From positions 1-55,735 of the IMG/VR virus record IMGVR_UViG_3300044641_004056: a DNA stretch of 55,735 bases. The stretch is one strand, 5' to 3'. Positions 1 to 55,735 of the stretch are shown one piece after another (within the stretch, counting starts at the first letter, position 1; the number at the start of each line of letters is the position of its first letter). The notes beneath the pieces are model-generated. The model was not told the DNA's origin. It searched no databases and saw only the letters and a list, made by a program, of their open reading frames with translations. The position numbers and the translations under genes were made by a program. The stretch comes from a virus.

Positions 1-333
1 GGCTACTGTGACTGTCTGGCCATCTACATTTGACTGAGCAAGGTTTTTAGCTTCCAGTGCTGCGGATTCTGCATCTACTGCATCATCGTAGGCATCATAT
101 GCATCGTCTTTAAGCTCCATAGCATTTGTTGCATATGTAAATTTATTTTCTGCTATGTCTATAAGATCTATAAAATCATCTTGATAAACTAAATTAGATA
201 CTTTATTGCTAAGCTCTTGTATTTCTTGAGCGGCTAAGCTAAGCGGATCATCTCCGTGGGCAGGAGTAAGAAATACCCATCCAAACATTAAAATGGTGGC
301 TAATGATAATCTCCATGCTTTAGTCCTAGTCAA
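1..333 (-). CDS. Secreted protein, N-terminal part (runs off the window)
   Basis: The reading frame is open from a TTG start at 333 to the window edge (111 codons). An AGGAG ribosome-binding site lies 6 bases upstream of the TTG, which decides the start because no ATG fits. The first 27 or so residues form a classic signal peptide: basic MTRTKAWR, a hydrophobic stretch, then TPAHGDD with likely cleavage after Ala-His-Gly or nearby. The mature part is rich in Asp, Glu and Ala and probably helical (repeated DDAYDAYDDA-type segments). Function is not recognisable; it could be an exported adhesin or virion-associated protein. It is the last gene of the rightward-to-leftward accessory series and has its own extended -10 promoter. 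Confidence 0.72.
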   Translation of the reverse strand, partial: MTRTKAWRLSLATILMFGWVFLTPAHGDDPLSLAAQEIQELSNKVSNLVYQDDFIDLIDIAENKFTYATNAMELKDDAYDAYDDAVDAESAALEAKNLAQSNVDGQTVTVA

Positions 334-348
334 CTATAACTCCTAAAC

Positions 349-379
349 AAACAATTTGTTTACTTAGTTAATTATACCA
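349..379 (-). promoter_or_regulatory. Extended -10 promoter with adjacent palindrome
   Basis: On the minus strand TGGTATAAT (371-379) is an extended -10 element; no good -35 is visible. Just downstream, at about +4 to +16, lies the inverted repeat AAACAA-T-TTGTTT (349-361), which could be an operator. Both lie in the 52-base gap before the secreted-protein gene. Operator role is inference. Confidence 0.45.
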
Positions 380-385
380 CTTTAA

Positions 386-574
386 CTATTTAGGATTATC
401 TGTTTTATAAAATCCATTACCTTTAAATTGTATACCAAATGGTGTGAAATGTCTTGTCATGTCAGAATCGCATTCAACACATGTATATCCTGGATCAATA
501 TCTGTAATTGATCTATTTACTGACATTAATGCATGTGCTTCATCATATGAGCACTTATATTCATATACTGGCAT
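386..574 (-). CDS. FmdB-like small zinc-ribbon protein
   Basis: This 62-residue protein starts MPVYEYKC and ends with FKGNGFYKTD, both hallmarks of the FmdB putative regulatory family, whose usual length is similar. A CVEC knuckle is present, but the first knuckle is degenerate: a single Cys followed by SYDEAHA instead of CxxC, so zinc binding may be altered. The start ATG overlaps the stop of the upstream nuclease gene (TAATG), implying translational coupling. FmdB proteins have no firmly established function; binding to nucleic acid or a regulatory role is only family-level inference. Confidence 0.75.
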   Translation of the reverse strand: MPVYEYKCSYDEAHALMSVNRSITDIDPGYTCVECDSDMTRHFTPFGIQFKGNGFYKTDNPK

Positions 575-984
575 TACTTACCGCTTTTCTTCCTTGCTTT
601 TGCTAATGCATCAAAGTCTTTAATCTTTGTTGCCCCCATGTATGCCCACGCATATCCATCATTAATCATTTGCTCATTAAGAGAAATTGTGTCTTCATCG
701 AGGTAGATCCATCCCAACATACGACCATATTTTTCTGTAGAGTCTGGAAGCTCAGTCTTTATTACTATTTTTTTTGCTGATTTAAGTTTAGACTTTAAAT
801 ATTCTTTTGACTCAAGACCTAGTGATTTTTCAAACTTATCAGTCGTTCTTGATTCGGGAGTGTCTATACCAGCAAGTCGAATTCTTTCGTTTGCTTTAAC
901 TGTATTCATTCCTAAGTCTATATCTACATCGATAGTATCTCCATCAACTATCTTTATTAAATTTTTTATATGATAATCATACAT
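574..984 (-). CDS. Thermonuclease (SNase)-family nuclease
   Basis: A 136-residue staphylococcal-nuclease-like enzyme, predicted to cleave DNA or RNA using Ca2+. The active-site set is visible: VDGDT around residues 13-17, RLAGIDTPE with R36, D41 and E44, and YGRMLGW with R88. This matches the R35/D40/E43/R87 pattern of S. aureus nuclease almost number for number. The start at 984 is chosen because GGGAG lies 6 bases upstream; an in-frame ATG at 1020 would add 12 residues but has no ribosome-binding site. No signal peptide is seen, so it probably acts inside the cell, perhaps in host nucleic-acid degradation. Function from family; role inferred. Confidence 0.88.
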   Translation of the reverse strand: MYDYHIKNLIKIVDGDTIDVDIDLGMNTVKANERIRLAGIDTPESRTTDKFEKSLGLESKEYLKSKLKSAKKIVIKTELPDSTEKYGRMLGWIYLDEDTISLNEQMINDGYAWAYMGATKIKDFDALAKARKKSGK

Positions 985-1035
985 TATTTTCTCCCAATTT
1001 AAGGAGCAGTTTACAGACATGCTCAGGTCATTTAT

Positions 1036-1452
1036 TTATTTAATTTTAATCTTCTTAGGCTTTTTTTCTTCTGGAATGACTCTTTCTACATTTACATGCA
1101 GCATCCCATCTTCAATACTTGCCCCAATGACTTCCATATACTCACCCAAAGCAAATGTTCGTGTGAATTTACGTGCAGCAATACCCTTGTGTAGGTACTC
1201 GCCGTCGGTCACCTCTGTGATTTCACCCTTAACAATAAGTGTACCATTTTCTACAGATACATCTATATCTTCTTTTGTGAAACCAGCTACTGCAATTGAT
1301 ACTTGGAAAGTATCCTCATCTAGCTTTAATACATCATATGGTGGATATGTTTGGCGTGTTGCTATTTGATGAACATTTGCCATTCTTTCCAACTCACGAT
1401 TAAAGCCAATAAAAAATGGATCTCTAAAAAGATCCAGTGTTGTAGTTACCAT
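1036..1452 (-). CDS. hsp20: Hsp20 / alpha-crystallin small heat-shock protein
   Basis: A 138-residue small heat-shock chaperone of the IbpA type. The N-terminus (LFRDPFFIGFNREL) and the PPYDV start of the alpha-crystallin domain are typical, followed by FQVSIAVAGFTKEDI, the ARKFTRTFAL strand region and a GMLHVNVER strand near the C-terminus. The tail KKPKKIKIK contains the I-x-I motif used in oligomer assembly. Such proteins hold unfolding proteins in a refoldable state. Hsp20 genes are known from cyanophages, where help with virion assembly or stress has been suggested. A clear SD (AAGGGG) precedes the ATG, and it has its own promoter. Confidence 0.93.
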   Translation of the reverse strand: MVTTTLDLFRDPFFIGFNRELERMANVHQIATRQTYPPYDVLKLDEDTFQVSIAVAGFTKEDIDVSVENGTLIVKGEITEVTDGEYLHKGIAARKFTRTFALGEYMEVIGASIEDGMLHVNVERVIPEEKKPKKIKIK

Positions 1453-1508
1453 TTTATTCCCCTTTCAAGCGAATAATTTAATTTAGGCCCCATTTGGCAG
1501 CCTTTATA

Positions 1509-1537
1509 ATTATATCACATCTAGCCCTGCGAAACAA
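1509..1537 (-). promoter_or_regulatory. Sigma70-like promoter of the Hsp20 gene
   Basis: Minus strand: -35 TTGTTT (1532-1537), 17-base spacer, -10 TATAAT (1509-1514) preceded by TG (extended -10). The predicted start is about 50 bases upstream of the Hsp20 ATG. The element overlaps the 3' end of the SDR gene, so the Hsp20-nuclease-FmdB set can be expressed separately from the AhpCD-SDR set. Confidence 0.6.
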
Positions 1538-2189
1538 TAGAAGGTGATATCTCAATAAGGTCTATATTGCATCTCTGAGGTAATTTGCTGATCCACAATA
1601 TAGCATCTACCATATCTTCTGCTTCCAACGCCCCATCATTATGTTGATGGGTATTAATTGCTGCTGGACATATTTCTGTAACCTTTACCTTAAAATGAGA
1701 TAGCTCCAGCCTAAATAGTTTTGCAAGTCCAGATATTGACAGCTTTGAGGTGGCATAGTTTCCTCCACCAGCATAGAAATGTTTTTTTGCAAATGAGGAT
1801 ATAAATATGATTGTAGCGTTATCAGATTTTTTTAGGTTGGGTATAAAAAGTTTTGACAAATACATTGGGCCAGCAACATTAACCATATATGAATGCAAAA
1901 AGTTTTTAGGAGTTTCTGAAGACAAATGTTTAGCACCATCAATTCCAGCGCATGATGCATTATTTACAATTAGATCTATTGCTTCATCTTGATATTTTTT
2001 ATAAAAATTACCAATACTTGTCTCATCTGACAAATCTAAGTGTTCAATTTTTATATTATCGAAATTTAAATTCTTTACTCCCTCTGGATTTCTTGATGTT
2101 CCAATTACAAAATAACCATTATTGCATAGCGTATGAGCAAGCAGGTTTCCTACACCGCCACTTACACCTGTAACAATTGCTTTTTTCAT
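1521..2189 (-). CDS. Short-chain dehydrogenase/reductase (SDR)
   Basis: A 222-residue classical SDR. The Rossmann cofactor motif TGVSGGVG is at residues 7-14 (TGxxxGxG), NNAS replaces the usual NNAG near the middle, and the catalytic YxxxK appears as YATSK with a preceding Ser in the SFAKK region. It would catalyse an NAD(P)-dependent oxidation or reduction of an unknown substrate. The start MKKAIVTG at 2189 fits the family; a TTG at 2201 is an alternative and neither has a good SD. It begins only 23 bases after tRNA-Lys, so it probably shares the transcript carrying ahpC, ahpD and the tRNAs. Substrate cannot be told from sequence. Confidence 0.87.
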   Translation of the reverse strand: MKKAIVTGVSGGVGNLLAHTLCNNGYFVIGTSRNPEGVKNLNFDNIKIEHLDLSDETSIGNFYKKYQDEAIDLIVNNASCAGIDGAKHLSSETPKNFLHSYMVNVAGPMYLSKLFIPNLKKSDNATIIFISSFAKKHFYAGGGNYATSKLSISGLAKLFRLELSHFKVKVTEICPAAINTHQHNDGALEAEDMVDAILWISKLPQRCNIDLIEISPSIVSQG

Positions 2190-2212
2190 ATCATTATCCA
2201 ATCATTTTATTG

Positions 2213-2285
2213 TGCCCCCAGATGGTATCGAACCATCGACCCGCAGATTAAAAGTCTGCTGCTCTACCAGCTGAGCTATAGGAGC
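2213..2285 (-). tRNA. trnK: tRNA-Lys (anticodon TTT)
   Basis: A complete cloverleaf can be folded on the minus strand: acceptor GCTCCTA pairing with TGGGGGC, D arm GCTC/GAGC, anticodon stem GCAGA/TCTGC with loop CTTTTAA, and T arm GATGG-TTCGATA-CCATC. The discriminator is A and no CCA is encoded. It reads AAA, a very common codon in these AT-rich genes. One base separates it from tRNA-Asn. Confidence 0.95.
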
Positions 2286-2286
2286 G

Positions 2287-2359
2287 CTGCCCCACCTGGC
2301 CTCGATCCAGGGACATCCGAATTAACAGTTCGACGCTCTACCAACTGAGCTATAGGGCA
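2287..2359 (-). tRNA. trnN: tRNA-Asn (anticodon GTT)
   Basis: Cloverleaf on the minus strand: acceptor TGCCCTA/TGGGGCA, D arm GCTC/GAGC, anticodon stem TCGAA/TTCGG (one G-T pair) with loop CTGTTAA, and T arm CCTGG-ATCGAGG-CCAGG. The T-loop starts with A rather than the usual T. Discriminator G, no encoded CCA. It lies directly upstream of tRNA-Lys. Confidence 0.93.
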
Positions 2360-2362
2360 AAG

Positions 2363-2385
2363 TTGGTATTTTAAAGTCATACCAA
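2363..2385 (-). other. Short hairpin between ahpD and tRNA-Asn
   Basis: The arms TTGGTAT and ATACCAA (7 bp, 9-base loop) sit in the 35-base gap between ahpD and the tRNA pair. There is no U-tract, so it is not a standard terminator. It may protect the ahpD mRNA 3' end after tRNA processing; this is inference. Confidence 0.3.
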
Positions 2386-2394
2386 GGACTTATA

Positions 2395-2907
2395 CTAAGC
2401 CGAAAGAATTTTTGCTAGCGCATTGATTGTTGCTGCAATTCTTCCGATATCACGCAACTGCTCAACTGTGTAGCCTTCTTCCTTCAATGTTTCATAATGT
2501 GCTTTAACACAAAAATGACATTTGCCAATAATTGATGAGGCTAAAGAGTAAGCTTCAAACTTACCCTTTGTTGTTCCACCATGAGAAGAAATAGCATTCA
2601 TTCTTAGCTGTGCTGGCAACCCCTTTAGGTTTGGGTCATCTGCCATCTCAATGTATGGGTACCAAACATTGTTTTGTGCCATGATAGCACCAGCTGTTAA
2701 AGCTGCATTTTTTTCAACTTCATCTGTGGCGCTAGCGACAATAAAAGTAAGTAGCTTAGAGTTTCCTGTAGCAAATGCTGCAGCAATAGAAAGGTATGTT
2801 GCATGCTCTGGATCAATAGTTGACCTGTTGATTACAGCATCTAGGTTTAACTTAATGTCTTTAGCATACTCTGGCAAGGAATCTTTTAGCTGGTCAACCC
2901 ATAACAT
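2395..2907 (-). CDS. ahpD: Alkylhydroperoxidase AhpD
   Basis: A 170-residue AhpD-family thiol reductase that in mycobacteria recycles oxidised AhpC. The layout follows M. tuberculosis AhpD residue for residue: E118, C130, C133 and H137 are present, and the N-terminus shares LPEYAKDIKLNL with it. A notable difference is the CxxC box: here it is C-H-F-C, so the residue equal to mycobacterial H132, part of its proton relay, is Phe and a His sits at 131 instead. The start overlaps the ahpC stop (TAATG), so the two are coupled. Known partners in mycobacteria are the dihydrolipoamide acyltransferase/reductase pair, which the host would supply. Confidence 0.94.
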   Translation of the reverse strand: MLWVDQLKDSLPEYAKDIKLNLDAVINRSTIDPEHATYLSIAAAFATGNSKLLTFIVASATDEVEKNAALTAGAIMAQNNVWYPYIEMADDPNLKGLPAQLRMNAISSHGGTTKGKFEAYSLASSIIGKCHFCVKAHYETLKEEGYTVEQLRDIGRIAATINALAKILSA

Positions 2908-3443
2908 TACAAAGTTTCTCCACCTAGTGATCGATTACATGCACAAAGCTCTCCTGTTTGCAAAGCATCTAGTACACGAAGAGTTTCATCTGGGTTTCTA
3001 CCTACATCTAGGTTGTTTACTGTAACATGCTGAATAATATTGTCTGGATCAATAATAAATGTGGCACGGTAAGTTACACCAGAAGAATGGTGAACTCCGA
3101 GATCATTAGCCAAATGGTGTGCAGTATCTGCAAATGACCATGAATTAGTCTTTTTTAGATCCTCGTGGGCATTTCTCCAAGCAATCTTACAGAACTCATT
3201 GTCCACTGATCCAGTCATTAAGACAGCATCTCTATCGTTAAAGTCATTAACTAAAGCATCATAAGCAACAATTTCTGTTGGGCATACAAATGTAAAATCT
3301 TTTGGATAAAATGCAATAATCTTCCATTTACCTGGGAACGAATCCTGCGTGATTACCTCGAAAGAGGAATCTTCATATGACAAAGCTCCTGGCTTAACAC
3401 CAGTGACTGCAAAATTTCCTAACTTATCTCCTACTGTTTTCAT
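2907..3443 (-). CDS. ahpC: Peroxiredoxin AhpC
   Basis: A 178-residue 2-Cys peroxiredoxin that reduces hydrogen peroxide, organic peroxides and probably peroxynitrite. The peroxidatic site is FVCPTE with C54. The C-terminus has LCACN with C167 and C169, the extra-cysteine arrangement typical of actinobacterial AhpC, and the C54-C167 spacing (113) equals that of M. tuberculosis C61-C174. The start at 3443 is set by AAGGAG 4 bases upstream; a longer in-frame reading to 3476 runs almost up to the tRNA-Arg. It is followed by its reductant ahpD in a coupled pair. The unit is headed by tRNA-Arg under a shared promoter. Confidence 0.96.
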   Translation of the reverse strand: MKTVGDKLGNFAVTGVKPGALSYEDSSFEVITQDSFPGKWKIIAFYPKDFTFVCPTEIVAYDALVNDFNDRDAVLMTGSVDNEFCKIAWRNAHEDLKKTNSWSFADTAHHLANDLGVHHSSGVTYRATFIIDPDNIIQHVTVNNLDVGRNPDETLRVLDALQTGELCACNRSLGGETL

Positions 3444-3480
3444 TTTTCTCCTTGTGTATAAGTGATGATATTTCATATCG

Positions 3481-3552
3481 CACCCCTGGCTGGATTCGAA
3501 CCAGCGGCCAACAGATTAGAAGTCTGTTGCTCTTCCTCTGAGCTACAGAGGT
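3481..3552 (-). tRNA. trnR: tRNA-Arg (anticodon TCT)
   Basis: Cloverleaf on the minus strand: acceptor ACCTCTG/CAGGGGT, D arm GCTC/GAGC, anticodon stem ACAGA/TCTGT with loop CTTCTAA, and T arm GCTGG-TTCGAAT-CCAGC; discriminator G, no CCA. It reads AGA, which is frequent here but often rare in actinobacteria. It is the first gene of the ahpCD transcript. Confidence 0.95.
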
Positions 3553-3560
3553 AAAATTAA

Positions 3561-3589
3561 ATTATACTATTAAAAATCATATTCCTCAA
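3561..3589 (-). promoter_or_regulatory. Promoter of the tRNA-Arg / ahpCD unit
   Basis: Minus strand: -35 TTGAGG (3584-3589), 17-base spacer, -10 TATAAT (3561-3566). The predicted start falls at about 3554, only a couple of bases before the tRNA 5' end. It lies within the 3' end of the upstream 112-residue gene. No oxidative-stress operator is recognisable. Confidence 0.62.
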
Positions 3590-3908
3590 GGGTTTCCAAT
3601 GGAATGATACCTTTTTCTTTTGCGATATCGTATCCCTCTTTTGTAAAGTTATATGTAACCCGAAGATCTTCGTCATACTCAACCTGCATTAAATCATTGT
3701 TTAATAGGTCTATTAGCTCTGACTCTATGTAGTGCTCATGGGCTTCCCATAAATCTGGGGCAAGCAAAGGAGTTACATTTTCATTTAGCTCGAATATTGC
3801 TTCGCCGTCTTTTGAAAATCCAACAACTTTTATTGCACCAATATCTATATAGTGCTGAACTTTAATCATTAGTTCTTCTTCGTCTTCTTCATCAAATGGT
3901 CTTGACAT
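3570..3908 (-). CDS. Acidic conserved hypothetical protein
   Basis: A 112-residue soluble acidic protein; I do not recognise a family. It has a highly charged N-terminus (DEEDEEE), a short beta-like segment (AIKVVGFSKDGEAIFEL) and a C-terminal part (YNFTKEGYDIAKEKGI) that resembles the end of a small winged-helix domain, so a DNA-binding or transcription role is possible but unproven. The start at 3908 is chosen because GAGAGG lies 5 bases upstream; a longer frame would run into tRNA-Met. It lies between tRNA-Met and tRNA-Arg. Confidence 0.7.
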   Translation of the reverse strand: MSRPFDEEDEEELMIKVQHYIDIGAIKVVGFSKDGEAIFELNENVTPLLAPDLWEAHEHYIESELIDLLNNDLMQVEYDEDLRVTYNFTKEGYDIAKEKGIIPLETLEEYDF

Positions 3909-3921
3909 TACTACCTCTCTG

Positions 3922-3995
3922 TGCAACAAGTAGGACTTGAACCTACGATTACCGAATTATGAGTTCGGGGCTTTAACCAACTAAGCTATTGTTGC
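3922..3995 (-). tRNA. trnM: tRNA with CAT anticodon (Met, or Ile2)
   Basis: Cloverleaf on the minus strand: acceptor GCAACAA/TTGTTGC, D arm GCTT/AAGC, anticodon stem CCGAA/TTCGG with loop CTCATAA, and T arm GTAGG-TTCAAGT-CCTAC; discriminator A, no encoded CCA. A fully paired first acceptor pair argues against initiator tRNA. A CAT anticodon can also mark an isoleucine tRNA whose C34 is modified to lysidine to read ATA, a codon common in this genome; sequence alone does not settle it. Confidence 0.9.
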
Positions 3996-4003
3996 CTAGT
4001 TGA

Positions 4004-4033
4004 ATTATAGTATTTTACTATCAGTTTTGTCAA
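4004..4033 (-). promoter_or_regulatory. Consensus promoter directly upstream of the CAT tRNA
   Basis: Minus strand: perfect TTGACA (4028-4033), 18-base spacer, perfect TATAAT (4004-4009). The expected start at about 3997 is next to the tRNA 5' end at 3995. Both hexamers match consensus, which is unusual in this window. It overlaps the end of the small gene upstream. Confidence 0.72.
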
Positions 4034-4253
4034 TAGATTGCTCAACTATTTGCTGAACATACTCTGAAAAATGTTTTCTAATACTTCCTGGTGGCCTGTG
4101 ACCAATATCAGACCATACTCTTTTATACTCATGAATGTTGTCGAATGTTGTTGGGCAAACCAGAACTCCACCATATTCTTTTAATCTTGTTGGAAGAGGT
4201 ACATGCTTGCTGCAGCACTTACACTCTTTAGCTTTTTCTTGATATATACTCAT
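4005..4253 (-). CDS. Small cysteine-rich protein downstream of terL
   Basis: An 82-residue protein with CKCC near residues 11-14 and a further Cys in VLVCPTTFDN, which may form a small zinc site. A later RPPGSIRKHFSEYVQ segment is basic and helical. No family is recognised. It overlaps the terL stop by 4 bases (ATGA), and small genes next to terL in phages are often packaging accessories or HNH nucleases, but no HNH motif is seen here. Confidence 0.65.
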   Translation of the reverse strand: MSIYQEKAKECKCCSKHVPLPTRLKEYGGVLVCPTTFDNIHEYKRVWSDIGHRPPGSIRKHFSEYVQQIVEQSIDKTDSKIL

Positions 4254-6040
4254 ACTATTTCCATTCCACTTAATGCTTCAGAAAGATCCCTAGGCATTGA
4301 TGACGGTGCCTTAATTAAATTTGGGCTTTCTTGCATTAAACTTTCTCTATATTGCTTTTTTACAGAAGAATAGTCATGGACCTCAATATCTCCGAAAGCT
4401 TCTCTTGTTAGACTAATTGCATTGTATATTGAGCCACAAACAGCATCTGCTAAGTCTTTAGATCCTTTTCTTGGGTGGTCAACCTTATCACGCATAATTC
4501 TTAACTCTAATAGCTCATCTACAAGTAATGGTATGTGCGGACCATTTAATCTTTCTTCTAAAACCACCATAGCCATATCATCATAATGCTTTTTTGCAAC
4601 AGATAAAGTTTGAGTATTTATTCCATATTGCTTGAGTTGCTGCATCATATCGTGAGAGTTCCATCTGTCAAATGTACATATTCTAATGTTAAATCCTCTA
4701 GACCTAAGAGACAGAATGTAATCCCTAACCTCAGCAAAGTCTACCGATTTATCTGAGGTAGGAGTCCAATACATTACGGCATCTACTTTAACAATTGGCG
4801 CTGGCTGAGAGTAAGTATCAGTAACTTTTACGCTAACAAACTTTTCAATGTGAGCCATGGATACAGCACAATGGTCATGCTTTTGAGCTAAATCTACGTG
4901 TATGTAATAATCTTTATCTTCTTCTGGTAAGAACCAGTCTTCGAATCTTCCAAAACCGTCAACAGCTATTGATAAATCATTAAATGCCATTTCAATCTTC
5001 TCACGAGATTTAAAAAAAGCATCAATTGCTTCTGGTGGCATGCAGGCAAATCTTCCTAGAGCATCTGTTACATCTCTATAGAATGCAATTTTAAAATCTT
5101 CTATACTTCTTGTTGGGTTAACTTCCCAGGTAGGTCTACGTATTGCATAAACCCTTGGGTACCTGTAAGAAATAATTTGATCTTCATCCCAAAAAATATC
5201 AAACTCGTTACCTATTGTATTTTCTGGAAGGTCTGGATCTAATTTAAACCTATGTGATCTTGATATAATTTCTTTTTCTGAAATAATTTCGTCATATCTT
5301 TGCTGAATGTAGTCATTTTTAAAGCGTGGAAAAGAAAGTAGAATTACTTTACCGTAATCTGGAAAGCGAGAGTCTACTGATGCCCTGTACATGTCATAGA
5401 TACCACTTGCAGTTTTTGCCTGGTCATGTCCACTTGTGCTATCTAGAGCAAAGCCAGAAATTTCATCAAGCACTGCAACTAGAACGTTGTACCCTTCAAA
5501 AGCTTCTCTCTCTGAGTGTCCAGAATAAACTGTAACATTCTTATCAAATTTTATTTCTGAGGCTTTCTCAAAGTACCTACCTATAAACCATGGAGAATGG
5601 GTTACTCTATTTTTAAATCCTTTAAAGAACACATTGTTTGCTTGCTGGGCGTTGATAGCAATATTGATAATATCAATTGAATCTCCTGGTGGCTTACCAT
5701 AATAAGATGCTGGGTCTTTAAGGCATAATAGTAAATAAACTATATAAGCAACAGATATGGTTGAGCAATAATCTTTTCCACTGCCTTTACCTAATTGGGC
5801 AACAACTTCATTACATGTTTGCTTGTATCTTAGTGAGCCTTCTTTTTCCCCAAAAAGTTTAATTAGGGTTGACTCTTTATAAATCTGAGAAGATTTTTCA
5901 ATAAGAGTATATTGATTTTCTGATAACTCAGGAAGGCCAAGGTAGTTTTTGTCTGTTACAAAAGTTCTTAAATCGACAGGCCTTTCTTCAAACTCTTCTC
6001 CGTCAAGTATATCTATGAGATCATCAAAATTAAATTCCAC
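4250..6040 (-). CDS. terL: Terminase large subunit
   Basis: A 596-residue packaging motor ATPase and nuclease. The ATPase half has Walker A GKGSGKD (residues 84-90, with Asp where Ser/Thr is usual) and Walker B VLVAVLDEIS (D192, E193). The nuclease half has the RNase H-like acidic set: D383 in HVDLAQ, D458 in CTFDRW, and D529/D532 in SKDLADAV. It cuts concatemeric DNA and drives it through the portal. The start overlaps the end of the small-subunit candidate. Its position downstream of the replication genes, far from portal and capsid, is unlike the usual terL-portal order. Confidence 0.94.
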   Translation of the reverse strand: MEFNFDDLIDILDGEEFEERPVDLRTFVTDKNYLGLPELSENQYTLIEKSSQIYKESTLIKLFGEKEGSLRYKQTCNEVVAQLGKGSGKDYCSTISVAYIVYLLLCLKDPASYYGKPPGDSIDIINIAINAQQANNVFFKGFKNRVTHSPWFIGRYFEKASEIKFDKNVTVYSGHSEREAFEGYNVLVAVLDEISGFALDSTSGHDQAKTASGIYDMYRASVDSRFPDYGKVILLSFPRFKNDYIQQRYDEIISEKEIISRSHRFKLDPDLPENTIGNEFDIFWDEDQIISYRYPRVYAIRRPTWEVNPTRSIEDFKIAFYRDVTDALGRFACMPPEAIDAFFKSREKIEMAFNDLSIAVDGFGRFEDWFLPEEDKDYYIHVDLAQKHDHCAVSMAHIEKFVSVKVTDTYSQPAPIVKVDAVMYWTPTSDKSVDFAEVRDYILSLRSRGFNIRICTFDRWNSHDMMQQLKQYGINTQTLSVAKKHYDDMAMVVLEERLNGPHIPLLVDELLELRIMRDKVDHPRKGSKDLADAVCGSIYNAISLTREAFGDIEVHDYSSVKKQYRESLMQESPNLIKAPSSMPRDLSEALSGMEIV

Positions 6041-6566
6041 TGACTTCCTCGATAATCTCTATAGGCTCAACAATTCCAGTAATCTGAGATAGACGCTTGG
6101 CTACTTCCATCTTACACTTAGGGCATGTTGCAGTAACTTCTTTTAGTATTTTAACAAGGACTTCCTGTTTTCTTTCAGCTTCCGCTATTTGTCCTGCCAT
6201 CTCTGCATTATCTAGCAAGCCTACTTCTTGGAGCATTCCAATTCTTTTGCCCTCTATATCAGCAATCAACTTAAGTGCACCAGACTTAACGCTAAGCTGA
6301 CCTGCTTGATCGGCATCCTCAACTGTCTTCCATGCTTCTTTTATTAGCATTGCATAGTGTTGGTCAGCACCAGAGATAGCCTCTTTAGCACGTTCACGGG
6401 CTGATGTATCGTTGTGGACAACACTCTTCCACTCATCTATCAACTCAATTACTTCTGCCCTCTTAAGGCCAGTAAGGGTAGCAATCTGTGTAGGGCTGTT
6501 TCCCCTAAGCAGTTCTTCAACCACCTTGTTCATGCGATCAAAATGATCAGCTAATTCGATTTCCAT
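6030..6566 (-). CDS. Probable terminase small subunit
   Basis: A 178-residue protein starting MEIELADHF. Residues about 20-45 (SPTQIATLTGLKRAEVIELI) form a helix-turn-helix like that used by small terminases to bind the packaging site. A long helical middle follows, then CPKC near residue 148. Location directly before terL, with an overlap of 11 bases, supports the call. I choose the ATG at 6566 because the promoter at 6575-6603 would start transcription near 6568; the ATG at 6572 would lie upstream of that start. HTH and position are seen; the exact role is inferred. Confidence 0.75.
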   Translation of the reverse strand: MEIELADHFDRMNKVVEELLRGNSPTQIATLTGLKRAEVIELIDEWKSVVHNDTSARERAKEAISGADQHYAMLIKEAWKTVEDADQAGQLSVKSGALKLIADIEGKRIGMLQEVGLLDNAEMAGQIAEAERKQEVLVKILKEVTATCPKCKMEVAKRLSQITGIVEPIEIIEEVSGI

Positions 6567-6574
6567 ATTCATAT

Positions 6575-6603
6575 ATTATACTTCTAGTCGACTGAAATAG
6601 CAA
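6575..6603 (-). promoter_or_regulatory. Promoter of the terminase genes (possibly leaderless)
   Basis: Minus strand: -35 TTGCTA (6598-6603), 17-base spacer, -10 TATAAT (6575-6580). The expected start is about 2 bases before the ATG at 6566, and there is no convincing SD, which suggests a leaderless mRNA. Confidence 0.5.
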
Positions 6604-6925
6604 ATTCCTTAGCAACCTTTAGCAATATTAGGTATCCAATTAGATCATCAATATCATTGTCTCCAGGGTATTCTTTGCCCTTAATAAGTCTATTTAGCTT
6701 ATCATCAATTCTAACGTATAGCTGCTCTCTTGGGCCCGCCTTAGAAAATATACGAACGGGATCCAAGGCCGAATTACCATATGAAATATTTTTCTTAATA
6801 AGCATTTGAGCAATATCAAGACAGGTTGTTAAAATTTCATGCCCAGCTTCAGTTCCAACTGTAAGCAGATATAGGTCATCATATTTAAATTGTTTTGAAT
6901 CTTCAAAAACTGGTGATGGATTCAT
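6584..6925 (-). CDS. Nmad1 (DUF1599)-like nucleotide-modification-associated protein
   Basis: A 113-residue protein that matches my memory of the Nmad1/DUF1599 family: YGNSALDPVRIFSKA around residues 49-63, QLYVRIDDKLNRL around 68-80, and DIDDLIGYLILL near the C-terminus. Members are found in phages near nucleotide-modification or synthesis genes; the biochemical activity is not established. The fold is expected to be all-helical with acidic metal-binding residues, like small nucleotide pyrophosphohydrolases, which is inference. No base-modifying enzyme is visible in this window. Confidence 0.72.
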   Translation of the reverse strand: MNPSPVFEDSKQFKYDDLYLLTVGTEAGHEILTTCLDIAQMLIKKNISYGNSALDPVRIFSKAGPREQLYVRIDDKLNRLIKGKEYPGDNDIDDLIGYLILLKVAKEFAISVD

Positions 6926-7062
6926 TTTATTAATCCCTTTTCTTTTAAAGCTCTATATATGGTCATAACAGTTACGCCACATTCTTGTGCTATATTTTCC
7001 ATAGTTTTCTTTTGAACAACATATCTTCTATACAACCACTCTTTATTTTTATATAATTTCAC
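6922..7062 (-). CDS. 46-residue helix-turn-helix protein
   Basis: A small gene with a GTG start at 7062 that overlaps the stop of the methyltransferase gene (GTGA) and a stop that overlaps the next ATG (ATGA). The protein MKLYKNKEWLYRRYV continues into MENIAQECGVTVMTIYRALKEKG, a clear HTH of the kind found at the end of resolvases and in homing-endonuclease DNA-binding modules. It is basic and could be a stand-alone regulator. Tight coupling on both sides supports it as real. Confidence 0.8.
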   Translation of the reverse strand: MKLYKNKEWLYRRYVVQKKTMENIAQECGVTVMTIYRALKEKGLIK

Positions 7063-7649
7063 AGATGATCCCATTTAAAATGCTTTCGGTATGATGCTAA
7101 ATCGATAACGCTTGGGTCAACCCACCAATCCTCTGACTCTGTCCTAACAACAAGCGAGTATCCAAGCGAGTCTAGTATTTCTCTCTGAACATCTCTCATT
7201 CCAATATTTCTCCAATACATATTAGCATCGTGTTCAAATGTTATCACGGTAAACCTATATGAATTTAATGGAACAGCCAAGAGGCCATGAAGGCTTGTGT
7301 ATGCACTTCCATCTGGCCTTCCGTCTGTCTTATATCCAGAATCAATATCAACCTGTAAGTAATCTATTTGTTTTGGAAATGAATTCTCTTCAAAATAGGA
7401 AATGTAATTAAAATCTAAAGCATCACCCATACACGGGTTAGATCTATTCTCATTAAATTCTTTTCTCAAATCATCTTTTATTTCAAAAGACACGCCTTTC
7501 CAATCAAATTCATTTTCTAACTTGTTAGTATTACTTCCATTTTTTGAATGAAAAGCTCCAAGCTCAACGTAATACCCACCCTTTTTATTTTCAAGAAGGT
7601 CTAAAACAAATTCTTCCTGTGCACTTATATCATTCCACAACTGTGTCAT
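7059..7649 (-). CDS. FkbM-like SAM-dependent methyltransferase
   Basis: A 196-residue protein with the FkbM-type core: YYVELGAFHSKNGSNTNKLE around residues 26-45 as the SAM-binding glycine/acid loop, WKGVSFEI, IDYLQVDID and VITFEHD as later strands. It lacks membrane segments and acts in the cytoplasm. Family members methylate sugars, peptides or metabolites; the substrate here is unknown. It overlaps the RuvC-like gene by 4 bases. In phages such enzymes may modify glycans on host or virion, which is inference. Confidence 0.76.
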   Translation of the reverse strand: MTQLWNDISAQEEFVLDLLENKKGGYYVELGAFHSKNGSNTNKLENEFDWKGVSFEIKDDLRKEFNENRSNPCMGDALDFNYISYFEENSFPKQIDYLQVDIDSGYKTDGRPDGSAYTSLHGLLAVPLNSYRFTVITFEHDANMYWRNIGMRDVQREILDSLGYSLVVRTESEDWWVDPSVIDLASYRKHFKWDHL

Positions 7650-8212
7650 TTGTTTGTTAGAACCTCTCTAGCGTAGTAAGCAATGCCGAATGCATCAGCT
7701 ACATCAAAATCTTCTACAGTTAAACCATACTTTTTATTAAAATAATCAGCAGTTCTCTGCTTCCTCATATTCCTTAATTGATTCTTATACCATGAATCTG
7801 CGTATCCTGGATTTAATAATCTTATTGCAGACTTCTCATCTTTTGTTGGGTTCTTGTTTCCAATGTACGCCTGCCAAGATGATGGGCTAATGGTGATAAC
7901 CTTGGCTCCAGTAGACATAAGCTCAGCAATTACAACTCCATATACATAAGATAATTTTATCACAGCATCAGGTGATCTGACAAGTATCGCTCCCTCAATT
8001 GCAATATAATCACTCTTTAATTCATCTAGCATCATGGCCACTCTAGTTTTAGCATTATAAATTTTTTCATATATGTCATTGCCTACTAAATTAATCTTTC
8101 CCCACTTAACTGGCTTGTCTCCTTCAATAAGACAAAAAGCAACAGAAGATGTTGATGCGTCTATTCCCAGTACTCTGCTGGCCCTAGTTCTAGACAGCTT
8201 AGCCAGCGTCAT
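7646..8212 (-). CDS. RuvC-like Holliday-junction resolvase
   Basis: A 188-residue RNase H-fold nuclease that would cut branched DNA during recombination or before packaging. Catalytic acids: D18 in LGIDAST, E73 in IAIEGA, and D170/D173 in DFDVADAFG, matching the D-E-D-D pattern of RuvC. The internal ISPSSWQAYIG resembles the RuvC family segment before the last helices. An SD (GAGG, 7 bases) precedes the ATG. It sits with the Cas4-like nuclease at the end of the replication block, just before the terminase genes. Confidence 0.87.
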   Translation of the reverse strand: MTLAKLSRTRASRVLGIDASTSSVAFCLIEGDKPVKWGKINLVGNDIYEKIYNAKTRVAMMLDELKSDYIAIEGAILVRSPDAVIKLSYVYGVVIAELMSTGAKVITISPSSWQAYIGNKNPTKDEKSAIRLLNPGYADSWYKNQLRNMRKQRTADYFNKKYGLTVEDFDVADAFGIAYYAREVLTNK

Positions 8213-8483
8213 TTATCATCCTCAATATTTTGTTCCTATCAGATTTAGAATTATCTTTTTCACATTTAGAGCATATGTCTAAGGTATTATATCTACTTAA
8301 AGATGCTTTGCATGACTTGCAATACCTTTTCTGTCCAGATCTAATTGCTTTTTTCTCATAGTACTTTTCCATGATTTTTTTATTTGTTGCAACCCTACAG
8401 CAATCATCTCCGCAATATTTTTGATTATGGGTCTTTGGGGTAAACTCTTTACCATTTGGGCAATCTGAATTAGCGCATATCAT
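8199..8483 (-). CDS. Double zinc-finger protein
   Basis: A 94-residue basic protein with two metal sites. The N-terminal one has C3, C8, then QKYCGDDCC, a pattern seen in small zinc fingers of the CxxxxC/YCxxxC type. The second has YCKSCKASL and ICSKC, a zinc ribbon. It may bind nucleic acid in the recombination block. No catalytic motif is visible and I do not assign a function. Confidence 0.75.
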   Translation of the reverse strand: MICANSDCPNGKEFTPKTHNQKYCGDDCCRVATNKKIMEKYYEKKAIRSGQKRYCKSCKASLSRYNTLDICSKCEKDNSKSDRNKILRMINDAG

Positions 8484-9271
8484 TATGAAGGGACCTTAAA
8501 TCTTTCTATCTGAACTGTTCCAGTAGGTGTATCCTTTGAATAGCATTCCTTTTTAATTGGACAATAAGTACATGGCATTTTAGTTTTTGTTGCACCTTCT
8601 GGCTTCATGGGAAGGTCGCCATCTTGAAAGTTATCCCAGACTTCCCTCATCCAAAGGAAGGTGTCTTCAATAATCTTTGTATTTTTTTCGTTCATCGATA
8701 CTGGAATGATTAATATCTCTTGAGTATTCTTATTTTCATACAGAAAAAATCCTTCCTTAGCATTCTTAAGCTTCATATAAGTTAACAGCTGAAGTAAGTG
8801 GTTTGGTGATGGACTCATCTCTGCCTGCCTTGTATCCCAAACCTCTTGCTTAGCAGTCTTTATTTCGCCTATTACGGTCTCATTGTCATATTCCATAATT
8901 AGATCGATAAACCCACGGATTGGTGGGTATTCGTTAACTATCTCTTCTTCTTCTGCAACCCACTGAGGCATAGTTTTAATTAAGTTCTGAAGTCTTTCAT
9001 GAGCTTGTGTGCCCTGAGCCATGTTTGCAACTGCAACAGCATCATTGTTGTCAATAAAAACAGCACCTGAAAAAGCCATATACCAATACCTAGGGCATGT
9101 TCCGTGGCCATACCCTAAAGAGCTTGGACTAAAAGACTTCTTAGTCATTTCTCCATCTGCTCTTTTAGTGTTTTTATATGAGTCATCAAGCATTGATGCA
9201 AATAGCTCGGGGTCAAAAAACTTGCCCGTATGCTTCTTAAACTTTAAATTTTTAACTATGTTTCTACCCAT
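8483..9271 (-). CDS. Cas4/RecB-like PD-(D/E)XK exonuclease with iron-sulfur cysteines
   Basis: A 262-residue nuclease. The core shows H91 (QAHERL), D123 (GFIDLIM), E136 and K138 (GEIKTA) and Q161 (LLQLLTYM), the order of Cas4/AddB-type nucleases. Four cysteines, C59 in TCPRYW and C234, C237, C243 in CTYCPIKKEC, match an iron-sulfur cluster clamp. The likely role is 5'-3' end resection for RecA-driven recombination. No CRISPR array or other cas gene is present, so this is a recombination enzyme and not part of a CRISPR system. It is coupled to the zinc-finger gene downstream. Confidence 0.9.
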   Translation of the reverse strand: MGRNIVKNLKFKKHTGKFFDPELFASMLDDSYKNTKRADGEMTKKSFSPSSLGYGHGTCPRYWYMAFSGAVFIDNNDAVAVANMAQGTQAHERLQNLIKTMPQWVAEEEEIVNEYPPIRGFIDLIMEYDNETVIGEIKTAKQEVWDTRQAEMSPSPNHLLQLLTYMKLKNAKEGFFLYENKNTQEILIIPVSMNEKNTKIIEDTFLWMREVWDNFQDGDLPMKPEGATKTKMPCTYCPIKKECYSKDTPTGTVQIERFKVPS

Positions 9272-9609
9272 TACAAATTATACCTAACGACATACTTAAG
9301 TGCATCTACAAGTTTGTCTATGGACTCCTTTGCTGAATAATATATATTCTTCTTATTGTTATTCGTGGTTCCCGCTTTATCTTTTGCTATTGTTGAATAG
9401 TAAGAAGCCATCATCGCAAACTTGGTTGACATTGCCTGAAGCTCAATAATAAGCTGTGGGGCTTTAGCCGCAGGAACATCTGGGTTCAACAAAAGCTTTA
9501 CGATAACAGCCAATGCTCTATCTAGCTGAGCATCATTCATGTACTCATGCAGATCATTGAACTCGGTTATAGAGTTAATCAACTCTAATGTGTTTTTATC
9601 CTCTGTCAT
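9271..9609 (-). CDS. Helical conserved hypothetical protein
   Basis: A 112-residue protein, predicted all-helical, with a conserved-looking basic C-terminal helix (KNIYYSAKESIDKLVDALKY). No family motif is recognised. The start overlaps the small membrane-protein gene upstream by 14 bases. Position between ssb and the Cas4-like nuclease suggests a part in replication or recombination. Confidence 0.7.
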   Translation of the reverse strand: MTEDKNTLELINSITEFNDLHEYMNDAQLDRALAVIVKLLLNPDVPAAKAPQLIIELQAMSTKFAMMASYYSTIAKDKAGTTNNNKKNIYYSAKESIDKLVDALKYVVRYNL

Positions 9610-9700
9610 TTTTAATCTTTTTATCCCATTTATCCATTAGTAAACCTACCCCATACCCAACAACAAAGCCAAGCAGGGTGCCATATACAAAGTATATCAC
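9596..9700 (-). CDS. 34-residue single-pass membrane protein
   Basis: A GTG start at 9700 overlaps the ssb stop (TAGTG), and GAGG lies about 10 bases upstream. The product starts MIYFVYGTLLGFVVGYGVGLL, one membrane segment with GxxxG-like spacing, and ends in a basic KWDKKIKNDRG tail, so it is probably N-out/C-in. It could be a small membrane anchor or lysis-timing protein; there is no direct support for either. Confidence 0.62.
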   Translation of the reverse strand: MIYFVYGTLLGFVVGYGVGLLMDKWDKKIKNDRG

Positions 9701-10092
9701 TAGAATGGAACCTCAGCATATGTTTTATATGAAGGGAAATCGTTGCTGCTTGGAGCCTTATCTTTAGATAGTGTGTATGCTGTTACAGAAATAGAATCAG
9801 CATTAATCTCATATGAGGTTCGCTTTGTTCCTTCTTTATCTGTCCAGCTTTCTTCATAAATTTTTCCTACAATAATAACTTCCATGCCCTTTTTGATTAC
9901 AGACTTTGACTGCTCTGCAAGTGTGCGCCAGGCTTTTACTGTCCACCAAGAAGTGTTCTTGTCTTCCCACTCCCCAGTAGTGTCATTCTTAACACGATCA
10001 TTAGTTGCGACTCTAAATCTAAGACCATTTGATCCAACAGTTTCTGGTTCACTGCCAACTCTTCCTACGATTGTAATAATTGGATTAGCCAT
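9700..10092 (-). CDS. ssb: Single-stranded DNA-binding protein
   Basis: A 130-residue OB-fold SSB. It begins with the first strand IITIVGRVGSEPE, carries RFRVATNDR, and the WWTVKAWRTLAEQ segment equals the usual W.V.WG/F.LAE of bacterial SSBs. KGMEVIIVGKIYEESW is the later strand pair. The C-terminus ends EVPF, a short acidic tip like the DDIPF tail that recruits replication proteins. It coats single strands at the fork. The window also holds a second, gp32-like candidate at 15.1-15.8 kb. Confidence 0.95.
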   Translation of the reverse strand: MANPIITIVGRVGSEPETVGSNGLRFRVATNDRVKNDTTGEWEDKNTSWWTVKAWRTLAEQSKSVIKKGMEVIIVGKIYEESWTDKEGTKRTSYEINADSISVTAYTLSKDKAPSSNDFPSYKTYAEVPF

Positions 10093-10393
10093 TTTTATTT
10101 TCCTCCCAAAATGTAATCAGTTCTTCTAGTACTGACCACTCTATGATTCCAAGACGGACCTTGGAATCCCCTCCGATGATAATTTTAAGAGCAGGGTGCA
10201 TGTCCCTGCTTACCTTAAAAGTATCTGTACAGATTTTAGCCCATACATCTTTATTTAAATTAAATGAAGCCTTGGATTCTTTGTAGTCTACTACAAAGTT
10301 TCTCCACTTAGCGTCACCCTTTTGATATTCACCACGGCCACTATTTTTTTGTGCCTTAGCTCCATCTCTTTTTACTTCTGCTCTCTCTGACAT
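10085..10393 (-). CDS. Basic conserved hypothetical protein upstream of ssb
   Basis: A 102-residue protein with a disordered basic N-terminus and a compact domain from about residue 29 (KWRNFVVDYKESKASFNL) to the end. I do not recognise a fold. It overlaps both neighbours, lying in a RecA - zinc-ribbon - this gene - ssb order, so a role as a recombination or replication accessory is likely but inferred. Confidence 0.68.
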   Translation of the reverse strand: MSERAEVKRDGAKAQKNSGRGEYQKGDAKWRNFVVDYKESKASFNLNKDVWAKICTDTFKVSRDMHPALKIIIGGDSKVRLGIIEWSVLEELITFWEENKNG

Positions 10394-10584
10394 CAGCTAA
10401 GCTTATGCTTTGTTTCATGTCCATTGGAGCATGTCCAATACATTTCTAATGTAGCCTGATTAAAATTATAAAATGGAACTGATAATTCGCACTTGCTACA
10501 TGGTCTTTCCTGATCTATTTTTTCAACTCTTTGATCTTGAACTTCTTTAGATTGAGAATTAAAAAATTCATTAAGATTTGGCAT
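10393..10584 (-). CDS. Small zinc-ribbon protein
   Basis: A 63-residue protein with PCSKCELS and a later WTCSNGHE, giving CxxC plus C...H zinc ligands. The N-terminal half is charged and helical. It starts inside the last codons of recA (14-base overlap, GGAG 5 bases upstream). Probably a nucleic-acid or protein adaptor; no specific function is claimed. Confidence 0.72.
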   Translation of the reverse strand: MPNLNEFFNSQSKEVQDQRVEKIDQERPCSKCELSVPFYNFNQATLEMYWTCSNGHETKHKLS

Positions 10585-11575
10585 TTATTTCTCCTATTAA
10601 TTTGTCTACAACATCTGGATTTTCCTTTAAATATGCTACAGCCTTTGCACGTCCTTGAAAACGTTCTCCATTTACTGTATACCATGCGCCACCCTTTTCA
10701 ATAATGCCACACATTTCTGCAACATCTAATGTCTCTCCAACATAATCTATACCAAGAGCTTGCCCTTGGTAGTAAAAGTCATACTGTCCTGATAAATTTG
10801 GGGGGCCAACTTTGTTGTAATCAACAATCCAATTAACTGGTCGCCCAACTCTTTGTTCAATAATTTTGTCGCCAACTTTAATACCAGCTTTAATAGCATT
10901 AGCCTCAGCTTCTGAAGACCATAGCTTGATGACCGTGGAAGAAAAGAACTTGACTGCCATGCCACCTGTTGGGATGTGACTAGCATGCATAGATCCAAAT
11001 TGATTTCGCTGTTGCGAGATGAGAACAAGTAGTGTGTTTTTGTTTGCATAATTTAACATCTTGACTGCGTGAGTCATATCCTTTGCTTCTGCGCCGATTT
11101 GCTTAGTGTCTTGCAAATCCTTCATTTCATTTCCATCTTTTTCAAAGTAGATTGCTGGTAGCAATGCTGAAATAGAATCAACTACTATTAAATCAACTCC
11201 TGCTTCCATAAGCTTTGTTGCAACATCTACCATGTCATTAACAGTTTTAGCTGGAGAATAAATTAGTTCTTTTGAATTAACTCCTAGTTTTTCTGCCCAC
11301 TCTGGATCATAGGAATGCTCAGCATCAATCCAAGCACAAGTCTTTCCTTCTTTTTGTGCAAGTGCTATCATTTGCAAGCAAAATGAAGATTTTCCTGCTG
11401 ACTTATTTCCCCAAACCAATATCTGTCGTCCATAAGCAAATCCGCCATTTAAGGCAAAGTTTAAACCTATGCTTGGCGTTGGCTGCTTTTCGATTTGAAT
11501 ATCGACTGCAGACTGAACCCTTGCTCTAGTTTTAGGGTCCAGCTTTGCCAGAATATCATCTAGGTTAATATCCAT
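10571..11575 (-). CDS. recA: RecA/UvsX-type recombinase
   Basis: A 334-residue strand-exchange ATPase. Walker A is GNKSAGKS (56-63), Walker B LIVVDS (129-134), and ISQQRNQFG fits the L2-preceding region, with KVGPPN later. IDAEHSYDPEWAEKLGV is the characteristic RecA segment after Walker A. It forms filaments on single strands for homologous recombination and recombination-dependent replication. SSB, a Cas4-like nuclease and a RuvC-like resolvase nearby complete the pathway. No clear SD precedes the ATG, which is 4 bases after the preceding stop. Confidence 0.95.
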   Translation of the reverse strand: MDINLDDILAKLDPKTRARVQSAVDIQIEKQPTPSIGLNFALNGGFAYGRQILVWGNKSAGKSSFCLQMIALAQKEGKTCAWIDAEHSYDPEWAEKLGVNSKELIYSPAKTVNDMVDVATKLMEAGVDLIVVDSISALLPAIYFEKDGNEMKDLQDTKQIGAEAKDMTHAVKMLNYANKNTLLVLISQQRNQFGSMHASHIPTGGMAVKFFSSTVIKLWSSEAEANAIKAGIKVGDKIIEQRVGRPVNWIVDYNKVGPPNLSGQYDFYYQGQALGIDYVGETLDVAEMCGIIEKGGAWYTVNGERFQGRAKAVAYLKENPDVVDKLIGEINAKS

Positions 11576-11579
11576 TTAA

Positions 11580-11804
11580 TTATTCGTTAGCCAATTCGTA
11601 ATCAGATTTAATTCCTAGTGGCTCTAGCTTAAATTCAAAAGATAAGTTCTCATCATTGTATGTAACTGATAGTTGCATATCATCATTTGTTGTAGCCATA
11701 AAATCTTCTGTTGAAATTTCAATTGAGCCTATCTTGCTTAATACAGCTACTAAAACTCTAGATGCATTCATTGTCTTGAATACGTCTTCTGCATTATATG
11801 TCAT
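11580..11804 (-). CDS. Small acidic conserved hypothetical protein
   Basis: A 74-residue acidic protein, probably mixed alpha/beta (helix VFKTMNASRVLVAVLSKI, then strands with DMQLSVTYNDENLSFEFKL). No family recognised. It has AAGGA before the ATG and overlaps the polymerase gene by 4 bases; the link between polymerase and recombinase genes suggests a replication accessory. Confidence 0.68.
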   Translation of the reverse strand: MTYNAEDVFKTMNASRVLVAVLSKIGSIEISTEDFMATTNDDMQLSVTYNDENLSFEFKLEPLGIKSDYELANE

Positions 11805-14800
11805 TTTACTTCCTTAACCATAAGTGTTCCATCTTCTAAAGTTTTTAGAACTGGCTCGCATATCATTCCTTCTCGCATTTTTGCCAACGAAAGTGGGTAC
11901 ATGCTTGAAAAAACAATTGCTCTATTTAAATTCTTATCTTTATCTGACATAACTAAGTGTGCCATTGTTTTGCCAGCTTTTGTTTTATATGGTGTATAGC
12001 TTATCACAAACTTCTGGTTTTCGTCAATAGGATAAGATTGTGCATATAAATATTTAACAAATACGTCTTCAGAATCTTTATTAATCAAATCAACTTCTAT
12101 GTATCTAGAAATTCTATTATCGCCAACGAGAACAAAATACATCTTGTTTGTTTCAATTTTTGTTTGCTCAATATCAAATAGCCCTACAGAACCACTCTCG
12201 TCAACGATCTCAATTCTTGACCAACCATTTCCACGCTTTATGCTCTTTGCCATTCCAAACATAACAAAGGAACCAAGCTCTTCGAACTCGTCAATTGGTC
12301 TAGCCTGTGCTTTAATCTTTGGGTCTAAGTTGGAAAGATTAAATGAAGGTATACCTAAAAATTCGTAATAAGACTCGGCTTCTTTACCGCTTCTAGGGTT
12401 ATCATCAAAAGCAGCGCCCCCAATAGAGTTAAGAGAAGCAATGGCCCTAGAATTAATGCCACTACCTTTCTTGGATGCCTTGTCAACAAAGTCTTTGTAG
12501 TTTTCATACGGTCTCTTTTCTATAATTTTATTTGCAATGCTGTCTGAAATAAATTTAATCTCTGCCAATCCAAATCTAATTGAATCTTTTTGTAATGAAA
12601 AGTTTACATCGGATTCATTCACATGTGGAAGTTTTACTTTTATACCAAGTCTTTTTGCTTCAATCAAATAACCTGTTCTGGCGTCTTTGTCTCCTTCGTT
12701 TTTGAGGATCGAGAATAAAAATTCCAAAGGATAATAGCACTTAAGCCAAGCGGTATAATAAGAAAGCATAGAATAAGCGACAGCGTGACTACGATTGAAT
12801 GAGTATCCAGCGTGAGCTTCGAATGTTTTCCAGAGATTGTCTGCTTCTTCTGCGCTGATATGCTTTTTAGCGCCCTGAATAAATTTATCTTTGAATGGAC
12901 TGAGTTCTTTTGCATCTTGCTTTTTACCAATAACCTTTCTAACCTTGTCAGCCTCTGACCAAGTCATTCCTCCTAGGTGTACGCATGCTTGCATAACCTG
13001 CTCTTGATATATAATCACCCCGTATGTATTTTCTGTAAAAGGTTTCATAATTGGATGGATATAATTAACTGCTTCATTACCGTGCTTACGCTTGATGTAA
13101 GAGGCTCCAACTGTATTCATAGCTCCTGGTCTAACCAAAGCATTTGATGCAGCTAAGTCTTCAAATTTATCGACACGCATTTTTATAAGTAAGTTTGTAT
13201 ATGGTGTTGCTTCTGCCTGGAATATTCCCTTTGTGTATCCATCGTTAAAAATCTTATAAACATTCTCATCATCTAAAGCAATGTCATAAAGATTAATATC
13301 TTTGTCGTATCTACTCTTAATTGATTTTAAAGTATCAGAGATCACAGATAAAGTCTTAAGACCTAGGGCATCTAGCTTAATAAGACCTATATCTGCAACC
13401 GTATCCATATCGTATGCCACGACTGGAATTCTTCCAGAGACTTCATCATTTGCATCAGCTCTGGACTCTATTGGTGCGTACTTTCTTAAATCATCTTTTG
13501 CAACTACAACACCTGCAGCATGGACTCCAACACTTCGAATCTTTCCACGAAGTCTTTCTGCAAGCCAAGTTACTTCTGGATACTTTGCTCTAAATTCTTT
13601 TGTATTTGGCGAATCCATAAAGTCTTCAAATGTGTCAATCGATTTCATTGCACGATTAACATCTGAAAGGGGAACCATGAATACTCTTGCAGCATCTCTA
13701 ATTACACCCTTATCTTTAAAATAAGTATATGTAGAAATAGAAGCAACGTGCTTAAACTTTTTCTTTAGATAATCTTTTACCTCTTTGCGACGTCGGTCTT
13801 CAAAGTCTGTATCTATATCGGGAAAGTCATTGCGCTCTGGGTTAATAAATCGGAAGAATAGAAGATCATATTTAATTGGGTCTACATCTGTAATCCCAAG
13901 GGCATAGCAAACCAATGAGCCAGCTGCAGAACCACGTCCTGGACCAACCATAATATTATTTGACTTAGCCCATGTAATCATATCTGCTACAACTAGGAAA
14001 TATGAAGCAAATGACTTATCTTTAATTATAGATAATTCTTCTGCAATTCTATCCAAGTAGACCTGATCTTTGTCTAGGGATAGTCTTTTAAGGCCTTCTA
14101 AGGCCATATCAGACAGTTTCTTGTCAGCATTGGTCTTTGGGATAGGTAGCAGATCTAGCCCCTCATAGAAGTCATACTCGCCAATCTTATCAGCAATCTC
14201 CATTGTATTATCATATATATCTGTACGAGTAATGCCTGACTTATTAAAGTCCGCCTCAATTTCAGACCTACTCTGAATAAATAGATTATAGTCTTGAAAT
14301 GATATTCTACGGTCTGGATATAAGTAATTAAATCTATCAATCATGTCTGGCATTTGTCTGGACATCTCAAAGTCTGCATCTTTATCTGACTTAGGAGATG
14401 TTGATAGAATAAGCATTGCTTCTTCTAAAACTCTATCTTCTTCTTTAGCAAAGTGGGCATCTCCTGTTGCCACCGCTTTTATCTTGAGTTGATCAGCCAG
14501 CTCCAAAAGCTTTGAGTTGATTTCTGTCGGGTTATGAGATTGGACCTCAACGTAAAAGTCTTCACCAAAAGTTTTCTTAAAGTCTTGAAGTACAAGTTTT
14601 GCTTCTGAGAATTCCTGGCGTTCAATAGCCTTACTAATAAGCCCGTTAAGGCATCCAGACAATACAATAATACCTTCTGCATACTCTTTCAATACCTCTC
14701 TATCAATACGTGGCTTATGATAAAAGCCTTCTGTCCATGCAAGCTCCTGAAGGGTGTTTATATTCTCTAGACCCTTTTTATTCTTAGCTAAAAGAATAAT

Positions 14801-15070
14801 ATGGTTATAGGCCTGAATTGATTTATCTGTCTTTGAAGATCTATCAAATCTATCTGTTGGAGAAATGTATGCTTCCACTCCAAGAATTGGCTTGATCCCT
14901 TGCTCTTTACATGCAATTTGCATTTCACGGTGTGAAGATAGTGTTCCGTGGTCAGTAATAGCCAGAGAAGTCTGACCAGCTTCTTTTGCAGCTTTTACAA
15001 GTTCGGCAGGAGAATTAAGCCCATCCATTAATGAATAGAAAGAATGCACATGCAAATGTGTGAAGTTCAA
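11801..15070 (-). CDS. dnaE: DNA polymerase III alpha subunit (DnaE-type)
   Basis: A 1089-residue family C polymerase. The N-terminal PHP domain starts FTHLHVHSFYSL with metal-ligand histidines (H5, H7, H9) and ITDHGTLS. The palm shows GPGRGSAAGSL and PDIDTDFEDRRR with D418 and D420 as catalytic acids, and the finger/thumb region includes YQEQVMQ and GYSFNRSHAVAYS. The C-terminus carries an OB-like segment. It is shorter than bacterial DnaE (about 1160). The start is a TTG at 15070 with GGAG 7 bases before it. No beta clamp or clamp loader is seen in the window, so host factors may be used. Confidence 0.95.
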   Translation of the reverse strand: MNFTHLHVHSFYSLMDGLNSPAELVKAAKEAGQTSLAITDHGTLSSHREMQIACKEQGIKPILGVEAYISPTDRFDRSSKTDKSIQAYNHIILLAKNKKGLENINTLQELAWTEGFYHKPRIDREVLKEYAEGIIVLSGCLNGLISKAIERQEFSEAKLVLQDFKKTFGEDFYVEVQSHNPTEINSKLLELADQLKIKAVATGDAHFAKEEDRVLEEAMLILSTSPKSDKDADFEMSRQMPDMIDRFNYLYPDRRISFQDYNLFIQSRSEIEADFNKSGITRTDIYDNTMEIADKIGEYDFYEGLDLLPIPKTNADKKLSDMALEGLKRLSLDKDQVYLDRIAEELSIIKDKSFASYFLVVADMITWAKSNNIMVGPGRGSAAGSLVCYALGITDVDPIKYDLLFFRFINPERNDFPDIDTDFEDRRRKEVKDYLKKKFKHVASISTYTYFKDKGVIRDAARVFMVPLSDVNRAMKSIDTFEDFMDSPNTKEFRAKYPEVTWLAERLRGKIRSVGVHAAGVVVAKDDLRKYAPIESRADANDEVSGRIPVVAYDMDTVADIGLIKLDALGLKTLSVISDTLKSIKSRYDKDINLYDIALDDENVYKIFNDGYTKGIFQAEATPYTNLLIKMRVDKFEDLAASNALVRPGAMNTVGASYIKRKHGNEAVNYIHPIMKPFTENTYGVIIYQEQVMQACVHLGGMTWSEADKVRKVIGKKQDAKELSPFKDKFIQGAKKHISAEEADNLWKTFEAHAGYSFNRSHAVAYSMLSYYTAWLKCYYPLEFLFSILKNEGDKDARTGYLIEAKRLGIKVKLPHVNESDVNFSLQKDSIRFGLAEIKFISDSIANKIIEKRPYENYKDFVDKASKKGSGINSRAIASLNSIGGAAFDDNPRSGKEAESYYEFLGIPSFNLSNLDPKIKAQARPIDEFEELGSFVMFGMAKSIKRGNGWSRIEIVDESGSVGLFDIEQTKIETNKMYFVLVGDNRISRYIEVDLINKDSEDVFVKYLYAQSYPIDENQKFVISYTPYKTKAGKTMAHLVMSDKDKNLNRAIVFSSMYPLSLAKMREGMICEPVLKTLEDGTLMVKEVK

Positions 15071-15095
15071 CTTAATTCTCCGCCTATACTCTCTC

Positions 15096-15770
15096 TTACC
15101 AGTCTACGCTGCTGCTTGTTGAAGATGACTCTCGTTCTTCTGGAGATGACTCACCAGTATAGAATGCTTCCTGCTCTGCGTATGGAACGCTACGCACTGC
15201 TGTTTTTTCTAAATCAAACAGCTCGACAGCAGAAAAGTCGAATGGCTTTTCATCTTTAGCCAACGGTATAATTGTGTAGCTTGTGTCTGTCTTAAGACCA
15301 CTACGCTTTACACGCCACATTAGATTTGTGATGCTTCCCATTTCATTTGCATATTCAATCAGTGTTGGTGTAATTGTTTTACCGCTTACTCCTTGAGAAA
15401 GAATTGCTACATATGGCTCAGTCTTTCCATCATCGACTAGAACATTAATGTAAAGACGCTTTCTTGCGCCCCAACCAGCCTTTGGATCCTTGCGGTGCTG
15501 CTCTTGAGCCCAGTCACGGCCTTCATCTTCCATTGTGTCTAGTGCCTTACGGCGATAATCTTTAGGGTTTGTGTGTTCAATTGCAAAAAATCCGCAACCC
15601 ATTTTTTCATTATAGTGTGGTGAATCTGGATCAAGCTCTTGTAAGAAGCGAATCTTTACAGCTTCTCCATCTTCAATCTTTAACCACTTTGCCTTGCTAT
15701 CTTCTGAACTAGTGTATGTAACCTTGTCCATTGCCTTTGTCATTCCTGACAAACCTTTTACTATTCCCAT
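15096..15770 (-). CDS. Putative gp32-like ssDNA-binding protein
   Basis: A 224-residue protein. The middle (residues about 50-150) holds charged and aromatic segments (GCGFFAIEHTNPKDYRR, ARKRLYINVLVDD) like those of T4 gp32-type proteins that pair an OB core with charged surfaces. The C-terminus is acidic and serine-rich and ends SSSVDW, resembling the disordered acidic tails that ssDNA-binding proteins use to contact partners. It has a strong AAGGAG and its own promoter region, between primase and polymerase. The assignment rests on composition and context, not on a firm motif. Confidence 0.55.
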   Translation of the reverse strand: MGIVKGLSGMTKAMDKVTYTSSEDSKAKWLKIEDGEAVKIRFLQELDPDSPHYNEKMGCGFFAIEHTNPKDYRRKALDTMEDEGRDWAQEQHRKDPKAGWGARKRLYINVLVDDGKTEPYVAILSQGVSGKTITPTLIEYANEMGSITNLMWRVKRSGLKTDTSYTIIPLAKDEKPFDFSAVELFDLEKTAVRSVPYAEQEAFYTGESSPEERESSSTSSSVDW

Positions 15771-15790
15771 TTTATTCTCCTTATGTATGT

Positions 15791-15845
15791 AACGGTATAT
15801 ATCCGTTTGTGATCACTTATATTATTGTTTAATTTTTATATTCAA
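15791..15845 (-). promoter_or_regulatory. Promoter with operator-like palindromes before the ssDNA-binding gene
   Basis: Minus strand: -35 TTGAAT (15840-15845), 18-base spacer, -10 TATAAG (15816-15821). Immediately downstream are the perfect palindrome GTGATCAC (15809-15816) and the inverted repeat AACGG-N7-CCGTT (15791-15807). The predicted start lies inside the first palindrome, a natural position for repressor control. Elements are seen; control is inference. Confidence 0.48.
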
Positions 15846-16818
15846 AATTAGATATGGCATTTGTTATACAGGCCTTAATATCTTCATCAGACATATCACC
15901 TGCATCTTTTACACCCTCTGGATATATTCTACCATAAGAATGCGATGCCCACAAGATGTTTTTATTACTTAATTTGTATGCAATTGTTGAGCCTAAATCT
16001 CTTCCCGCCTTATCCGCATCTGTCATAATAATAACTGTATTGAAGTATCTATTTAGAAGGTTAAGGTTTTGTCCAGATATGTGGCCTCCCAGCGTAGCAA
16101 CAACATTTGGAAAGCCAGCCTGATGAACACGAATTGCATCAAAGCTAGACTCTACAACAATAACCCTGTCTCCAATTTTTTTGGCACGGTGGATATTAAA
16201 CATAGTTTTGCTTCTTGGTAGGTCTTTGCTATTTTTAAATCTTTTATCAGAAATGGATCTACCAACAACTCCAACTGGTATTCCATCTGGACTATGTACT
16301 GGAACAGTTACCATGTCCATATTTTCAGAATACCCTAGTGAAAAGTATGCCATTGATTGTAAATCAATATTACGTGACTTCAGATAATCCCTTGCCTTAT
16401 CGCTTTGAATTAATCCATCATATAAACTTTTTAATGTTTCCTCTGGGAATTCAACAAAATCTGGCTTATCTTCTAGTATGTCTTTAAGAGATTCATCAAA
16501 GTTTTCTAATGCCTCAGATTGCTTTGATTCAATATACCTCAAAGATTGAAACTCATTTTTATTTAAAATCCTTTTTACTAGATCACTAAGTGTTCCAGCT
16601 TCACCACAAGATGGGTTGAAACAGATATATGCGCCCTTTGTTTTGCTTATACTAAAGCTTGATGTATGTCTGTTTGAATGAAATGGACAATATGCAAGGA
16701 AGTCATTGGATGTTTCTCCAACCATATCTATTCCTAGACTTTGGACTATTGATTTTATGTGGGCAGAGGAGTATTCCGATGTATCAATTTTCCTTGTGTC
16801 ATACCCTCTAATTGCCAT
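15829..16818 (-). CDS. dnaG: DnaG-type DNA primase
   Basis: A 329-residue primase, shorter than bacterial DnaG because it lacks the large C-terminal helicase-binding part. The zinc domain has C44, H47 (YCPFHSNRHTS) and C66, C71 (ICFNPSCGEAG). The TOPRIM core shows E223 in VIVVESSFDAI, LGGHIS, and D267/D269 in MTDADKAG. It makes RNA primers for the DnaE-type polymerase. The start at 16818 (MAIRGYD) has purine-rich AGAAG upstream; an ATG at 16869 would give 17 more residues but overlaps the previous gene by 115 bases and lacks an SD. Confidence 0.93.
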   Translation of the reverse strand: MAIRGYDTRKIDTSEYSSAHIKSIVQSLGIDMVGETSNDFLAYCPFHSNRHTSSFSISKTKGAYICFNPSCGEAGTLSDLVKRILNKNEFQSLRYIESKQSEALENFDESLKDILEDKPDFVEFPEETLKSLYDGLIQSDKARDYLKSRNIDLQSMAYFSLGYSENMDMVTVPVHSPDGIPVGVVGRSISDKRFKNSKDLPRSKTMFNIHRAKKIGDRVIVVESSFDAIRVHQAGFPNVVATLGGHISGQNLNLLNRYFNTVIIMTDADKAGRDLGSTIAYKLSNKNILWASHSYGRIYPEGVKDAGDMSDEDIKACITNAISNFEYKN

Positions 16819-17045
16819 GCCTTCTTCTTTCCTACATAAACTCCATGGATAGTCATTAAGAACTTCCATGTTTGTCCGTCAAATTCTACCGAAAAAGCTG
16901 GGTCTATGTCAAGTGCCCTGGCATATCCAGAATCTTTCATTTGTCCTACAAGCAAATCTTCATATTGTTTTTTGATTCTGATCATATCGGAATCATCTAA
17001 AAACTCAACTCTTATTTGAAACCTTTTAATATTTTGATGGGTCAC
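16755..17045 (-). CDS. Conserved hypothetical protein between helicase and primase
   Basis: A 96-residue protein starting at a GTG that overlaps the helicase stop (GTGA). The sequence is alpha/beta, with FQIRVEFLDDSDMIRIKKQYEDLL and a C-terminal TIHGVYVGKKKAWQLEG. No family is recognised. Its location inside the helicase-primase pair and its 64-base overlap with the primase suggest a replisome-linked function. Confidence 0.68.
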   Translation of the reverse strand: MTHQNIKRFQIRVEFLDDSDMIRIKKQYEDLLVGQMKDSGYARALDIDPAFSVEFDGQTWKFLMTIHGVYVGKKKAWQLEGMTQGKLIHRNTPLPT

Positions 17046-18277
17046 TTGCTCAACTCTGGCAGGTCTTCATAGATTGGAGTAATAACTCCTCTATTGATAT
17101 CCCAGTCTAGGAAGAATCTAAAGTCATGCCCATGCCTGTTCTTTCTGGACACTACCTCAATTAAATCTGTATTAGCATGCTTGTGAATAGCAATAGCCAT
17201 GTCAGCATCATACTCAATAGCCTTTGACCATGCAACTTGGCTCATCATTGGAGGCTCTTTTTGATCTGAAATATCATCTGCTGTTGCAGCAGTAATATCA
17301 ATAATAGGGATTCCATTTGTTACAGCTAGCAGCTTGAAGTCTCTTGAAATATTTCTATTTCTTTCAACTTCAGAATTGCTTCGCTTATTGTCATTAAACA
17401 ATTGATGGTAGTCAAGGATTACCAAGTCTGGTTTATGCTGATCAATCTTGCCTTGAATAGTTGCTGGAGTTACTTCTCCAGCCCCCTCATTAGAAACAAG
17501 AATAAAACTGTTCTTTCCTTCTGTCTTTTTCTTTCCCCATGTTTTAAAATCGTCAATGTTAATATCACCCTTAGACAGGTCGCTTGCTCTAAATAAACCA
17601 GAGCCAAGCATGGTATAAATTCTATCTCGCATATTCTCTGGTGCCATTTCAAGAGATACGATCATGGGCTTGAATCCCTGTTCCCAAGCCTTGCATGCAA
17701 GATACGATGTAAACCAAGTCTTACCACGTCCTGGCCAGCCAATTGCGACAATAAGGTGTCCTGGGGCCATTCCAGTTGGATATGCTTTATCAATTGCATC
17801 AAATCCTGTTAGGATACCTGGACTTCCACCCATAGCTAAAGATCTAGTTCTTACTGACTCATAGTGTCTTTCTGCTGAATCTAAATCTGTTATGTCTAGG
17901 TCTTTAACATTATTTGTGTACCTGCTTAAGTTTGCAAGCTGAGATTGCATTGTTCCAAGCACTCTAGATGGTGCATCTTCTTTTAGCGATGAGCCAGCCT
18001 GCATAAGAATTGTCTTTAGCTTATTGCCCACAAATTCATTTTTTAGTTTATCTAGATAGTATCCAGTCTCACCTTTTGTTTCGACTGGCTCAAAGTCTTT
18101 AAATTTATCTTGTAGAATTCCAACTTCTGGTACTGCTCTAAACTTATAGTAGTATGACTTGAGACCTTCCCAAATATCTTTATGGGATACAAAAAGGTCG
18201 TCTGAATTGTCTGCAAGTATGGTACTGATATCTTTATTTTTACAAACTGCCGAAATTAGTTCCGCTTCTGTATTCAC
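17042..18277 (-). CDS. dnaB: DnaB-type replicative helicase
   Basis: A 411-residue ring helicase. The N-terminal domain resembles that of DnaB (AELISAVCKNKDI, YYYKFRAVPE). The RecA-like motor has Walker A GWPGRGKT (180-187), then IVSLEM, and Walker B LVILDY (285-290), with MSQVAWSKAIEYDAD and RKNRHGHD as later motifs. It unwinds DNA ahead of the polymerase. The GTG start at 18277 follows the upstream stop directly (TAGTG) with GAGG 7 bases upstream. A separate small gene upstream could supply the loader. Confidence 0.93.
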   Translation of the reverse strand: MNTEAELISAVCKNKDISTILADNSDDLFVSHKDIWEGLKSYYYKFRAVPEVGILQDKFKDFEPVETKGETGYYLDKLKNEFVGNKLKTILMQAGSSLKEDAPSRVLGTMQSQLANLSRYTNNVKDLDITDLDSAERHYESVRTRSLAMGGSPGILTGFDAIDKAYPTGMAPGHLIVAIGWPGRGKTWFTSYLACKAWEQGFKPMIVSLEMAPENMRDRIYTMLGSGLFRASDLSKGDINIDDFKTWGKKKTEGKNSFILVSNEGAGEVTPATIQGKIDQHKPDLVILDYHQLFNDNKRSNSEVERNRNISRDFKLLAVTNGIPIIDITAATADDISDQKEPPMMSQVAWSKAIEYDADMAIAIHKHANTDLIEVVSRKNRHGHDFRFFLDWDINRGVITPIYEDLPELSK

Positions 18278-18591
18278 TAGTTATCCTCAACCATTCTTTT
18301 AGTCTCCTGCAACAGACGGCTTCTGTTAATTCTATCTTCTTTAATCTGAATCATCATGTCCTCTATTCGATCAAAGTTGTTGTAAAAGAAATTTAGCGGA
18401 TGCCTATTCTTTCCAGTTTTAAAGTAATACTCTAAAACTTCTTTAGATCTATCAAACCCTATGCTATCTATGACATCTTGCATTGCCCACTTCTCTTTGT
18501 ATCTATTAATAGTTGGCTTTGTTTTATAAGCCTCCTCATATAAATTAGAATACAGAGAAAGTAGGATGTAGGGCTCTTTATTTACTGCCAC
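18277..18591 (-). CDS. Hypothetical protein, possible helicase loader by position
   Basis: A 104-residue helical, basic protein starting at a GTG (GAGGA upstream). Segments such as RYKEKWAMQDVIDSIGFDRS and NFFYNNFDRIEDMMIQI are well-defined helices. Many phages place the loader directly before the helicase, and this gene abuts it, but no loader motif is visible, so this is a context guess only. Confidence 0.6.
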   Translation of the reverse strand: MAVNKEPYILLSLYSNLYEEAYKTKPTINRYKEKWAMQDVIDSIGFDRSKEVLEYYFKTGKNRHPLNFFYNNFDRIEDMMIQIKEDRINRSRLLQETKRMVEDN

Positions 18592-18787
18592 GCAATTCCT
18601 CTTCTACTTCTTGTGTCTTTTGAATCAGCTTATCTTCTACAAACTTATAGACTCGATCTGCTGCGGCATCTACTGTTTCGCCTTCTCTAACAAAGTCGTC
18701 AACTCCGATACCAATCTTAATGCTTTCAAAGTTTCCAAGGTTACGTGTAAAAGATAGATCTACTCTAACTTGAGTTCCTTTTTCCAT
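18578..18787 (-). CDS. Small conserved hypothetical protein
   Basis: A 69-residue protein, beta-strands first (QVRVDLSFTRNLGNFESIKIGIGV) then one helix (DAAADRVYKFVEDKLIQKTQEVE). GGAG lies 5 bases before the ATG and the start overlaps the upstream zinc-finger gene stop (TAATG). Function unknown. Confidence 0.7.
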   Translation of the reverse strand: MEKGTQVRVDLSFTRNLGNFESIKIGIGVDDFVREGETVDAAADRVYKFVEDKLIQKTQEVEEELRGSK

Positions 18788-18909
18788 TAGTGCTCCGCCT
18801 TTCTATGTCTGCTTAAAGTGTCATGGGCAAAAATGCCCCAACGCACTACCAATTCTTTCTTACATATTTCACATACTACAACTCTTGCTGGGACTACTCT
18901 GCTTTCCAT
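18787..18909 (-). CDS. 40-residue C2H2-like zinc-finger protein
   Basis: A small gene with an ATG at 18909 inside the end of the HTH gene and a stop that overlaps the next ATG (TAATG). The product has VCEICKKELVVRWGI, then FAHDTLSRHRKAEH: Cys-x2-Cys and two candidate His pairs, a C2H2-type finger. It is basic and likely binds nucleic acid. Overlap with both neighbours supports it. Confidence 0.72.
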   Translation of the reverse strand: MESRVVPARVVVCEICKKELVVRWGIFAHDTLSRHRKAEH

Positions 18910-19376
18910 ACTGGCACGAAGTTCCCTTCTGTTGTCTTAGTATACAATATAGTGTTGTGTTTGAGAAGAGCCTTCATCTCATTTTTTGAAGGCATGTTAT
19001 TAGAATACCCTGATTCTAATATAAACTCATGAATGTCCATAATGTCCGATTCACTATACATAAACTTATACCATGTGCTATCTGGGTTACCTATTGGATA
19101 TACTTTCTGAGGATATCTAATTTTCCCGTCCAAAATATAATCTTCTATGGTCACCTTATGCTTGCCAAGCATTTGAGCTACCTGACTAGTTGAGTATGCA
19201 TTTTCCATAGTCTTTAAAACTTGTGAATAAGAATATAGTAATCTCTTTTTATCTGGATAGCACCAAGCAACCATTTGGTCTTTAGATCTTGAATGACTTA
19301 ATACTTTATGTATCTTGTTATTTAAGAAGAAATACCGAATGCTCTTAGTTGGCTGTTTTCTCTTTTTTCTATCCAT
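18894..19376 (-). CDS. MerR/excisionase-like HTH protein
   Basis: A 160-residue protein. The central AYSTSQVAQMLGKHKVTI is a winged HTH of the MerR/excisionase type, followed by FMYSESDIMDIHEFIL, the usual wing and following helix. The N-terminal 50 residues are basic and the C-terminus carries NEMKALLKHNTILY. It probably binds DNA as a regulator of the replication genes. No effector domain of true MerR regulators is present. Confidence 0.76.
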   Translation of the reverse strand: MDRKKRKQPTKSIRYFFLNNKIHKVLSHSRSKDQMVAWCYPDKKRLLYSYSQVLKTMENAYSTSQVAQMLGKHKVTIEDYILDGKIRYPQKVYPIGNPDSTWYKFMYSESDIMDIHEFILESGYSNNMPSKNEMKALLKHNTILYTKTTEGNFVPVWKAE

Positions 19377-19510
19377 TTACCTAGTGCACTCGTATCCTTA
19401 TTGATCATCCATCTTTTACCGCACATCATGCAGAAAAGCTCTACGTGTAATTTTTGTGAAAATACTCTGTCAACAAAAACTCTTCCTTGGCACTTATTGC
19501 ATTTCATCAT
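19322..19510 (-). CDS. Small zinc-ribbon protein (double CxxC)
   Basis: A 62-residue protein with KCNKCQGRVF at the start and FCMMCGKRW in the middle, a two-knuckle zinc ribbon. It is coupled to the metallophosphoesterase stop (ATGA) and overlaps the HTH gene by 55 bases. Zinc-ribbon proteins of this size often contact RNA polymerase or nucleic acid; role unknown. Confidence 0.76.
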   Translation of the reverse strand: MMKCNKCQGRVFVDRVFSQKLHVELFCMMCGKRWMINKDTSALGKWIEKRENSQLRAFGISS

Positions 19511-20307
19511 AGCGTAAATAGCTTCCCATCAACAACACATGAATAGTCTGGTGCCACATGAATCATTTGGATATGAGGATAATCATTAACAATGTGTGCA
19601 ATTGCAAATCCCTTTTGCCAGTCGTGATGCTGCATGTATTTCATACCTGGTCCTTTTTCATCACACATATGACCAAGCTCGTAGCCACGAAGAGTTTCTC
19701 CCTGCCCACCGTTTCTAAGTTCATATGTGACAAGGTGTGAAGCAATTCTGTGAGAGTGTCCTCTAATTAAAGATACTTGGAGGTCTTCCATATCCTTACG
19801 GACAGATCCAGTTGCTGCAATAGAAAGACCATGGTGCACATGGATGTCTCCAAATCTGCGCTTAGGCAATTCATTATAATGAATATACTCATAACCTAAT
19901 GAGTCTAATCCCCACAAAGCCTCTGGAGTAACCTCATTAATATAGTCTGGAAGTTTTGCATCGACATAGTTAAAGATTCTAACATCATGGTTTCCAAGTG
20001 CTGAGAAAAGCTGGGCGTCTGGAAGCATGTCTCTTGTCTTTGTGTAAAAATCTCTAGCGCCTTTAGCTTCATGCCTCATCATAGGAACAATAAGATCTCT
20101 ACTGTCAGTCTTGTGTAGGTTTAAAAATTCTGCTGATCTTCCTTCTGTATATTTACTATAACAGGCTTGATCATCTGTATCGCCAAGGTAGTCAACGACG
20201 TCTGGCTTAAACCACTTCATTACCTTAAACCAGAGGGCAATCATATTATCGTCTTGATACGGGAACTGCTGGTCGGATGATATCATCCATTTTAAATCGT
20301 TGCTCAT
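19507..20307 (-). CDS. Calcineurin-like metallophosphoesterase
   Basis: A 266-residue enzyme of the calcineurin-like phosphoesterase superfamily with the metal-binding motifs in order: SDQQFP (D12; the usual His of DxH is Gln14), YLGDTDD (D43), LGNHDVR (N106, H107), VHHG (H158/H159) and RGHSHR (H184, H186). It probably hydrolyses a phosphodiester such as nucleic acid or a nucleotide. It is the first gene of the replication block, with AAGG 6 bases before the ATG. Substrate unknown. Confidence 0.9.
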   Translation of the reverse strand: MSNDLKWMISSDQQFPYQDDNMIALWFKVMKWFKPDVVDYLGDTDDQACYSKYTEGRSAEFLNLHKTDSRDLIVPMMRHEAKGARDFYTKTRDMLPDAQLFSALGNHDVRIFNYVDAKLPDYINEVTPEALWGLDSLGYEYIHYNELPKRRFGDIHVHHGLSIAATGSVRKDMEDLQVSLIRGHSHRIASHLVTYELRNGGQGETLRGYELGHMCDEKGPGMKYMQHHDWQKGFAIAHIVNDYPHIQMIHVAPDYSCVVDGKLFTL

Positions 20308-20324
20308 TGTCTACCTTAATATGT

Positions 20325-20349
20325 AAAAAAGTCACGGGTACGTGACTTT
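20325..20349 (-). terminator. Rho-independent terminator (or attenuator)
   Basis: On the minus-strand transcript a 9-bp stem AAAGTCACG/CGTGACTTT with loop TACC is followed by a run of U (TTTTTT including the stem end). It ends the structural operon but lies between the promoter at 20362-20389 and the metallophosphoesterase gene, so that promoter's transcripts must pass it. Confidence 0.82.
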
Positions 20350-20351
20350 GA

Positions 20352-20389
20352 TGTTACATTAATTGTAACATATTTATTTAGCCTGTCAA
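20352..20389 (-). promoter_or_regulatory. Promoter of the replication module with overlapping palindrome
   Basis: Minus strand: -35 TTGACA (20384-20389, perfect), 16-base spacer, -10 TACAAT (20362-20367). The inverted repeat TGTTACA-N5-TGTAACA (20352-20370) covers the -10 and start region, a typical operator position. The terminator follows directly downstream. Confidence 0.65.
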
Positions 20390-20395
20390 TAGTGG

Positions 20396-20815
20396 TTAGG
20401 CTGTTGCAGCTGGCTTTGTTCCAGCGCCAATAATATCAAACTTTACACCAGTTATTTTGTTTTTTGTGTTGTTCTGAACATGTAGCACATGAGATCCTAT
20501 TCCACCAGAAATTGACCAGGTTATATCGTGCTTGTATAAACTACCTCCTCTTGGGCATGCTACTAAATACACATCTGAAAATCCAGTCCATTTCATATCA
20601 ATAGGCTCTGAATTATAACCAACGTTTAATCCATTTTCAAATTCAACTCTGTATGCTTTTGTGTAAGTAACAGTTAGGCCAGCTACCTTTTCTGATGTTG
20701 TTTGGCCTAAATCGTAGGCAGCTTTAGTTTCAGTTGCAAGAGCTGTAATAGCGTCTTGCATTTTTTGCAGCTTGACTGAATCTACAGGCTCACCATCTTG
20801 AAATACTTGTGTCAT
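20396..20815 (-). CDS. Structural hypothetical protein, probably tail or fibre related
   Basis: A 139-residue protein: a helical N-terminus (KLQKMQDAITALATETKAAYDL) followed by a glycine-rich beta domain (FENGLNVGYNSEPIDMKWTGF, ending in GTKPAATA). That architecture of coiled coil plus beta domain is usual for trimeric tail-tip or fibre parts. It is the last gene of the structural operon, before the terminator. Confidence 0.62.
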   Translation of the reverse strand: MTQVFQDGEPVDSVKLQKMQDAITALATETKAAYDLGQTTSEKVAGLTVTYTKAYRVEFENGLNVGYNSEPIDMKWTGFSDVYLVACPRGGSLYKHDITWSISGGIGSHVLHVQNNTKNKITGVKFDIIGAGTKPAATA

Positions 20816-20816
20816 A

Positions 20817-20990
20817 TTAAACCTCTTCTAATTTAGCATCAATTGATTTTGAATATTCATCTTGTGCCGATTGCTTATTCATTAACTCTGTAATCTCTGC
20901 CCTTAAAATTGCAATCTGAGTCTCATATCCAGAGACTAATTGACCAATTCTTTCTTGAAGGGCCTGTACAATTAATTCTAATTTTTCCAT
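20817..20990 (-). CDS. 57-residue coiled-coil protein
   Basis: An ATG at 20990 with TAGG 5 bases before it begins MEKLELIVQALQERIGQL, and the whole product is a heptad-patterned helix ending KSIDAKLEEV. It is one of three consecutive small helical genes between the big adhesin and the end of the operon. It may be a fibre chaperone or small virion part; unknown. Confidence 0.62.
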   Translation of the reverse strand: MEKLELIVQALQERIGQLVSGYETQIAILRAEITELMNKQSAQDEYSKSIDAKLEEV

Positions 20991-20996
20991 TTTTAC

Positions 20997-21221
20997 CTAC
21001 TCAGCTAGTGCATTTACTTCTGCAAGTTCTGAATTTAGAACAGACAGTTGTCCAGATACTTCTTCAATAGCCGATTCAATATTTATAACTGCTTCAGAAT
21101 CTGGAGTAGTTTTAGCATTTTCTACTAATAGATCCATCTCTAGTCCAAACTTCTTATACTCTAGGCCTCTGGCTCTTGATTCAATTATTTGAACTTTGTC
21201 ATTTTTTGATAGTGTTGTCAT
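20997..21221 (-). CDS. 74-residue coiled-coil protein
   Basis: Starts MTTLSKNDKVQIIESR after a very strong AAAGGAGG, so high translation is expected. The product is acidic and helical (LEYKKFGLEMDLLVEN, SVLNSELAEVNALAE). No family recognised; probably structural or a chaperone for the adhesin. Confidence 0.65.
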   Translation of the reverse strand: MTTLSKNDKVQIIESRARGLEYKKFGLEMDLLVENAKTTPDSEAVINIESAIEEVSGQLSVLNSELAEVNALAE

Positions 21222-21239
21222 TTTATTCCTCCTTTCATA

Positions 21240-21401
21240 TTATAGCATTTCAAGTACATTAGTCAAGGCCTCTATCTGAGAATTAGCATCTTCTAGACTA
21301 TAACCTGATTCTTCCGCCAAAATTAGATTCTTAATACCATTTAAATGCTTTATTCTAGAGGATACCATATATCTCTTATACTCAATCTCTTCGATATTCA
21401 T
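21240..21401 (-). CDS. 53-residue helical protein
   Basis: The ATG at 21401 overlaps the stop of the adhesin gene (TAATG). The product MNIEEIEYKRYMVSSRIKHL is helical to the end (IEALTNVLEML). Coupled translation behind the adhesin suggests a small partner or chaperone. Function unknown. Confidence 0.6.
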   Translation of the reverse strand: MNIEEIEYKRYMVSSRIKHLNGIKNLILAEESGYSLEDANSQIEALTNVLEML

Positions 21402-24400
21402 TATATGTTTGTGCTCCAGGTTCCAAAATAGACGGTACCATTTGTTCCCATCATAATTACTCTTGCTCTAGCAAACCTAGCGGAAGATGTTGCTGCAGTA
21501 TTTTCTGTTGATCTTATTCTAAATCCCCAGATATTTCCTGCTGCTGCATAAGGGTATGTTCCAGCTCCTGGATAGCTAATGTATGAAGTTCTATTTCCCT
21601 GCGACCCTACACCAGATCCACCTGAAGCATAAGTTCCAGTGTTTAGCGGCGTAGTTGTTGTACTATTAGTGGTTCTAATTTGCCACTCCATACCTATTAT
21701 ATAGCTAACGCTTCCAGAAACAGGTGGATAATCAGAATACCAAGTAACACTTGTACCACTCCTTACGAATCCTAGCTGATTATTAGAAACGTTTGGCGGT
21801 CCAGCACTTGGTGTTACGAATACAACATTCCAGATTGCTGTAGCAACTGCGTCAGATGCAGTAAAGAAATATATCTGGGATCCAACATATGTGGTACCAC
21901 CTATATTCCATCCTCCAAAAGAAAATCCTGCTCTGGTGCCAGCATTGGCAGCTAAATTAACTGCAGTTCCAGAAGCCATGGTCAAAGACGGTGGAGTCAC
22001 AGATCCACCATTTGCGTTATAGCTAAGGGTAGATGTTACAATCACATTTGCTGATCCAGATGCCGTTGCAGTTATGTCATTGTATCCACTAACAGATTTT
22101 TTAACTGTAACTGAAGAAGTTTGACCAGATGTTAAACCTGACGCAGTAACTACACCTGCAGCGCTTATTGTTGGTGGATTTCCTGCAGTGTAATTAACAA
22201 TAGAATACGAAGCGCCAGTTTGTGTTCCAGCATTTATTGATGCTGTCCATCCTCCAGACTGTGAGGTTGCAGTTCCATATGAAAATGCAACTCCAGGGCG
22301 ATTGGGGATAATAAATTGTTTTCCAGCGCTCCAAGGGCTTGCTAGGGTGGGATCTATTCCCGTGTAACTATCTGTTTTGGTTGATCTCACGTACATATAA
22401 TATGTGCCAGTAGTTGATGGTCCAGAGCTATCTACTAAGGGAGATGATGTTCCAAATGCATCTGGATTTGTATTACCCGTAGGTGCTGTTGAAGAGCTTG
22501 TCCAATACATTTGATAATATGGACCACTTCCTCCAGTAAAAGAAACTGATACTGCATCTCCTGTATATCCAGAACTTACTGTTGATATGGTTGGTGCTGT
22601 AGGATTTGGCAAAAGGGTTTTAACTGTCTTGCTATCTCCAGTTCCCTCGTCATAAATGTCTGGTGAAAATGAATAATAATATCTTGGAGTTACACTTACT
22701 TGATAATCTGTATTTGCTTCAACTCCTGGAGTGCCAGATGGTGTGTCTGTATACAATGTAAATGGCACTACAGATCGAATTTTTTGATATCCTCCCAGTC
22801 TAGTAAATGGGGATACCTTATATACATCAATATAAGCATAATTAGCATAAGAGCCAGTTTGATAATTGGACGTAAAAGATGATGCTGTTATATTGCTAAA
22901 AGTTATAGCTGAGCCTAGAGTCATTGGATCTCCTGCTGCAACATGAGAAAGGAAGAGGTCTCTAGTGCTACTAGAGTATGCGACATCTCCTGCTCCAGTA
23001 TCAAAGTAAGGAGTAAACTCATATCTCCAGAGACCCAACCCGCTATTCCAGAATGTTGTGTTATTAGGATAAGTTCCACTTGTTATTTGTTTAACATAGT
23101 ATCTTGTTCCATTAAACGATACATACTCTCCTGGGTAATATGTATACAATTGTGTGCTAGACCAATATAAGGAGTTTGGTGGAGTTACGCCAGAAAATCC
23201 TGGATCTTTAGCGGTGTACCTAGTTCCGTTGTAGTCTACTGTCTGACCTAAAGAATATGATACAAACTGGCTATAAGTGTTTGGAAAAGATTGTGTAAGA
23301 GACCAATATGGGAAAACTGTTCCTCCCAGTGTGTATGTACTTCCAGGAGGTGAGCCAGTATTAGATGCATTTGCTGTATATATATTACCGCTTTGCCAAA
23401 TCTTTGCTCCAACTGCATAGTTTGCAGAAGATGACCAAGGGTTAGCAAATAGCTGTGATGCTGTCCAATAAATAGAAGAAGGTGGTGTCTGTCCTGAAAA
23501 ACTTTGTAATTTTGAAGTGTATTGGTTACCAGCATACCAAACACTAGTATTTGCATAATATGTTGTGCCAGGGATATAAGTATCCATATTCCATACTCTT
23601 TCATTAAACAATGAAGCAACATTTACCGATACCTTGTACGGGTATGAGCTTGTTGTTGATAAATAAAATACTTGACTAGATATGGGGATGCTTAGACCCT
23701 GCAATTTGTATTGAACTGAATTTGTATTTGTCCCTGTTGTAAAATATCCATTTGCTGTCTGTGTTGAAAAAGAATAAGCAGTAGGTGTTGTTATTGCACC
23801 AGGCTTTACTCTAAAACCAGCAATTGCATTAGAAGCAGGCGCTGGGAACCAGTTGGAACAGTTAGCACCAGTGCTTACCGATTCAGACCTAGCTCTAACT
23901 CTGTAGTATCTTGTAGTCCCAGGAGTAATGGTAGTATCTAAGAATGAGTTTGTAGTTATACTATTGTTCTGACCAAAATCAGAGAAAGTTGATTGATTTA
24001 CTGGACCAGTTCCTTGAGAGCTCTGCCAATAAATTTCATAGTAGTTTGCTCCAGGAACTGCATTCCACTGTAAGAATACTCCATCTCCTCTGTTTGATGT
24101 TGCAGTTAGAGATGTTGGTGCCACTGGTGCAGATGCCACCGCTGATGAAGTTATAGCTGTTACAGATACTCCTGTAGCAATTCCTAGCTCGTAATCTGTT
24201 CCAGAATTATAATTTGTTTCTACAGCATATATATACTTTGAAGCATCCGTTTCTTTTACAATATAAGAATAACCTCCGAATTGAACCTGCTCGCCACCAG
24301 TAGTTGTAGCTGTTGAATTTTTATACCAAATAATTGTACTTCTTAATGGCTCAGGCCTATAAGGCTCAGTTGTATCCCATGAAGAAGAATAATTTATAGT

Positions 24401-25027
24401 GTCCCCAACTTTTGGGCTAGTTATATTAAATGATGGCGTACCGCCAGTAGCAATCCTCGGTTTATTTCTAACAATTTTTATTTTTGTAGAAACAGATAAA
24501 CCATTATATTGAGAATTAGATGAATTGTTTGCTACAACTTCAAATCCTAAAAACTGCCTATCTGCATTTGTTGAGTTTGTTACTGTCCATATTGAAGATG
24601 GCAATTGATCTTCTCCAGTTGTGCTATTCCATCCAGATCCCGTTCCACTTTCAAGTGTGGATATTTCTGAATCAAATTCTGTGTACAACTTCCATCTATA
24701 TGTATACGATGAGGCAAGCCATCCATTAAGATCCCATCTTGCGTTTTTTCCAAAATAAGAGGTTCCTATTCTAACTACTGGGTACGTAGCATTTGGCATT
24801 CTATCTTCATAAATATCTTCTGATAGTTTTGCTATATATGGAACACGTGTTGCAAAAATTCCAGATAGCGGCCAAACTCTGAGCCATTGTGTTGCATTTT
24901 TTATCCACACACCAATAGCAGATTTCCACCCAGTAGAACCAGCACCAGCAGTTTTAACAAATATCTTAGAAGCTTTTCTCCAACCAGCCGTTCCCTGTCC
25001 AGAGTTTTTAATAAATATATCTGACAT
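21401..25027 (-). CDS. Large modular tail adhesin with carbohydrate-binding-like repeats
   Basis: A 1208-residue, Ser/Thr/Gly/Tyr-rich protein, probably a receptor-binding tail protein. Residues 1-60 hold short repeats (FIKNSGQGTAGW, FVKTAGAGSTGW, VWIKNATQWLRVW) that likely attach it to the tail. FN3-like domains follow (e.g. VAPTSLTATSNRGDGVFLQW). Around 480-670 are about four units of the pattern W...Y..G..V.YNG..Y.A......PP...YW, resembling CBM5/12 chitin-binding modules. Near the C-terminus an InlB B-repeat-like unit (LSYNANGGSVTPP ... FSFGGWNIGGTTY) is seen. AGGA precedes the ATG. Binding to a cell-surface glycan is inferred. Confidence 0.8.
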   Translation of the reverse strand: MSDIFIKNSGQGTAGWRKASKIFVKTAGAGSTGWKSAIGVWIKNATQWLRVWPLSGIFATRVPYIAKLSEDIYEDRMPNATYPVVRIGTSYFGKNARWDLNGWLASSYTYRWKLYTEFDSEISTLESGTGSGWNSTTGEDQLPSSIWTVTNSTNADRQFLGFEVVANNSSNSQYNGLSVSTKIKIVRNKPRIATGGTPSFNITSPKVGDTINYSSSWDTTEPYRPEPLRSTIIWYKNSTATTTGGEQVQFGGYSYIVKETDASKYIYAVETNYNSGTDYELGIATGVSVTAITSSAVASAPVAPTSLTATSNRGDGVFLQWNAVPGANYYEIYWQSSQGTGPVNQSTFSDFGQNNSITTNSFLDTTITPGTTRYYRVRARSESVSTGANCSNWFPAPASNAIAGFRVKPGAITTPTAYSFSTQTANGYFTTGTNTNSVQYKLQGLSIPISSQVFYLSTTSSYPYKVSVNVASLFNERVWNMDTYIPGTTYYANTSVWYAGNQYTSKLQSFSGQTPPSSIYWTASQLFANPWSSSANYAVGAKIWQSGNIYTANASNTGSPPGSTYTLGGTVFPYWSLTQSFPNTYSQFVSYSLGQTVDYNGTRYTAKDPGFSGVTPPNSLYWSSTQLYTYYPGEYVSFNGTRYYVKQITSGTYPNNTTFWNSGLGLWRYEFTPYFDTGAGDVAYSSSTRDLFLSHVAAGDPMTLGSAITFSNITASSFTSNYQTGSYANYAYIDVYKVSPFTRLGGYQKIRSVVPFTLYTDTPSGTPGVEANTDYQVSVTPRYYYSFSPDIYDEGTGDSKTVKTLLPNPTAPTISTVSSGYTGDAVSVSFTGGSGPYYQMYWTSSSTAPTGNTNPDAFGTSSPLVDSSGPSTTGTYYMYVRSTKTDSYTGIDPTLASPWSAGKQFIIPNRPGVAFSYGTATSQSGGWTASINAGTQTGASYSIVNYTAGNPPTISAAGVVTASGLTSGQTSSVTVKKSVSGYNDITATASGSANVIVTSTLSYNANGGSVTPPSLTMASGTAVNLAANAGTRAGFSFGGWNIGGTTYVGSQIYFFTASDAVATAIWNVVFVTPSAGPPNVSNNQLGFVRSGTSVTWYSDYPPVSGSVSYIIGMEWQIRTTNSTTTTPLNTGTYASGGSGVGSQGNRTSYISYPGAGTYPYAAAGNIWGFRIRSTENTAATSSARFARARVIMMGTNGTVYFGTWSTNI

Positions 25028-25035
25028 TTAGTATC

Positions 25036-27171
25036 CTACGTATACTGTATCCAGATGTCACCACGAAGGCCATCTGTGTCTGTTGTGGACTTTGAGCCTG
25101 TACCCATTCCAATATTTCTCATGTAATAATTATAAAGACCGATAGGGGCTCCTTGGGTTGTGTAAGCATTTACTCCACTAAATTGGGCTTCGGTAGATGT
25201 AACTGTAAGACCTCCAGTTAGGTTTCCATTGCTATCAGTTACTCTCAAAGAGGCTTGAGAGAATCCACTTGAAGATGTCAGGGATAAAAATGCTGAGTTT
25301 GTTGGGTAAAAATTCCATTCAGGATTAGTTCCTGGTGGAACTGCTGAAAAAATAGTTTCTGAATCTCCATAAACAAAAGCTTTTGCAATTACTCCGCCAC
25401 CCGAATTTAAAAATTCTAGAGATCTATTTGACCCATTTAATCTTAGGTTTCCAAAGCTGTTATCGAACCCAGCTGTAACTGTAGAACCAGTTATTTTTGA
25501 ACCATATATATTACCCTTTATTTCTAGGTATGGCAGAAGCTCGGTGGTTATTGCAGGATTTAAATTACGACCCCATCTAAGATAACTACTATCATTTCCT
25601 ATATGAAAAGCTGGAACTCCATTTGCTAAAGGCCCATCCCATCCTAAAAACCAGCCAGGTGATGTTGAATCGTATGCACTCTTTACAGAATATATTGATC
25701 CTGTTTTAACTGGTATCTGTATTCCCCTATTGATATTACCAAACTGATCAAATCCACTAGATGCATTAGCTGCCTCTGTAGCTTTTGTAAGAGCTGTATT
25801 TATGTCAAGGTCTTTTGCAACAACCCATCCAAGGGCTGGGTCAGTTACTATAGCATTAGCACCAACCTTTGTTGCAATATAAATTGTATTTCTTCCTATA
25901 GATGTATCTGCGGTGTTAATCCACAAATCACCTATTGCTAAAGATGTTGGGACTGTTGTTTGCCTAAATAATGTTGTTTTAGATTCTGCATTTGCTTTTA
26001 TTGCTGCAATTTCAGATGGAGAAAATGTTCCAAAAGATACTGTTCCATCTGTATGGCTTGCTCTAAATATTGGAGTGTTGCCAGAATCATAAACAGTAAG
26101 TCCGTCTAATATTTGTCTTCCAGTTGTTCCGTCTGCAAAGTCTTCTCCGCCGTTTAATTCTATTCTTGAACCACCCGTAGATGAGCCAGTTCTAAGCCAC
26201 GAAGTAAACTTTCCATTTCCAGCAACAAGGTTCTCAATAGATATAACGCCATTTGCTAAATCAATAAGATTTGCTTTATTTGGAGAAACTGGAGTTGCGC
26301 TAATTCTTGTATACGTTGGAACACCTGCAACCTTATAAGGAACATTATCTTTATTATATGCTATATAATAGAAATAAACATTAGCAGCATATACCTGTTC
26401 AGATGTTGTTAATCCCAGGGCCTGCTTTAGATTATCTATTCCAACATTTTGCCTATTTAAAGATTGCGTTACTGTTAAGTTTGATACCAATGCTGAGCTT
26501 GGAAATGCTGTAGTTGTACTGGCACCTAGTGCAGCATTTGTTGTTGCATAAACTTCAATTGTTTTGAATCCAGAAAAAGGATCATTTGCTTGATATGCAC
26601 CACCCCAGTTTACGGAAATTCCAAATGCTGTACTTGAAACTGTTAATCCGATTGGAAGAGTTGGAGGCTCAATAACCTCTGCTGCATTTGATGTATCCGA
26701 TGACCACTCATCACTAAAGTCTGATGTTGTTCCACGATTACTTACCGCTCTTAACTTTACATAGTAGGTTCCAGACTGTGCAATAATTGTTTGCTTACCA
26801 GCTTTTTTAAAGCTTCCAGCAATAACATAATCGCTACCAAAATCTCCACCCTTTATGTATATGTCTACTCTATCAAAATTTTCTGGATATGCACTTCCCA
26901 AGTAATCAAGACCAGACCAATTTACAATAAGTGCATTAAAAGATGTGGTCAAGTCCGATCTTAAAAATCTTGGCTTATTTAATGGCTGCTCGCCAGGGGT
27001 TACAAACTTATATGGATCTGAATAATCACTAGTGCCTAAAGTTTTATCTGAATACACCCAAGCAACTTGAATGCCATACTCTGTGCTAAGATCTAAATCT
27101 GAAATTACTACATCTGTATAGTTTCCATCTTTTTTTTGGGTGATCCCTAAATCTTTATATTGATCAGACAT
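25036..27171 (-). CDS. Minor tail protein with FN3-like domains
   Basis: A 711-residue protein. The N-terminal 300 residues look like FN3 domains (VVISDLDLSTEYGIQVAWVY, YYVKLRAVSNRGTTSDFSDEW). Around residue 310 the segment VISIENLVAGNGKFTSWLRT begins a region typical of tail-tip proteins of siphoviruses that ends in a beta-rich fibre-like C-terminus with DGTVSFGTF and GDLWINTADTS. It sits between baseplate-like genes and the main adhesin. Confidence 0.74.
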   Translation of the reverse strand: MSDQYKDLGITQKKDGNYTDVVISDLDLSTEYGIQVAWVYSDKTLGTSDYSDPYKFVTPGEQPLNKPRFLRSDLTTSFNALIVNWSGLDYLGSAYPENFDRVDIYIKGGDFGSDYVIAGSFKKAGKQTIIAQSGTYYVKLRAVSNRGTTSDFSDEWSSDTSNAAEVIEPPTLPIGLTVSSTAFGISVNWGGAYQANDPFSGFKTIEVYATTNAALGASTTTAFPSSALVSNLTVTQSLNRQNVGIDNLKQALGLTTSEQVYAANVYFYYIAYNKDNVPYKVAGVPTYTRISATPVSPNKANLIDLANGVISIENLVAGNGKFTSWLRTGSSTGGSRIELNGGEDFADGTTGRQILDGLTVYDSGNTPIFRASHTDGTVSFGTFSPSEIAAIKANAESKTTLFRQTTVPTSLAIGDLWINTADTSIGRNTIYIATKVGANAIVTDPALGWVVAKDLDINTALTKATEAANASSGFDQFGNINRGIQIPVKTGSIYSVKSAYDSTSPGWFLGWDGPLANGVPAFHIGNDSSYLRWGRNLNPAITTELLPYLEIKGNIYGSKITGSTVTAGFDNSFGNLRLNGSNRSLEFLNSGGGVIAKAFVYGDSETIFSAVPPGTNPEWNFYPTNSAFLSLTSSSGFSQASLRVTDSNGNLTGGLTVTSTEAQFSGVNAYTTQGAPIGLYNYYMRNIGMGTGSKSTTDTDGLRGDIWIQYT

Positions 27172-27174
27172 GTG

Positions 27175-28041
27175 TTAAATTCCAAACGATAAGTCTAGTT
27201 TAAACTCTATAGATGCTTCTCTTCCAACTACTTTAATCATTTCTGATGTTAGTATAGATCTAGCAATTAAACCATATGCTGGATCAAATGTGTCCTCGTC
27301 ATTTATTCTGAGACCGTCCATGGATACAGATGTTTGAGCAGATGTTGGCGTAATTGTTATACCCAACTTATTAATACTTTCAGGATTAAATGTTCCTGTT
27401 GTAACACCATTAGACATTAACAAAGATTTTATGTTATCTCCAACTATGTGTCCAGCAAAAGTAAATTGAATGTAGTCTGAATCAGAGCTATATAGTCTAA
27501 CTTTTACAGAAGAAAGGTTAGCATCATTTGCTCTATAAGAAAGACACATTGTGTCTAATGGGTTATATCCAGATATATCTAGACCTGTCAATGGGTATGT
27601 GTACTCCCGAGGAGATGTTGAATTTGAAGTAAATATCAAAGAGCTATCTAAGATTCTACTGTTAACTTGATCTAATGCTGGTTCTGGAGTCCATTCATAT
27701 GGTAATTCAAAATTTGAAATAAATTGGCTGGAATAAAGATTTTTAACATATGATTGTCCAGAGTATATTCCAATTTCATTAATCTTGCCAGATATATCTG
27801 TAGGAAGAGTAGCAGAAAAAATTACTGTATATCTTACTGGTGATACGCTAGCGTCTATATCTATTCCGCCCTGCCTAATTGGAACTCTGTAAAATTCAAA
27901 GCCTAGTCTTGAGTTTGTATCAGATAGCGGATATTCTAAAGCTGATCCAGTTGCAATTCCCAATGCCATCTCTTTTGAATCCAATGAAGAAGTTCCTGCA
28001 ATATAACTAGTTAAAAATCTTTTTCCAAATTTTGTTATCAT
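27175..28041 (-). CDS. Minor tail / baseplate protein
   Basis: A 288-residue beta-rich protein. The segment TDISGKINEIGIYSGQS resembles the central part of phage tail-collar or baseplate-wedge-like proteins in which an EIGIY motif recurs. It overlaps the preceding gene (ATGA) and precedes the FN3 minor tail protein. Tail location is from context. Confidence 0.65.
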   Translation of the reverse strand: MITKFGKRFLTSYIAGTSSLDSKEMALGIATGSALEYPLSDTNSRLGFEFYRVPIRQGGIDIDASVSPVRYTVIFSATLPTDISGKINEIGIYSGQSYVKNLYSSQFISNFELPYEWTPEPALDQVNSRILDSSLIFTSNSTSPREYTYPLTGLDISGYNPLDTMCLSYRANDANLSSVKVRLYSSDSDYIQFTFAGHIVGDNIKSLLMSNGVTTGTFNPESINKLGITITPTSAQTSVSMDGLRINDEDTFDPAYGLIARSILTSEMIKVVGREASIEFKLDLSFGI

Positions 28042-28349
28042 GCTCTTCCTCCTTGTGCATCTGGCTTAGTTAATGCAAACGAGAATCCGTCGATAGATTC
28101 ACTGCTTGAATTATAAATTCTCAAAACTACTTTTACCTTTTCTATTCCCTTGTCCTTGTATTTTATAAAATCTTTTACTACAATGTCAGAAAGTTGTGGT
28201 CTGCTCGGTGACGTTGAGCCACCATCATTGCCTCCGCCAGAAGACGACTCTTCCCTCTCTCTGGTTTCTCCAGGCTTGCCTTTCCATACATCGGCCAGGC
28301 GTGGATCATCGTCATATATTACTGATATTTTTCCTGATTGAATTCCCAT
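28038..28349 (-). CDS. Small minor tail protein with glycine-serine linker
   Basis: A 103-residue protein with a low-complexity ESSSGGGNDGGSTSPS linker at residues 34-50, then a beta domain (KVKVVLRIYNSSSESIDGF). It has no SD; a promoter -10 lies 6 bases before the ATG, implying a leaderless mRNA. Context indicates a tail part. Confidence 0.6.
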   Translation of the reverse strand: MGIQSGKISVIYDDDPRLADVWKGKPGETREREESSSGGGNDGGSTSPSRPQLSDIVVKDFIKYKDKGIEKVKVVLRIYNSSSESIDGFSFALTKPDAQGGRA

Positions 28350-28355
28350 TTATTT

Positions 28356-28364
28356 ATTATACCA
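28356..28364 (-). promoter_or_regulatory. Extended -10 promoter for leaderless transcription
   Basis: Minus strand TGGTATAAT (28356-28364) lies exactly 6 bases before the ATG at 28349, so transcription would start at or within a base of the ATG. No SD and only a weak -35 are seen. Confidence 0.5.
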
Positions 28365-28372
28365 TTACGTTA

Positions 28373-31300
28373 TTAGATTGCTCTACACGAAATTGAGGTC
28401 GTTAACCCTTCCCTATATTCTAGCGTACATCTATTTACTATATATTTATTGCTTGATTCCGTCATTCCTAAGATGGGATAGCTAATCTTAACTATATCAC
28501 CAGCTGATATCAAAGGGTTTCCAAACACATTCATTTCAACAAACTTGCCCTTATTCAATACGCTTGCCTTTATCCATTCCGCAAGTTTCTTGGCATCTGC
28601 TTCTGATTGAATCCAGGTTGATTGAAATATTACTGGCTCTTGATTTGAAGAGTCTTTTGACGGATCCGTATCGTAATCTATAAATCCAGATCGTTGGATT
28701 GAATTTCCCAAAACGTAGAAGCTTGTGTTATTGTTATCATCTAGTGGCACTGTGACTGAGCTAGTGTTTAGCACATAGCTTTCTGCACCAAATGGCTGAA
28801 TTTTTTGATCTAGAACGGTTACGTATTTGTTTAAAGATGTTTTAAACCCTATAGGCTTTGCTGGCCTATCATCATATGAAATTTTTGTTTTTTTAATTTC
28901 TCTAGCAGTTGTTCCAAATTCAAAAAGACTACCGCTGTCGCTAGGCTTAGTATTTCCATCATTATACTTAATATCTCCAAAAAGCATTGAAACTGTATCA
29001 TCTGAGTATACGCCATTATGCTCATAAGTTAAACGACTACTATTTTTCTTATATAGCTCTTCGGTAATATCATCTGCATAAACATATTCAAAATATACCG
29101 TTCCTTGTCCACAGTGCAAGCCAACATTATTAGTAATTCCTCTTGGTGGAAGGTAGGTATTATATGAATCTGATCCATTATCATCTGCTTCTATTTTAAA
29201 TCCATTAATAAAAACTGTTATCCTATTTCTAGAAAACCCAGGAGATGTCTGTTCTCTTTTTAAAAAGACATCAACTCCGTACTCTACTCCAGCATCTACC
29301 CCAGCTTTTGTTTTTGTAGAAGATTGTTGGCTATCTTTTAAGACTGTAAGTGTTCCATTGTTTACCTTAACAATCATTATATCTTTTTGTGTTCCTGCAA
29401 AAGCTGTTGTTCTTACCAATATGTAATAGCCATTTTTTCCATTTGCGTCTAGGCAAAACCCTATACCTCCAACTTGTGCTGCCGTATTAAGCTGGCTTTC
29501 AAAGAAAAATCTAGTACCGAATGCAAAATAATTTGCAGATGTATTAATTGATTTAAATTCCTTAATGGCCATATCAAAAGTTTTTTTGTCTTTATCAAGA
29601 TTAGAAACTGTTAAAAATCCTTTTTTAACTTTACTTCCAGATTGTCCTTCAGGAATATAATAACTTCCTGGAGAGGCCTTTCCTGCTGGAAGGTCTGGAG
29701 TGGCTAAAACAATTCCTTTAATAAGATCAAACTTATCAGTAGATGGTGTTTGCCCAGGCTCATTTATATATGATGCTGGTGAAGGCTCATGCTTACCTGG
29801 GGAAGTACCAAAGGCTCCTCTTGTTTTAATATTATATTTATTAAGTGCTTGAAAATTTTCATACCCAGGCTTAGCTAATGATGAATACTTCCATATATCA
29901 GATTGGCTTTTTATTAAAACTTCTACAAATGCTGTTTTGCCCAATGGCATGTATTGGTAGTATACGCCATCATACTCGATAATTTCTCCATTAATTAAAA
30001 CATATCCAGAAAATTGATCCATAATTTTATCAACTCTTGCACCTATTACTACATTTGGATTTAGTTCAAAGTCTGTGCTATTGAGTTCTATCTTACTTGA
30101 TAGTGCTCCAGCGCCTAAAAATGACGTATCCGATTTCCAGAGGGGTGAAGACGATTCATTATTTGTAGATGTAAATGCTGTTGCATATCTTACTCTAACT
30201 TGATTTGCAGAAAAAAGCTCTTTTGTTGTTAAGGACTGTATGTTTGGTGCGTATGATAAATTTCCAGCAACATCTATATTGTTGCTAGTAAATGTCCAAA
30301 CTGGTTCTTGAGTTTTATCATACATAAAATCTCTACTGTAAAAGTTTAAAACATTGGACTCGCTGACAAAAGCATTCATCTGAATATCTCTACAGAGCTC
30401 TTGCAATATATCCCATACTGTTTTATCTCCATCTGACCACCAATATTGTAATGTTGGTATTGAATCATCATCAGCCTCAACAACTTGTGAAGAATTAGTT
30501 TTTGTTTTTACATTAATTTTATATGTGGAAAACCCAACTGAGTCTAAAACTCTTTTAATGATTGAAGTTACTGGAGAATCTTCAACCAACATTTGAGGAC
30601 ACATTGTATCTTGCAATATTTTTGCTGCATCTGTAGCATCTATTGTAGCCTCTCCAAATTCAGTCAGGTTCCAGGATGTTATATAGAAAAATCCTTGAAA
30701 AATTTTTTGAGTTGAAGAGCCTGTTCCTATATTTACATATGGCCTAATAATAGCATTTTTAAATAAGTAAATCTTAGTATCATCAATTTCAGTAGAAAAC
30801 CTATCGTATTCAACAATTGATTTAGATCTGGGTTCTGTTGCTGTGTGTGGTTTCATTATAGATAAACTTAAGTAGTTTGCTGTTATTACTCCTACTGGAA
30901 CAACAGATGAGTCATCTGCCGTAGTTTCTTTATTAATTAAAAATGAAATAATGTCTGAGTCAAGATTGCGTACCCATCTAGGTGTAAGCTCAATAACACC
31001 TATAAGCTTACCAGTATTTGAAGTTTCTGCAGACAACAATATCTTTTTTATTTTTTGAGTGCCAGTATAAGTTGTTGGCTCTGTAGCTGATGTATACCAT
31101 GTTGATCCATTGTAATATATTACTGCTTCTCCATTTACAAGGGAGGTACCAGAAATAGATGTTGTTGTATTATCTTCTTTAACTACAGTTATAGTCCATT
31201 TTTTTGGAATATCATGACTAGTCTCAAACCTTGCAACAATTTTATTTGTAGGTATTAGTTTAGGTGTAGTTTTTGCTTCATTAGAAAAATATTCTAAAGA

Positions 31301-31675
31301 TATACTTATGTCTTTATTTTTAGGGGCAAGCCAGTATTTATAAACCATATCTGGACCAGGATAATAAAGCCTAGGTAGATTACCCACATTTAGATTTCTA
31401 AGTCTCTCAAAGGAATTTGCTGGGGTGTCTGTTTCTCCATCTGTGTGAACTAGATATTTGATTCCTGGAGACAATGGTCTAAATGGTTTATATATTGTAT
31501 CTATTGGAAATAGTTTTTGAAAAGCTACTTCGTATTTGTTTTCCATTGCATCTGATGTTGCAGTTATATACTCTACCATTGTATTTAAATTATATTCAAT
31601 TGTAGCACCCGCTGATGTTGAAACTACATATCCTTTTTTAAGCAAATCAAGTGTAGTGGTATTTGCAGATATCAT
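28373..31675 (-). CDS. Large minor tail protein (tail tip, LamG-like insert)
   Basis: An 1100-residue protein in the tail-tip region. The start at 31675 has GGAG 5 bases upstream and overlaps the upstream stop (ATGA); an alternative would add 10 residues. The N-terminal half (SDIISFLINKET, WDILQELCRDIQMNAFV) resembles the hub-type tail proteins of siphoviruses. Residues about 690-850 (FAFGTRFFFESQLN, GGIGFCLDANGKNGYYILVR) look like a concanavalin/LamG lectin domain that could bind glycans. The C-terminal VLNKGKFVEMNVFGNPLISAGDIV is typical of hub proteins. Confidence 0.75.
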   Translation of the reverse strand: MISANTTTLDLLKKGYVVSTSAGATIEYNLNTMVEYITATSDAMENKYEVAFQKLFPIDTIYKPFRPLSPGIKYLVHTDGETDTPANSFERLRNLNVGNLPRLYYPGPDMVYKYWLAPKNKDISISLEYFSNEAKTTPKLIPTNKIVARFETSHDIPKKWTITVVKEDNTTTSISGTSLVNGEAVIYYNGSTWYTSATEPTTYTGTQKIKKILLSAETSNTGKLIGVIELTPRWVRNLDSDIISFLINKETTADDSSVVPVGVITANYLSLSIMKPHTATEPRSKSIVEYDRFSTEIDDTKIYLFKNAIIRPYVNIGTGSSTQKIFQGFFYITSWNLTEFGEATIDATDAAKILQDTMCPQMLVEDSPVTSIIKRVLDSVGFSTYKINVKTKTNSSQVVEADDDSIPTLQYWWSDGDKTVWDILQELCRDIQMNAFVSESNVLNFYSRDFMYDKTQEPVWTFTSNNIDVAGNLSYAPNIQSLTTKELFSANQVRVRYATAFTSTNNESSSPLWKSDTSFLGAGALSSKIELNSTDFELNPNVVIGARVDKIMDQFSGYVLINGEIIEYDGVYYQYMPLGKTAFVEVLIKSQSDIWKYSSLAKPGYENFQALNKYNIKTRGAFGTSPGKHEPSPASYINEPGQTPSTDKFDLIKGIVLATPDLPAGKASPGSYYIPEGQSGSKVKKGFLTVSNLDKDKKTFDMAIKEFKSINTSANYFAFGTRFFFESQLNTAAQVGGIGFCLDANGKNGYYILVRTTAFAGTQKDIMIVKVNNGTLTVLKDSQQSSTKTKAGVDAGVEYGVDVFLKREQTSPGFSRNRITVFINGFKIEADDNGSDSYNTYLPPRGITNNVGLHCGQGTVYFEYVYADDITEELYKKNSSRLTYEHNGVYSDDTVSMLFGDIKYNDGNTKPSDSGSLFEFGTTAREIKKTKISYDDRPAKPIGFKTSLNKYVTVLDQKIQPFGAESYVLNTSSVTVPLDDNNNTSFYVLGNSIQRSGFIDYDTDPSKDSSNQEPVIFQSTWIQSEADAKKLAEWIKASVLNKGKFVEMNVFGNPLISAGDIVKISYPILGMTESSNKYIVNRCTLEYREGLTTSISCRAI

Positions 31676-32265
31676 ACCTGCTCCAGAGCTATAGTTACGT
31701 TCCAATAAGTTTGTTGTCCTCTTTTTACAACTGTAAAATCAGCAGATGTAAACATTACCAGGTAAGTATAATCATCAGATAAAGGCATTGTTGGATCAGT
31801 TATCAACAATGGATTAAAAACTGTTGGGTTTATTTTTATTCTAAATGGTACTCGTCCTGCATCACTTTCATAAAAATTCTTTATATCTTCTGCCCCCCAG
31901 GCACCATCAACTGTTTCATTTCTAAATGATGGAATCATGTCCCAAGAAACACTAATGTTTAGTTTATCAGCAATAAAATATTTTCTTAAAGTTCCGTCTG
32001 CCATTCTAGTAGACTGCTCAATTCTATTATTGTCTAATGTCAAAGGGCCTCTATTGTGCTCAGTAACTCTTCTAAAAACATTTGTTAGTGCTGCAAATGA
32101 ATAATCAAGTCCGTTTCTAGTCGCCACTGCTGAAGTATAAGTATTTCCTGGAGCAATATAGGTTGAGCCTTTGTAGCTAAAGGAATTATTGACTGGATTA
32201 ATTGCATATGGATCTGCTGCTTCTATGTATAAAATTGATCCTTTGGGTAGGGTTTGAAAACTCAT
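31672..32265 (-). CDS. Distal tail / minor tail protein
   Basis: A 197-residue protein directly after the tape measure, in the place of the distal tail protein. NISVSWDMIPSF, YESDAGRVPFRIKIN and the C-terminal YWNVTIALEQV are typical of the beta-sandwich tail-tip adaptors of siphoviruses of Actinobacteria. Function by position. Confidence 0.7.
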   Translation of the reverse strand: MSFQTLPKGSILYIEAADPYAINPVNNSFSYKGSTYIAPGNTYTSAVATRNGLDYSFAALTNVFRRVTEHNRGPLTLDNNRIEQSTRMADGTLRKYFIADKLNISVSWDMIPSFRNETVDGAWGAEDIKNFYESDAGRVPFRIKINPTVFNPLLITDPTMPLSDDYTYLVMFTSADFTVVKRGQQTYWNVTIALEQV

Positions 32266-35200
32266 TATGGGCCAACCCTTCTATTTACTCCAGCTGCCAT
32301 TTCTTTTAACTTCATCTCTCTGTGTATTTGAGTTGCAACATCTTGTGCTGTTACATTTGTTCCATTTAATTCTACACTAATATTATATACTGATCCTGAT
32401 GCTATTGCAGATGTTGTAGCATTTGGATTAAATGGGTTCATATTGGCTGGGATAACAGCTTCATTCTTATGAATTAATGCTAACATATCTGCTGGAACCA
32501 TATTGATTCCCGCCTCAAATCTAGGCAAGTTCATCATACTTCCAGGTTTATCATTTTGCCCAGGAGCTGTCAGCATTTTGCCAATAGCCTCCATTATTTT
32601 ACTCATATCAATATCTGTTTTGTCGCCCAAAGTGTTTATTGAAGAAGGAATCAATCCTAAAGGTGGCATCTTAGAAAGAATTGATGTTAATATGTTTGGC
32701 TTTTTTACAGCACCTGCTTTTGGAATTATATCTTCCCAGCCTAAATTGCGAGCTAGATCCGCTAGAGCTTCAAAATTATCAGACCCTCCTATGATATTGT
32801 GGCTTTTGAGAAACTCTCCAATTCCCAAATAGATTTCAGATTGAGGACCAGCAGCTTTTGGCTCAAATATTTTCATCATAGCTGCACTAGTTTCCATCCA
32901 TGAGCTAGTAACCTGGCTAGCTCGCCCATGCATTCCCATATATAGAGTACTATATAAGTTATCGAGTAACAGTGAAGCAGATTCTATAGGGTTAGATGAA
33001 GATCCACTTATATTATAAGCTTTGCCTTTATCCCAACGGCTCATTAGGCTCTCACGACCAGGTACTTTATCTCTTAAAGTTTTTATTGCTCTATGTGAAA
33101 ATAAATCAGCATATGTCTCTGAAACTCCGCCCCTGCTTACATTTTCCAATCCATATGCTGCAAGTAGCCTTCCCAAGTCCTCAATCTTACCAATTAGACT
33201 TTGGTCTCTATGACCAAGTTCATGTAATAAAGTTGTTGGTTTTGCATGGCGGTGTGTACTCATGCCTCCAAGACCATCGCTTCTTAGCTTAAGATCTGGC
33301 ATGTGCAATCCTAGGCCTAAATGTTGATAAAAAGCTGGGTTATCAGCATTTGGAGTAAGGTATGCTTGGCTTCTTTCTAATAAAGCCTTAAGCCCCTTAG
33401 AAGACCCATCTGCGAGTTGCTTGGAAAGCATGTGAGCTTTTGATAACTGCTTTGGAGTGTCTATGGTTATTCCAGTGCCTTTTTCTATTGCTGTTGTTAT
33501 CCATGGAGAATCTGGGACTCCTCCAATTCCTCTTGTAAAAGTTTCTGTTGCAGAACGTAGCTGTCTAATTATTTCGCCATATTTTTCTTTGGCAAGTGTC
33601 GGAGCCAAGGCGCCACCGTCCATTAGCTTATTCAATAACTTTGGAAACAATACAGTATTATCAAAAATCTCTAAGGGCAAATTGCCTTTTTGAGCTGCCT
33701 TAATAGAAGAATACTTAAATGGATTAAATGATTTTAATAAAGGAAGAGTGTTTTGTGCTCTTTCTACTGTTTCCATAATAGATGCTTTTGCAATAGTTCC
33801 TGCACCCTTTAATCCTTTTCCGCCTTTAACAAGTGATGATCCTGGAACAAAATTTAACGCTGTCCAAGCGTAGTCCCCCTTGGTTCCACTACCTGCTATT
33901 ATTTCTTCAATTGGCTTTCCAACGCTATCGTAAACAAAATTTTCTACTGATTTAAATCCAGGGACTTTTTGGAATTGAGAAATTATTGGAATATTTCTAA
34001 AAATACCTTTAAGTATTCCTTCGGTGTACTTTCTTGTACCAGGAGCTTTATCTACAGCTTCTGTATTTTTTCCAAATTGATTGAAGTAACTACTTACTTT
34101 ATTTTTTAGTCCTCCAAATAAGCCTCCATTTTTATAACCTGGAACTAGGCCACCATCTGCATATCCAAGAGCTGCTGTATAAAGAGAGTGTGGGTCTTTG
34201 CCAATATTTTGTATTGCTGGCGTTCCACCACTGTTTATTAATAGACCGCCAAGCGTGGTCTCACCTTTATACTTAGGCCTTCCAAAACCGACTATAGATG
34301 CGCCTGGATGATTGTATAACCTTTCTCTTCTGAATACTCCATCTCTAATTCTGTTTACTCTGTCTTCATCATAATACTCTTTAGCTTCGTATCCCTTTGG
34401 AAAGACTAGAGGTGGAGCTACCTCTGAAGTATTTCCTTCAATAGTTTGAAGCTTTGTGTCTGATAAAATTCTTCTAACTAGACCTATGTGCTGAATTCTA
34501 TCTTTGCCTGGCTTGTTGTTATCATAATCATAGTTAAAGAATGCCATATCTCCGACCTGTGGGCCTTCTGTATGATAATCACCTTTTGCTTTAAACTTCT
34601 GAGCACCTGCTGGGGTGTAAACCATATTGTCTAGCGGAACTCCAGCAGCACTTGCTACCCAGTTCATAAAGGCACCGCACCAAGAAATAAACCGAGAGTT
34701 TATTGCACTATCTCTGTCGTTTTGCCATTTGCCAAAGAATGTGTCGTTATCCTCTTTGCCCTCTTTATATCCCACCATCGACTCTGCTGCGGTAATCATT
34801 GTAGACAGCTTACCGTCTGGCTTTATTCTATTCATAGACGGATCTGGTTTTTTATGAATTACTGGTCCTCCACTAGCAAACATGAGTCCGCCTTTTGCAA
34901 AACCAGGAACTGTAGCCGTTGATGTATCACTTGGTTGCATTGGAACCGTATTTGGTTGTAAGTTTGGATCAATAGGTGACAATTTAATTGGTTGAGGTTT
35001 TTTAAATGTTGGACTTACTGAACCAAATAGGTCTAGGCTACGAATATTATAACCTGTCTCCTTAACTTCATCTCCGTCGCCATACCATCCAATTACATCA
35101 ATTATATCTTTACCAACTCTAGAAACTATAGATGCATGATCTGGAATACCGTCTCTGATTAACCTAGTTTCATTTCGGCTCTCTCGTTGTTGATAATCAA

Positions 35201-38200
35201 ACCAAGCTAAGTCTCCAACTTTAATATTTTTATAATTGTTCTTTTTAGTTAAATCATTAAAAACACCTTTTTTCTTATACTGTTGGGTTGCCTGCCATGC
35301 ACTATGCATTTTATCTGATATTTCAACTCCAGCTTTTTCAGCTACCCAGGCAACAAATTGTCCACACCACCATGTAACGTCATTGCCTATACCAAATTTT
35401 TTATTTCCCCAGATATTAAACTTATTAGTGTCAGACATTCCACTGTCAAAGAAGCGATCATCGCCAGGGACTGCACCTGCTTGTTGAGAACCAAACCCTC
35501 CGTCAGGAGTCATTCTGTCATGGAGTCTGTAGTTGTGACCTGATCCAATCTGGCTTCTTGCAATATCTAAAAATCTTCGAAGAGATCCCATTGGTGATTT
35601 GATATCACTTATACCATAATCTTTTGTTGGTGGACTATAGAACTCATCCATACCCTTTTTCCAAAGAGTTCCCGTAGGCATGACTGGAACATATCTATTA
35701 TCACCTAATGAAATTCGTGACGGTGCCAATGTACCATCAGGTAAATGTGCATGATTAACTGGGCCGCCCTTATGGAACTTCTGTGTATTAATTGCATCAA
35801 GTGTTCTAACACCATATTTTGCAACAGATGATGCTTTAACTACATATTCTCCATGCGAAAGCATTGCTGGAATAGAATCAGATGTTCCAGTTCCTGGACC
35901 AGTTATGTGTCCTCCCGCTGCTTTGTTAACTGTCCAAACAAGAACTGGTGGGGATGCATTCCTATCAATAGACTCAATTCTTATCGATCCAGATTTTTTA
36001 ACTCCAGCAGATCCCATTGATAAAGCCATAATAGAACCATTTGGGCCAACTTCAAGAATTGTGCCTGGTTGTAGATTTCTTCCACCACCCTTAAATGAGG
36101 CTGGCGAAGCAGAATAGAATCCTTCTTGCAAGTACTCTTTGTCTCCAGTTATCTGATTTGTTATGGTCTCCGCAACACCCTTTTGGCCCTTCTTGCCTAG
36201 AGTATTTCGGTTAGCTGTAACTCCAGTTGAAAATGCACTTATTCCTTCAGATTTATCCTTAAATCCTAAAGCCTTTAAAAGAGCTATTCTCAGTCTATCT
36301 AAAGTTGTTCCTCCAGTTATATCTTCTGCAATGTTTGCTACCGCTGCTACGTCCCTATTAAACTGATTTAAAATATTTGGGCTTATTGTTGTGGTAGTAT
36401 CATATATAGGCTTGCCGTTTTTATCAAATCCAGTAGGAGACCCAGTTGGTTTTGTAGTTACTGTAGTAGCTACTGCCTTTCCGTCTTTATCAAAATACTT
36501 TGAAAAGCCATCACGTACTACTTTTGCAAGAGCGGTATTGCCAGTACCTGCTACTTGAATTTCTTTAATTAATGCAACTAGAGAGTCTTTAATTTTATTC
36601 TCTTCTGCTACTCTTTCTTCATCTGGAAGAAACTGAGATTGAACAGCACGTTGAGTCAAATCATTGTATTGTTGCTGGAAAGTAGTAAGCTTTGAAGCTA
36701 TTTCCTGGGCGATTGCTGCCCTGTCCTGAGCGTTTTGTAGCGCAACTGCTTTTTTATCAGATGCTTCTTGTATCCTCTCAGACTTTTTCTCTAAAGGCGC
36801 TTTTGCTGCATTTGCAGCATCTTCTATTGCTTTTTGAGCAAGCTCCGATTGTCTATTTAAAGTAAGTTGATCTATGTCTAGTTTAGCTTGGTTTGCTCTA
36901 GCCATATCTCCACGAGAAACAGCGTCAGCATATTCAATCTGTAGCTTTTGTAATTCCAAAGCATAGTTTGATGCTTCTTGAGTTGCTCTTAATGCTTCTA
37001 ATTTTTTATTCTTTTCATCATCAATAAGCTTAATCTTTTTAGCAATTAATTTTAATTCATCCTGTGCGCTTCTCTGTGCAGCAGCAGCAGATCTTTGTGT
37101 AGCAGCTGAAACAGATCCTATAGTTTTTTTCAACTTCTCTAGGGCTGAGCCCACTGTTCCAAATGTGGTTGCGGAATCTCCTGCTTTGGTCAACTGGGCA
37201 ATTCCAGATCCAATCGCTTCTGTAAATCCAGCTAACCTTATTGCTAAGCCAGAATCAATTTTACTTAAATCAATACCAATCTGATCTGTGAACAAAGCAT
37301 ACTTTGCCAATATTCCCTTTAAGCTGTCTGCTTCATTTGAAATACCAGCTAATATTGGTTGGGTTTTTGCAAGGTTCTCGTATACCTCTGAGCCAATTGC
37401 GTCATTAAATCCTGGATACATTTTTTCTGAGCTAGACATAACCATTTCATATGCTCTATACTCATCTATAACATTGCCCATCTCGTCTTTTGTTCCGACC
37501 AAACCTGCTCTTGCTGCCTCGAATGTACCGATTAGTCCTTCAAATCCAGCAGCAATCTCTTTGCCCCAATCAACCATGCCAGAGCCCCTATTGATTGTAT
37601 TTATTAAGTTTCCAACAGCATATTCTGCAGCAGTTGATTTATCTGTAATCTTTCCAAATGCGCTATTTCCAAGGAGATCAAATGCCTCCATAGACTTTTT
37701 GCTATTAAGTAATGCTCCATATATCTTTCTGTTGGCTTCTTCAACACTCATTCCGCCTGCAATAAATTGAGCTTTTGTGCTTGTTAAAAGTCTCTTGCTC
37801 TCTTCTGGGCTTGCTGATCTATTGATAGATTCAATCAAGTCTTTCAGGCCTTTACCCTCTTCTTTAGCTTTCTTAATATCTTCTACGGATTGAGGTAGAC
37901 CAGGCATTCCTATTCCATTATTCTTGGCAGCCTGCCCTGCAGCTCTAACGGCTTCTGCTTTATCTAGATAACCTTGCATTTGCTCTTTTAGATTAAAGTA
38001 TTTTACTCCAGCTTCTTCTGCTGCTCTAGATGTTAATGAAAGCCCCATGGTAGCATCTTGAGACTCATCTTTAAAGTGCTTGTAAAGTTTAAAAGCTGCG
38101 GTAGCTATAGTTATTAATATTCCTATAGGACCAAATCCTTTTACAAATCTCATAACACCTGCGAAAATTTTTGTTAAAGTTAAAGCACCCATCTGTATAG

Positions 38201-41200
38201 TCTTTAAACCTTTACCTAAACCAATAGCTCCAGCCTTGGCTGCAGTAAGAAATTTTGTAAGAGGAAGGAATGGAAGAATGCTGCTTGCAGCCATAACTCC
38301 CATACCAGCAGACATTCCAGACATTTCTCTTCCAAGTATGTTTACCTTCTCTTTACCCATCAGGGTCATTCCAGCCATTGAGCCAGCCATGCCGATACCC
38401 ATGCCCATGCCCATTCCCATGCCTTGCCTTTGAGGAACTTGAACTCCAGCAGCTCTAGCTTGTGCTGCCGACATTGAAACGGCTTGTCCGCCAGTTGATG
38501 CGTTGTTTACAAGGTACTCTGTTTTTCTAAATCCTAAGCTTCCAACTTTTCTAGATTGTACGCCATCTCCACGATCCTTATACCTTCCAATATATCCTGG
38601 CCCCATGAATCCTTGTGGTGGAACCATTCCAGCAGGATAATGTCTTGCAGCATACGCATTTTGTTCTTGTATAACTGAATTCCTAAATGCTGATGCTCTT
38701 GCCGCAATGGCACTTGCACCCGATTGTAAAGCAGTACCTAATGATTTTGAAGCTGCTACCATTCCAGTAGCAAATTTTTGTGAAGCTGCTATCATTGACA
38801 TAGCAGACTCTTTATATGCTTGATAATGATGAGTTCCAGATGTCTTAAGACCATATCTTAGAGTTGTAACACCTCTTGAAATCGACATAGATAAATCTTT
38901 AAAAGCTTGTGATATTGCTGCTGTATTTCCAATTCCTGGAATATTCATTGGCATTGTTGGCATGTTCATATAAGGGAATTGTGCAAGTCTCATTGTGCTA
39001 ACTGTTCTGGCCATAGATGCAGTAGGGACTCCAGTATAAGCATTACCACGAACTCCAGTGCCGCCAACATAAGGAACACGTGCCACTTGCATCTGAGGAT
39101 TGTCAGTTGCTGTATATGAAGATCCACTACGTTGATTGTAAGACGCGGCTCGCTCTGCCCTAGCTCTTTCCTGTGCTGCTCTTGCAGCTGGGTTCCCCTT
39201 TTTACCGTAAGCGTATCTGCCTGATCTAACTGGACCGCCAACAGGTCCACCAGAATTAAGATATTTTGGATTAGCATGCATAGAATGATACTTAGCCCAA
39301 TTGACATCCATTCCCGCTTCAAACCTTTCAAGAAGTGCTAGGTAAGGTTTTCTTTCTTTTTTAGGAATAGCAAGAATGTATCTCTTTAGTTCTGGATAGG
39401 CAGCTTCCATTTTCTTTTTTATAGCAGCTCCATATTGTCTTGGAGTCATTTGTCCGATAATAGGAGCGGTGTCACGAGCAAAATCTTTTCTAGCTCCACC
39501 CTTAACTTGTAGCAAATTGATCATTGCCATCTCTTCCATAGAAGGCATTGTTTTTGCATAGTCATCGTTCATAGATGCTTTAGCTAATACTCCTGCATTA
39601 CTAACATCGGCTAGTCGTCTTCCATGAACATTTGCTCTTGATAAATCTTTATTGCCAAAAATAAGAGATGCAATGAGCTGATCTAAAGCTTCATCCTGAC
39701 TAAACTTTCCAGGAACAGAAGTATTTGGATTAATAAATCCTTCATCATAAGGTGATTCTGCCCCACGGAATTTTGATTTTCCAGTTGGGTCTAATGGGTT
39801 GCGAATTGTTTTTCTAGTCTGAACGGGAGTAATAAGACCTAGTATTCTTCCGATATCTGTTCCTCTAGTTTCTGCAACTAAACTTTTTTCATTTGGAACC
39901 GCTTTAAAGAACACTCTATTTTTTTGCTGATCGTCATAAACTCCACCAACTCCAGGTACAGGAAAGCTGCGTCCCGTGCTTTCCGATATTATATGGCTAT
40001 ATGATGCTTCTGGATAAGGAGAGCGTCCTGTAAAGGACATTGTACGTGCATGCTGTAAAACCTTTAACTGTTGAGTTGGCGTTAACAGCCTAAGCAATGT
40101 CGGTAGGTTACCATAGTTTAATCTACCTCTAGAGATAGACCCGCCTGGAATCATTCCCCCAAGGTTGTAGCCTGCTGGTACGAGTCTAGGTGGTCTTCCT
40201 GGTATCCACCTTTGTCTTGTTGCTGCAGCCTCTAAGAACATGCTCCAAGAATTTCTTTGTTTTCTATTGGCCCTTACAACAGTACCAGACTCTATTTGTG
40301 CCCTGGTTTTAAACTTACCGTCGTCCATAACTGCTGCATATAGATCGTCTACTGTTGCAAACTTATCCATACCTGTTCTCTTCAAAGCTAGTGCAAAATT
40401 TTCTCTTGCATCTGCTGCATTTAAATTTAAAACATCTCTTGATAGACCCAGAGTTTCAAGCCTGCTCATTATGTTATTTATTCCAGAAGGAAGAACTGCA
40501 GCTAGTCCCATATAGCCGCTGGTCATATAACCAAGAGAACCCCTGCGTCTAAAATGTGCTCTATCATGTAATCCCTGAATAATAGGCATACCTTTTTTAT
40601 TTTTAAATGTTGTTGGAGAAACTGCAGATATTAAATCATGCACTCCAGCAAATCTTTGGTCGCGGAGCATTGCATCTCTAACTTTATTTAAATTATAATT
40701 AAGAGCCTTACTGCTACTTATTTCAGCAGTTTTAGCATTTTTAACTTTTAGCGCTGGATGTTTTTTTTCTAAATCTTGTACTTGTTTAATTCTTAGTTTT
40801 ACAAATTGTTCATCAGATCCACCAGATTGCATTTTAGCAGAATCAAAATTGGATGTTGCTGTCTGGATAGCTTTATCCATAGGCATTTTTGCAGTATAAG
40901 ATAGTTCTGCTGCATCCAGCATAATCATTCTTACTCTCATATCATCTTCGTACCTTGGATTATTAATGAATCTTAAATATTCCTTGTACTGTTTTTTGAA
41001 TAGTCTTTCATCCATTTTACTGCCTGGAGTGTTAGCTGTTTTCTTTCCGTATCCAGTAACACCATTCATGATCTGACCGCCAAAATTATATCCACTATTT
41101 GCTGCATCTACTGCTGCGTATAGCTCAGGCATTCTCTGAATCTGTGGACCAAAGACAACTTCCCGTGGTGTAAGAGCTGCTGTGATGCTTCCGCCATCGT

Positions 41201-44078
41201 TTAAGTAAGTAGATGGAGCCATAGCAACTAGCGCAGCATTTGCTGGATCCATAGAAGCTTGTTGGTTTAAAACATATCCTCCAAGAGGAACGTTTCCTAG
41301 TCTGTCATCATAGTTAACTGAAGAAGGGCCCGAAACCACAGTCTTGTTTGGTCCGAACGATTCTATGTCTCCACCAGTATTGAATCTAGGAGGCCTTGTT
41401 GTTTGAATGCTGTAAGGGGCGCCAAATGTTCTTATTCCTCGAAGCCTTCCGAACTCGTTCATTACGGCAGCATTTGCTTTTTTCTTATAAAGATCTCTTA
41501 GTGTAAATTGTCCATTTGCATCAACAACTGGTTGATCCATCATTGGAGCTCTTGTTAAATCTATTGTTCTTCCTCGGCCTGCTGCGTATGCAGTTACTGC
41601 AGCTCCCATGTCTGCCTCTATTTGTGCATTCAATGCAATTATTCTTGCTTTTGCTTGTTCGACTGTTATTTCTGCATTTCTCATTTGCTGAACTATTGCA
41701 GCTGATTGAGTTGCTGCACTATCTGCAAACCTTTGAGTTATAGGAAGTATATCGTCAAATGTGTCTAGTAGCTCTCTGCTTACCGTTCCGCCCATTGCAA
41801 TTGTTTTCTTTAAAGCTGCAATTTCTTGTTGGCTTTGCATTCCAAGTGTCGCCATTAATGCGTGGTGCTTTGCTGCTTCACCTGGAACAATTCCTGTAGA
41901 TATTCCTTTTATACTTGTTAGCCCTTCAACATTTGGAAGTCTATCATGCATATAAATTTGAGGAGTTCTTGATATTCCTCTATTTACTGGGACTGCTCCT
42001 GGAACTCCTCCAAATAGTGTTGCAGGATTGTTTGGGTCTCTTGGGTTAATATGAGACATAGCTCTAGTATTAGGGTCTCCAACATATGGATCGCTAGGAT
42101 CAACTACTCTTCTTCCAGCAATCATTATAGGTGCACCGCCAACTGTGCTTACTCCTGGATTTACTGGTATAGCATTTTTAGCTGATACTGCTTGAAGGCT
42201 CTGATAATCCAAAACAAGTTTTTGTAATGCGTTGTGAAGAACTTGGGCAGCTGCTGCATCTGAATAAAATGCAGTTTCAACCATTTCAGCTGCTTTTTGA
42301 GCAGCAATAATTTCTGGGGTAAGCATCTTCCAGCCATTGGCTTTCATAAAGAATGCTCTTAGCTGAACGATACCCTTAGTTATATATCCAAAGAAGTTTG
42401 CAAGAACACCAGTTAACATAATAAGTGGTCCAACTAATGCAGTAAATCCTGCTAAGAAAGTAAGAGCTTTTTTAATTGGGGCTGGCAAACCAGTAAAGAA
42501 ATCTAATATCTTAGTTGCTGCAGTTATAAGCTTAGTAGCTACACCTAAAAACTCTTCGCCGACATCTGCAAGCTCTGCTTTAAGACCTTCAATTGCTCTT
42601 TTATATTTACCCGATGCAGACTCGGTAATCATTTTTAATTCTCGAGTAGCAATATCTGCTAGCTCTCCAGTAGTTGCCTTCATTAAGTTCAAAACTTGAA
42701 GAGTCTGGCTTCCTTCTTTACCTAAGTTATTAAGCAATGCGCTCATTCTTGCAAACTGGAACTTTCCAAACATTTGCTCCATTGCTCGTGCTTTACTTAA
42801 TGGGTCCAACGAATCCAAAGCTTTTTGTAAATCCATGAGGAGTCCAGTAGTGTCTCCAGTATTTTTTGCAACCATCCCCATTACATCTATGCCAAAATCT
42901 GACATCATGCCAACAGTTTGCTTTGTTGGGTTAATGAGAGATGCTAAACCAGACTTAAGTGCATTAGCACCTTCTGATGCGTTAATACCACCCTCACGCA
43001 TTGCAGTTAGATAAAGAGCTAAGTCTTTAACATCTCCACCAAGTTGCTGAATTACTGGACCAGCCTTTGGAATTGCTTCTACCAAATCTCCTAGAGTTGT
43101 TGAAGTCTGGTTTTCGACTGCGTTCAAAAAGTTAATTGATTCTGTAAGTTCTTCAGTATTCTGTTTAAACGCTGTTTGAATAGATAGAGTTGCCTTCATT
43201 GCGTCTTGTCTATCAACTTCACCAAGTATGGATAGTCTTGTTGTTTCAGCAATAGAATCCAAAAGCTGATTGCCCATTTGGCCTGTAGCTGCAATATCAG
43301 CACCTAATGCAATAGTGTCTTTAAAAGATGCACCCATTGTTTTAGACAGAGTCTTTGCGGTCTCTACAACCTCTTCTCTAACTCTTTTTAACTCTGTTGC
43401 AGATGTTGCAGCTAATCCACCGTAAACTTTTGTAAGTCTTACTAGCTCTTGATCTGCCTCTCTAAAAGCTTTTCCTGCTGCCGATCCAAACATTGTAAGA
43501 GGAACTGTTAAACCAACAGTTAGCTGTCTACCAGCCCACTGAGTATTTTTACCCCAGTTAATTAAAGATCCTGCTCCTTCAGACAATGCACGATTCATGA
43601 TCTGCATTTCCATACGGGCTAACTTTCCACTATTTGCTATAGCATCTAGGCCTCTAGGAATCATAACGTTGTACTGCATTAAACCTTGAGCATTTCTGCC
43701 TAGCGGTTGCAGCACTGAATTCTGAAGCATTACCTGCTCTTTGGCAAGCTCCCTTATCATACCCTTTTGAGTTGTAGCATGTTCTCTAAATGTTGAGAAG
43801 TAGTTCCTAAGCTTTAATCTACCAGCATCTAGATTTTTACCGAACTTATCTACATCAGAATTAAGGTTTACGAAGTGGCTAGAATACTGACCGCTTCCAG
43901 TTAATGTATCTCTAAATAAGTTATTTGCTAATTTTGTAGAAGAAGATATAGCTCTGTTTGATGCAAGCAGCTCTCTTTGTAATTGTTGTAGACTGGCACT
44001 AGCCCTGTGTACTTCAGACACAAGGCTAGACAAGTCGGCTTTGGCGACTATACTCGTTACAATTTGTTCGTCAGCCAC
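32265..44078 (-). CDS. Giant multidomain tape-measure protein
   Basis: A 3937-residue tail tape measure, GTG start at 44078 with AGGAG. Residues 1-890: TP901-type core (TQWAGRQLTVGLTVPLTMFG; LPAPIKKALTFLAGFTALVG). Glycine-rich linkers (FNTGG, YNFGGQ, YNLGG, LNSGG, GYKNGG) at about 898, 1000, 1304, 1608, 2720, 3062 and 3310 separate modules. Residues 1304-1608: kinase-like domain (K1392, E1403, D1478, N1483, D1491). About 2070-2130: hydrophobic segments. About 2326-2466: coiled coil. About 2850-3000: CHAP domain (C2905, H2981). About 3110-3220: second CHAP (C3134, H3197). About 3560-3680: metallopeptidase (HELGH 3619-3623, later ETYAD). It sets tail length and probably breaches the cell wall. 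Core is certain; kinase is inference. Confidence 0.9.
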   Translation of the reverse strand: MADEQIVTSIVAKADLSSLVSEVHRASASLQQLQRELLASNRAISSSTKLANNLFRDTLTGSGQYSSHFVNLNSDVDKFGKNLDAGRLKLRNYFSTFREHATTQKGMIRELAKEQVMLQNSVLQPLGRNAQGLMQYNVMIPRGLDAIANSGKLARMEMQIMNRALSEGAGSLINWGKNTQWAGRQLTVGLTVPLTMFGSAAGKAFREADQELVRLTKVYGGLAATSATELKRVREEVVETAKTLSKTMGASFKDTIALGADIAATGQMGNQLLDSIAETTRLSILGEVDRQDAMKATLSIQTAFKQNTEELTESINFLNAVENQTSTTLGDLVEAIPKAGPVIQQLGGDVKDLALYLTAMREGGINASEGANALKSGLASLINPTKQTVGMMSDFGIDVMGMVAKNTGDTTGLLMDLQKALDSLDPLSKARAMEQMFGKFQFARMSALLNNLGKEGSQTLQVLNLMKATTGELADIATRELKMITESASGKYKRAIEGLKAELADVGEEFLGVATKLITAATKILDFFTGLPAPIKKALTFLAGFTALVGPLIMLTGVLANFFGYITKGIVQLRAFFMKANGWKMLTPEIIAAQKAAEMVETAFYSDAAAAQVLHNALQKLVLDYQSLQAVSAKNAIPVNPGVSTVGGAPIMIAGRRVVDPSDPYVGDPNTRAMSHINPRDPNNPATLFGGVPGAVPVNRGISRTPQIYMHDRLPNVEGLTSIKGISTGIVPGEAAKHHALMATLGMQSQQEIAALKKTIAMGGTVSRELLDTFDDILPITQRFADSAATQSAAIVQQMRNAEITVEQAKARIIALNAQIEADMGAAVTAYAAGRGRTIDLTRAPMMDQPVVDANGQFTLRDLYKKKANAAVMNEFGRLRGIRTFGAPYSIQTTRPPRFNTGGDIESFGPNKTVVSGPSSVNYDDRLGNVPLGGYVLNQQASMDPANAALVAMAPSTYLNDGGSITAALTPREVVFGPQIQRMPELYAAVDAANSGYNFGGQIMNGVTGYGKKTANTPGSKMDERLFKKQYKEYLRFINNPRYEDDMRVRMIMLDAAELSYTAKMPMDKAIQTATSNFDSAKMQSGGSDEQFVKLRIKQVQDLEKKHPALKVKNAKTAEISSSKALNYNLNKVRDAMLRDQRFAGVHDLISAVSPTTFKNKKGMPIIQGLHDRAHFRRRGSLGYMTSGYMGLAAVLPSGINNIMSRLETLGLSRDVLNLNAADARENFALALKRTGMDKFATVDDLYAAVMDDGKFKTRAQIESGTVVRANRKQRNSWSMFLEAAATRQRWIPGRPPRLVPAGYNLGGMIPGGSISRGRLNYGNLPTLLRLLTPTQQLKVLQHARTMSFTGRSPYPEASYSHIISESTGRSFPVPGVGGVYDDQQKNRVFFKAVPNEKSLVAETRGTDIGRILGLITPVQTRKTIRNPLDPTGKSKFRGAESPYDEGFINPNTSVPGKFSQDEALDQLIASLIFGNKDLSRANVHGRRLADVSNAGVLAKASMNDDYAKTMPSMEEMAMINLLQVKGGARKDFARDTAPIIGQMTPRQYGAAIKKKMEAAYPELKRYILAIPKKERKPYLALLERFEAGMDVNWAKYHSMHANPKYLNSGGPVGGPVRSGRYAYGKKGNPAARAAQERARAERAASYNQRSGSSYTATDNPQMQVARVPYVGGTGVRGNAYTGVPTASMARTVSTMRLAQFPYMNMPTMPMNIPGIGNTAAISQAFKDLSMSISRGVTTLRYGLKTSGTHHYQAYKESAMSMIAASQKFATGMVAASKSLGTALQSGASAIAARASAFRNSVIQEQNAYAARHYPAGMVPPQGFMGPGYIGRYKDRGDGVQSRKVGSLGFRKTEYLVNNASTGGQAVSMSAAQARAAGVQVPQRQGMGMGMGMGIGMAGSMAGMTLMGKEKVNILGREMSGMSAGMGVMAASSILPFLPLTKFLTAAKAGAIGLGKGLKTIQMGALTLTKIFAGVMRFVKGFGPIGILITIATAAFKLYKHFKDESQDATMGLSLTSRAAEEAGVKYFNLKEQMQGYLDKAEAVRAAGQAAKNNGIGMPGLPQSVEDIKKAKEEGKGLKDLIESINRSASPEESKRLLTSTKAQFIAGGMSVEEANRKIYGALLNSKKSMEAFDLLGNSAFGKITDKSTAAEYAVGNLINTINRGSGMVDWGKEIAAGFEGLIGTFEAARAGLVGTKDEMGNVIDEYRAYEMVMSSSEKMYPGFNDAIGSEVYENLAKTQPILAGISNEADSLKGILAKYALFTDQIGIDLSKIDSGLAIRLAGFTEAIGSGIAQLTKAGDSATTFGTVGSALEKLKKTIGSVSAATQRSAAAAQRSAQDELKLIAKKIKLIDDEKNKKLEALRATQEASNYALELQKLQIEYADAVSRGDMARANQAKLDIDQLTLNRQSELAQKAIEDAANAAKAPLEKKSERIQEASDKKAVALQNAQDRAAIAQEIASKLTTFQQQYNDLTQRAVQSQFLPDEERVAEENKIKDSLVALIKEIQVAGTGNTALAKVVRDGFSKYFDKDGKAVATTVTTKPTGSPTGFDKNGKPIYDTTTTISPNILNQFNRDVAAVANIAEDITGGTTLDRLRIALLKALGFKDKSEGISAFSTGVTANRNTLGKKGQKGVAETITNQITGDKEYLQEGFYSASPASFKGGGRNLQPGTILEVGPNGSIMALSMGSAGVKKSGSIRIESIDRNASPPVLVWTVNKAAGGHITGPGTGTSDSIPAMLSHGEYVVKASSVAKYGVRTLDAINTQKFHKGGPVNHAHLPDGTLAPSRISLGDNRYVPVMPTGTLWKKGMDEFYSPPTKDYGISDIKSPMGSLRRFLDIARSQIGSGHNYRLHDRMTPDGGFGSQQAGAVPGDDRFFDSGMSDTNKFNIWGNKKFGIGNDVTWWCGQFVAWVAEKAGVEISDKMHSAWQATQQYKKKGVFNDLTKKNNYKNIKVGDLAWFDYQQRESRNETRLIRDGIPDHASIVSRVGKDIIDVIGWYGDGDEVKETGYNIRSLDLFGSVSPTFKKPQPIKLSPIDPNLQPNTVPMQPSDTSTATVPGFAKGGLMFASGGPVIHKKPDPSMNRIKPDGKLSTMITAAESMVGYKEGKEDNDTFFGKWQNDRDSAINSRFISWCGAFMNWVASAAGVPLDNMVYTPAGAQKFKAKGDYHTEGPQVGDMAFFNYDYDNNKPGKDRIQHIGLVRRILSDTKLQTIEGNTSEVAPPLVFPKGYEAKEYYDEDRVNRIRDGVFRRERLYNHPGASIVGFGRPKYKGETTLGGLLINSGGTPAIQNIGKDPHSLYTAALGYADGGLVPGYKNGGLFGGLKNKVSSYFNQFGKNTEAVDKAPGTRKYTEGILKGIFRNIPIISQFQKVPGFKSVENFVYDSVGKPIEEIIAGSGTKGDYAWTALNFVPGSSLVKGGKGLKGAGTIAKASIMETVERAQNTLPLLKSFNPFKYSSIKAAQKGNLPLEIFDNTVLFPKLLNKLMDGGALAPTLAKEKYGEIIRQLRSATETFTRGIGGVPDSPWITTAIEKGTGITIDTPKQLSKAHMLSKQLADGSSKGLKALLERSQAYLTPNADNPAFYQHLGLGLHMPDLKLRSDGLGGMSTHRHAKPTTLLHELGHRDQSLIGKIEDLGRLLAAYGLENVSRGGVSETYADLFSHRAIKTLRDKVPGRESLMSRWDKGKAYNISGSSSNPIESASLLLDNLYSTLYMGMHGRASQVTSSWMETSAAMMKIFEPKAAGPQSEIYLGIGEFLKSHNIIGGSDNFEALADLARNLGWEDIIPKAGAVKKPNILTSILSKMPPLGLIPSSINTLGDKTDIDMSKIMEAIGKMLTAPGQNDKPGSMMNLPRFEAGINMVPADMLALIHKNEAVIPANMNPFNPNATTSAIASGSVYNISVELNGTNVTAQDVATQIHREMKLKEMAAGVNRRVGP

Positions 44079-44745
44079 TAATTACTCCTAGAGTATCCTA
44101 ACCCTGCTCCAACTCCAAACCCAGCTTGCGCTGCCAAAGGCCCTTGTAATCCAACAACATCATCTGCTGATGCATTTATTCCAAGTGCTCTTCTTTGGAT
44201 ATCTTCAAAGGTAGAACCTTTTTTTTCTTCTTCTACATCATCATCTAATTGTATACCTTTTAGTGATGCTGCGAATCTTCTTTGGTTATGCTCTTTCTCG
44301 TTTATCGCTGTTATGGTTTGAACCAATTCTGGCATCGATAAATTTTCTTCTAGCTCTTCGTAATTCTTCCAGTGTCCTAGAAGAAATACTTGGCCTTCTA
44401 AAGCGGCTAAATCTAGTTCTGACCAGCCAGTACCGCTGCCGCTATCAGGTTTGGGTCGTCCATCTTAATTCCTCCGCAAACCTCAAGAATGCGGTTAATT
44501 GTTGGAACATCTAATGCTTCTTCAAGCTTGTCCATATCCTTAACAAGATCTGGTAGTTGAACTTCTAATGCTACTCCGCATGCTTCAACTAAAATTCCAA
44601 GTGTAGCAGTTTCATCTTCTGCATCTTGTACTTTCTTAATTACTTCCATGAACTTACGTAGTTGCTTGATTGATAATGGCTTGAGCTTTACTTTAGCTCC
44701 GCTTTGTAGTTCAATCTCTTCTACGTCATATACTGTTGTTGCCAT
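44078..44745 (-). CDS. Tail assembly chaperone gpGT-like fusion (-1 frameshift product)
   Basis: The upstream frame from 44745 is read through AAC at 44449, then ribosomes slip back one base on CCCAAAC and continue in the second frame to 44078, giving 222 residues. The second frame is open without a start from just after a TAA near 44464 and continues GWSELDLAALEGQVFLLGHW, then MPELVQTITAINEKEHNQRR. This G-GT arrangement just before the tape measure is nearly universal in long-tailed phages. The GT product recruits the tail-tube subunit onto the tape measure. The ATG at 44335 in the second frame is probably not used as a start. Confidence 0.86.
44413..44745 (-). CDS. Tail assembly chaperone gpG-like protein
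   Basis: A 110-residue helical protein with KPLSIKQLRKFMEVIKKV and DVPTINRILEVCGGIKMDDPNL, similar in plan to siphovirus tail chaperones: about 100 residues, acidic, ends soon after the slippery site. GAGGAGG lies 5 bases before the ATG. The stop TAG is at 44413-44415. Produced in excess over the frameshifted form, it is expected to coat the tape measure before tube assembly and is absent from the virion. Confidence 0.86.
   Translation of the reverse strand: MATTVYDVEEIELQSGAKVKLKPLSIKQLRKFMEVIKKVQDAEDETATLGILVEACGVALEVQLPDLVKDMDKLEEALDVPTINRILEVCGGIKMDDPNLIAAAVLAGQN
44449..44455 (-). other. Programmed -1 frameshift site CCCAAAC
   Basis: The heptamer C CCA AAC is in the correct X-XXY-YYZ phase of the upstream chaperone frame. 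After slippage the P-site CCA re-pairs with CCC and the A-site AAC with AAA. It lies 34 bases upstream of the zero-frame stop, and the downstream -1 frame is open across that stop. Confidence 0.85.
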
Positions 44746-44773
44746 TTTATCCTCCTCAAGGATCGTCTAAATT

Positions 44774-44802
44774 ATTATAGCATAACCATTATACGGATAC
44801 AA
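44774..44802 (-). promoter_or_regulatory. Extended -10 promoter before the chaperone/tape-measure genes
   Basis: Minus strand: -35 TTGTAT (44797-44802), 17-base spacer, -10 TATAAT (44774-44779) with TG two bases upstream. It starts immediately after the hairpin at 44806-44833, so transcription is reset between the tail tube and the chaperones. Confidence 0.6.
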
Positions 44803-44805
44803 CAC

Positions 44806-44833
44806 CAAAGCCCTCAATTTCTTGAGGGCTTTG
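44806..44833 (-). terminator. Hairpin after the major tail protein gene
   Basis: A perfect 12-bp stem CAAAGCCCTCAA/TTGAGGGCTTTG with a GAAA tetraloop on the transcript. There is little U-run after it (GTGTTGTAT), so it may be a partial terminator or an mRNA-stabilising 3' end for the abundant tail-tube message. Confidence 0.75.
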
Positions 44834-44852
44834 ATATTAATTATTAATATAA

Positions 44853-45605
44853 TTAAGCTACTAGAATGCGGTCAATAATCTTACCGTATTCTGAACCAAC
44901 GTGGGCTGTATCGCCTGATGGTAGAAGACGGAATGTTACTGGGAATGTTGTTGCTGCTGTGCGAGCCAAAGAGAACTGTGACTGCTCAACAGAAAGAACG
45001 CGACGTGCATAATATACACGCTCAGTAGCTGAAGCTCCTGTAGTTGGAGCTTGTCCAACTGCAATTAGTTGACGCTCTGTTGGAGCTGCACCAAGTGCAC
45101 CTGCTTCAATACCGAGTGTGTCTACCTGAGCCAAACCTGATCCTACGTTTTCTGCAAGAGTGCTTGACTTCTGTCCAAATACTGCTAGAATATTTTCTAG
45201 TGTACCTTCTGCCATTTCTGTTGAAATTTGAACCTGCATAGCAGATTTAAATAGCTTAGCTGTATCTAGCAACTGGTCAACAGTTACTGAATCGAATGTT
45301 GGCTGGTAGCTGATCTGAAGACCATTGTTTGTAAAACCTACGTTACGGTATGCTGCTGCATCCGCTCCGCCTGCTGTATTTACATCTAGTGTGTTAAGTG
45401 TTTTCCAATATTCTACACCTGAAGCAAACGCTGGAACCTTTGTAGATGGTCCTGTTGTTGCTGGTGATACTATTGCTGTTCCTGTCTTTACTGCTCCTGC
45501 TTCCATATCTGTTACGTATCCAGGTGTTGTGGAATCGTTTACAGACAAGAATAGAGGTGATGCACCGACAAGAATATTTTTTGCATTTCCGACATTTTGT
45601 GCCAT
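44853..45605 (-). CDS. Major tail (tube) protein
   Basis: A 250-residue protein, Ala/Thr/Gly-rich, with a strong AAGGAG. The plan MAQNVGNAKNILVGASPLFL, LQISYQPTFDSVTVDQLLDT and the C-terminal TFPVTFRLLPSG is typical of major tail proteins of actinophages. Position after the tail terminator and before the chaperone pair, its own promoter and the strong hairpin fit an abundant structural protein. It polymerises around the tape measure to make the tube. Confidence 0.85.
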   Translation of the reverse strand: MAQNVGNAKNILVGASPLFLSVNDSTTPGYVTDMEAGAVKTGTAIVSPATTGPSTKVPAFASGVEYWKTLNTLDVNTAGGADAAAYRNVGFTNNGLQISYQPTFDSVTVDQLLDTAKLFKSAMQVQISTEMAEGTLENILAVFGQKSSTLAENVGSGLAQVDTLGIEAGALGAAPTERQLIAVGQAPTTGASATERVYYARRVLSVEQSQFSLARTAATTFPVTFRLLPSGDTAHVGSEYGKIIDRILVA

Positions 45606-45674
45606 TGTTATTTCTCCTTCATTTCATGAAATTAATATATATATTTGGCTGGCTAGGCCCTTTCCTCTGTTCTA

Positions 45675-45703
45675 ATTTTACTCTACTAGTATAAAAAAGG
45701 CAA
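45675..45703 (-). promoter_or_regulatory. Promoter of the major tail protein gene
   Basis: Minus strand: -35 TTGCCT (45698-45703), 17-base spacer, -10 TAAAAT (45675-45680). The surrounding ATTTGCCTTTTTTATAC is nearly the same as the sequence at the promoter before the capsid protease gene (51341-51357), suggesting a shared late-promoter motif. Confidence 0.5.
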
Positions 45704-45704
45704 A

Positions 45705-46241
45705 TTAAGCAAATCTGCCCTGACCATCAGTTATCCTAGAGTATTTTACCTCTAATATTACATCTGAGGAGTAGAATCCTTGTATTTCTTCTGAGGGTGA
45801 TGTAGATGATATATCTGCTATATGTATGCTATGGAACTTAAATTTATCTGATATTCCAGAATCCTTTATAATATTTAAAGGAGATGCCCATCTATTTATA
45901 TCTTTTGCAGACTCATCCATTCTTCTAAATTCGTCCGTTAAGAAGTTTCTTATCTCAACAATATCAAGTAGGTCTGGTGAATATAGGGTTAACAGTATTT
46001 GTTCGCAGCATACCATCCAGTTGTTCTCATAAGACATTCCTATCTTATCGTAAATTATATGCTTCTTCCCGCTTAAAAATTGATTCATTTCTGGTTGTTG
46101 CTGGACTGGCAATATCGGAATTAAAGATTCACCCAGATTGTCTGAATAGTAATCCTCTTCATCAAATATACCCAGTTCTATGAGCCTGGTCCATAAAAAT
46201 TTTCTTAGTTGAAACATTACATCTAGTTTATAATTAGCCAT
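45705..46241 (-). CDS. Probable tail terminator protein
   Basis: A 178-residue protein in the usual tail-terminator place just before the major tail protein. The helix MFQLRKFLWTRLIELG, IIYDKIGMSYENNWMVCCEQ and the C-terminal FYSSDVILEVKYSRI strand are in keeping with the alpha/beta fold of these proteins. The start at 46241 has GAGG 7 bases upstream; a longer frame reaching 46286 would overlap the previous gene more. It caps tail growth. Assignment mainly from position. Confidence 0.65.
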   Translation of the reverse strand: MANYKLDVMFQLRKFLWTRLIELGIFDEEDYYSDNLGESLIPILPVQQQPEMNQFLSGKKHIIYDKIGMSYENNWMVCCEQILLTLYSPDLLDIVEIRNFLTDEFRRMDESAKDINRWASPLNIIKDSGISDKFKFHSIHIADISSTSPSEEIQGFYSSDVILEVKYSRITDGQGRFA

Positions 46242-47025
46242 GAGCCAACCTCGCAAATGCTGCTGATGTGGCAGCGTCCGCTTCATTTGCTAATTGATTT
46301 GCAGAGAAGCTATATTTTACTGTCCTAACTTGTGCTGGAACCCCTAGGGCTCTAGATAATGATGAATTAAAAAGTCTTTGAAATCCCGATTTTTTTATAG
46401 ACATGTTTACTAGTTGCCCAGTAAAGAAATACTTGTAGGCAGAAAAGAAAGAATTTTTAACTCCAGCTCCGCCTGGTTTTCTAACAGTAACAGACTGGCC
46501 TTTTGGCATAAAAACCGTATATCCATTTACATCAAACACTAATCTCTCTGAGAATCTAGGTGCAATAATTACAGTCTTTCCATCTTCCATGACAGAAGCT
46601 TTTTTTACAAATACATGTTTATTGTTAGAATTTTCAGATGGTACAAATGACTTGGAATCAATTAGCTCATAATTAACCTTTAATGAAAGGCCATCTGCTG
46701 GCAACTTATTTAACTTAAATAGCCTAGCCTCATCCTGGCCAATTCTACCCCATTCATAAACATGGTGAAAAGACTTTGGAGATGTTCTCGCTTTTGCATC
46801 TACATAATCTCCAAAATCAACTTCAAGTTGATCGAAGATTACATTTCTAAATGCAGATTGGAATTGAGGATTAGATGCTAATCTTGCCATAACATTTGTT
46901 TTATAAAATAGGGCTGCAGATATTTGTGCGACAGTGCTGTCCCTTATTGAGCCGACAGCTGGCTTCTTAGACATTAAATTGACTAGACCGCTTGCTGCTC
47001 TAATTGCTAAAATTTCAGATGCCAA
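46234..47025 (-). CDS. Neck / tail-completion structural protein
   Basis: A 263-residue protein (if the TTG at 47025 is the start, with GGAG 10 bases upstream; a TTG at 47067 would give 277 residues but overlaps the previous gene by 53 bases). It is basic with many Ser/Asn and includes FRNVIFDQLEVDFGDYVDAKARTSP. Genes here usually encode neck or head-tail completion proteins. No clear family. Confidence 0.6.
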   Translation of the reverse strand: MASEILAIRAASGLVNLMSKKPAVGSIRDSTVAQISAALFYKTNVMARLASNPQFQSAFRNVIFDQLEVDFGDYVDAKARTSPKSFHHVYEWGRIGQDEARLFKLNKLPADGLSLKVNYELIDSKSFVPSENSNNKHVFVKKASVMEDGKTVIIAPRFSERLVFDVNGYTVFMPKGQSVTVRKPGGAGVKNSFFSAYKYFFTGQLVNMSIKKSGFQRLFNSSLSRALGVPAQVRTVKYSFSANQLANEADAATSAAFARLAHG

Positions 47026-47440
47026 TTTGCTGATTCTCCGCTCTTTGTAGTGATGAGTTATATCCAACTACATTTCCAAATGGTTCTGCTATTGGGGTTG
47101 TTCCTACAACATCAAACACTGTATCCGTATCGTTTGGATAATTAAGCTCATACCAAATTGGCTTGCCATTGACATCAACAATATTCTTAACCTTATCTCT
47201 AGCAGTTAGCCTTTCAGATGTTCTGACCTCTATGTATTGGTTATTTGAATATTTGTTTGAAAACTTTTGATTGTCATTTGATCTATTTCGGCTTTCGGTA
47301 ATTACTCCTCTGGCATAGCAATCTATTGTTTTTATATAAGAAAACTCTCTAACCATTGCACCAGTATTTGGGTCTTGCCGTTCAGATTGACGATAGACAT
47401 CCATTTTCATGGCCATTAAACCATCAATTAAATCAAACAT
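47015..47440 (-). CDS. Head closure / head-tail connector protein
   Basis: A 141-residue beta-rich protein. MKMDVYRQSERQDPNTGAMV and later RDKVKNIVDVNGKPIWYEL match the plan of head-closure connectors of the SPP1 gp16/HK97 gp7 kind, which start with a short strand and turn and carry a D.V..v.g..Y.V-like core. The ATG overlaps the previous stop (TAATG). Confidence 0.68.
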   Translation of the reverse strand: MFDLIDGLMAMKMDVYRQSERQDPNTGAMVREFSYIKTIDCYARGVITESRNRSNDNQKFSNKYSNNQYIEVRTSERLTARDKVKNIVDVNGKPIWYELNYPNDTDTVFDVVGTTPIAEPFGNVVGYNSSLQRAENQQIGI

Positions 47441-48423
47441 TACACAAGCACCATCTGAGTTATAACGTAATCTGATAGAAGCTTATCTACGTAAGAAGAT
47501 CCTGTGCCGCCAAAAGCTTCAGAAGAATATTCAAAATCCCAGTCTGTTGTAGATATCTTCTTAACATATCGCTCTCTCCATACACGGTCTTTTGCAAAAT
47601 ACATCTTCATTAGCTCAACTGCTGCGTCTCTGATTTCATTTGGAACGTAATCCCAACCAAATCTTGCATGAACTTTATATGACTTAGACCTTCTAAAAAT
47701 ATTTGGAGACGAGTCATTGATAGAAGGAGGAACCATTCCGTTTGCAATATATACGTCGTTATCCACTGATGATACCTGGTTTGCTCTTATTCCAAATCCG
47801 CTTACTGTATTCTCAACAGATATTCCAAGGTTATTTATGCTATTAAGATTATCTATGAGCAGCTCGTCATTTGCATAAAGACTGTGAAGAGTATTTATTT
47901 TACTAGGCAATGGTAGTGTATCTGAATCACTTCCTACTGTAAAGAAATACTGATCGTACAGATAAAATTTCTGTCCAGTGTGTCCTTCAATTATGTTTCT
48001 TGCGTATCTTTCCGCTAACTTTAATTCTTGATGTGTTTTATGACTTGGATCATTTGAATCTGATCCTAGACCCATCTCTTGCGCTGCTTCCTGCAAATCT
48101 ACGTAGGGAGTAACTATATCGAGATAAGTTGTATTTGAATAAGATACTGAGTTATATTGCCAATCCCATACTAACTTAAACTTTCTGTTTCTTGTTGTAT
48201 GCTGTATGGGTAGGTAGACGCTAAATGATCCTTGGTCTACTTCACTAGCCTCTGCTGTAACAGTAGCAATAATTGTTGAAGGACTAATTTGCGGAGAGAC
48301 AACTGGGTCACCAGTTATATCATAAAATTTTACGATTACTGATGCGGTAGGCGTAACTGCTTCACCTTTTACGTAAAGTTTTGTTGTTGCTGCCGTACTT
48401 GTATTCTGGTATATCTCTGCCAT
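47440..48423 (-). CDS. Head-tail adaptor protein with N-terminal beta domain
   Basis: A 327-residue protein. Residues 1-110 form an Ig-like beta domain (VIVKFYDITGDPV, RKFKLVWDWQYNSVSY). Residues about 115-290 have the helical connector plan of HK97 gp6-type adaptors (LKLAERYARNIIEGHTGQKFYLYDQ, EIRDAAVELMKMYFAKD). Such adaptors sit on the portal. Start without good SD. Confidence 0.7.
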   Translation of the reverse strand: MAEIYQNTSTAATTKLYVKGEAVTPTASVIVKFYDITGDPVVSPQISPSTIIATVTAEASEVDQGSFSVYLPIQHTTRNRKFKLVWDWQYNSVSYSNTTYLDIVTPYVDLQEAAQEMGLGSDSNDPSHKTHQELKLAERYARNIIEGHTGQKFYLYDQYFFTVGSDSDTLPLPSKINTLHSLYANDELLIDNLNSINNLGISVENTVSGFGIRANQVSSVDNDVYIANGMVPPSINDSSPNIFRRSKSYKVHARFGWDYVPNEIRDAAVELMKMYFAKDRVWRERYVKKISTTDWDFEYSSEAFGGTGSSYVDKLLSDYVITQMVLV

Positions 48424-48432
48424 GTGTTAGGC

Positions 48433-48831
48433 TTAGTTGTAATACTCCTGTACTTCTCTAGGTGTAGCCAATCTAAACCCTTCCTCCTTATCAAAAATTT
48501 CTTGAGCCACATCGGGCTTCATTGCTACAAATGGATGATCTCTAGTGAATGTAAATCCTAAAGCATCGTATCTAGCATTTGGGCGATCCATCTTTACAAG
48601 GATCATATCTTCATCAAGCTTTTGATTTGGATCTAGGCGAGGAAGAATTTCATCTGAATCTTCTTTTGCATTCTCTATATTTTTTAGTGTACCTTGGTAA
48701 ACTGACCAAGTTACTCCTTCTTCTGTTAGGGCTGCAATAACATCTGCTTTATTTTTTAGTCCATCAACATCAACTGCGAAGTCCGCTGCTAGTGTCTTTA
48801 GATCTTTGACCTTAAGTGTGTCAAATGACAT
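48433..48831 (-). CDS. HeH/SAP-like protein after the capsid gene
   Basis: A 132-residue protein. The N-terminal 40 residues (LKVKDLKTLAADFAVDVDGLKNKADVI-type helix-loop-helix) form a HeH/LEM/SAP-like domain that binds DNA or protein. The C-terminal part, with KMDRPNARYDALGFTF, RDHPFVAM and EGFRLATPREVQEYY, is typical of connector-region proteins of actinophages. AAGGAG precedes the ATG. It probably forms part of the head or neck. Confidence 0.7.
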   Translation of the reverse strand: MSFDTLKVKDLKTLAADFAVDVDGLKNKADVIAALTEEGVTWSVYQGTLKNIENAKEDSDEILPRLDPNQKLDEDMILVKMDRPNARYDALGFTFTRDHPFVAMKPDVAQEIFDKEEGFRLATPREVQEYYN

Positions 48832-48858
48832 GTGTATACTCCTTTGGTATGTATATAA

Positions 48859-48887
48859 ATTATAGCACTATAAAATTAAAATGAAAA
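48859..48887 (-). promoter_or_regulatory. Extended -10 promoter after the capsid terminator
   Basis: Minus strand: -35 TTTTCA (48882-48887, overlapping the hairpin base), 17-base spacer, -10 TATAAT (48859-48864) in TGCTATAAT, the same extended -10 as at 44774. It restarts transcription for the connector and tail genes. Confidence 0.6.
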
Positions 48888-48914
48888 GCCCCCAAAATTA
48901 ATTGGGGGCTTTTC
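48883..48914 (-). terminator. Terminator after the major capsid gene
   Basis: A 13-bp stem GAAAAGCCCCCAA/TTGGGGGCTTTTC with a 6-base loop, followed on the minus strand by ATTTTAATTTTA. It is strong and lies 20 bases after the capsid stop. It probably ends most capsid transcripts and sets high capsid expression apart. Confidence 0.85.
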
Positions 48915-48934
48915 GGTAGTTATTTCTTATTTAA

Positions 48935-49984
48935 TTAAGAAGCAACCTTAACGTCTTTTACGACTACCCATGCATCTGCCTGCTCAATTTGGGTACCCAC
49001 GCGAGTATACATTGTATATTCGATTGAGTCCTTCTTTGGCCAGAAGAAGCGGTAAACAGTTACATCACGCTTGATACCAATAACAACGTTATTTGGGAAT
49101 GTCAAGTGGACGTCTCCGTGCTCTCCTGTTGGAGTTGCATATGAACCAGTCTGAGTTTCCTTAAGTAGTGGAACCTCAACAATTGGAATACCAAATGCAA
49201 ATGGTGCTACATACCCTGCTGGACCACCTAGACCACCCTGGTCACCACGGATTATGCTTGAAGCAATATCTTGTGGGTTAACGTTCTGGATGTTCTGTGA
49301 TGTTGAGTACAAGTAGTCTTGAATTAGGTTTGAGCCTGCAAGGAAGCGTAGGTCTGGACGACGCTGCTTGTACTTACGTGGCATTGCCTTAAGAGCCTTG
49401 TTGAAGATGTCACGGGAAATTACTGCACCCGCTCCAGCTACTACGTGGCCGTTTGCCTTTGCAATCTTAACAACACCGTCGAATGACTTGTAAAGTGCAT
49501 CTCCAGTTAGAGCTGTGTTACCGTTAAGGACTACGTCCTCAAGGTCGTTACCAGCCTGTGTTGCCATAAGTCTTGCAATGTGATCTTCTAGATCTGCACC
49601 TTCAATATTGTCTTCTAGAGACTCAGTTGAAAGCTCCCAATCTAGGCGAAGCTTCTTTGTTGTGAGAGAAATCTTTGAGAACTGTACAGCTGCATTTGAG
49701 CCAGTGTTCTCTGCTTCAGCTGCAAGCTTCATAAGCTTCTCACCGACGCCAATACGATCAATCTCTGTAGTGTCAGCTCTCATTCGAACTGTACGTGCTA
49801 CTTTACCGATTACTGTTGCATCGAACATGTAATCAAGGAATCTTGCGGATTGCTCAGGATTGAGCAAGCCTCCCTTACCCTCGGAACCTACGTGAATTCC
49901 GTCGGTAGGGTTTGCTGCGCCAGTCATTCCACCTGTTAGTGTTGTGCCTGCTTCAGCTGCTTTTGCTAATAGTTCATTACTCAT
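48935..49984 (-). CDS. Major capsid protein (HK97 fold)
   Basis: A 349-residue protein with the plan of HK97-fold capsids: an N-terminal arm (GGLLNPEQSARFLDYMFDATVIGKVARTVRM), an E-loop-like stretch (KLRLDWELSTESLEDNIEGADLEDHI), and an A-domain including VISRDIFNKALKAMP, RRPDLRFLAGSN and the C-terminal VTVYRFFWPKKDSIEY. There is no long N-terminal delta/scaffold region, consistent with the scaffold-like coiled coil fused to the upstream protease. It forms the icosahedral shell. It is flanked by the protease gene and a strong terminator. Confidence 0.92.
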   Translation of the reverse strand: MSNELLAKAAEAGTTLTGGMTGAANPTDGIHVGSEGKGGLLNPEQSARFLDYMFDATVIGKVARTVRMRADTTEIDRIGVGEKLMKLAAEAENTGSNAAVQFSKISLTTKKLRLDWELSTESLEDNIEGADLEDHIARLMATQAGNDLEDVVLNGNTALTGDALYKSFDGVVKIAKANGHVVAGAGAVISRDIFNKALKAMPRKYKQRRPDLRFLAGSNLIQDYLYSTSQNIQNVNPQDIASSIIRGDQGGLGGPAGYVAPFAFGIPIVEVPLLKETQTGSYATPTGEHGDVHLTFPNNVVIGIKRDVTVYRFFWPKKDSIEYTMYTRVGTQIEQADAWVVVKDVKVAS

Positions 49985-50002
49985 TAGTTTTTCACCATAC
50001 CC

Positions 50003-51316
50003 TTATTTTGTTAATTCGCTAACGGAACCGAGGAAAGTGCCGTTCCATTTTGATTTTTTGATTGTTACTCCAGCTGACCCGCCAAGGTCAGAGGACTTCT
50101 TAATTGCAGTGTCTGATTCTACTGCGTCTACTCTTTTTTCAACTGTGTCCATGATGGACTTAATTGAATCAACTGCTGTTGAGAGTTCTGTGTGCTTTTC
50201 TGCTAATTCTGAAATTCTCAAATCGACATTCTTGCTAAAAGCTTCGACTGTCTCCTTGATTGTTGAAACCTGAGCAGCGTTTGCCTCAGAGGCCTTTTCC
50301 AAAGTCTCTGAGAAGAAACCCTTAAGGTCGCCTAGCATTTTAACAAAGTCAGGTGTTTCCTGAGCTGTTAGTTCTGCTGATTTTTCCAGAACTTCGGCAG
50401 AAGTTTCTTCAGCTACATTTTTAGCAGAATCTTGTTCTACTGGCGCAACTTCTTCAATAATTTCTGCAGGTGTTTCTACAACTGCTTCTTCTACTACTGG
50501 AGTTGCTTGGTTTATATTAAGCTTTTCCACTTCATTTCCTCCTTCTGCAATTGCCATATTTATATTTGTGTTGTCAGGCAATGTTTGCAATCTTGATCTA
50601 CGTGAATCAAGAATCTTTTCTATTTCTTTTCCTTTGTTTACGTCGTTTGATTCTACCCATCCAATGAGTTCTGTTTTTTTACCAGTAACTGGAGATATGT
50701 ATTCTGATTCTGTCGACATAAAAACAGAATCACTTTCTGCACAATAAAAAATATTTTCCATTTTAACATCTGCTGCGATGCCTTTAAAAATCATTTGTCC
50801 GTTTACTTTTTCAATAGATAAAATGTTACATAGTTCATTTGCTGGTGAATCAACGATTGATAGTTCAACTAGTGCATAGTCTTTAATAAATCTTACTGAT
50901 GCTCCTGTTGATTTGTTTACTTCGTTATCTGATTCAATAATCTTTCCGCCGATAGAAAATCCTGTTAGTGTTCCGTCTAGAACCTTTTCCCAAGTATCCT
51001 GAGCGCCCTTAGAAATGTATGCATCAACGTAAACACCGTTGTAAAATTCTTTTGTTGCAGGGTCATAAAAAGTTTCTGGTCTAAATGATGCTACCTTGCC
51101 AACTGCAAGCGGCTGATGCATTTCTCTTAGATTACCTCTAAAGCTTTCGAACGCTTTCATGCTAGCTTCTTGAGTAACGACATCACCAGTCTGATCCAGG
51201 TTATCTAATGTTGCGAATCCTGAGACTGTTCTTTTTTCTCTATTGACCTTCGTAAATGGAACTGATAAATTAATAGCATTTCCATTAGAAGACCAATGTG
51301 ACTTTTCTATGATCAT
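50003..51316 (-). CDS. Capsid maturation protease fused to scaffold-like coiled coil
   Basis: A 437-residue protein. The N-terminal ~200 residues look like a prohead serine protease of the XkdF type, with TVSGFATLDNLDQTGDVV, H67 in LREMHQPL and S153 in LVELSIVDSPAN as the likely catalytic pair. The C-terminal ~190 residues are acidic and coiled-coil (FFSETLEKASEANAAQV, DLRISELAEKHTELS), fitting a fused scaffold. It would guide shell assembly, then cleave itself. No SD precedes the ATG; a promoter -10 lies 9 bases upstream, so the mRNA is near-leaderless. Internal starts could also make scaffold alone. Confidence 0.85.
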   Translation of the reverse strand: MIIEKSHWSSNGNAINLSVPFTKVNREKRTVSGFATLDNLDQTGDVVTQEASMKAFESFRGNLREMHQPLAVGKVASFRPETFYDPATKEFYNGVYVDAYISKGAQDTWEKVLDGTLTGFSIGGKIIESDNEVNKSTGASVRFIKDYALVELSIVDSPANELCNILSIEKVNGQMIFKGIAADVKMENIFYCAESDSVFMSTESEYISPVTGKKTELIGWVESNDVNKGKEIEKILDSRRSRLQTLPDNTNINMAIAEGGNEVEKLNINQATPVVEEAVVETPAEIIEEVAPVEQDSAKNVAEETSAEVLEKSAELTAQETPDFVKMLGDLKGFFSETLEKASEANAAQVSTIKETVEAFSKNVDLRISELAEKHTELSTAVDSIKSIMDTVEKRVDAVESDTAIKKSSDLGGSAGVTIKKSKWNGTFLGSVSELTK

Positions 51317-51325
51317 ATGTTATAT

Positions 51326-51354
51326 ATTATAGAGATTGTTGTATAAAAAGGCAA
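51326..51354 (-). promoter_or_regulatory. Promoter of the protease/capsid genes
   Basis: Minus strand: -35 TTGCCT (51349-51354), 17-base spacer, -10 TATAAT (51326-51331). The predicted start is only 2-4 bases before the protease ATG at 51316. The motif ATTTGCCTTTTTATAC is shared with the major-tail promoter. Confidence 0.6.
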
Positions 51355-51372
51355 ATAACCAGTTGAGTAGGA

Positions 51373-52953
51373 CTAGTTGACTTGTCTTCCATCTCCCTTT
51401 GCATTTCTGCCCTCCCCAGATTTATCTGGGGAATTGGCAGATCTTTCTTGATCACGGGCTCTGCTTTGGGTTGCTTGGGCTTTAATTTCTGCGGCTTGGG
51501 CTGAAAGATCCACTGGGACGTCTCCGCCTTCTCTTGGAACCATACCCATTCTAACTCTAATTTCATTTGGAGTTATTACCTGGAATCTAAGATATCTTTC
51601 ATCAATCTTTGACTGGGTATCAGCATCCGTTAAACTTAATTCATTAAATTTAAGCTCTAAGGCATCAGTCATTTCCTGGATTATTTTATTAATCTTTTTC
51701 TCAAGGTTTTCTTGCGCTGGTTTGCAAACTTGCTCTTTAAATGTTTTATCTGCATCTCTTGCGGCAGCTAAATTAATACCTGCTGGAGTTCCAATTTTAT
51801 TAATTGGGACTCTATGAGCCATCAATATTTCATCTCGATTTGAATTTCTGTACTTTTCAAAAGAACCTTCTTGTGCCCCTGCTTCAATTGGCTCCATTTT
51901 AAATTCAGTTTTTGAATCTGATGAGTCTGGTGGGAGTGGAATATACAGGGATCTATGATTTTTTCCTTTAAGCCCAACCTGAAAAAATTCAAGCAATTTA
52001 CGCTCTGACTCTGGGGAAAGCTTTGCTCCCTTTACTGTAATAATATATCTCGGTACCGCTTTATTTTCAAAGTAGTCCAGATTATACTTACCAGCAAATT
52101 CATTGCCTGCCATAGCATTTTGTGCAGCAATAATATCTGGGATTCCATAATAATTATTTTTTGGAGTGTACTTCTTTAAATGAATAATTTCATTAGGTCT
52201 ATCCTCTTGGCCAGCAATTGGGTTTACGGTTTCTGTGTCTCCGAAGTTTCTAAAGAATACTGCCTTACCATATAGAAGCTGTATAAAACCGTCTCTGAGG
52301 CGCCTCACACGCATTGTCTTTGAAGGTATATGACCGATGTACCCTATCTTGCCAGTCGTTGTTCTACCGACCTCCAGATAGCCATTACCAGTAGCCTCTA
52401 TGTCAGTGTAGAACTTTATAAGTGTTTCTTTAAATGTTTCATCTTCATTACAATCTTCTAGCCAGCGATGTAAGTCTTGCTTAATTCTATTTAGCTTCTT
52501 ACGTGCTCTTTCTAGCTGTTTTTCATCTTCTATATCTTCAAGTGTGTCTGTAGTTTTTTTAGACTCAATAAAGTCAAATCCTAGACCTACAATGTTAGCA
52601 ACCTTTGCATTTATTGCTGCATAGTTGTAAGGCGAAATCTCATAAATTGTTGAAAGATAATCTAAATTATATTCTGGTTGGATTAAGTCAAATGTTGCGT
52701 ACCCGCTAACTGCCTGTTGATGTTGAAGTTGCTGACTTACAGAACCATCTTTTCCAGTAAAAGCTTTTTGCAAGTCTCTCGATACTTTTCTTCTAAATGA
52801 GGCTCCAAGTCCTGAAAGCTTTAATACTTCTTCTGCATCTATGTCAAACAGGTCGTCAGACTTTTGAGTCGTAGGGTTATTAAATCTTACCCAGTCTGCT
52901 GCATTTGAAATGTCAATATTTTCGCTAAAAATTTCGTCTTTAGATTCAATCAT
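51373..52953 (-). CDS. Portal protein
   Basis: A 526-residue portal of the SPP1/HK97-like class. Segments typical of portals are GYATFDLIQPEYNLDYL, YNYAAINAKVANIVGLGFDF, FYTDIEATGNGYLEVGR, GIPDIIAAQNAMAGNEFAGKY and HRVPINKIGTPAGINLAAARD. The C-terminus is basic and disordered. It forms the dodecameric DNA channel at one vertex. Start overlaps the stop of the upstream gene (ATGA). Confidence 0.9.
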   Translation of the reverse strand: MIESKDEIFSENIDISNAADWVRFNNPTTQKSDDLFDIDAEEVLKLSGLGASFRRKVSRDLQKAFTGKDGSVSQQLQHQQAVSGYATFDLIQPEYNLDYLSTIYEISPYNYAAINAKVANIVGLGFDFIESKKTTDTLEDIEDEKQLERARKKLNRIKQDLHRWLEDCNEDETFKETLIKFYTDIEATGNGYLEVGRTTTGKIGYIGHIPSKTMRVRRLRDGFIQLLYGKAVFFRNFGDTETVNPIAGQEDRPNEIIHLKKYTPKNNYYGIPDIIAAQNAMAGNEFAGKYNLDYFENKAVPRYIITVKGAKLSPESERKLLEFFQVGLKGKNHRSLYIPLPPDSSDSKTEFKMEPIEAGAQEGSFEKYRNSNRDEILMAHRVPINKIGTPAGINLAAARDADKTFKEQVCKPAQENLEKKINKIIQEMTDALELKFNELSLTDADTQSKIDERYLRFQVITPNEIRVRMGMVPREGGDVPVDLSAQAAEIKAQATQSRARDQERSANSPDKSGEGRNAKGDGRQVN

Positions 52954-53294
52954 TTTTGAGGACCCCTAAGTTTAGCCATCTCTTCCTTGTGAACTCCTAT
53001 GTCCAACGGATCTGGGGTGAGACCCCATCTTAATCTTTGCTTCTGGTATTCAAACTCTTCTTCATCAATTTGTCGGCTTCCTTCAATAAATTTAGGCTGG
53101 CCTTCTTCAATTCCATAATGAGCAACCGCTTTTGCTAACAAATCAATTCTTTCTTTATTGCCCAGCATTGATTGTATAGACAAGAAATTGTTGTCTTCGT
53201 CGCCAATCCATCTGCCGTCAGGCATCTCCCAGACATAGACTCCTAATCTAGTCTCGCCAGATTTCATTTGAGCGTTAATTCTTTTTATGTCCAT
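52950..53294 (-). CDS. Hypothetical protein upstream of the portal gene
   Basis: A 114-residue alpha/beta protein (GVYVWEMPDGRWIGDEDNNF, KERIDLLAKAVAHYGI, YQKQRLRWGLTPDPLD). No family known to me. It is coupled to the portal gene and probably belongs to the head. The ATG has no SD; TGGTAAAAT lies 8 bases upstream and could give a leaderless transcript. Confidence 0.65.
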   Translation of the reverse strand: MDIKRINAQMKSGETRLGVYVWEMPDGRWIGDEDNNFLSIQSMLGNKERIDLLAKAVAHYGIEEGQPKFIEGSRQIDEEEFEYQKQRLRWGLTPDPLDIGVHKEEMAKLRGPQK

Positions 53295-53302
53295 AGTTAA
53301 TT

Positions 53303-53357
53303 ATTTTACCATTCTTATATCCATAAGTCCAGCTTTTTGTCACTCAATCTGACAAAA
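53303..53357 (-). promoter_or_regulatory. Possible leaderless promoter and upstream hairpin
   Basis: Minus strand TGGTAAAAT (53303-53311) is an extended -10-like element 8 bases before the ATG at 53294. Further upstream is an inverted repeat TTTTGTCA-N7-TGACAAAA (53335-53357) just after the LamG gene stop; it lacks a U-run, so it may be a weak terminator or a protein-binding site. Confidence 0.38.
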
Positions 53358-55118
53358 CTATATAGTTTGGAATACAATCCTGTCTCTAGAGTAGGTTGAT
53401 ATAGGATTTTCTGTCATTCGAATCGACGAATCTTGGCCAAGCGCTGAAGGTTTACCGATATAGAGCTCATAATGCTCTAATGGGCTTATCGTGTCGGTTG
53501 AATACAAGGCTATGTTTTGATACAGGTTATCATCTAGAACCCCAGATCTTATTCCCAAAAGCTGCTTACCATTAATCCATAGCTCTCCAGACATTAAGGA
53601 AGATGCGATTATAAAAATATGATTGGGCTCGTCAATATATAGGTGGGGCAGTATGTTTGCTGAAGAAGATGCATCTTGGCCATTTATATAAATACTGCTA
53701 ATATTAGATTTATTAATTGTACCATCTGCTGACCACGAAATTGATGTTTCTACAAGGCCAGTTTTATTAAAGACAAAATGCCCAGGAGATAACGTTTTTG
53801 GAGTAAATATCATTTCTAGGCTTTTTGCTGGCTGTGTAAGATTAACAAAAAAAGCTGATGATTTTGTTCTTAGACCATTGTGGTAATTCCTAGACCTTAT
53901 TGGATAGCTATGACTTGAAAGGTCTATATCCCAACTTGATCCATTTGTTGGCTGTGATACTGATATCGTATTCCCGCCGTTAAGTGCATATATTTTTTTC
54001 TCAGTGTAAAAAGAAATGTTTAAGGAATATAGCTCTGGGATATAAAGATTTAGATTTGAAGATGAAAATGCTATTTTAAAATATAGAAATTTGTTTGAAG
54101 AAAAGCTAGAGCCTTGTATAAATCCTGGAATAGAGGACCCGTTTGTGCAAATACTCCATGGACCAGATTCAGATACATCTGAGACATAAACAGAAACTCC
54201 AGATGATGCAACCCAATCAATCCTTGAAGACACATATGGCTTTATAATACTTAAACCCAAACCCTTTATTATTTCTCCATAAGTACCTGAGCTTAAATAT
54301 ACACTGTTATTATTTTCACTGTAGGAAAGGCTATTGTTGTCATATATCAAAGACTCCCATCTTTCTCGGTCTGGATAAAAATATTGTGTTTCTGGACTGT
54401 ATGCTTTTTCTGAAACCACAAATAATTGTCCTAAGTCTGGAATAACTATTTGCTCTTCATTATTTAAAAATAAATTATTATAGTGTGAATATATTGCTTC
54501 TTGAGGTAAGGCATATCTATATATTGCTGGGCTATCAATTAAAAAATACTCTCCAACTGATGTTGGTCCAGATAAAAAAGTAACACTTGGATTAGTGAAT
54601 CTAATAGAAATATCCTTTGAAGCTACTAGAATTCCATCTACATAAAGGCTCATAGATCTTACAGAGTATACTCCAACGATATGCATAGCCCTGTTTAGAT
54701 TTGGAACAGAATAATCAATACGCTCAGATTCTAATTTGAATACAATATTGCCATTGTCCCAATATAATCCAATTCCAGCAGAGTCTGCTAAAATTGGAGT
54801 TAGAGATACTAATGTTTTTGGATGCATCCAAACTTCAATTGAGAAATCATTATCATACGTATCTGGTGTTGCAAACCCTCCAGTTCCAATTGTTCCAGAA
54901 AAATCTTTTGAGATTGAGAACTGGATATAATTAGAATTATCAATTTTATTTGAGTGGTCTCCTCCTGATACAACTGGCATACCGAGGCGGGATATTTGAC
55001 CTACATAAGATGCGTGATTTCCACATCCAGAATAATCATATGCCACAGATCCAGATGACTCATCTAGCTTCCATAAGCCGATAGGAGAATCTTTTATTAC
55101 ATCAAGGTAGTAGGACAT
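53358..55118 (-). CDS. LamG/concanavalin-fold structural protein
   Basis: A 586-residue protein. Residues 1-200 are a LamG/concanavalin A-like lectin domain: SPIGLWKLDESSGSVAYDYS, GNHASYVG, FSIEVWMHPKTLVSLTP and MHIVGVYSVRSMSLYVDGIL. A second lectin-like unit is near the C-terminus (SLEMIFTPKTLSPGHFVF, IFIIASSLMSGELWING). It is likely a virion decoration or fibre protein that binds carbohydrates. There is no SD; the extended -10 lies 6 bases before the ATG, so its mRNA is probably leaderless. It lies upstream of the portal, an unusual place for a fibre gene. Confidence 0.8.
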   Translation of the reverse strand: MSYYLDVIKDSPIGLWKLDESSGSVAYDYSGCGNHASYVGQISRLGMPVVSGGDHSNKIDNSNYIQFSISKDFSGTIGTGGFATPDTYDNDFSIEVWMHPKTLVSLTPILADSAGIGLYWDNGNIVFKLESERIDYSVPNLNRAMHIVGVYSVRSMSLYVDGILVASKDISIRFTNPSVTFLSGPTSVGEYFLIDSPAIYRYALPQEAIYSHYNNLFLNNEEQIVIPDLGQLFVVSEKAYSPETQYFYPDRERWESLIYDNNSLSYSENNNSVYLSSGTYGEIIKGLGLSIIKPYVSSRIDWVASSGVSVYVSDVSESGPWSICTNGSSIPGFIQGSSFSSNKFLYFKIAFSSSNLNLYIPELYSLNISFYTEKKIYALNGGNTISVSQPTNGSSWDIDLSSHSYPIRSRNYHNGLRTKSSAFFVNLTQPAKSLEMIFTPKTLSPGHFVFNKTGLVETSISWSADGTINKSNISSIYINGQDASSSANILPHLYIDEPNHIFIIASSLMSGELWINGKQLLGIRSGVLDDNLYQNIALYSTDTISPLEHYELYIGKPSALGQDSSIRMTENPISTYSRDRIVFQTI

Positions 55119-55124
55119 ATTTTA

Positions 55125-55154
55125 ATTATATCAGAGGGTGTTGATTAAACCCAA
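55125..55154 (-). promoter_or_regulatory. Leaderless promoter of the LamG-protein gene
   Basis: Minus strand: -35 TTGGGT (55149-55154), 18-base spacer, -10 TATAAT (55125-55130) as TGATATAAT. Exactly 6 bases separate the -10 from the ATG at 55118, so the mRNA would begin at the start codon. Confidence 0.58.
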
Positions 55155-55690
55155 TGGCCTATTGCAATATATCTTGAATTTCCATTAGCTGGCTCTGCGG
55201 TTACCTGCATATCCGATGGGGCTATAATTATACTGCCTGCCTCTGGCTTAAAACTAGGTCTTCCAGGTATTGAAATTTCTCCACCAGAAAAAGAATCATT
55301 AATGTATAGTCTAGCAGTATACTTACCGTTTGCTCCGCAGTTATTTTTTACTTGGCCTTCATTATGCTTTCTTACGAAGTAGTCCGTGCTTAGATTGACA
55401 TCTTCTTCTATGTTATTGAAAAGCTTATATTGACTAAAACAATGATGGAATGTAGCTTTTAGGTTATTAATTATAAAAAGACTACGGGTATCTACCGTTT
55501 CCGTTTCATTTGAGAAATCAGAAGATATTCTTTTTTCATAACCATATTCTGTATCGTGCCACTTACTAATTAAGCTGGTTGGATTCTTTTCGCTTTCTTC
55601 GAGGAAGTTTATATAGTTCCCAATCTCTTGAAGACAATATGTAAAATAAAATGTCTTTGGTGCAATTTCTTGAAAAACGTACATTGCCAT
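55145..55690 (-). CDS. 2-oxoglutarate/Fe(II) oxygenase-like protein, degenerate active site
   Basis: A 181-residue protein whose C-terminal half follows the prolyl-4-hydroxylase plan: YTARLYINDSFSGGEISI (YLND-f-GGE), KPEAGSIIIAPSD and NSRYIAIGHWV with the 2-oxoglutarate-binding Arg as R173. The metal site is odd: the usual HxD appears as H109-N-E111, and the distal His expected about four residues before P167 is Val. The protein may have lost oxygenase activity or use a different metal set. Phage members of this family often sit near structural genes and may modify proteins or act as structural folds. Fold likely, activity doubtful. Confidence 0.68.
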   Translation of the reverse strand: MAMYVFQEIAPKTFYFTYCLQEIGNYINFLEESEKNPTSLISKWHDTEYGYEKRISSDFSNETETVDTRSLFIINNLKATFHHCFSQYKLFNNIEEDVNLSTDYFVRKHNEGQVKNNCGANGKYTARLYINDSFSGGEISIPGRPSFKPEAGSIIIAPSDMQVTAEPANGNSRYIAIGHWV

Positions 55691-55702
55691 AATTAACTCT
55701 TT

Positions 55703-55735
55703 CTAGTTTGGAATAAAAACGCCATCTACGAATTT
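55703..55735 (-). CDS. C-terminal end of an upstream gene (partial)
   Basis: The last ten residues KFVDGVFIPN and a TAG stop are visible on the minus strand, in frame to the window edge. Not enough remains to identify it; it precedes the oxygenase-like gene by 12 bases and is probably in the same operon. Confidence 0.5.
   Translation of the reverse strand, partial: KFVDGVFIPN

Follow-up and report, generated by a model that had tools for sequence, protein, structure and literature searches.

The window analyzed here is a virus record of 55,735 nt (55.7 kb) taken at its full length; relatives of it reach about 115-120 kb. All genes around the site under study are read from the minus strand. 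Between a small ORF and the metallophosphoesterase gene that heads the replication operon lies an intergenic gap of 88 bases (Table 1), in which the minus strand reads TTGACA, 13 bases, TGTTACAATTAATGTAACA, TC, AAAGTCACGTACCCGTGACTTTTTT, AAGG, and then ATG. On the 5' side of this cassette are the portal, head, tape-measure, and tail genes, followed by the small ORF, for which no PHROG family match was found. On the 3' side are genes for the metallophosphoesterase, a small HTH protein, DnaB helicase, primase, SSB, a Pol III alpha-type polymerase, and RecA. A first-pass annotation had described a promoter, an inverted repeat, and a terminator-like hairpin stacked at this border, and all three are present there, on the minus strand, a strand that the annotation had not named. 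It had also placed the hairpin before the first replication gene; the location was right, and that first gene is the metallophosphoesterase, with DnaB and the others coming after it.

Some other features of the neighborhood were recorded. The tape-measure protein (3937 aa; window 32265-44078, minus strand) contains an endolysin-like stretch at ~residues 3092-3220. A terminase-large-subunit-like protein is encoded at 4250-6040 (minus strand), downstream of the replication genes and distant from the portal and head genes. Rfam matches were to tRNAs only. A replication origin at the site was considered and rejected, as a GC-skew switch is absent there.

Table 1. Positions of the cassette elements and flanking features in the window
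Feature	Position	Strand	Basis
Upstream extended -10 promoter TTGACT-N16-TATAAT, ahead of two small genes	21239..21266	-	promoter scan
Small ORF, stop codon adjoining the -35	20396..20815	-	sequence; without PHROG match
-35 element TTGACA	20384..20389	-	promoter scan; TTGACA in 141/151 distinct relatives
H1, inverted repeat ATGTTACA-ATTAA-TGTAACAT	20351..20371	-	repeat scans; compensatory changes and variable loop in relatives
Extended -10 TGT-TACAAT (hexamer 20367-20362)	20362..20370	-	promoter scan; relatives
Predicted transcription start (about 20355), within the H1 right arm	20354..20357	-	inferred from distance to the -10
H2, 9-bp leader hairpin AAAGTCACG-TACC-CGTGACTTT	20328..20349	-	fold; changes on both sides in relatives
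T-run TTTTTT ending H2	20325..20330	-	sequence; relatives
AAGG, ribosome-binding-like site	20314..20317	-	sequence
Metallophosphoesterase gene, head of the replication operon	19507..20307	-	phrog_221, E 7e-52
Small HTH protein, replication operon	18894..19376	-	phrog_9440; HTH_17 below Pfam's cut-off

The regions preceding the metallophosphoesterase gene were gathered from viral contigs with similarity scans, five in all, and a single DNA-pattern scan, giving 199 distinct regions; the pattern scan produced at least 120 matches, many of them unrelated chance matches. IMG/VR holds hundreds of relatives, and every relative that bears the cassette is a metagenome contig. Among named phages, the closest infect Rhodococcus (Grayson, Weasels2, Trina, and NiceHouse are examples), and the cassette is missing at the corresponding place in the four phage regions examined (Grayson, Weasels2, Peregrin, and NiceHouse). 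The one indication of an actinobacterial host is relatedness to phages of Rhodococcus, Streptomyces, and Mycobacterium, and our impression is that the relatives are of freshwater origin. One group of relatives (L265, L266, L272, L296, L298, and L305) lacks both hairpins and has a quite dissimilar sequence before the gene (TTGAC...TAGAAT, spacer 18), and the gene itself is still conserved in them.

The significance of the individual parts comes from their conservation in relatives and not from their rarity in the window. The promoter is an 11/12 match with an N16 spacer and a TG ahead of the -10, while 9-of-12 matches number 28 in the window against 37.6 expected and are commoner in shuffled sequence. 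Inverted repeats of 8+8 bp are not rare by themselves either, with 20 in the window versus 1-15 in ten Markov-shuffled controls. Promoter statistics were compiled from the first 153 upstream regions, in 151 of which the promoter was recognized. Among these distinct relatives the spacer is 16 nt in 140, the -10 is TACAAT in 110, and TG precedes the -10 in 135; the letters of the spacer are free to vary while its length stays fixed. This near-invariance bears out the TTGACA-N16-TACAAT promoter proposed earlier and argues for a genuine element under constraint. In a check of nine relatives, each about 110-120 kb long, no further place had the full promoter. With TTGACA, a spacer near the 17 nt expected, and TGn before TAnnnT, all kept in relatives, it has the makeup of an extended -10 sigma-70/sigma-A promoter, and this conserved host-type (sigma-A/sigma-70-like) element presumably drives the replication operon in vivo. 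Because the promoter and a leader hairpin stand before the same gene in most of ~190 distinct contigs, they probably control the replication genes. A divergent promoter arising from the symmetry of the -10 was rejected, since the antisense hexamer lacks the conserved final T in many relatives.

The hairpin downstream of the promoter, H2, has a predicted energy of -10.7 kcal/mol (z -5.3 versus shuffles), and 8 of its 9 pairs have changed on both sides with pairing preserved. In most relatives its first base falls 12-14 nt past the -10, regardless of the presence of the upstream inverted repeat (H1), and 5-7 nt past the predicted start. The constancy of this distance with or without H1 indicates that H2 is placed relative to the promoter and is part of the local leader, so that the earlier point that local transcripts must pass the terminator is correct as a matter of geometry. 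In the window, a stable stem is followed directly by a T-run, as in an intrinsic terminator, and in 158 of 187 relatives the T-run is at least 4 bases long. By the d'Aubenton-Carafa score, which was devised for E. coli terminators and is used here in our own implementation, the window's hairpin has a value of +4.0; values above 0 were obtained in 130 of 188 relatives and never in shuffled family leaders. The score is -10 or lower in 44 of 188, or about a quarter of lineages, and several lineages carry a strong hairpin of unrelated sequence from which the T-run is missing (GGCCATGAATATTCATGGCC; e.g., GGCCATGA-ATAT-TCATGGCC). An extended lower stem seen in the window's fold, in which bases beyond the T-run pair with the H1 right arm, was rejected, as other lineages do not keep that pairing.

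From its sequence, an attenuator role for H2 is plausible, as had been suggested. The fraction of lineages without a terminator-like score tempers that suggestion, as does the leader itself, in which neither an alternative antiterminator fold nor a leader peptide was found. Early/late switching by antitermination is a possible candidate role. In most lineages, H2 might act as a weak promoter-proximal terminator or attenuator about 30 nt past the predicted start, and in lineages lacking the T-run it would provide at least a structure at the 5' end. Alternatively, H2 could serve mainly to stabilize the 5' end of the long replication mRNA or to shield it from RNase, with the T-run incidental, a reading that is compatible with a hairpin role for H1. 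Its fixed distance from the -10 and the lineages that retain an unrelated hairpin without a T-run are what would be expected of such a shield. The frequency of the T-run and of positive terminator scores, compared with none in shuffles, is not, and we consider this alternative possible but somewhat unlikely.

The extended -10 doubles as the left arm of H1. The core of the repeat, TGTTACA-N5-TGTAACA (7+5+7, 20352-20370; 8+8 bp when extended), is the window's sole match to that pattern at fewer than 3 mismatches. In relatives, the arms occur as TGTTACA/TGTAACA or as TGCTACA/TGTAGCA, with the right arm tracking changes in the -10. When right arms were counted without selecting for pairing, T-type -10 elements were accompanied by GTAAC 76 times and by GTAGC twice, and C-type elements by GTAGC 20 times and by GTAAC in no case; these unselected counts are the unbiased evidence for pairing. 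Further compensated pairs join TACACT with GTGTA (GTGTAACA) and TATAAT with ATAACA. On the gene tree, all 6 phylogenetically independent pairs on well-supported branches agree on the covariation of the arms (p 0.03), a test made weaker by the possibility that 20-base haplotypes move between lineages by recombination. In an alignment of 60 sequences, the covariation of H1 and H2 together exceeded all 500 shuffles, and the pairing was lost when the partner was shifted by 1-3 columns; the percentage paired in this alignment is biased upward because its sequences were picked for H1 (at least 5 pairs). RNAalifold recovers the core of both helices. When right arms were swapped between clusters as a test of H1, the excess was 4.64 versus 4.15 (SD 0.19), which is only modest because the -10 is nearly invariant and swapped right arms still pair.

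These data bear on the first-pass proposal that the repeat may serve a TGTTACA-binding repressor as its operator. Under an operator model of this kind, a dimer on TGTTACA-N5-TGTAACA over the -10 and start would shut the replication promoter, and H2 would be an ordinary terminator or leader hairpin. The dyad over the -10 and start is perfect, symmetric changes in the two arms could track an altered repressor, spacing 5 is common (12 haplotypes), and an HTH gene lies within the operon. Binding of a rigid dimer to duplex DNA requires half-sites at a nearly fixed spacing, whereas hairpin formation does not. The spacing between the arms ranges from 2 to 8 in relatives, with 5, 6, and 7 all common, and inner pairs are added as the spacing widens, an added pair being present in 11 of 15 haplotypes at spacing 7 versus 3 of 12 at spacing 5. 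There are also register shifts, such as GAATATGTTA/TAGCATGTTC. The regulator compared with the site type was the operon's HTH protein; its recognition-helix region is similar whether the phage is T-type or C-type and so does not follow the site, and this protein is not supported as the ligand of the repeat.

Additionally, the repeat occurs in a single copy per genome. The early region of phiC31 contains promoters with conserved inverted-repeat operators and stem-loop terminators without U-tails, and its sites have many copies, fixed spacing, and a known repressor. The cassette resembles that region in setting promoters of a putative actinophage beside inverted repeats and stem-loop terminators, and differs from it in copy number and in variable spacing, although multiple copies, as in phiC31 or stoperators, are not required of every operator. 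We therefore disfavor the operator and regard it as unlikely; the pattern of change in relatives supports an inverted repeat that behaves as a nucleic acid hairpin. It is important to point out the more general caution that a dyad over a -10 is not always an operator, and that relatives can distinguish a hairpin from a protein site.

Whether this hairpin would form in RNA or in DNA was judged from its mismatches. One-sided changes in the H1 core are mostly G.U in the transcript sense (GU 5 and UG 7 cells), and by haplotype there are 10 G.U versus 4 A.C, a modest lean to sense-strand pairing that favors H1 as RNA, or as single-stranded DNA of the transcript sense, though not decisively. The predicted start lies inside the right arm, so a local transcript would lack the left arm and H1 would be confined to RNA from upstream (or to single-stranded DNA). 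H1 could instead act as DNA, forming a cruciform, or a hairpin within a single strand, where the promoter melts and so tuning opening, escape, or the response to supercoiling. It overlaps exactly the melting region, and a variable loop with kept arms suits DNA strands equally well; given the lean of the mismatches toward G.U in the RNA sense, we rate this reading as rather improbable.

H1 is missing in about a third of lineages, with at least 34 state changes on the gene tree, and its presence showed no phylogenetic association with the T-run on that tree; H1 and the T-run as a single functional unit were rejected for this reason. Template-switch repair of quasi-palindromes, which homogenizes the arms of inverted repeats (PMC8604942, PMC3820800), could keep the arms perfect without selection on H1 and would suit such frequent changes, but it is quite improbable given a dyad position that is constant across diverse lineages, several of which show G.U pairs instead of perfectly repaired arms, and extra pairs that accompany longer spacing.

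Taken together, we tentatively favor a compact promoter and leader cassette that combines an attenuator with a barrier to upstream read-through, with H1 forming as a hairpin in upstream RNA (probability roughly 0.45). The local transcript would start inside the right arm of H1 and carry, of the two hairpins, only H2 with its T-run, the first base of H2 being 5-7 nt in. RNA that comes in from the tail-side operon upstream would carry both hairpins about one nucleotide apart, as is the gap in 37 of 77 cases, and this tandem-hairpin 3' end may stop or protect the read-through RNA. More speculatively, polymerase released at the site might restart at the adjacent promoter, as released polymerase has been seen to do on other templates in single-molecule work (PMC6978380).

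Read-through RNA probably does enter from upstream. Of 188 relatives, 101 have promoter-like sites at a distance of 0.5-1.4 kb upstream, versus 4 on the opposite strand, although some of them may be conserved coding sequence. In some relatives, sites resembling TTGACT-N16-TATAAT lie ~1 kb upstream of the metallophosphoesterase gene, and the window's own promoter of this form (Table 1) is a likely source of the read-through RNA.

It is possible to go further and read the cassette as a sensor of transcript origin, in which RNA from the late tail operon folds H1 beside H2 and is stopped or trimmed, while local RNA without H1 passes. In folding predictions, the probability of H2 is equal in local and read-through RNA. 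Since H2 is equally stable with or without H1, a physical link between H1 and termination is not supported. We hold this sensor to be doubtful. If it did operate, a gap of less than 90 bp would insulate the replication operon from late read-through with no regulatory protein.

Of the systems compared, the layout closest in logic to the cassette is that of T4 late promoters in leader hairpins. In T4 genes e, soc, and I-TevI and in Aeh1 mobE, the promoter lies in DNA coding for the 5' strand of a hairpin, which forms only in RNA begun upstream and hides the ribosome-binding site (PMC3014915, PMC2988022). The -10 studied here, being the left arm of H1, is likewise within the region coding for the 5' strand. 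However, the promoter is of host type rather than T4 late, and sequestration of the ribosome site as in T4 was rejected, as the predicted accessibility of the site and start hardly differs between the two RNAs (0.59 versus 0.57). With the H2 fold unchanged and the ribosome site exposed, neither a classical antiterminator switch nor translation control in the T4 mode is supported.

Intrinsic terminators and attenuators at the heads of operons share with H2 a stem, a T-run, and, in most relatives, a positive terminator score, and differ from it in that H2 would lie about 30 nt past the predicted start and has lost its T-run in some lineages. In HK022 put RNA and Tn916 canT, structured RNA made early decides passage of terminators; terminator T1 of Tn916 blocks outside read-through (PMC9378689, PMC11658703). 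Both antiterminators show that mobile elements do distinguish RNA read through from outside from RNA of their own. The cassette, too, would have structured RNA early in the transcript. Unlike put, which has about 70 nt and two stem-loops, the predicted local transcript has one 22-nt hairpin, the sequence of which has been replaced between lineages.

The phages that carry this cassette form an abundant and largely uncultured group. If hairpins over a -10 do sort RNA by its start point, a very small sequence would serve as an insulator, and the observed covariation supplies a ready mutational test.

Two other borders in the window, at 44740-44860 and 48826-48940 (minus strand), also combine a hairpin with a promoter. 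Each has a GC-rich hairpin (AAAGCCCTCAAGAAATTGAGGGCTTT; AAAAGCCCCCAATTAATTTTGGGGGCTTTT), then an extended -10-like promoter (TGCTATAAT), then ATG. The d'Aubenton-Carafa scores of these hairpins are -11 and -13, which indicates that the score is not a strict guide in this window. The hairpin precedes the promoter at both borders, which counts against the favored reading of the cassette and is the reverse of the order at 20300.

Follow-up and report, generated by a model that had tools for sequence, protein, structure and literature searches.

What is a kinase-like domain doing inside a phage tape measure protein? The question is raised by the window, by which we mean the whole 55,735-base virus contig analysed here. 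Within one huge protein that it encodes lie two glycine-rich linkers, NLGGMIPGG and YLNSGGPVGG (Table 1), and between them a first-pass annotation, made from the sequence, had read the active site of a kinase.

The carrier is a tape measure protein

The annotation had called the 3,937-residue carrier a tape measure, and this assignment is borne out by a match to PF10145 (E 1.8e-25, residues 239–438) and by 38% identity of residues 150–600 to annotated Streptomyces phage tape measures, for example those of Bmoc and Karimac. The order of the genes (portal, protease, capsid, tail genes, tape measure, minor tail proteins) is also that of Streptomyces phage Karimac. The protein therefore has the PhageMin_Tail domain, the size and the gene order with minor tail genes by which tape measures are recognised.

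The C-terminal third of the protein, the length of which differs among relatives (kinase-bearing tape measures range from about 2,700 to 3,940 aa), contains two CHAP stretches, and the CHAP domain is a probable peptidoglycan hydrolase. Also in the C-terminal part, at residue 3619 (window 33210–33224, minus strand), is an HELGH motif resembling those of zinc peptidases; judging from this motif, the part that bears it could process the tape measure protein. The module that precedes the kinase, residues 1010–1304, contains no recognised domain.

Table 1. Features of the tape measure gene and of its kinase-fold domain, with window coordinates.
Feature	Residues	Window position	Strand	Basis or remark
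Tape measure protein gene	1-3937	32265..44078	-	3,937 aa, single open ORF, GTG start
PhageMin_Tail (PF10145)	239-438	42765..43364	-	Pfam match
N-proximal hydrophobic segment	537-566	42381..42470	-	In 82/82 complete kinase-bearing tape measures
Upstream variable module	1010-1304	40167..41051	-	Identity among close tape measures about 22 to 95%
Glycine-rich linker NLGGMIPGG	1305-1313	40140..40166	-	Upstream edge of exchanged block
Kinase-fold domain	1336-1605	39264..40073	-	AlphaFold2 model of residues 1332-1606 and structure matches
Glycine-rich loop GRSFPVPGVGGVY	1369-1381	39936..39974	-	G1369, S1371, G1379 invariant
Beta3 lysine	K1392	39903..39905	-	117/117; model strand 57-63
Helix C glutamate	E1403	39870..39872	-	117/117; model helix 66-81
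Catalytic-loop aspartate	D1478	39645..39647	-	117/117
Catalytic-loop asparagine (D-x4-N)	N1483	39630..39632	-	117/117
Metal-binding aspartate	D1491	39606..39608	-	117/117
Glycine-rich linker YLNSGGPVGG	1606-1615	39234..39263	-	Downstream edge of exchanged block
Second hydrophobic segment	1971-1996	38091..38168	-	Equivalent follows kinase in 61/82 complete copies
CHAP domain, better of two stretches	3132-3216	34431..34685	-	Pfam

The domain is predicted to adopt an atypical kinase fold

The kinase-like domain lies inside the interval first proposed for it, 38990–40170 (residues 1304–1697), the end of which was placed too far, by about 270 bases past residue ~1605 (39264). Both linkers and all of the motifs are where the annotation had put them: VFFKAVP at residue 1389 (with K1392), VAETRGTDIGRILG at 1401 (E1403), GLITPVQT at 1414, FGNKDLSRANVHG at 1474 (D1478 and N1483), and LADVSNAG at 1489 (D1491). 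The spacings that it gave, 11 from Lys to Glu, 5 from Asp to Asn and 8 from Asn to Asp, are correct.

AlphaFold2 modelling of residues 1332–1606 gave a pLDDT of 91.4 and a pTM of 0.89 from an alignment of 72 sequences with low effective depth (Neff 2.7). This model replaced an earlier one built from 8 sequences, which was poor (pLDDT 63) and for which the Foldseek matches were nearly all kinases too. The N-lobe of the final model consists of strands 29–35, 48–52 and 57–63 (K1392 is model residue 61) and helix 66–81 (E1403 is residue 72). Strands 90–95 and 104–112 and helix 130–143 follow, and then the D1478–N1483 loop (147–152), a tight hairpin and D1491 (160), after which five helices make up the C-lobe. 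A beta-strand N-lobe with helix C, followed by a helical C-lobe, is the architecture of the kinase fold, and the five residues sit in the predicted elements at the canonical kinase places, that is, beta3, helix C, the catalytic loop and the metal-Asp strand.

Structure searches with the model bore out the claim of a kinase-like domain, the nearest solved structures being CotH, CtkA, HipT/HipA, PI4KIIalpha and Fam20C. In VIA-align 50 of 50 rows were kinase-like, led by Bacillus CotH (Z 11.9, rmsd 4.1 over 217) and H. pylori CtkA (11.1), with PI4KIIalpha at 9.8, HipT and Fam20C at 9.7, and HipA at 8–9; the lipid kinase Vps34 was also among the matches. Ordinary protein kinases (ePK) scored about 6, as against 8–12 for the atypical kinases. 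Essentially all Foldseek matches in the PDB were kinases as well (CtkA, prob 0.99), at TM-scores of only 0.3–0.4, large rmsd and a best E of 5e-4. The top BFVD matches were phage proteins annotated as kinase (PI3/4-kinase), portal or ADP-ribosyltransferase. The HRD and DFG motifs of the ePK family are absent from the domain, which has KDL and DVG/DVS in their place. We consider it nearly certain that a kinase fold resides within this tape measure and, because of these structure matches, we place the modelled domain in the structural class of atypical kinases (HipA/CtkA/CotH/Fam20/PI4K-like).

We claim no family membership, since profile similarity to HipA was not significant (hhalign against seven HipA proteins, P 0.74), and kinship to any named kinase family thus rests on predicted structure. 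The HipA toxin family was considered and set aside: the record gave no HipA_C (PF07804) match, though four control genomes each give one. Likewise, no profile match was obtained to the CotH family (PF08757), to which the likeness is structural only. No model in Pfam, PHROGs, PADLOC or the PDB sequences detects the kinase domain, the matches being at chance level.

The predicted active site is invariant among homologues

Searches of IMG/VR contigs with the domain and with growing alignments recovered relatives that span 89% to about 31% identity, up to 187 homologues in one scan, a number that includes redundancy between samples. K1392, E1403, D1478, N1483 and D1491 are each identical in 117 of 117 distinct homologues across this range, and in this enlarged homologue set the glycine-rich loop residues G1369, S1371 and G1379 are equally constant; S1371 we take to be analogous to the Ser of HipA/HipT, and by analogy with HipA Ser150 it is a candidate autophosphorylation site. 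Among 72 divergent homologues, 25 of the 275 domain positions are invariant, and of the 62 K/E/D/N residues only six are, five of them being the residues named above; an overlap of this kind has a probability of about 1e-6 under random choice. The five had been picked from one sequence, so that their later invariance amounts to a prediction that was passed. The N1483–D1491 spacing of 8 is free of gaps in an alignment of 17 homologues; the corresponding spacing in PKA or HipA is longer, ~13–18. From this pattern of conservation the domain is very probably catalytically active.

Where else does the domain occur? No match was found among cultured phages by tblastn with three different members, and the domain profile found nothing in six annotated tape measures, from phages of Streptomyces, Rhodococcus and Gordonia, nor in a Nocardia phage record that lacks annotation. 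Two pattern-based scans of GTDB genomes did not find the domain, distant kin being beyond the reach of such scans.

The kinase domain is exchanged between tape measures

All of the domain matches lie in giant ORFs, and the 12 diverse ones examined for PF10145 all carry it. Depending on the tape measure, the domain begins at residues ~635–802, ~977–1098 or ~1221–1411, with unrelated neighbours. Tape measures that are at least 87% identical to the window's at the N-terminus, and long enough, all have the kinase at ~1337–1411. Relatives at 70–77% N-terminal identity, such as L231 (2,706 aa) and L243 (2,163 aa), are without it; L231 is 77% identical over residues 1–1012, continues with unrelated sequence and regains homology at 1992.

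The clearest case is tape measure L174, which is 98% identical to that of the window in residues 1–600 and 95% identical in residues 1001–1300, and the kinase of which is only ~51% identical. At the DNA level identity falls from 94% ahead of the linker to 59% in the kinase and recovers to 84% beyond it (1606–1700), the changes coming at the glycine-rich linkers. The window kinase is instead 90% identical to that of L002, on backbones that are 91% identical, and the kinases of L174 and L209 are 81% identical. The reverse pattern is seen in L087 and L094, the kinases of which are 86% identical and the N-termini 55% identical. The kinase tree and the N-terminus tree are accordingly incongruent: the kinase data reject a clade of the window and L174 (p-AU 1e-37), and the N-terminal data reject a clade of the window, L002 and L003 (p-AU 2e-50). 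Judged by these sequence trees, co-inheritance of the kinase and the backbone is rejected. Together, the comparisons with L174, L002 and L209 and the conflict between the trees imply at least three kinase lineages on near-identical backbones. The kinase domain, as its sequence relationships indicate, is almost certainly a self-contained cassette that is exchanged as a block, and this exchangeability is an addition to what the first-pass annotation had claimed.

Do glycine linkers mark the edges of the cassette in general? Of 128 copies, 79 have a GG within 75 aa upstream of the kinase, where the background is 44%, and the linkers are thus clear edges for the window's group and not for all. In kinase-free tape measures the slot is filled by unrelated modules (L231, 1013–1790; L238, 960–1330; L243, 960–1225), which are separated by linkers of the GG-IPGY type. 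Splitting the slot by linker pattern merged blocks, and the modules were compared pairwise instead.

Relation to known kinases and tail-borne enzymes

HipA/HipT, CtkA and CotH share with the tape measure kinase a predicted fold (Z 8–12), the D-x4-N catalytic loop and the metal Asp. They are, in contrast, stand-alone or toxin–antitoxin proteins, whereas this kinase is embedded in a tape measure; HipA, moreover, has no significant sequence similarity to it and an Asn–Asp spacing of 18 (N314–D332) rather than 8. Three BFVD proteins, A0A6J5S481 (annotated as a portal), Onyinye A0A6B9L6W7 (ADP-ribosyltransferase) and HSTV-2 L7TJZ0 (PI3/4K), resemble it in having a kinase-like fold, in some cases in an annotated virion protein, but they are 13–18% identical to the domain and are not annotated as tape measures. 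Phage polyvalent proteins include kinase domains without the whole C-terminal subdomain (PMC5512222). These too are kinases in large multidomain phage proteins, and they are thought to target host proteins; they have lost the C-lobe, while the tape measure kinase keeps a helical one.

Enzyme domains are known from tape measures, as in mycobacteriophage TM4, the tape measure of which has a peptidoglycan-hydrolase domain (Piuri and Hatfull 2006, as cited in PMC13277306). The likeness, as far as that citation describes it, is an enzyme domain used at infection within a tape measure, and the window protein also has CHAP domains; the TM4-type enzyme acts on the cell wall, whereas a kinase fold needs ATP, which points to the cytoplasm rather than the wall. 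Contractile injection systems have tape-measure-like carriers with exchangeable domains, Sle1/Tme (PMC13277306). These share with the present case the carrier, the swappable functional domains and a tail-like delivery machine, but the functional domain is C-terminal and the machine bacterial; a kinase is nowhere mentioned in the text of PMC13277306. A phage-tail-like secretion system has toxin domains that include a kinase of the lantibiotic-synthetase type (PMC3482391). In the literature searched, which lay mostly outside subscription journals, we found no report of a tape measure with a kinase domain. One paper, on a freshwater cyanophage, names both a kinase and a tape measure, but as separate genes.

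A proposed route into the host

According to PMC13277306, the tail ejects its tape measure, which then enters the membrane. We propose that the tape measure, held extended inside the tail tube, would be ejected at infection, that its C-terminal CHAP domains would open the cell wall, and that two hydrophobic segments would insert into the membrane. The stretch between these segments, kinase included, would then arrive in the cytoplasm, where the kinase would fold, bind ATP and phosphorylate a host protein as infection begins. This full sequence, a tail-delivered atypical kinase that phosphorylates a host target, is the reading we favour, with moderate confidence. In all 82 complete copies a hydrophobic segment near residue 535–585 precedes the kinase, and in 61 of them the kinase lies between two such segments; the other 21 have no second hydrophobic segment above threshold. 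In the window tape measure the CHAP domains come after the second segment. In the simplest topology the CHAP domains would lie in the wall, and the inter-segment stretch with the kinase in the cytoplasm, the site of ATP, a placement that is a topology guess from hydropathy. As the tail tube is unlikely to accommodate a folded domain, delivery would need unfolding and refolding. Because the kinase domain sits inside a protein ejected by the tail, phages with the cassette probably inject a ready-made enzyme along with their DNA.

Alternatively, the kinase could act in the virion-producing cell, on tail proteins, chaperones or late host targets during tape measure synthesis and assembly, and simply ride along in the tail. 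Tape measure synthesis takes place in a cytoplasm that contains ATP, so that no unfolding would be required, and the catalytic residues would be conserved equally. However, the cassette swaps without the surrounding backbone and is absent from relatives, which argues against a core role in assembly, and a separate late gene would do equally well; we consider such a role unlikely. Of similarly low probability is an active enzyme with other chemistry or another substrate, such as protein AMPylation or glutamylation, or phosphorylation of a lipid, a sugar or another small molecule. SelO and SidJ are kinase-fold relatives with non-kinase chemistry, and the lipid kinases PI4KIIalpha and Vps34 are among the structure matches, but the domain retains the phosphotransferase D-x4-N and metal Asp throughout, and ordinary phosphotransfer suffices.

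A conserved active site together with free allele exchange fits an enzyme directed against a varying host or defence target. Instead of taking over the host in general, the cassette might work as an effector aimed at competitors, be they superinfecting phages, prophages or host defence. An arms race would be expected to leave alleles that assort freely on near-identical backbones, yet neither a target nor an immunity gene was identified, and we give this possibility a smaller chance than the preceding two. That the fold is a catalytically dead structural or binding module of the tail is very improbable: pseudokinases are commonly binding modules and the domain is located in a structural protein, but pseudokinases usually lose some of the K, E, D, N and D residues, which here are kept in 117 of 117 homologues while the remainder diverges to 31% identity.

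Returning to the tail-delivered kinase, we suggest tentatively, as a possibility rather than an expectation, that the tape measures of this phage group serve as a general rack for delivering exchangeable effector cassettes. The kinase, with its freely assorting alleles, would be one of these, other unrelated modules would share the slot in relatives, and the cassette loaded would decide the outcome in each host. Such a rack would be a tail-borne counterpart of the polymorphic toxins. The kinase itself yields a testable rule, namely that giant tape measures are to be searched for cassettes between their glycine-rich linkers. Beyond DNA, the cargo that enters the cell via the tail is poorly known, and a conserved, swappable, apparently active kinase is a concrete candidate for it: an enzyme that may act prior to any phage gene expression in a large group of uncultured phages.

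Elsewhere in the window, positions 10571–18277 (minus strand) encode a phage RecA, a bacterial-type DNA polymerase III alpha with a PHP domain, a primase and a DnaB-like helicase. Adjoining the portal gene, at 53358–55118 (minus strand), is the gene for a protein of 586 aa that bears a Laminin_G_3 lectin domain.
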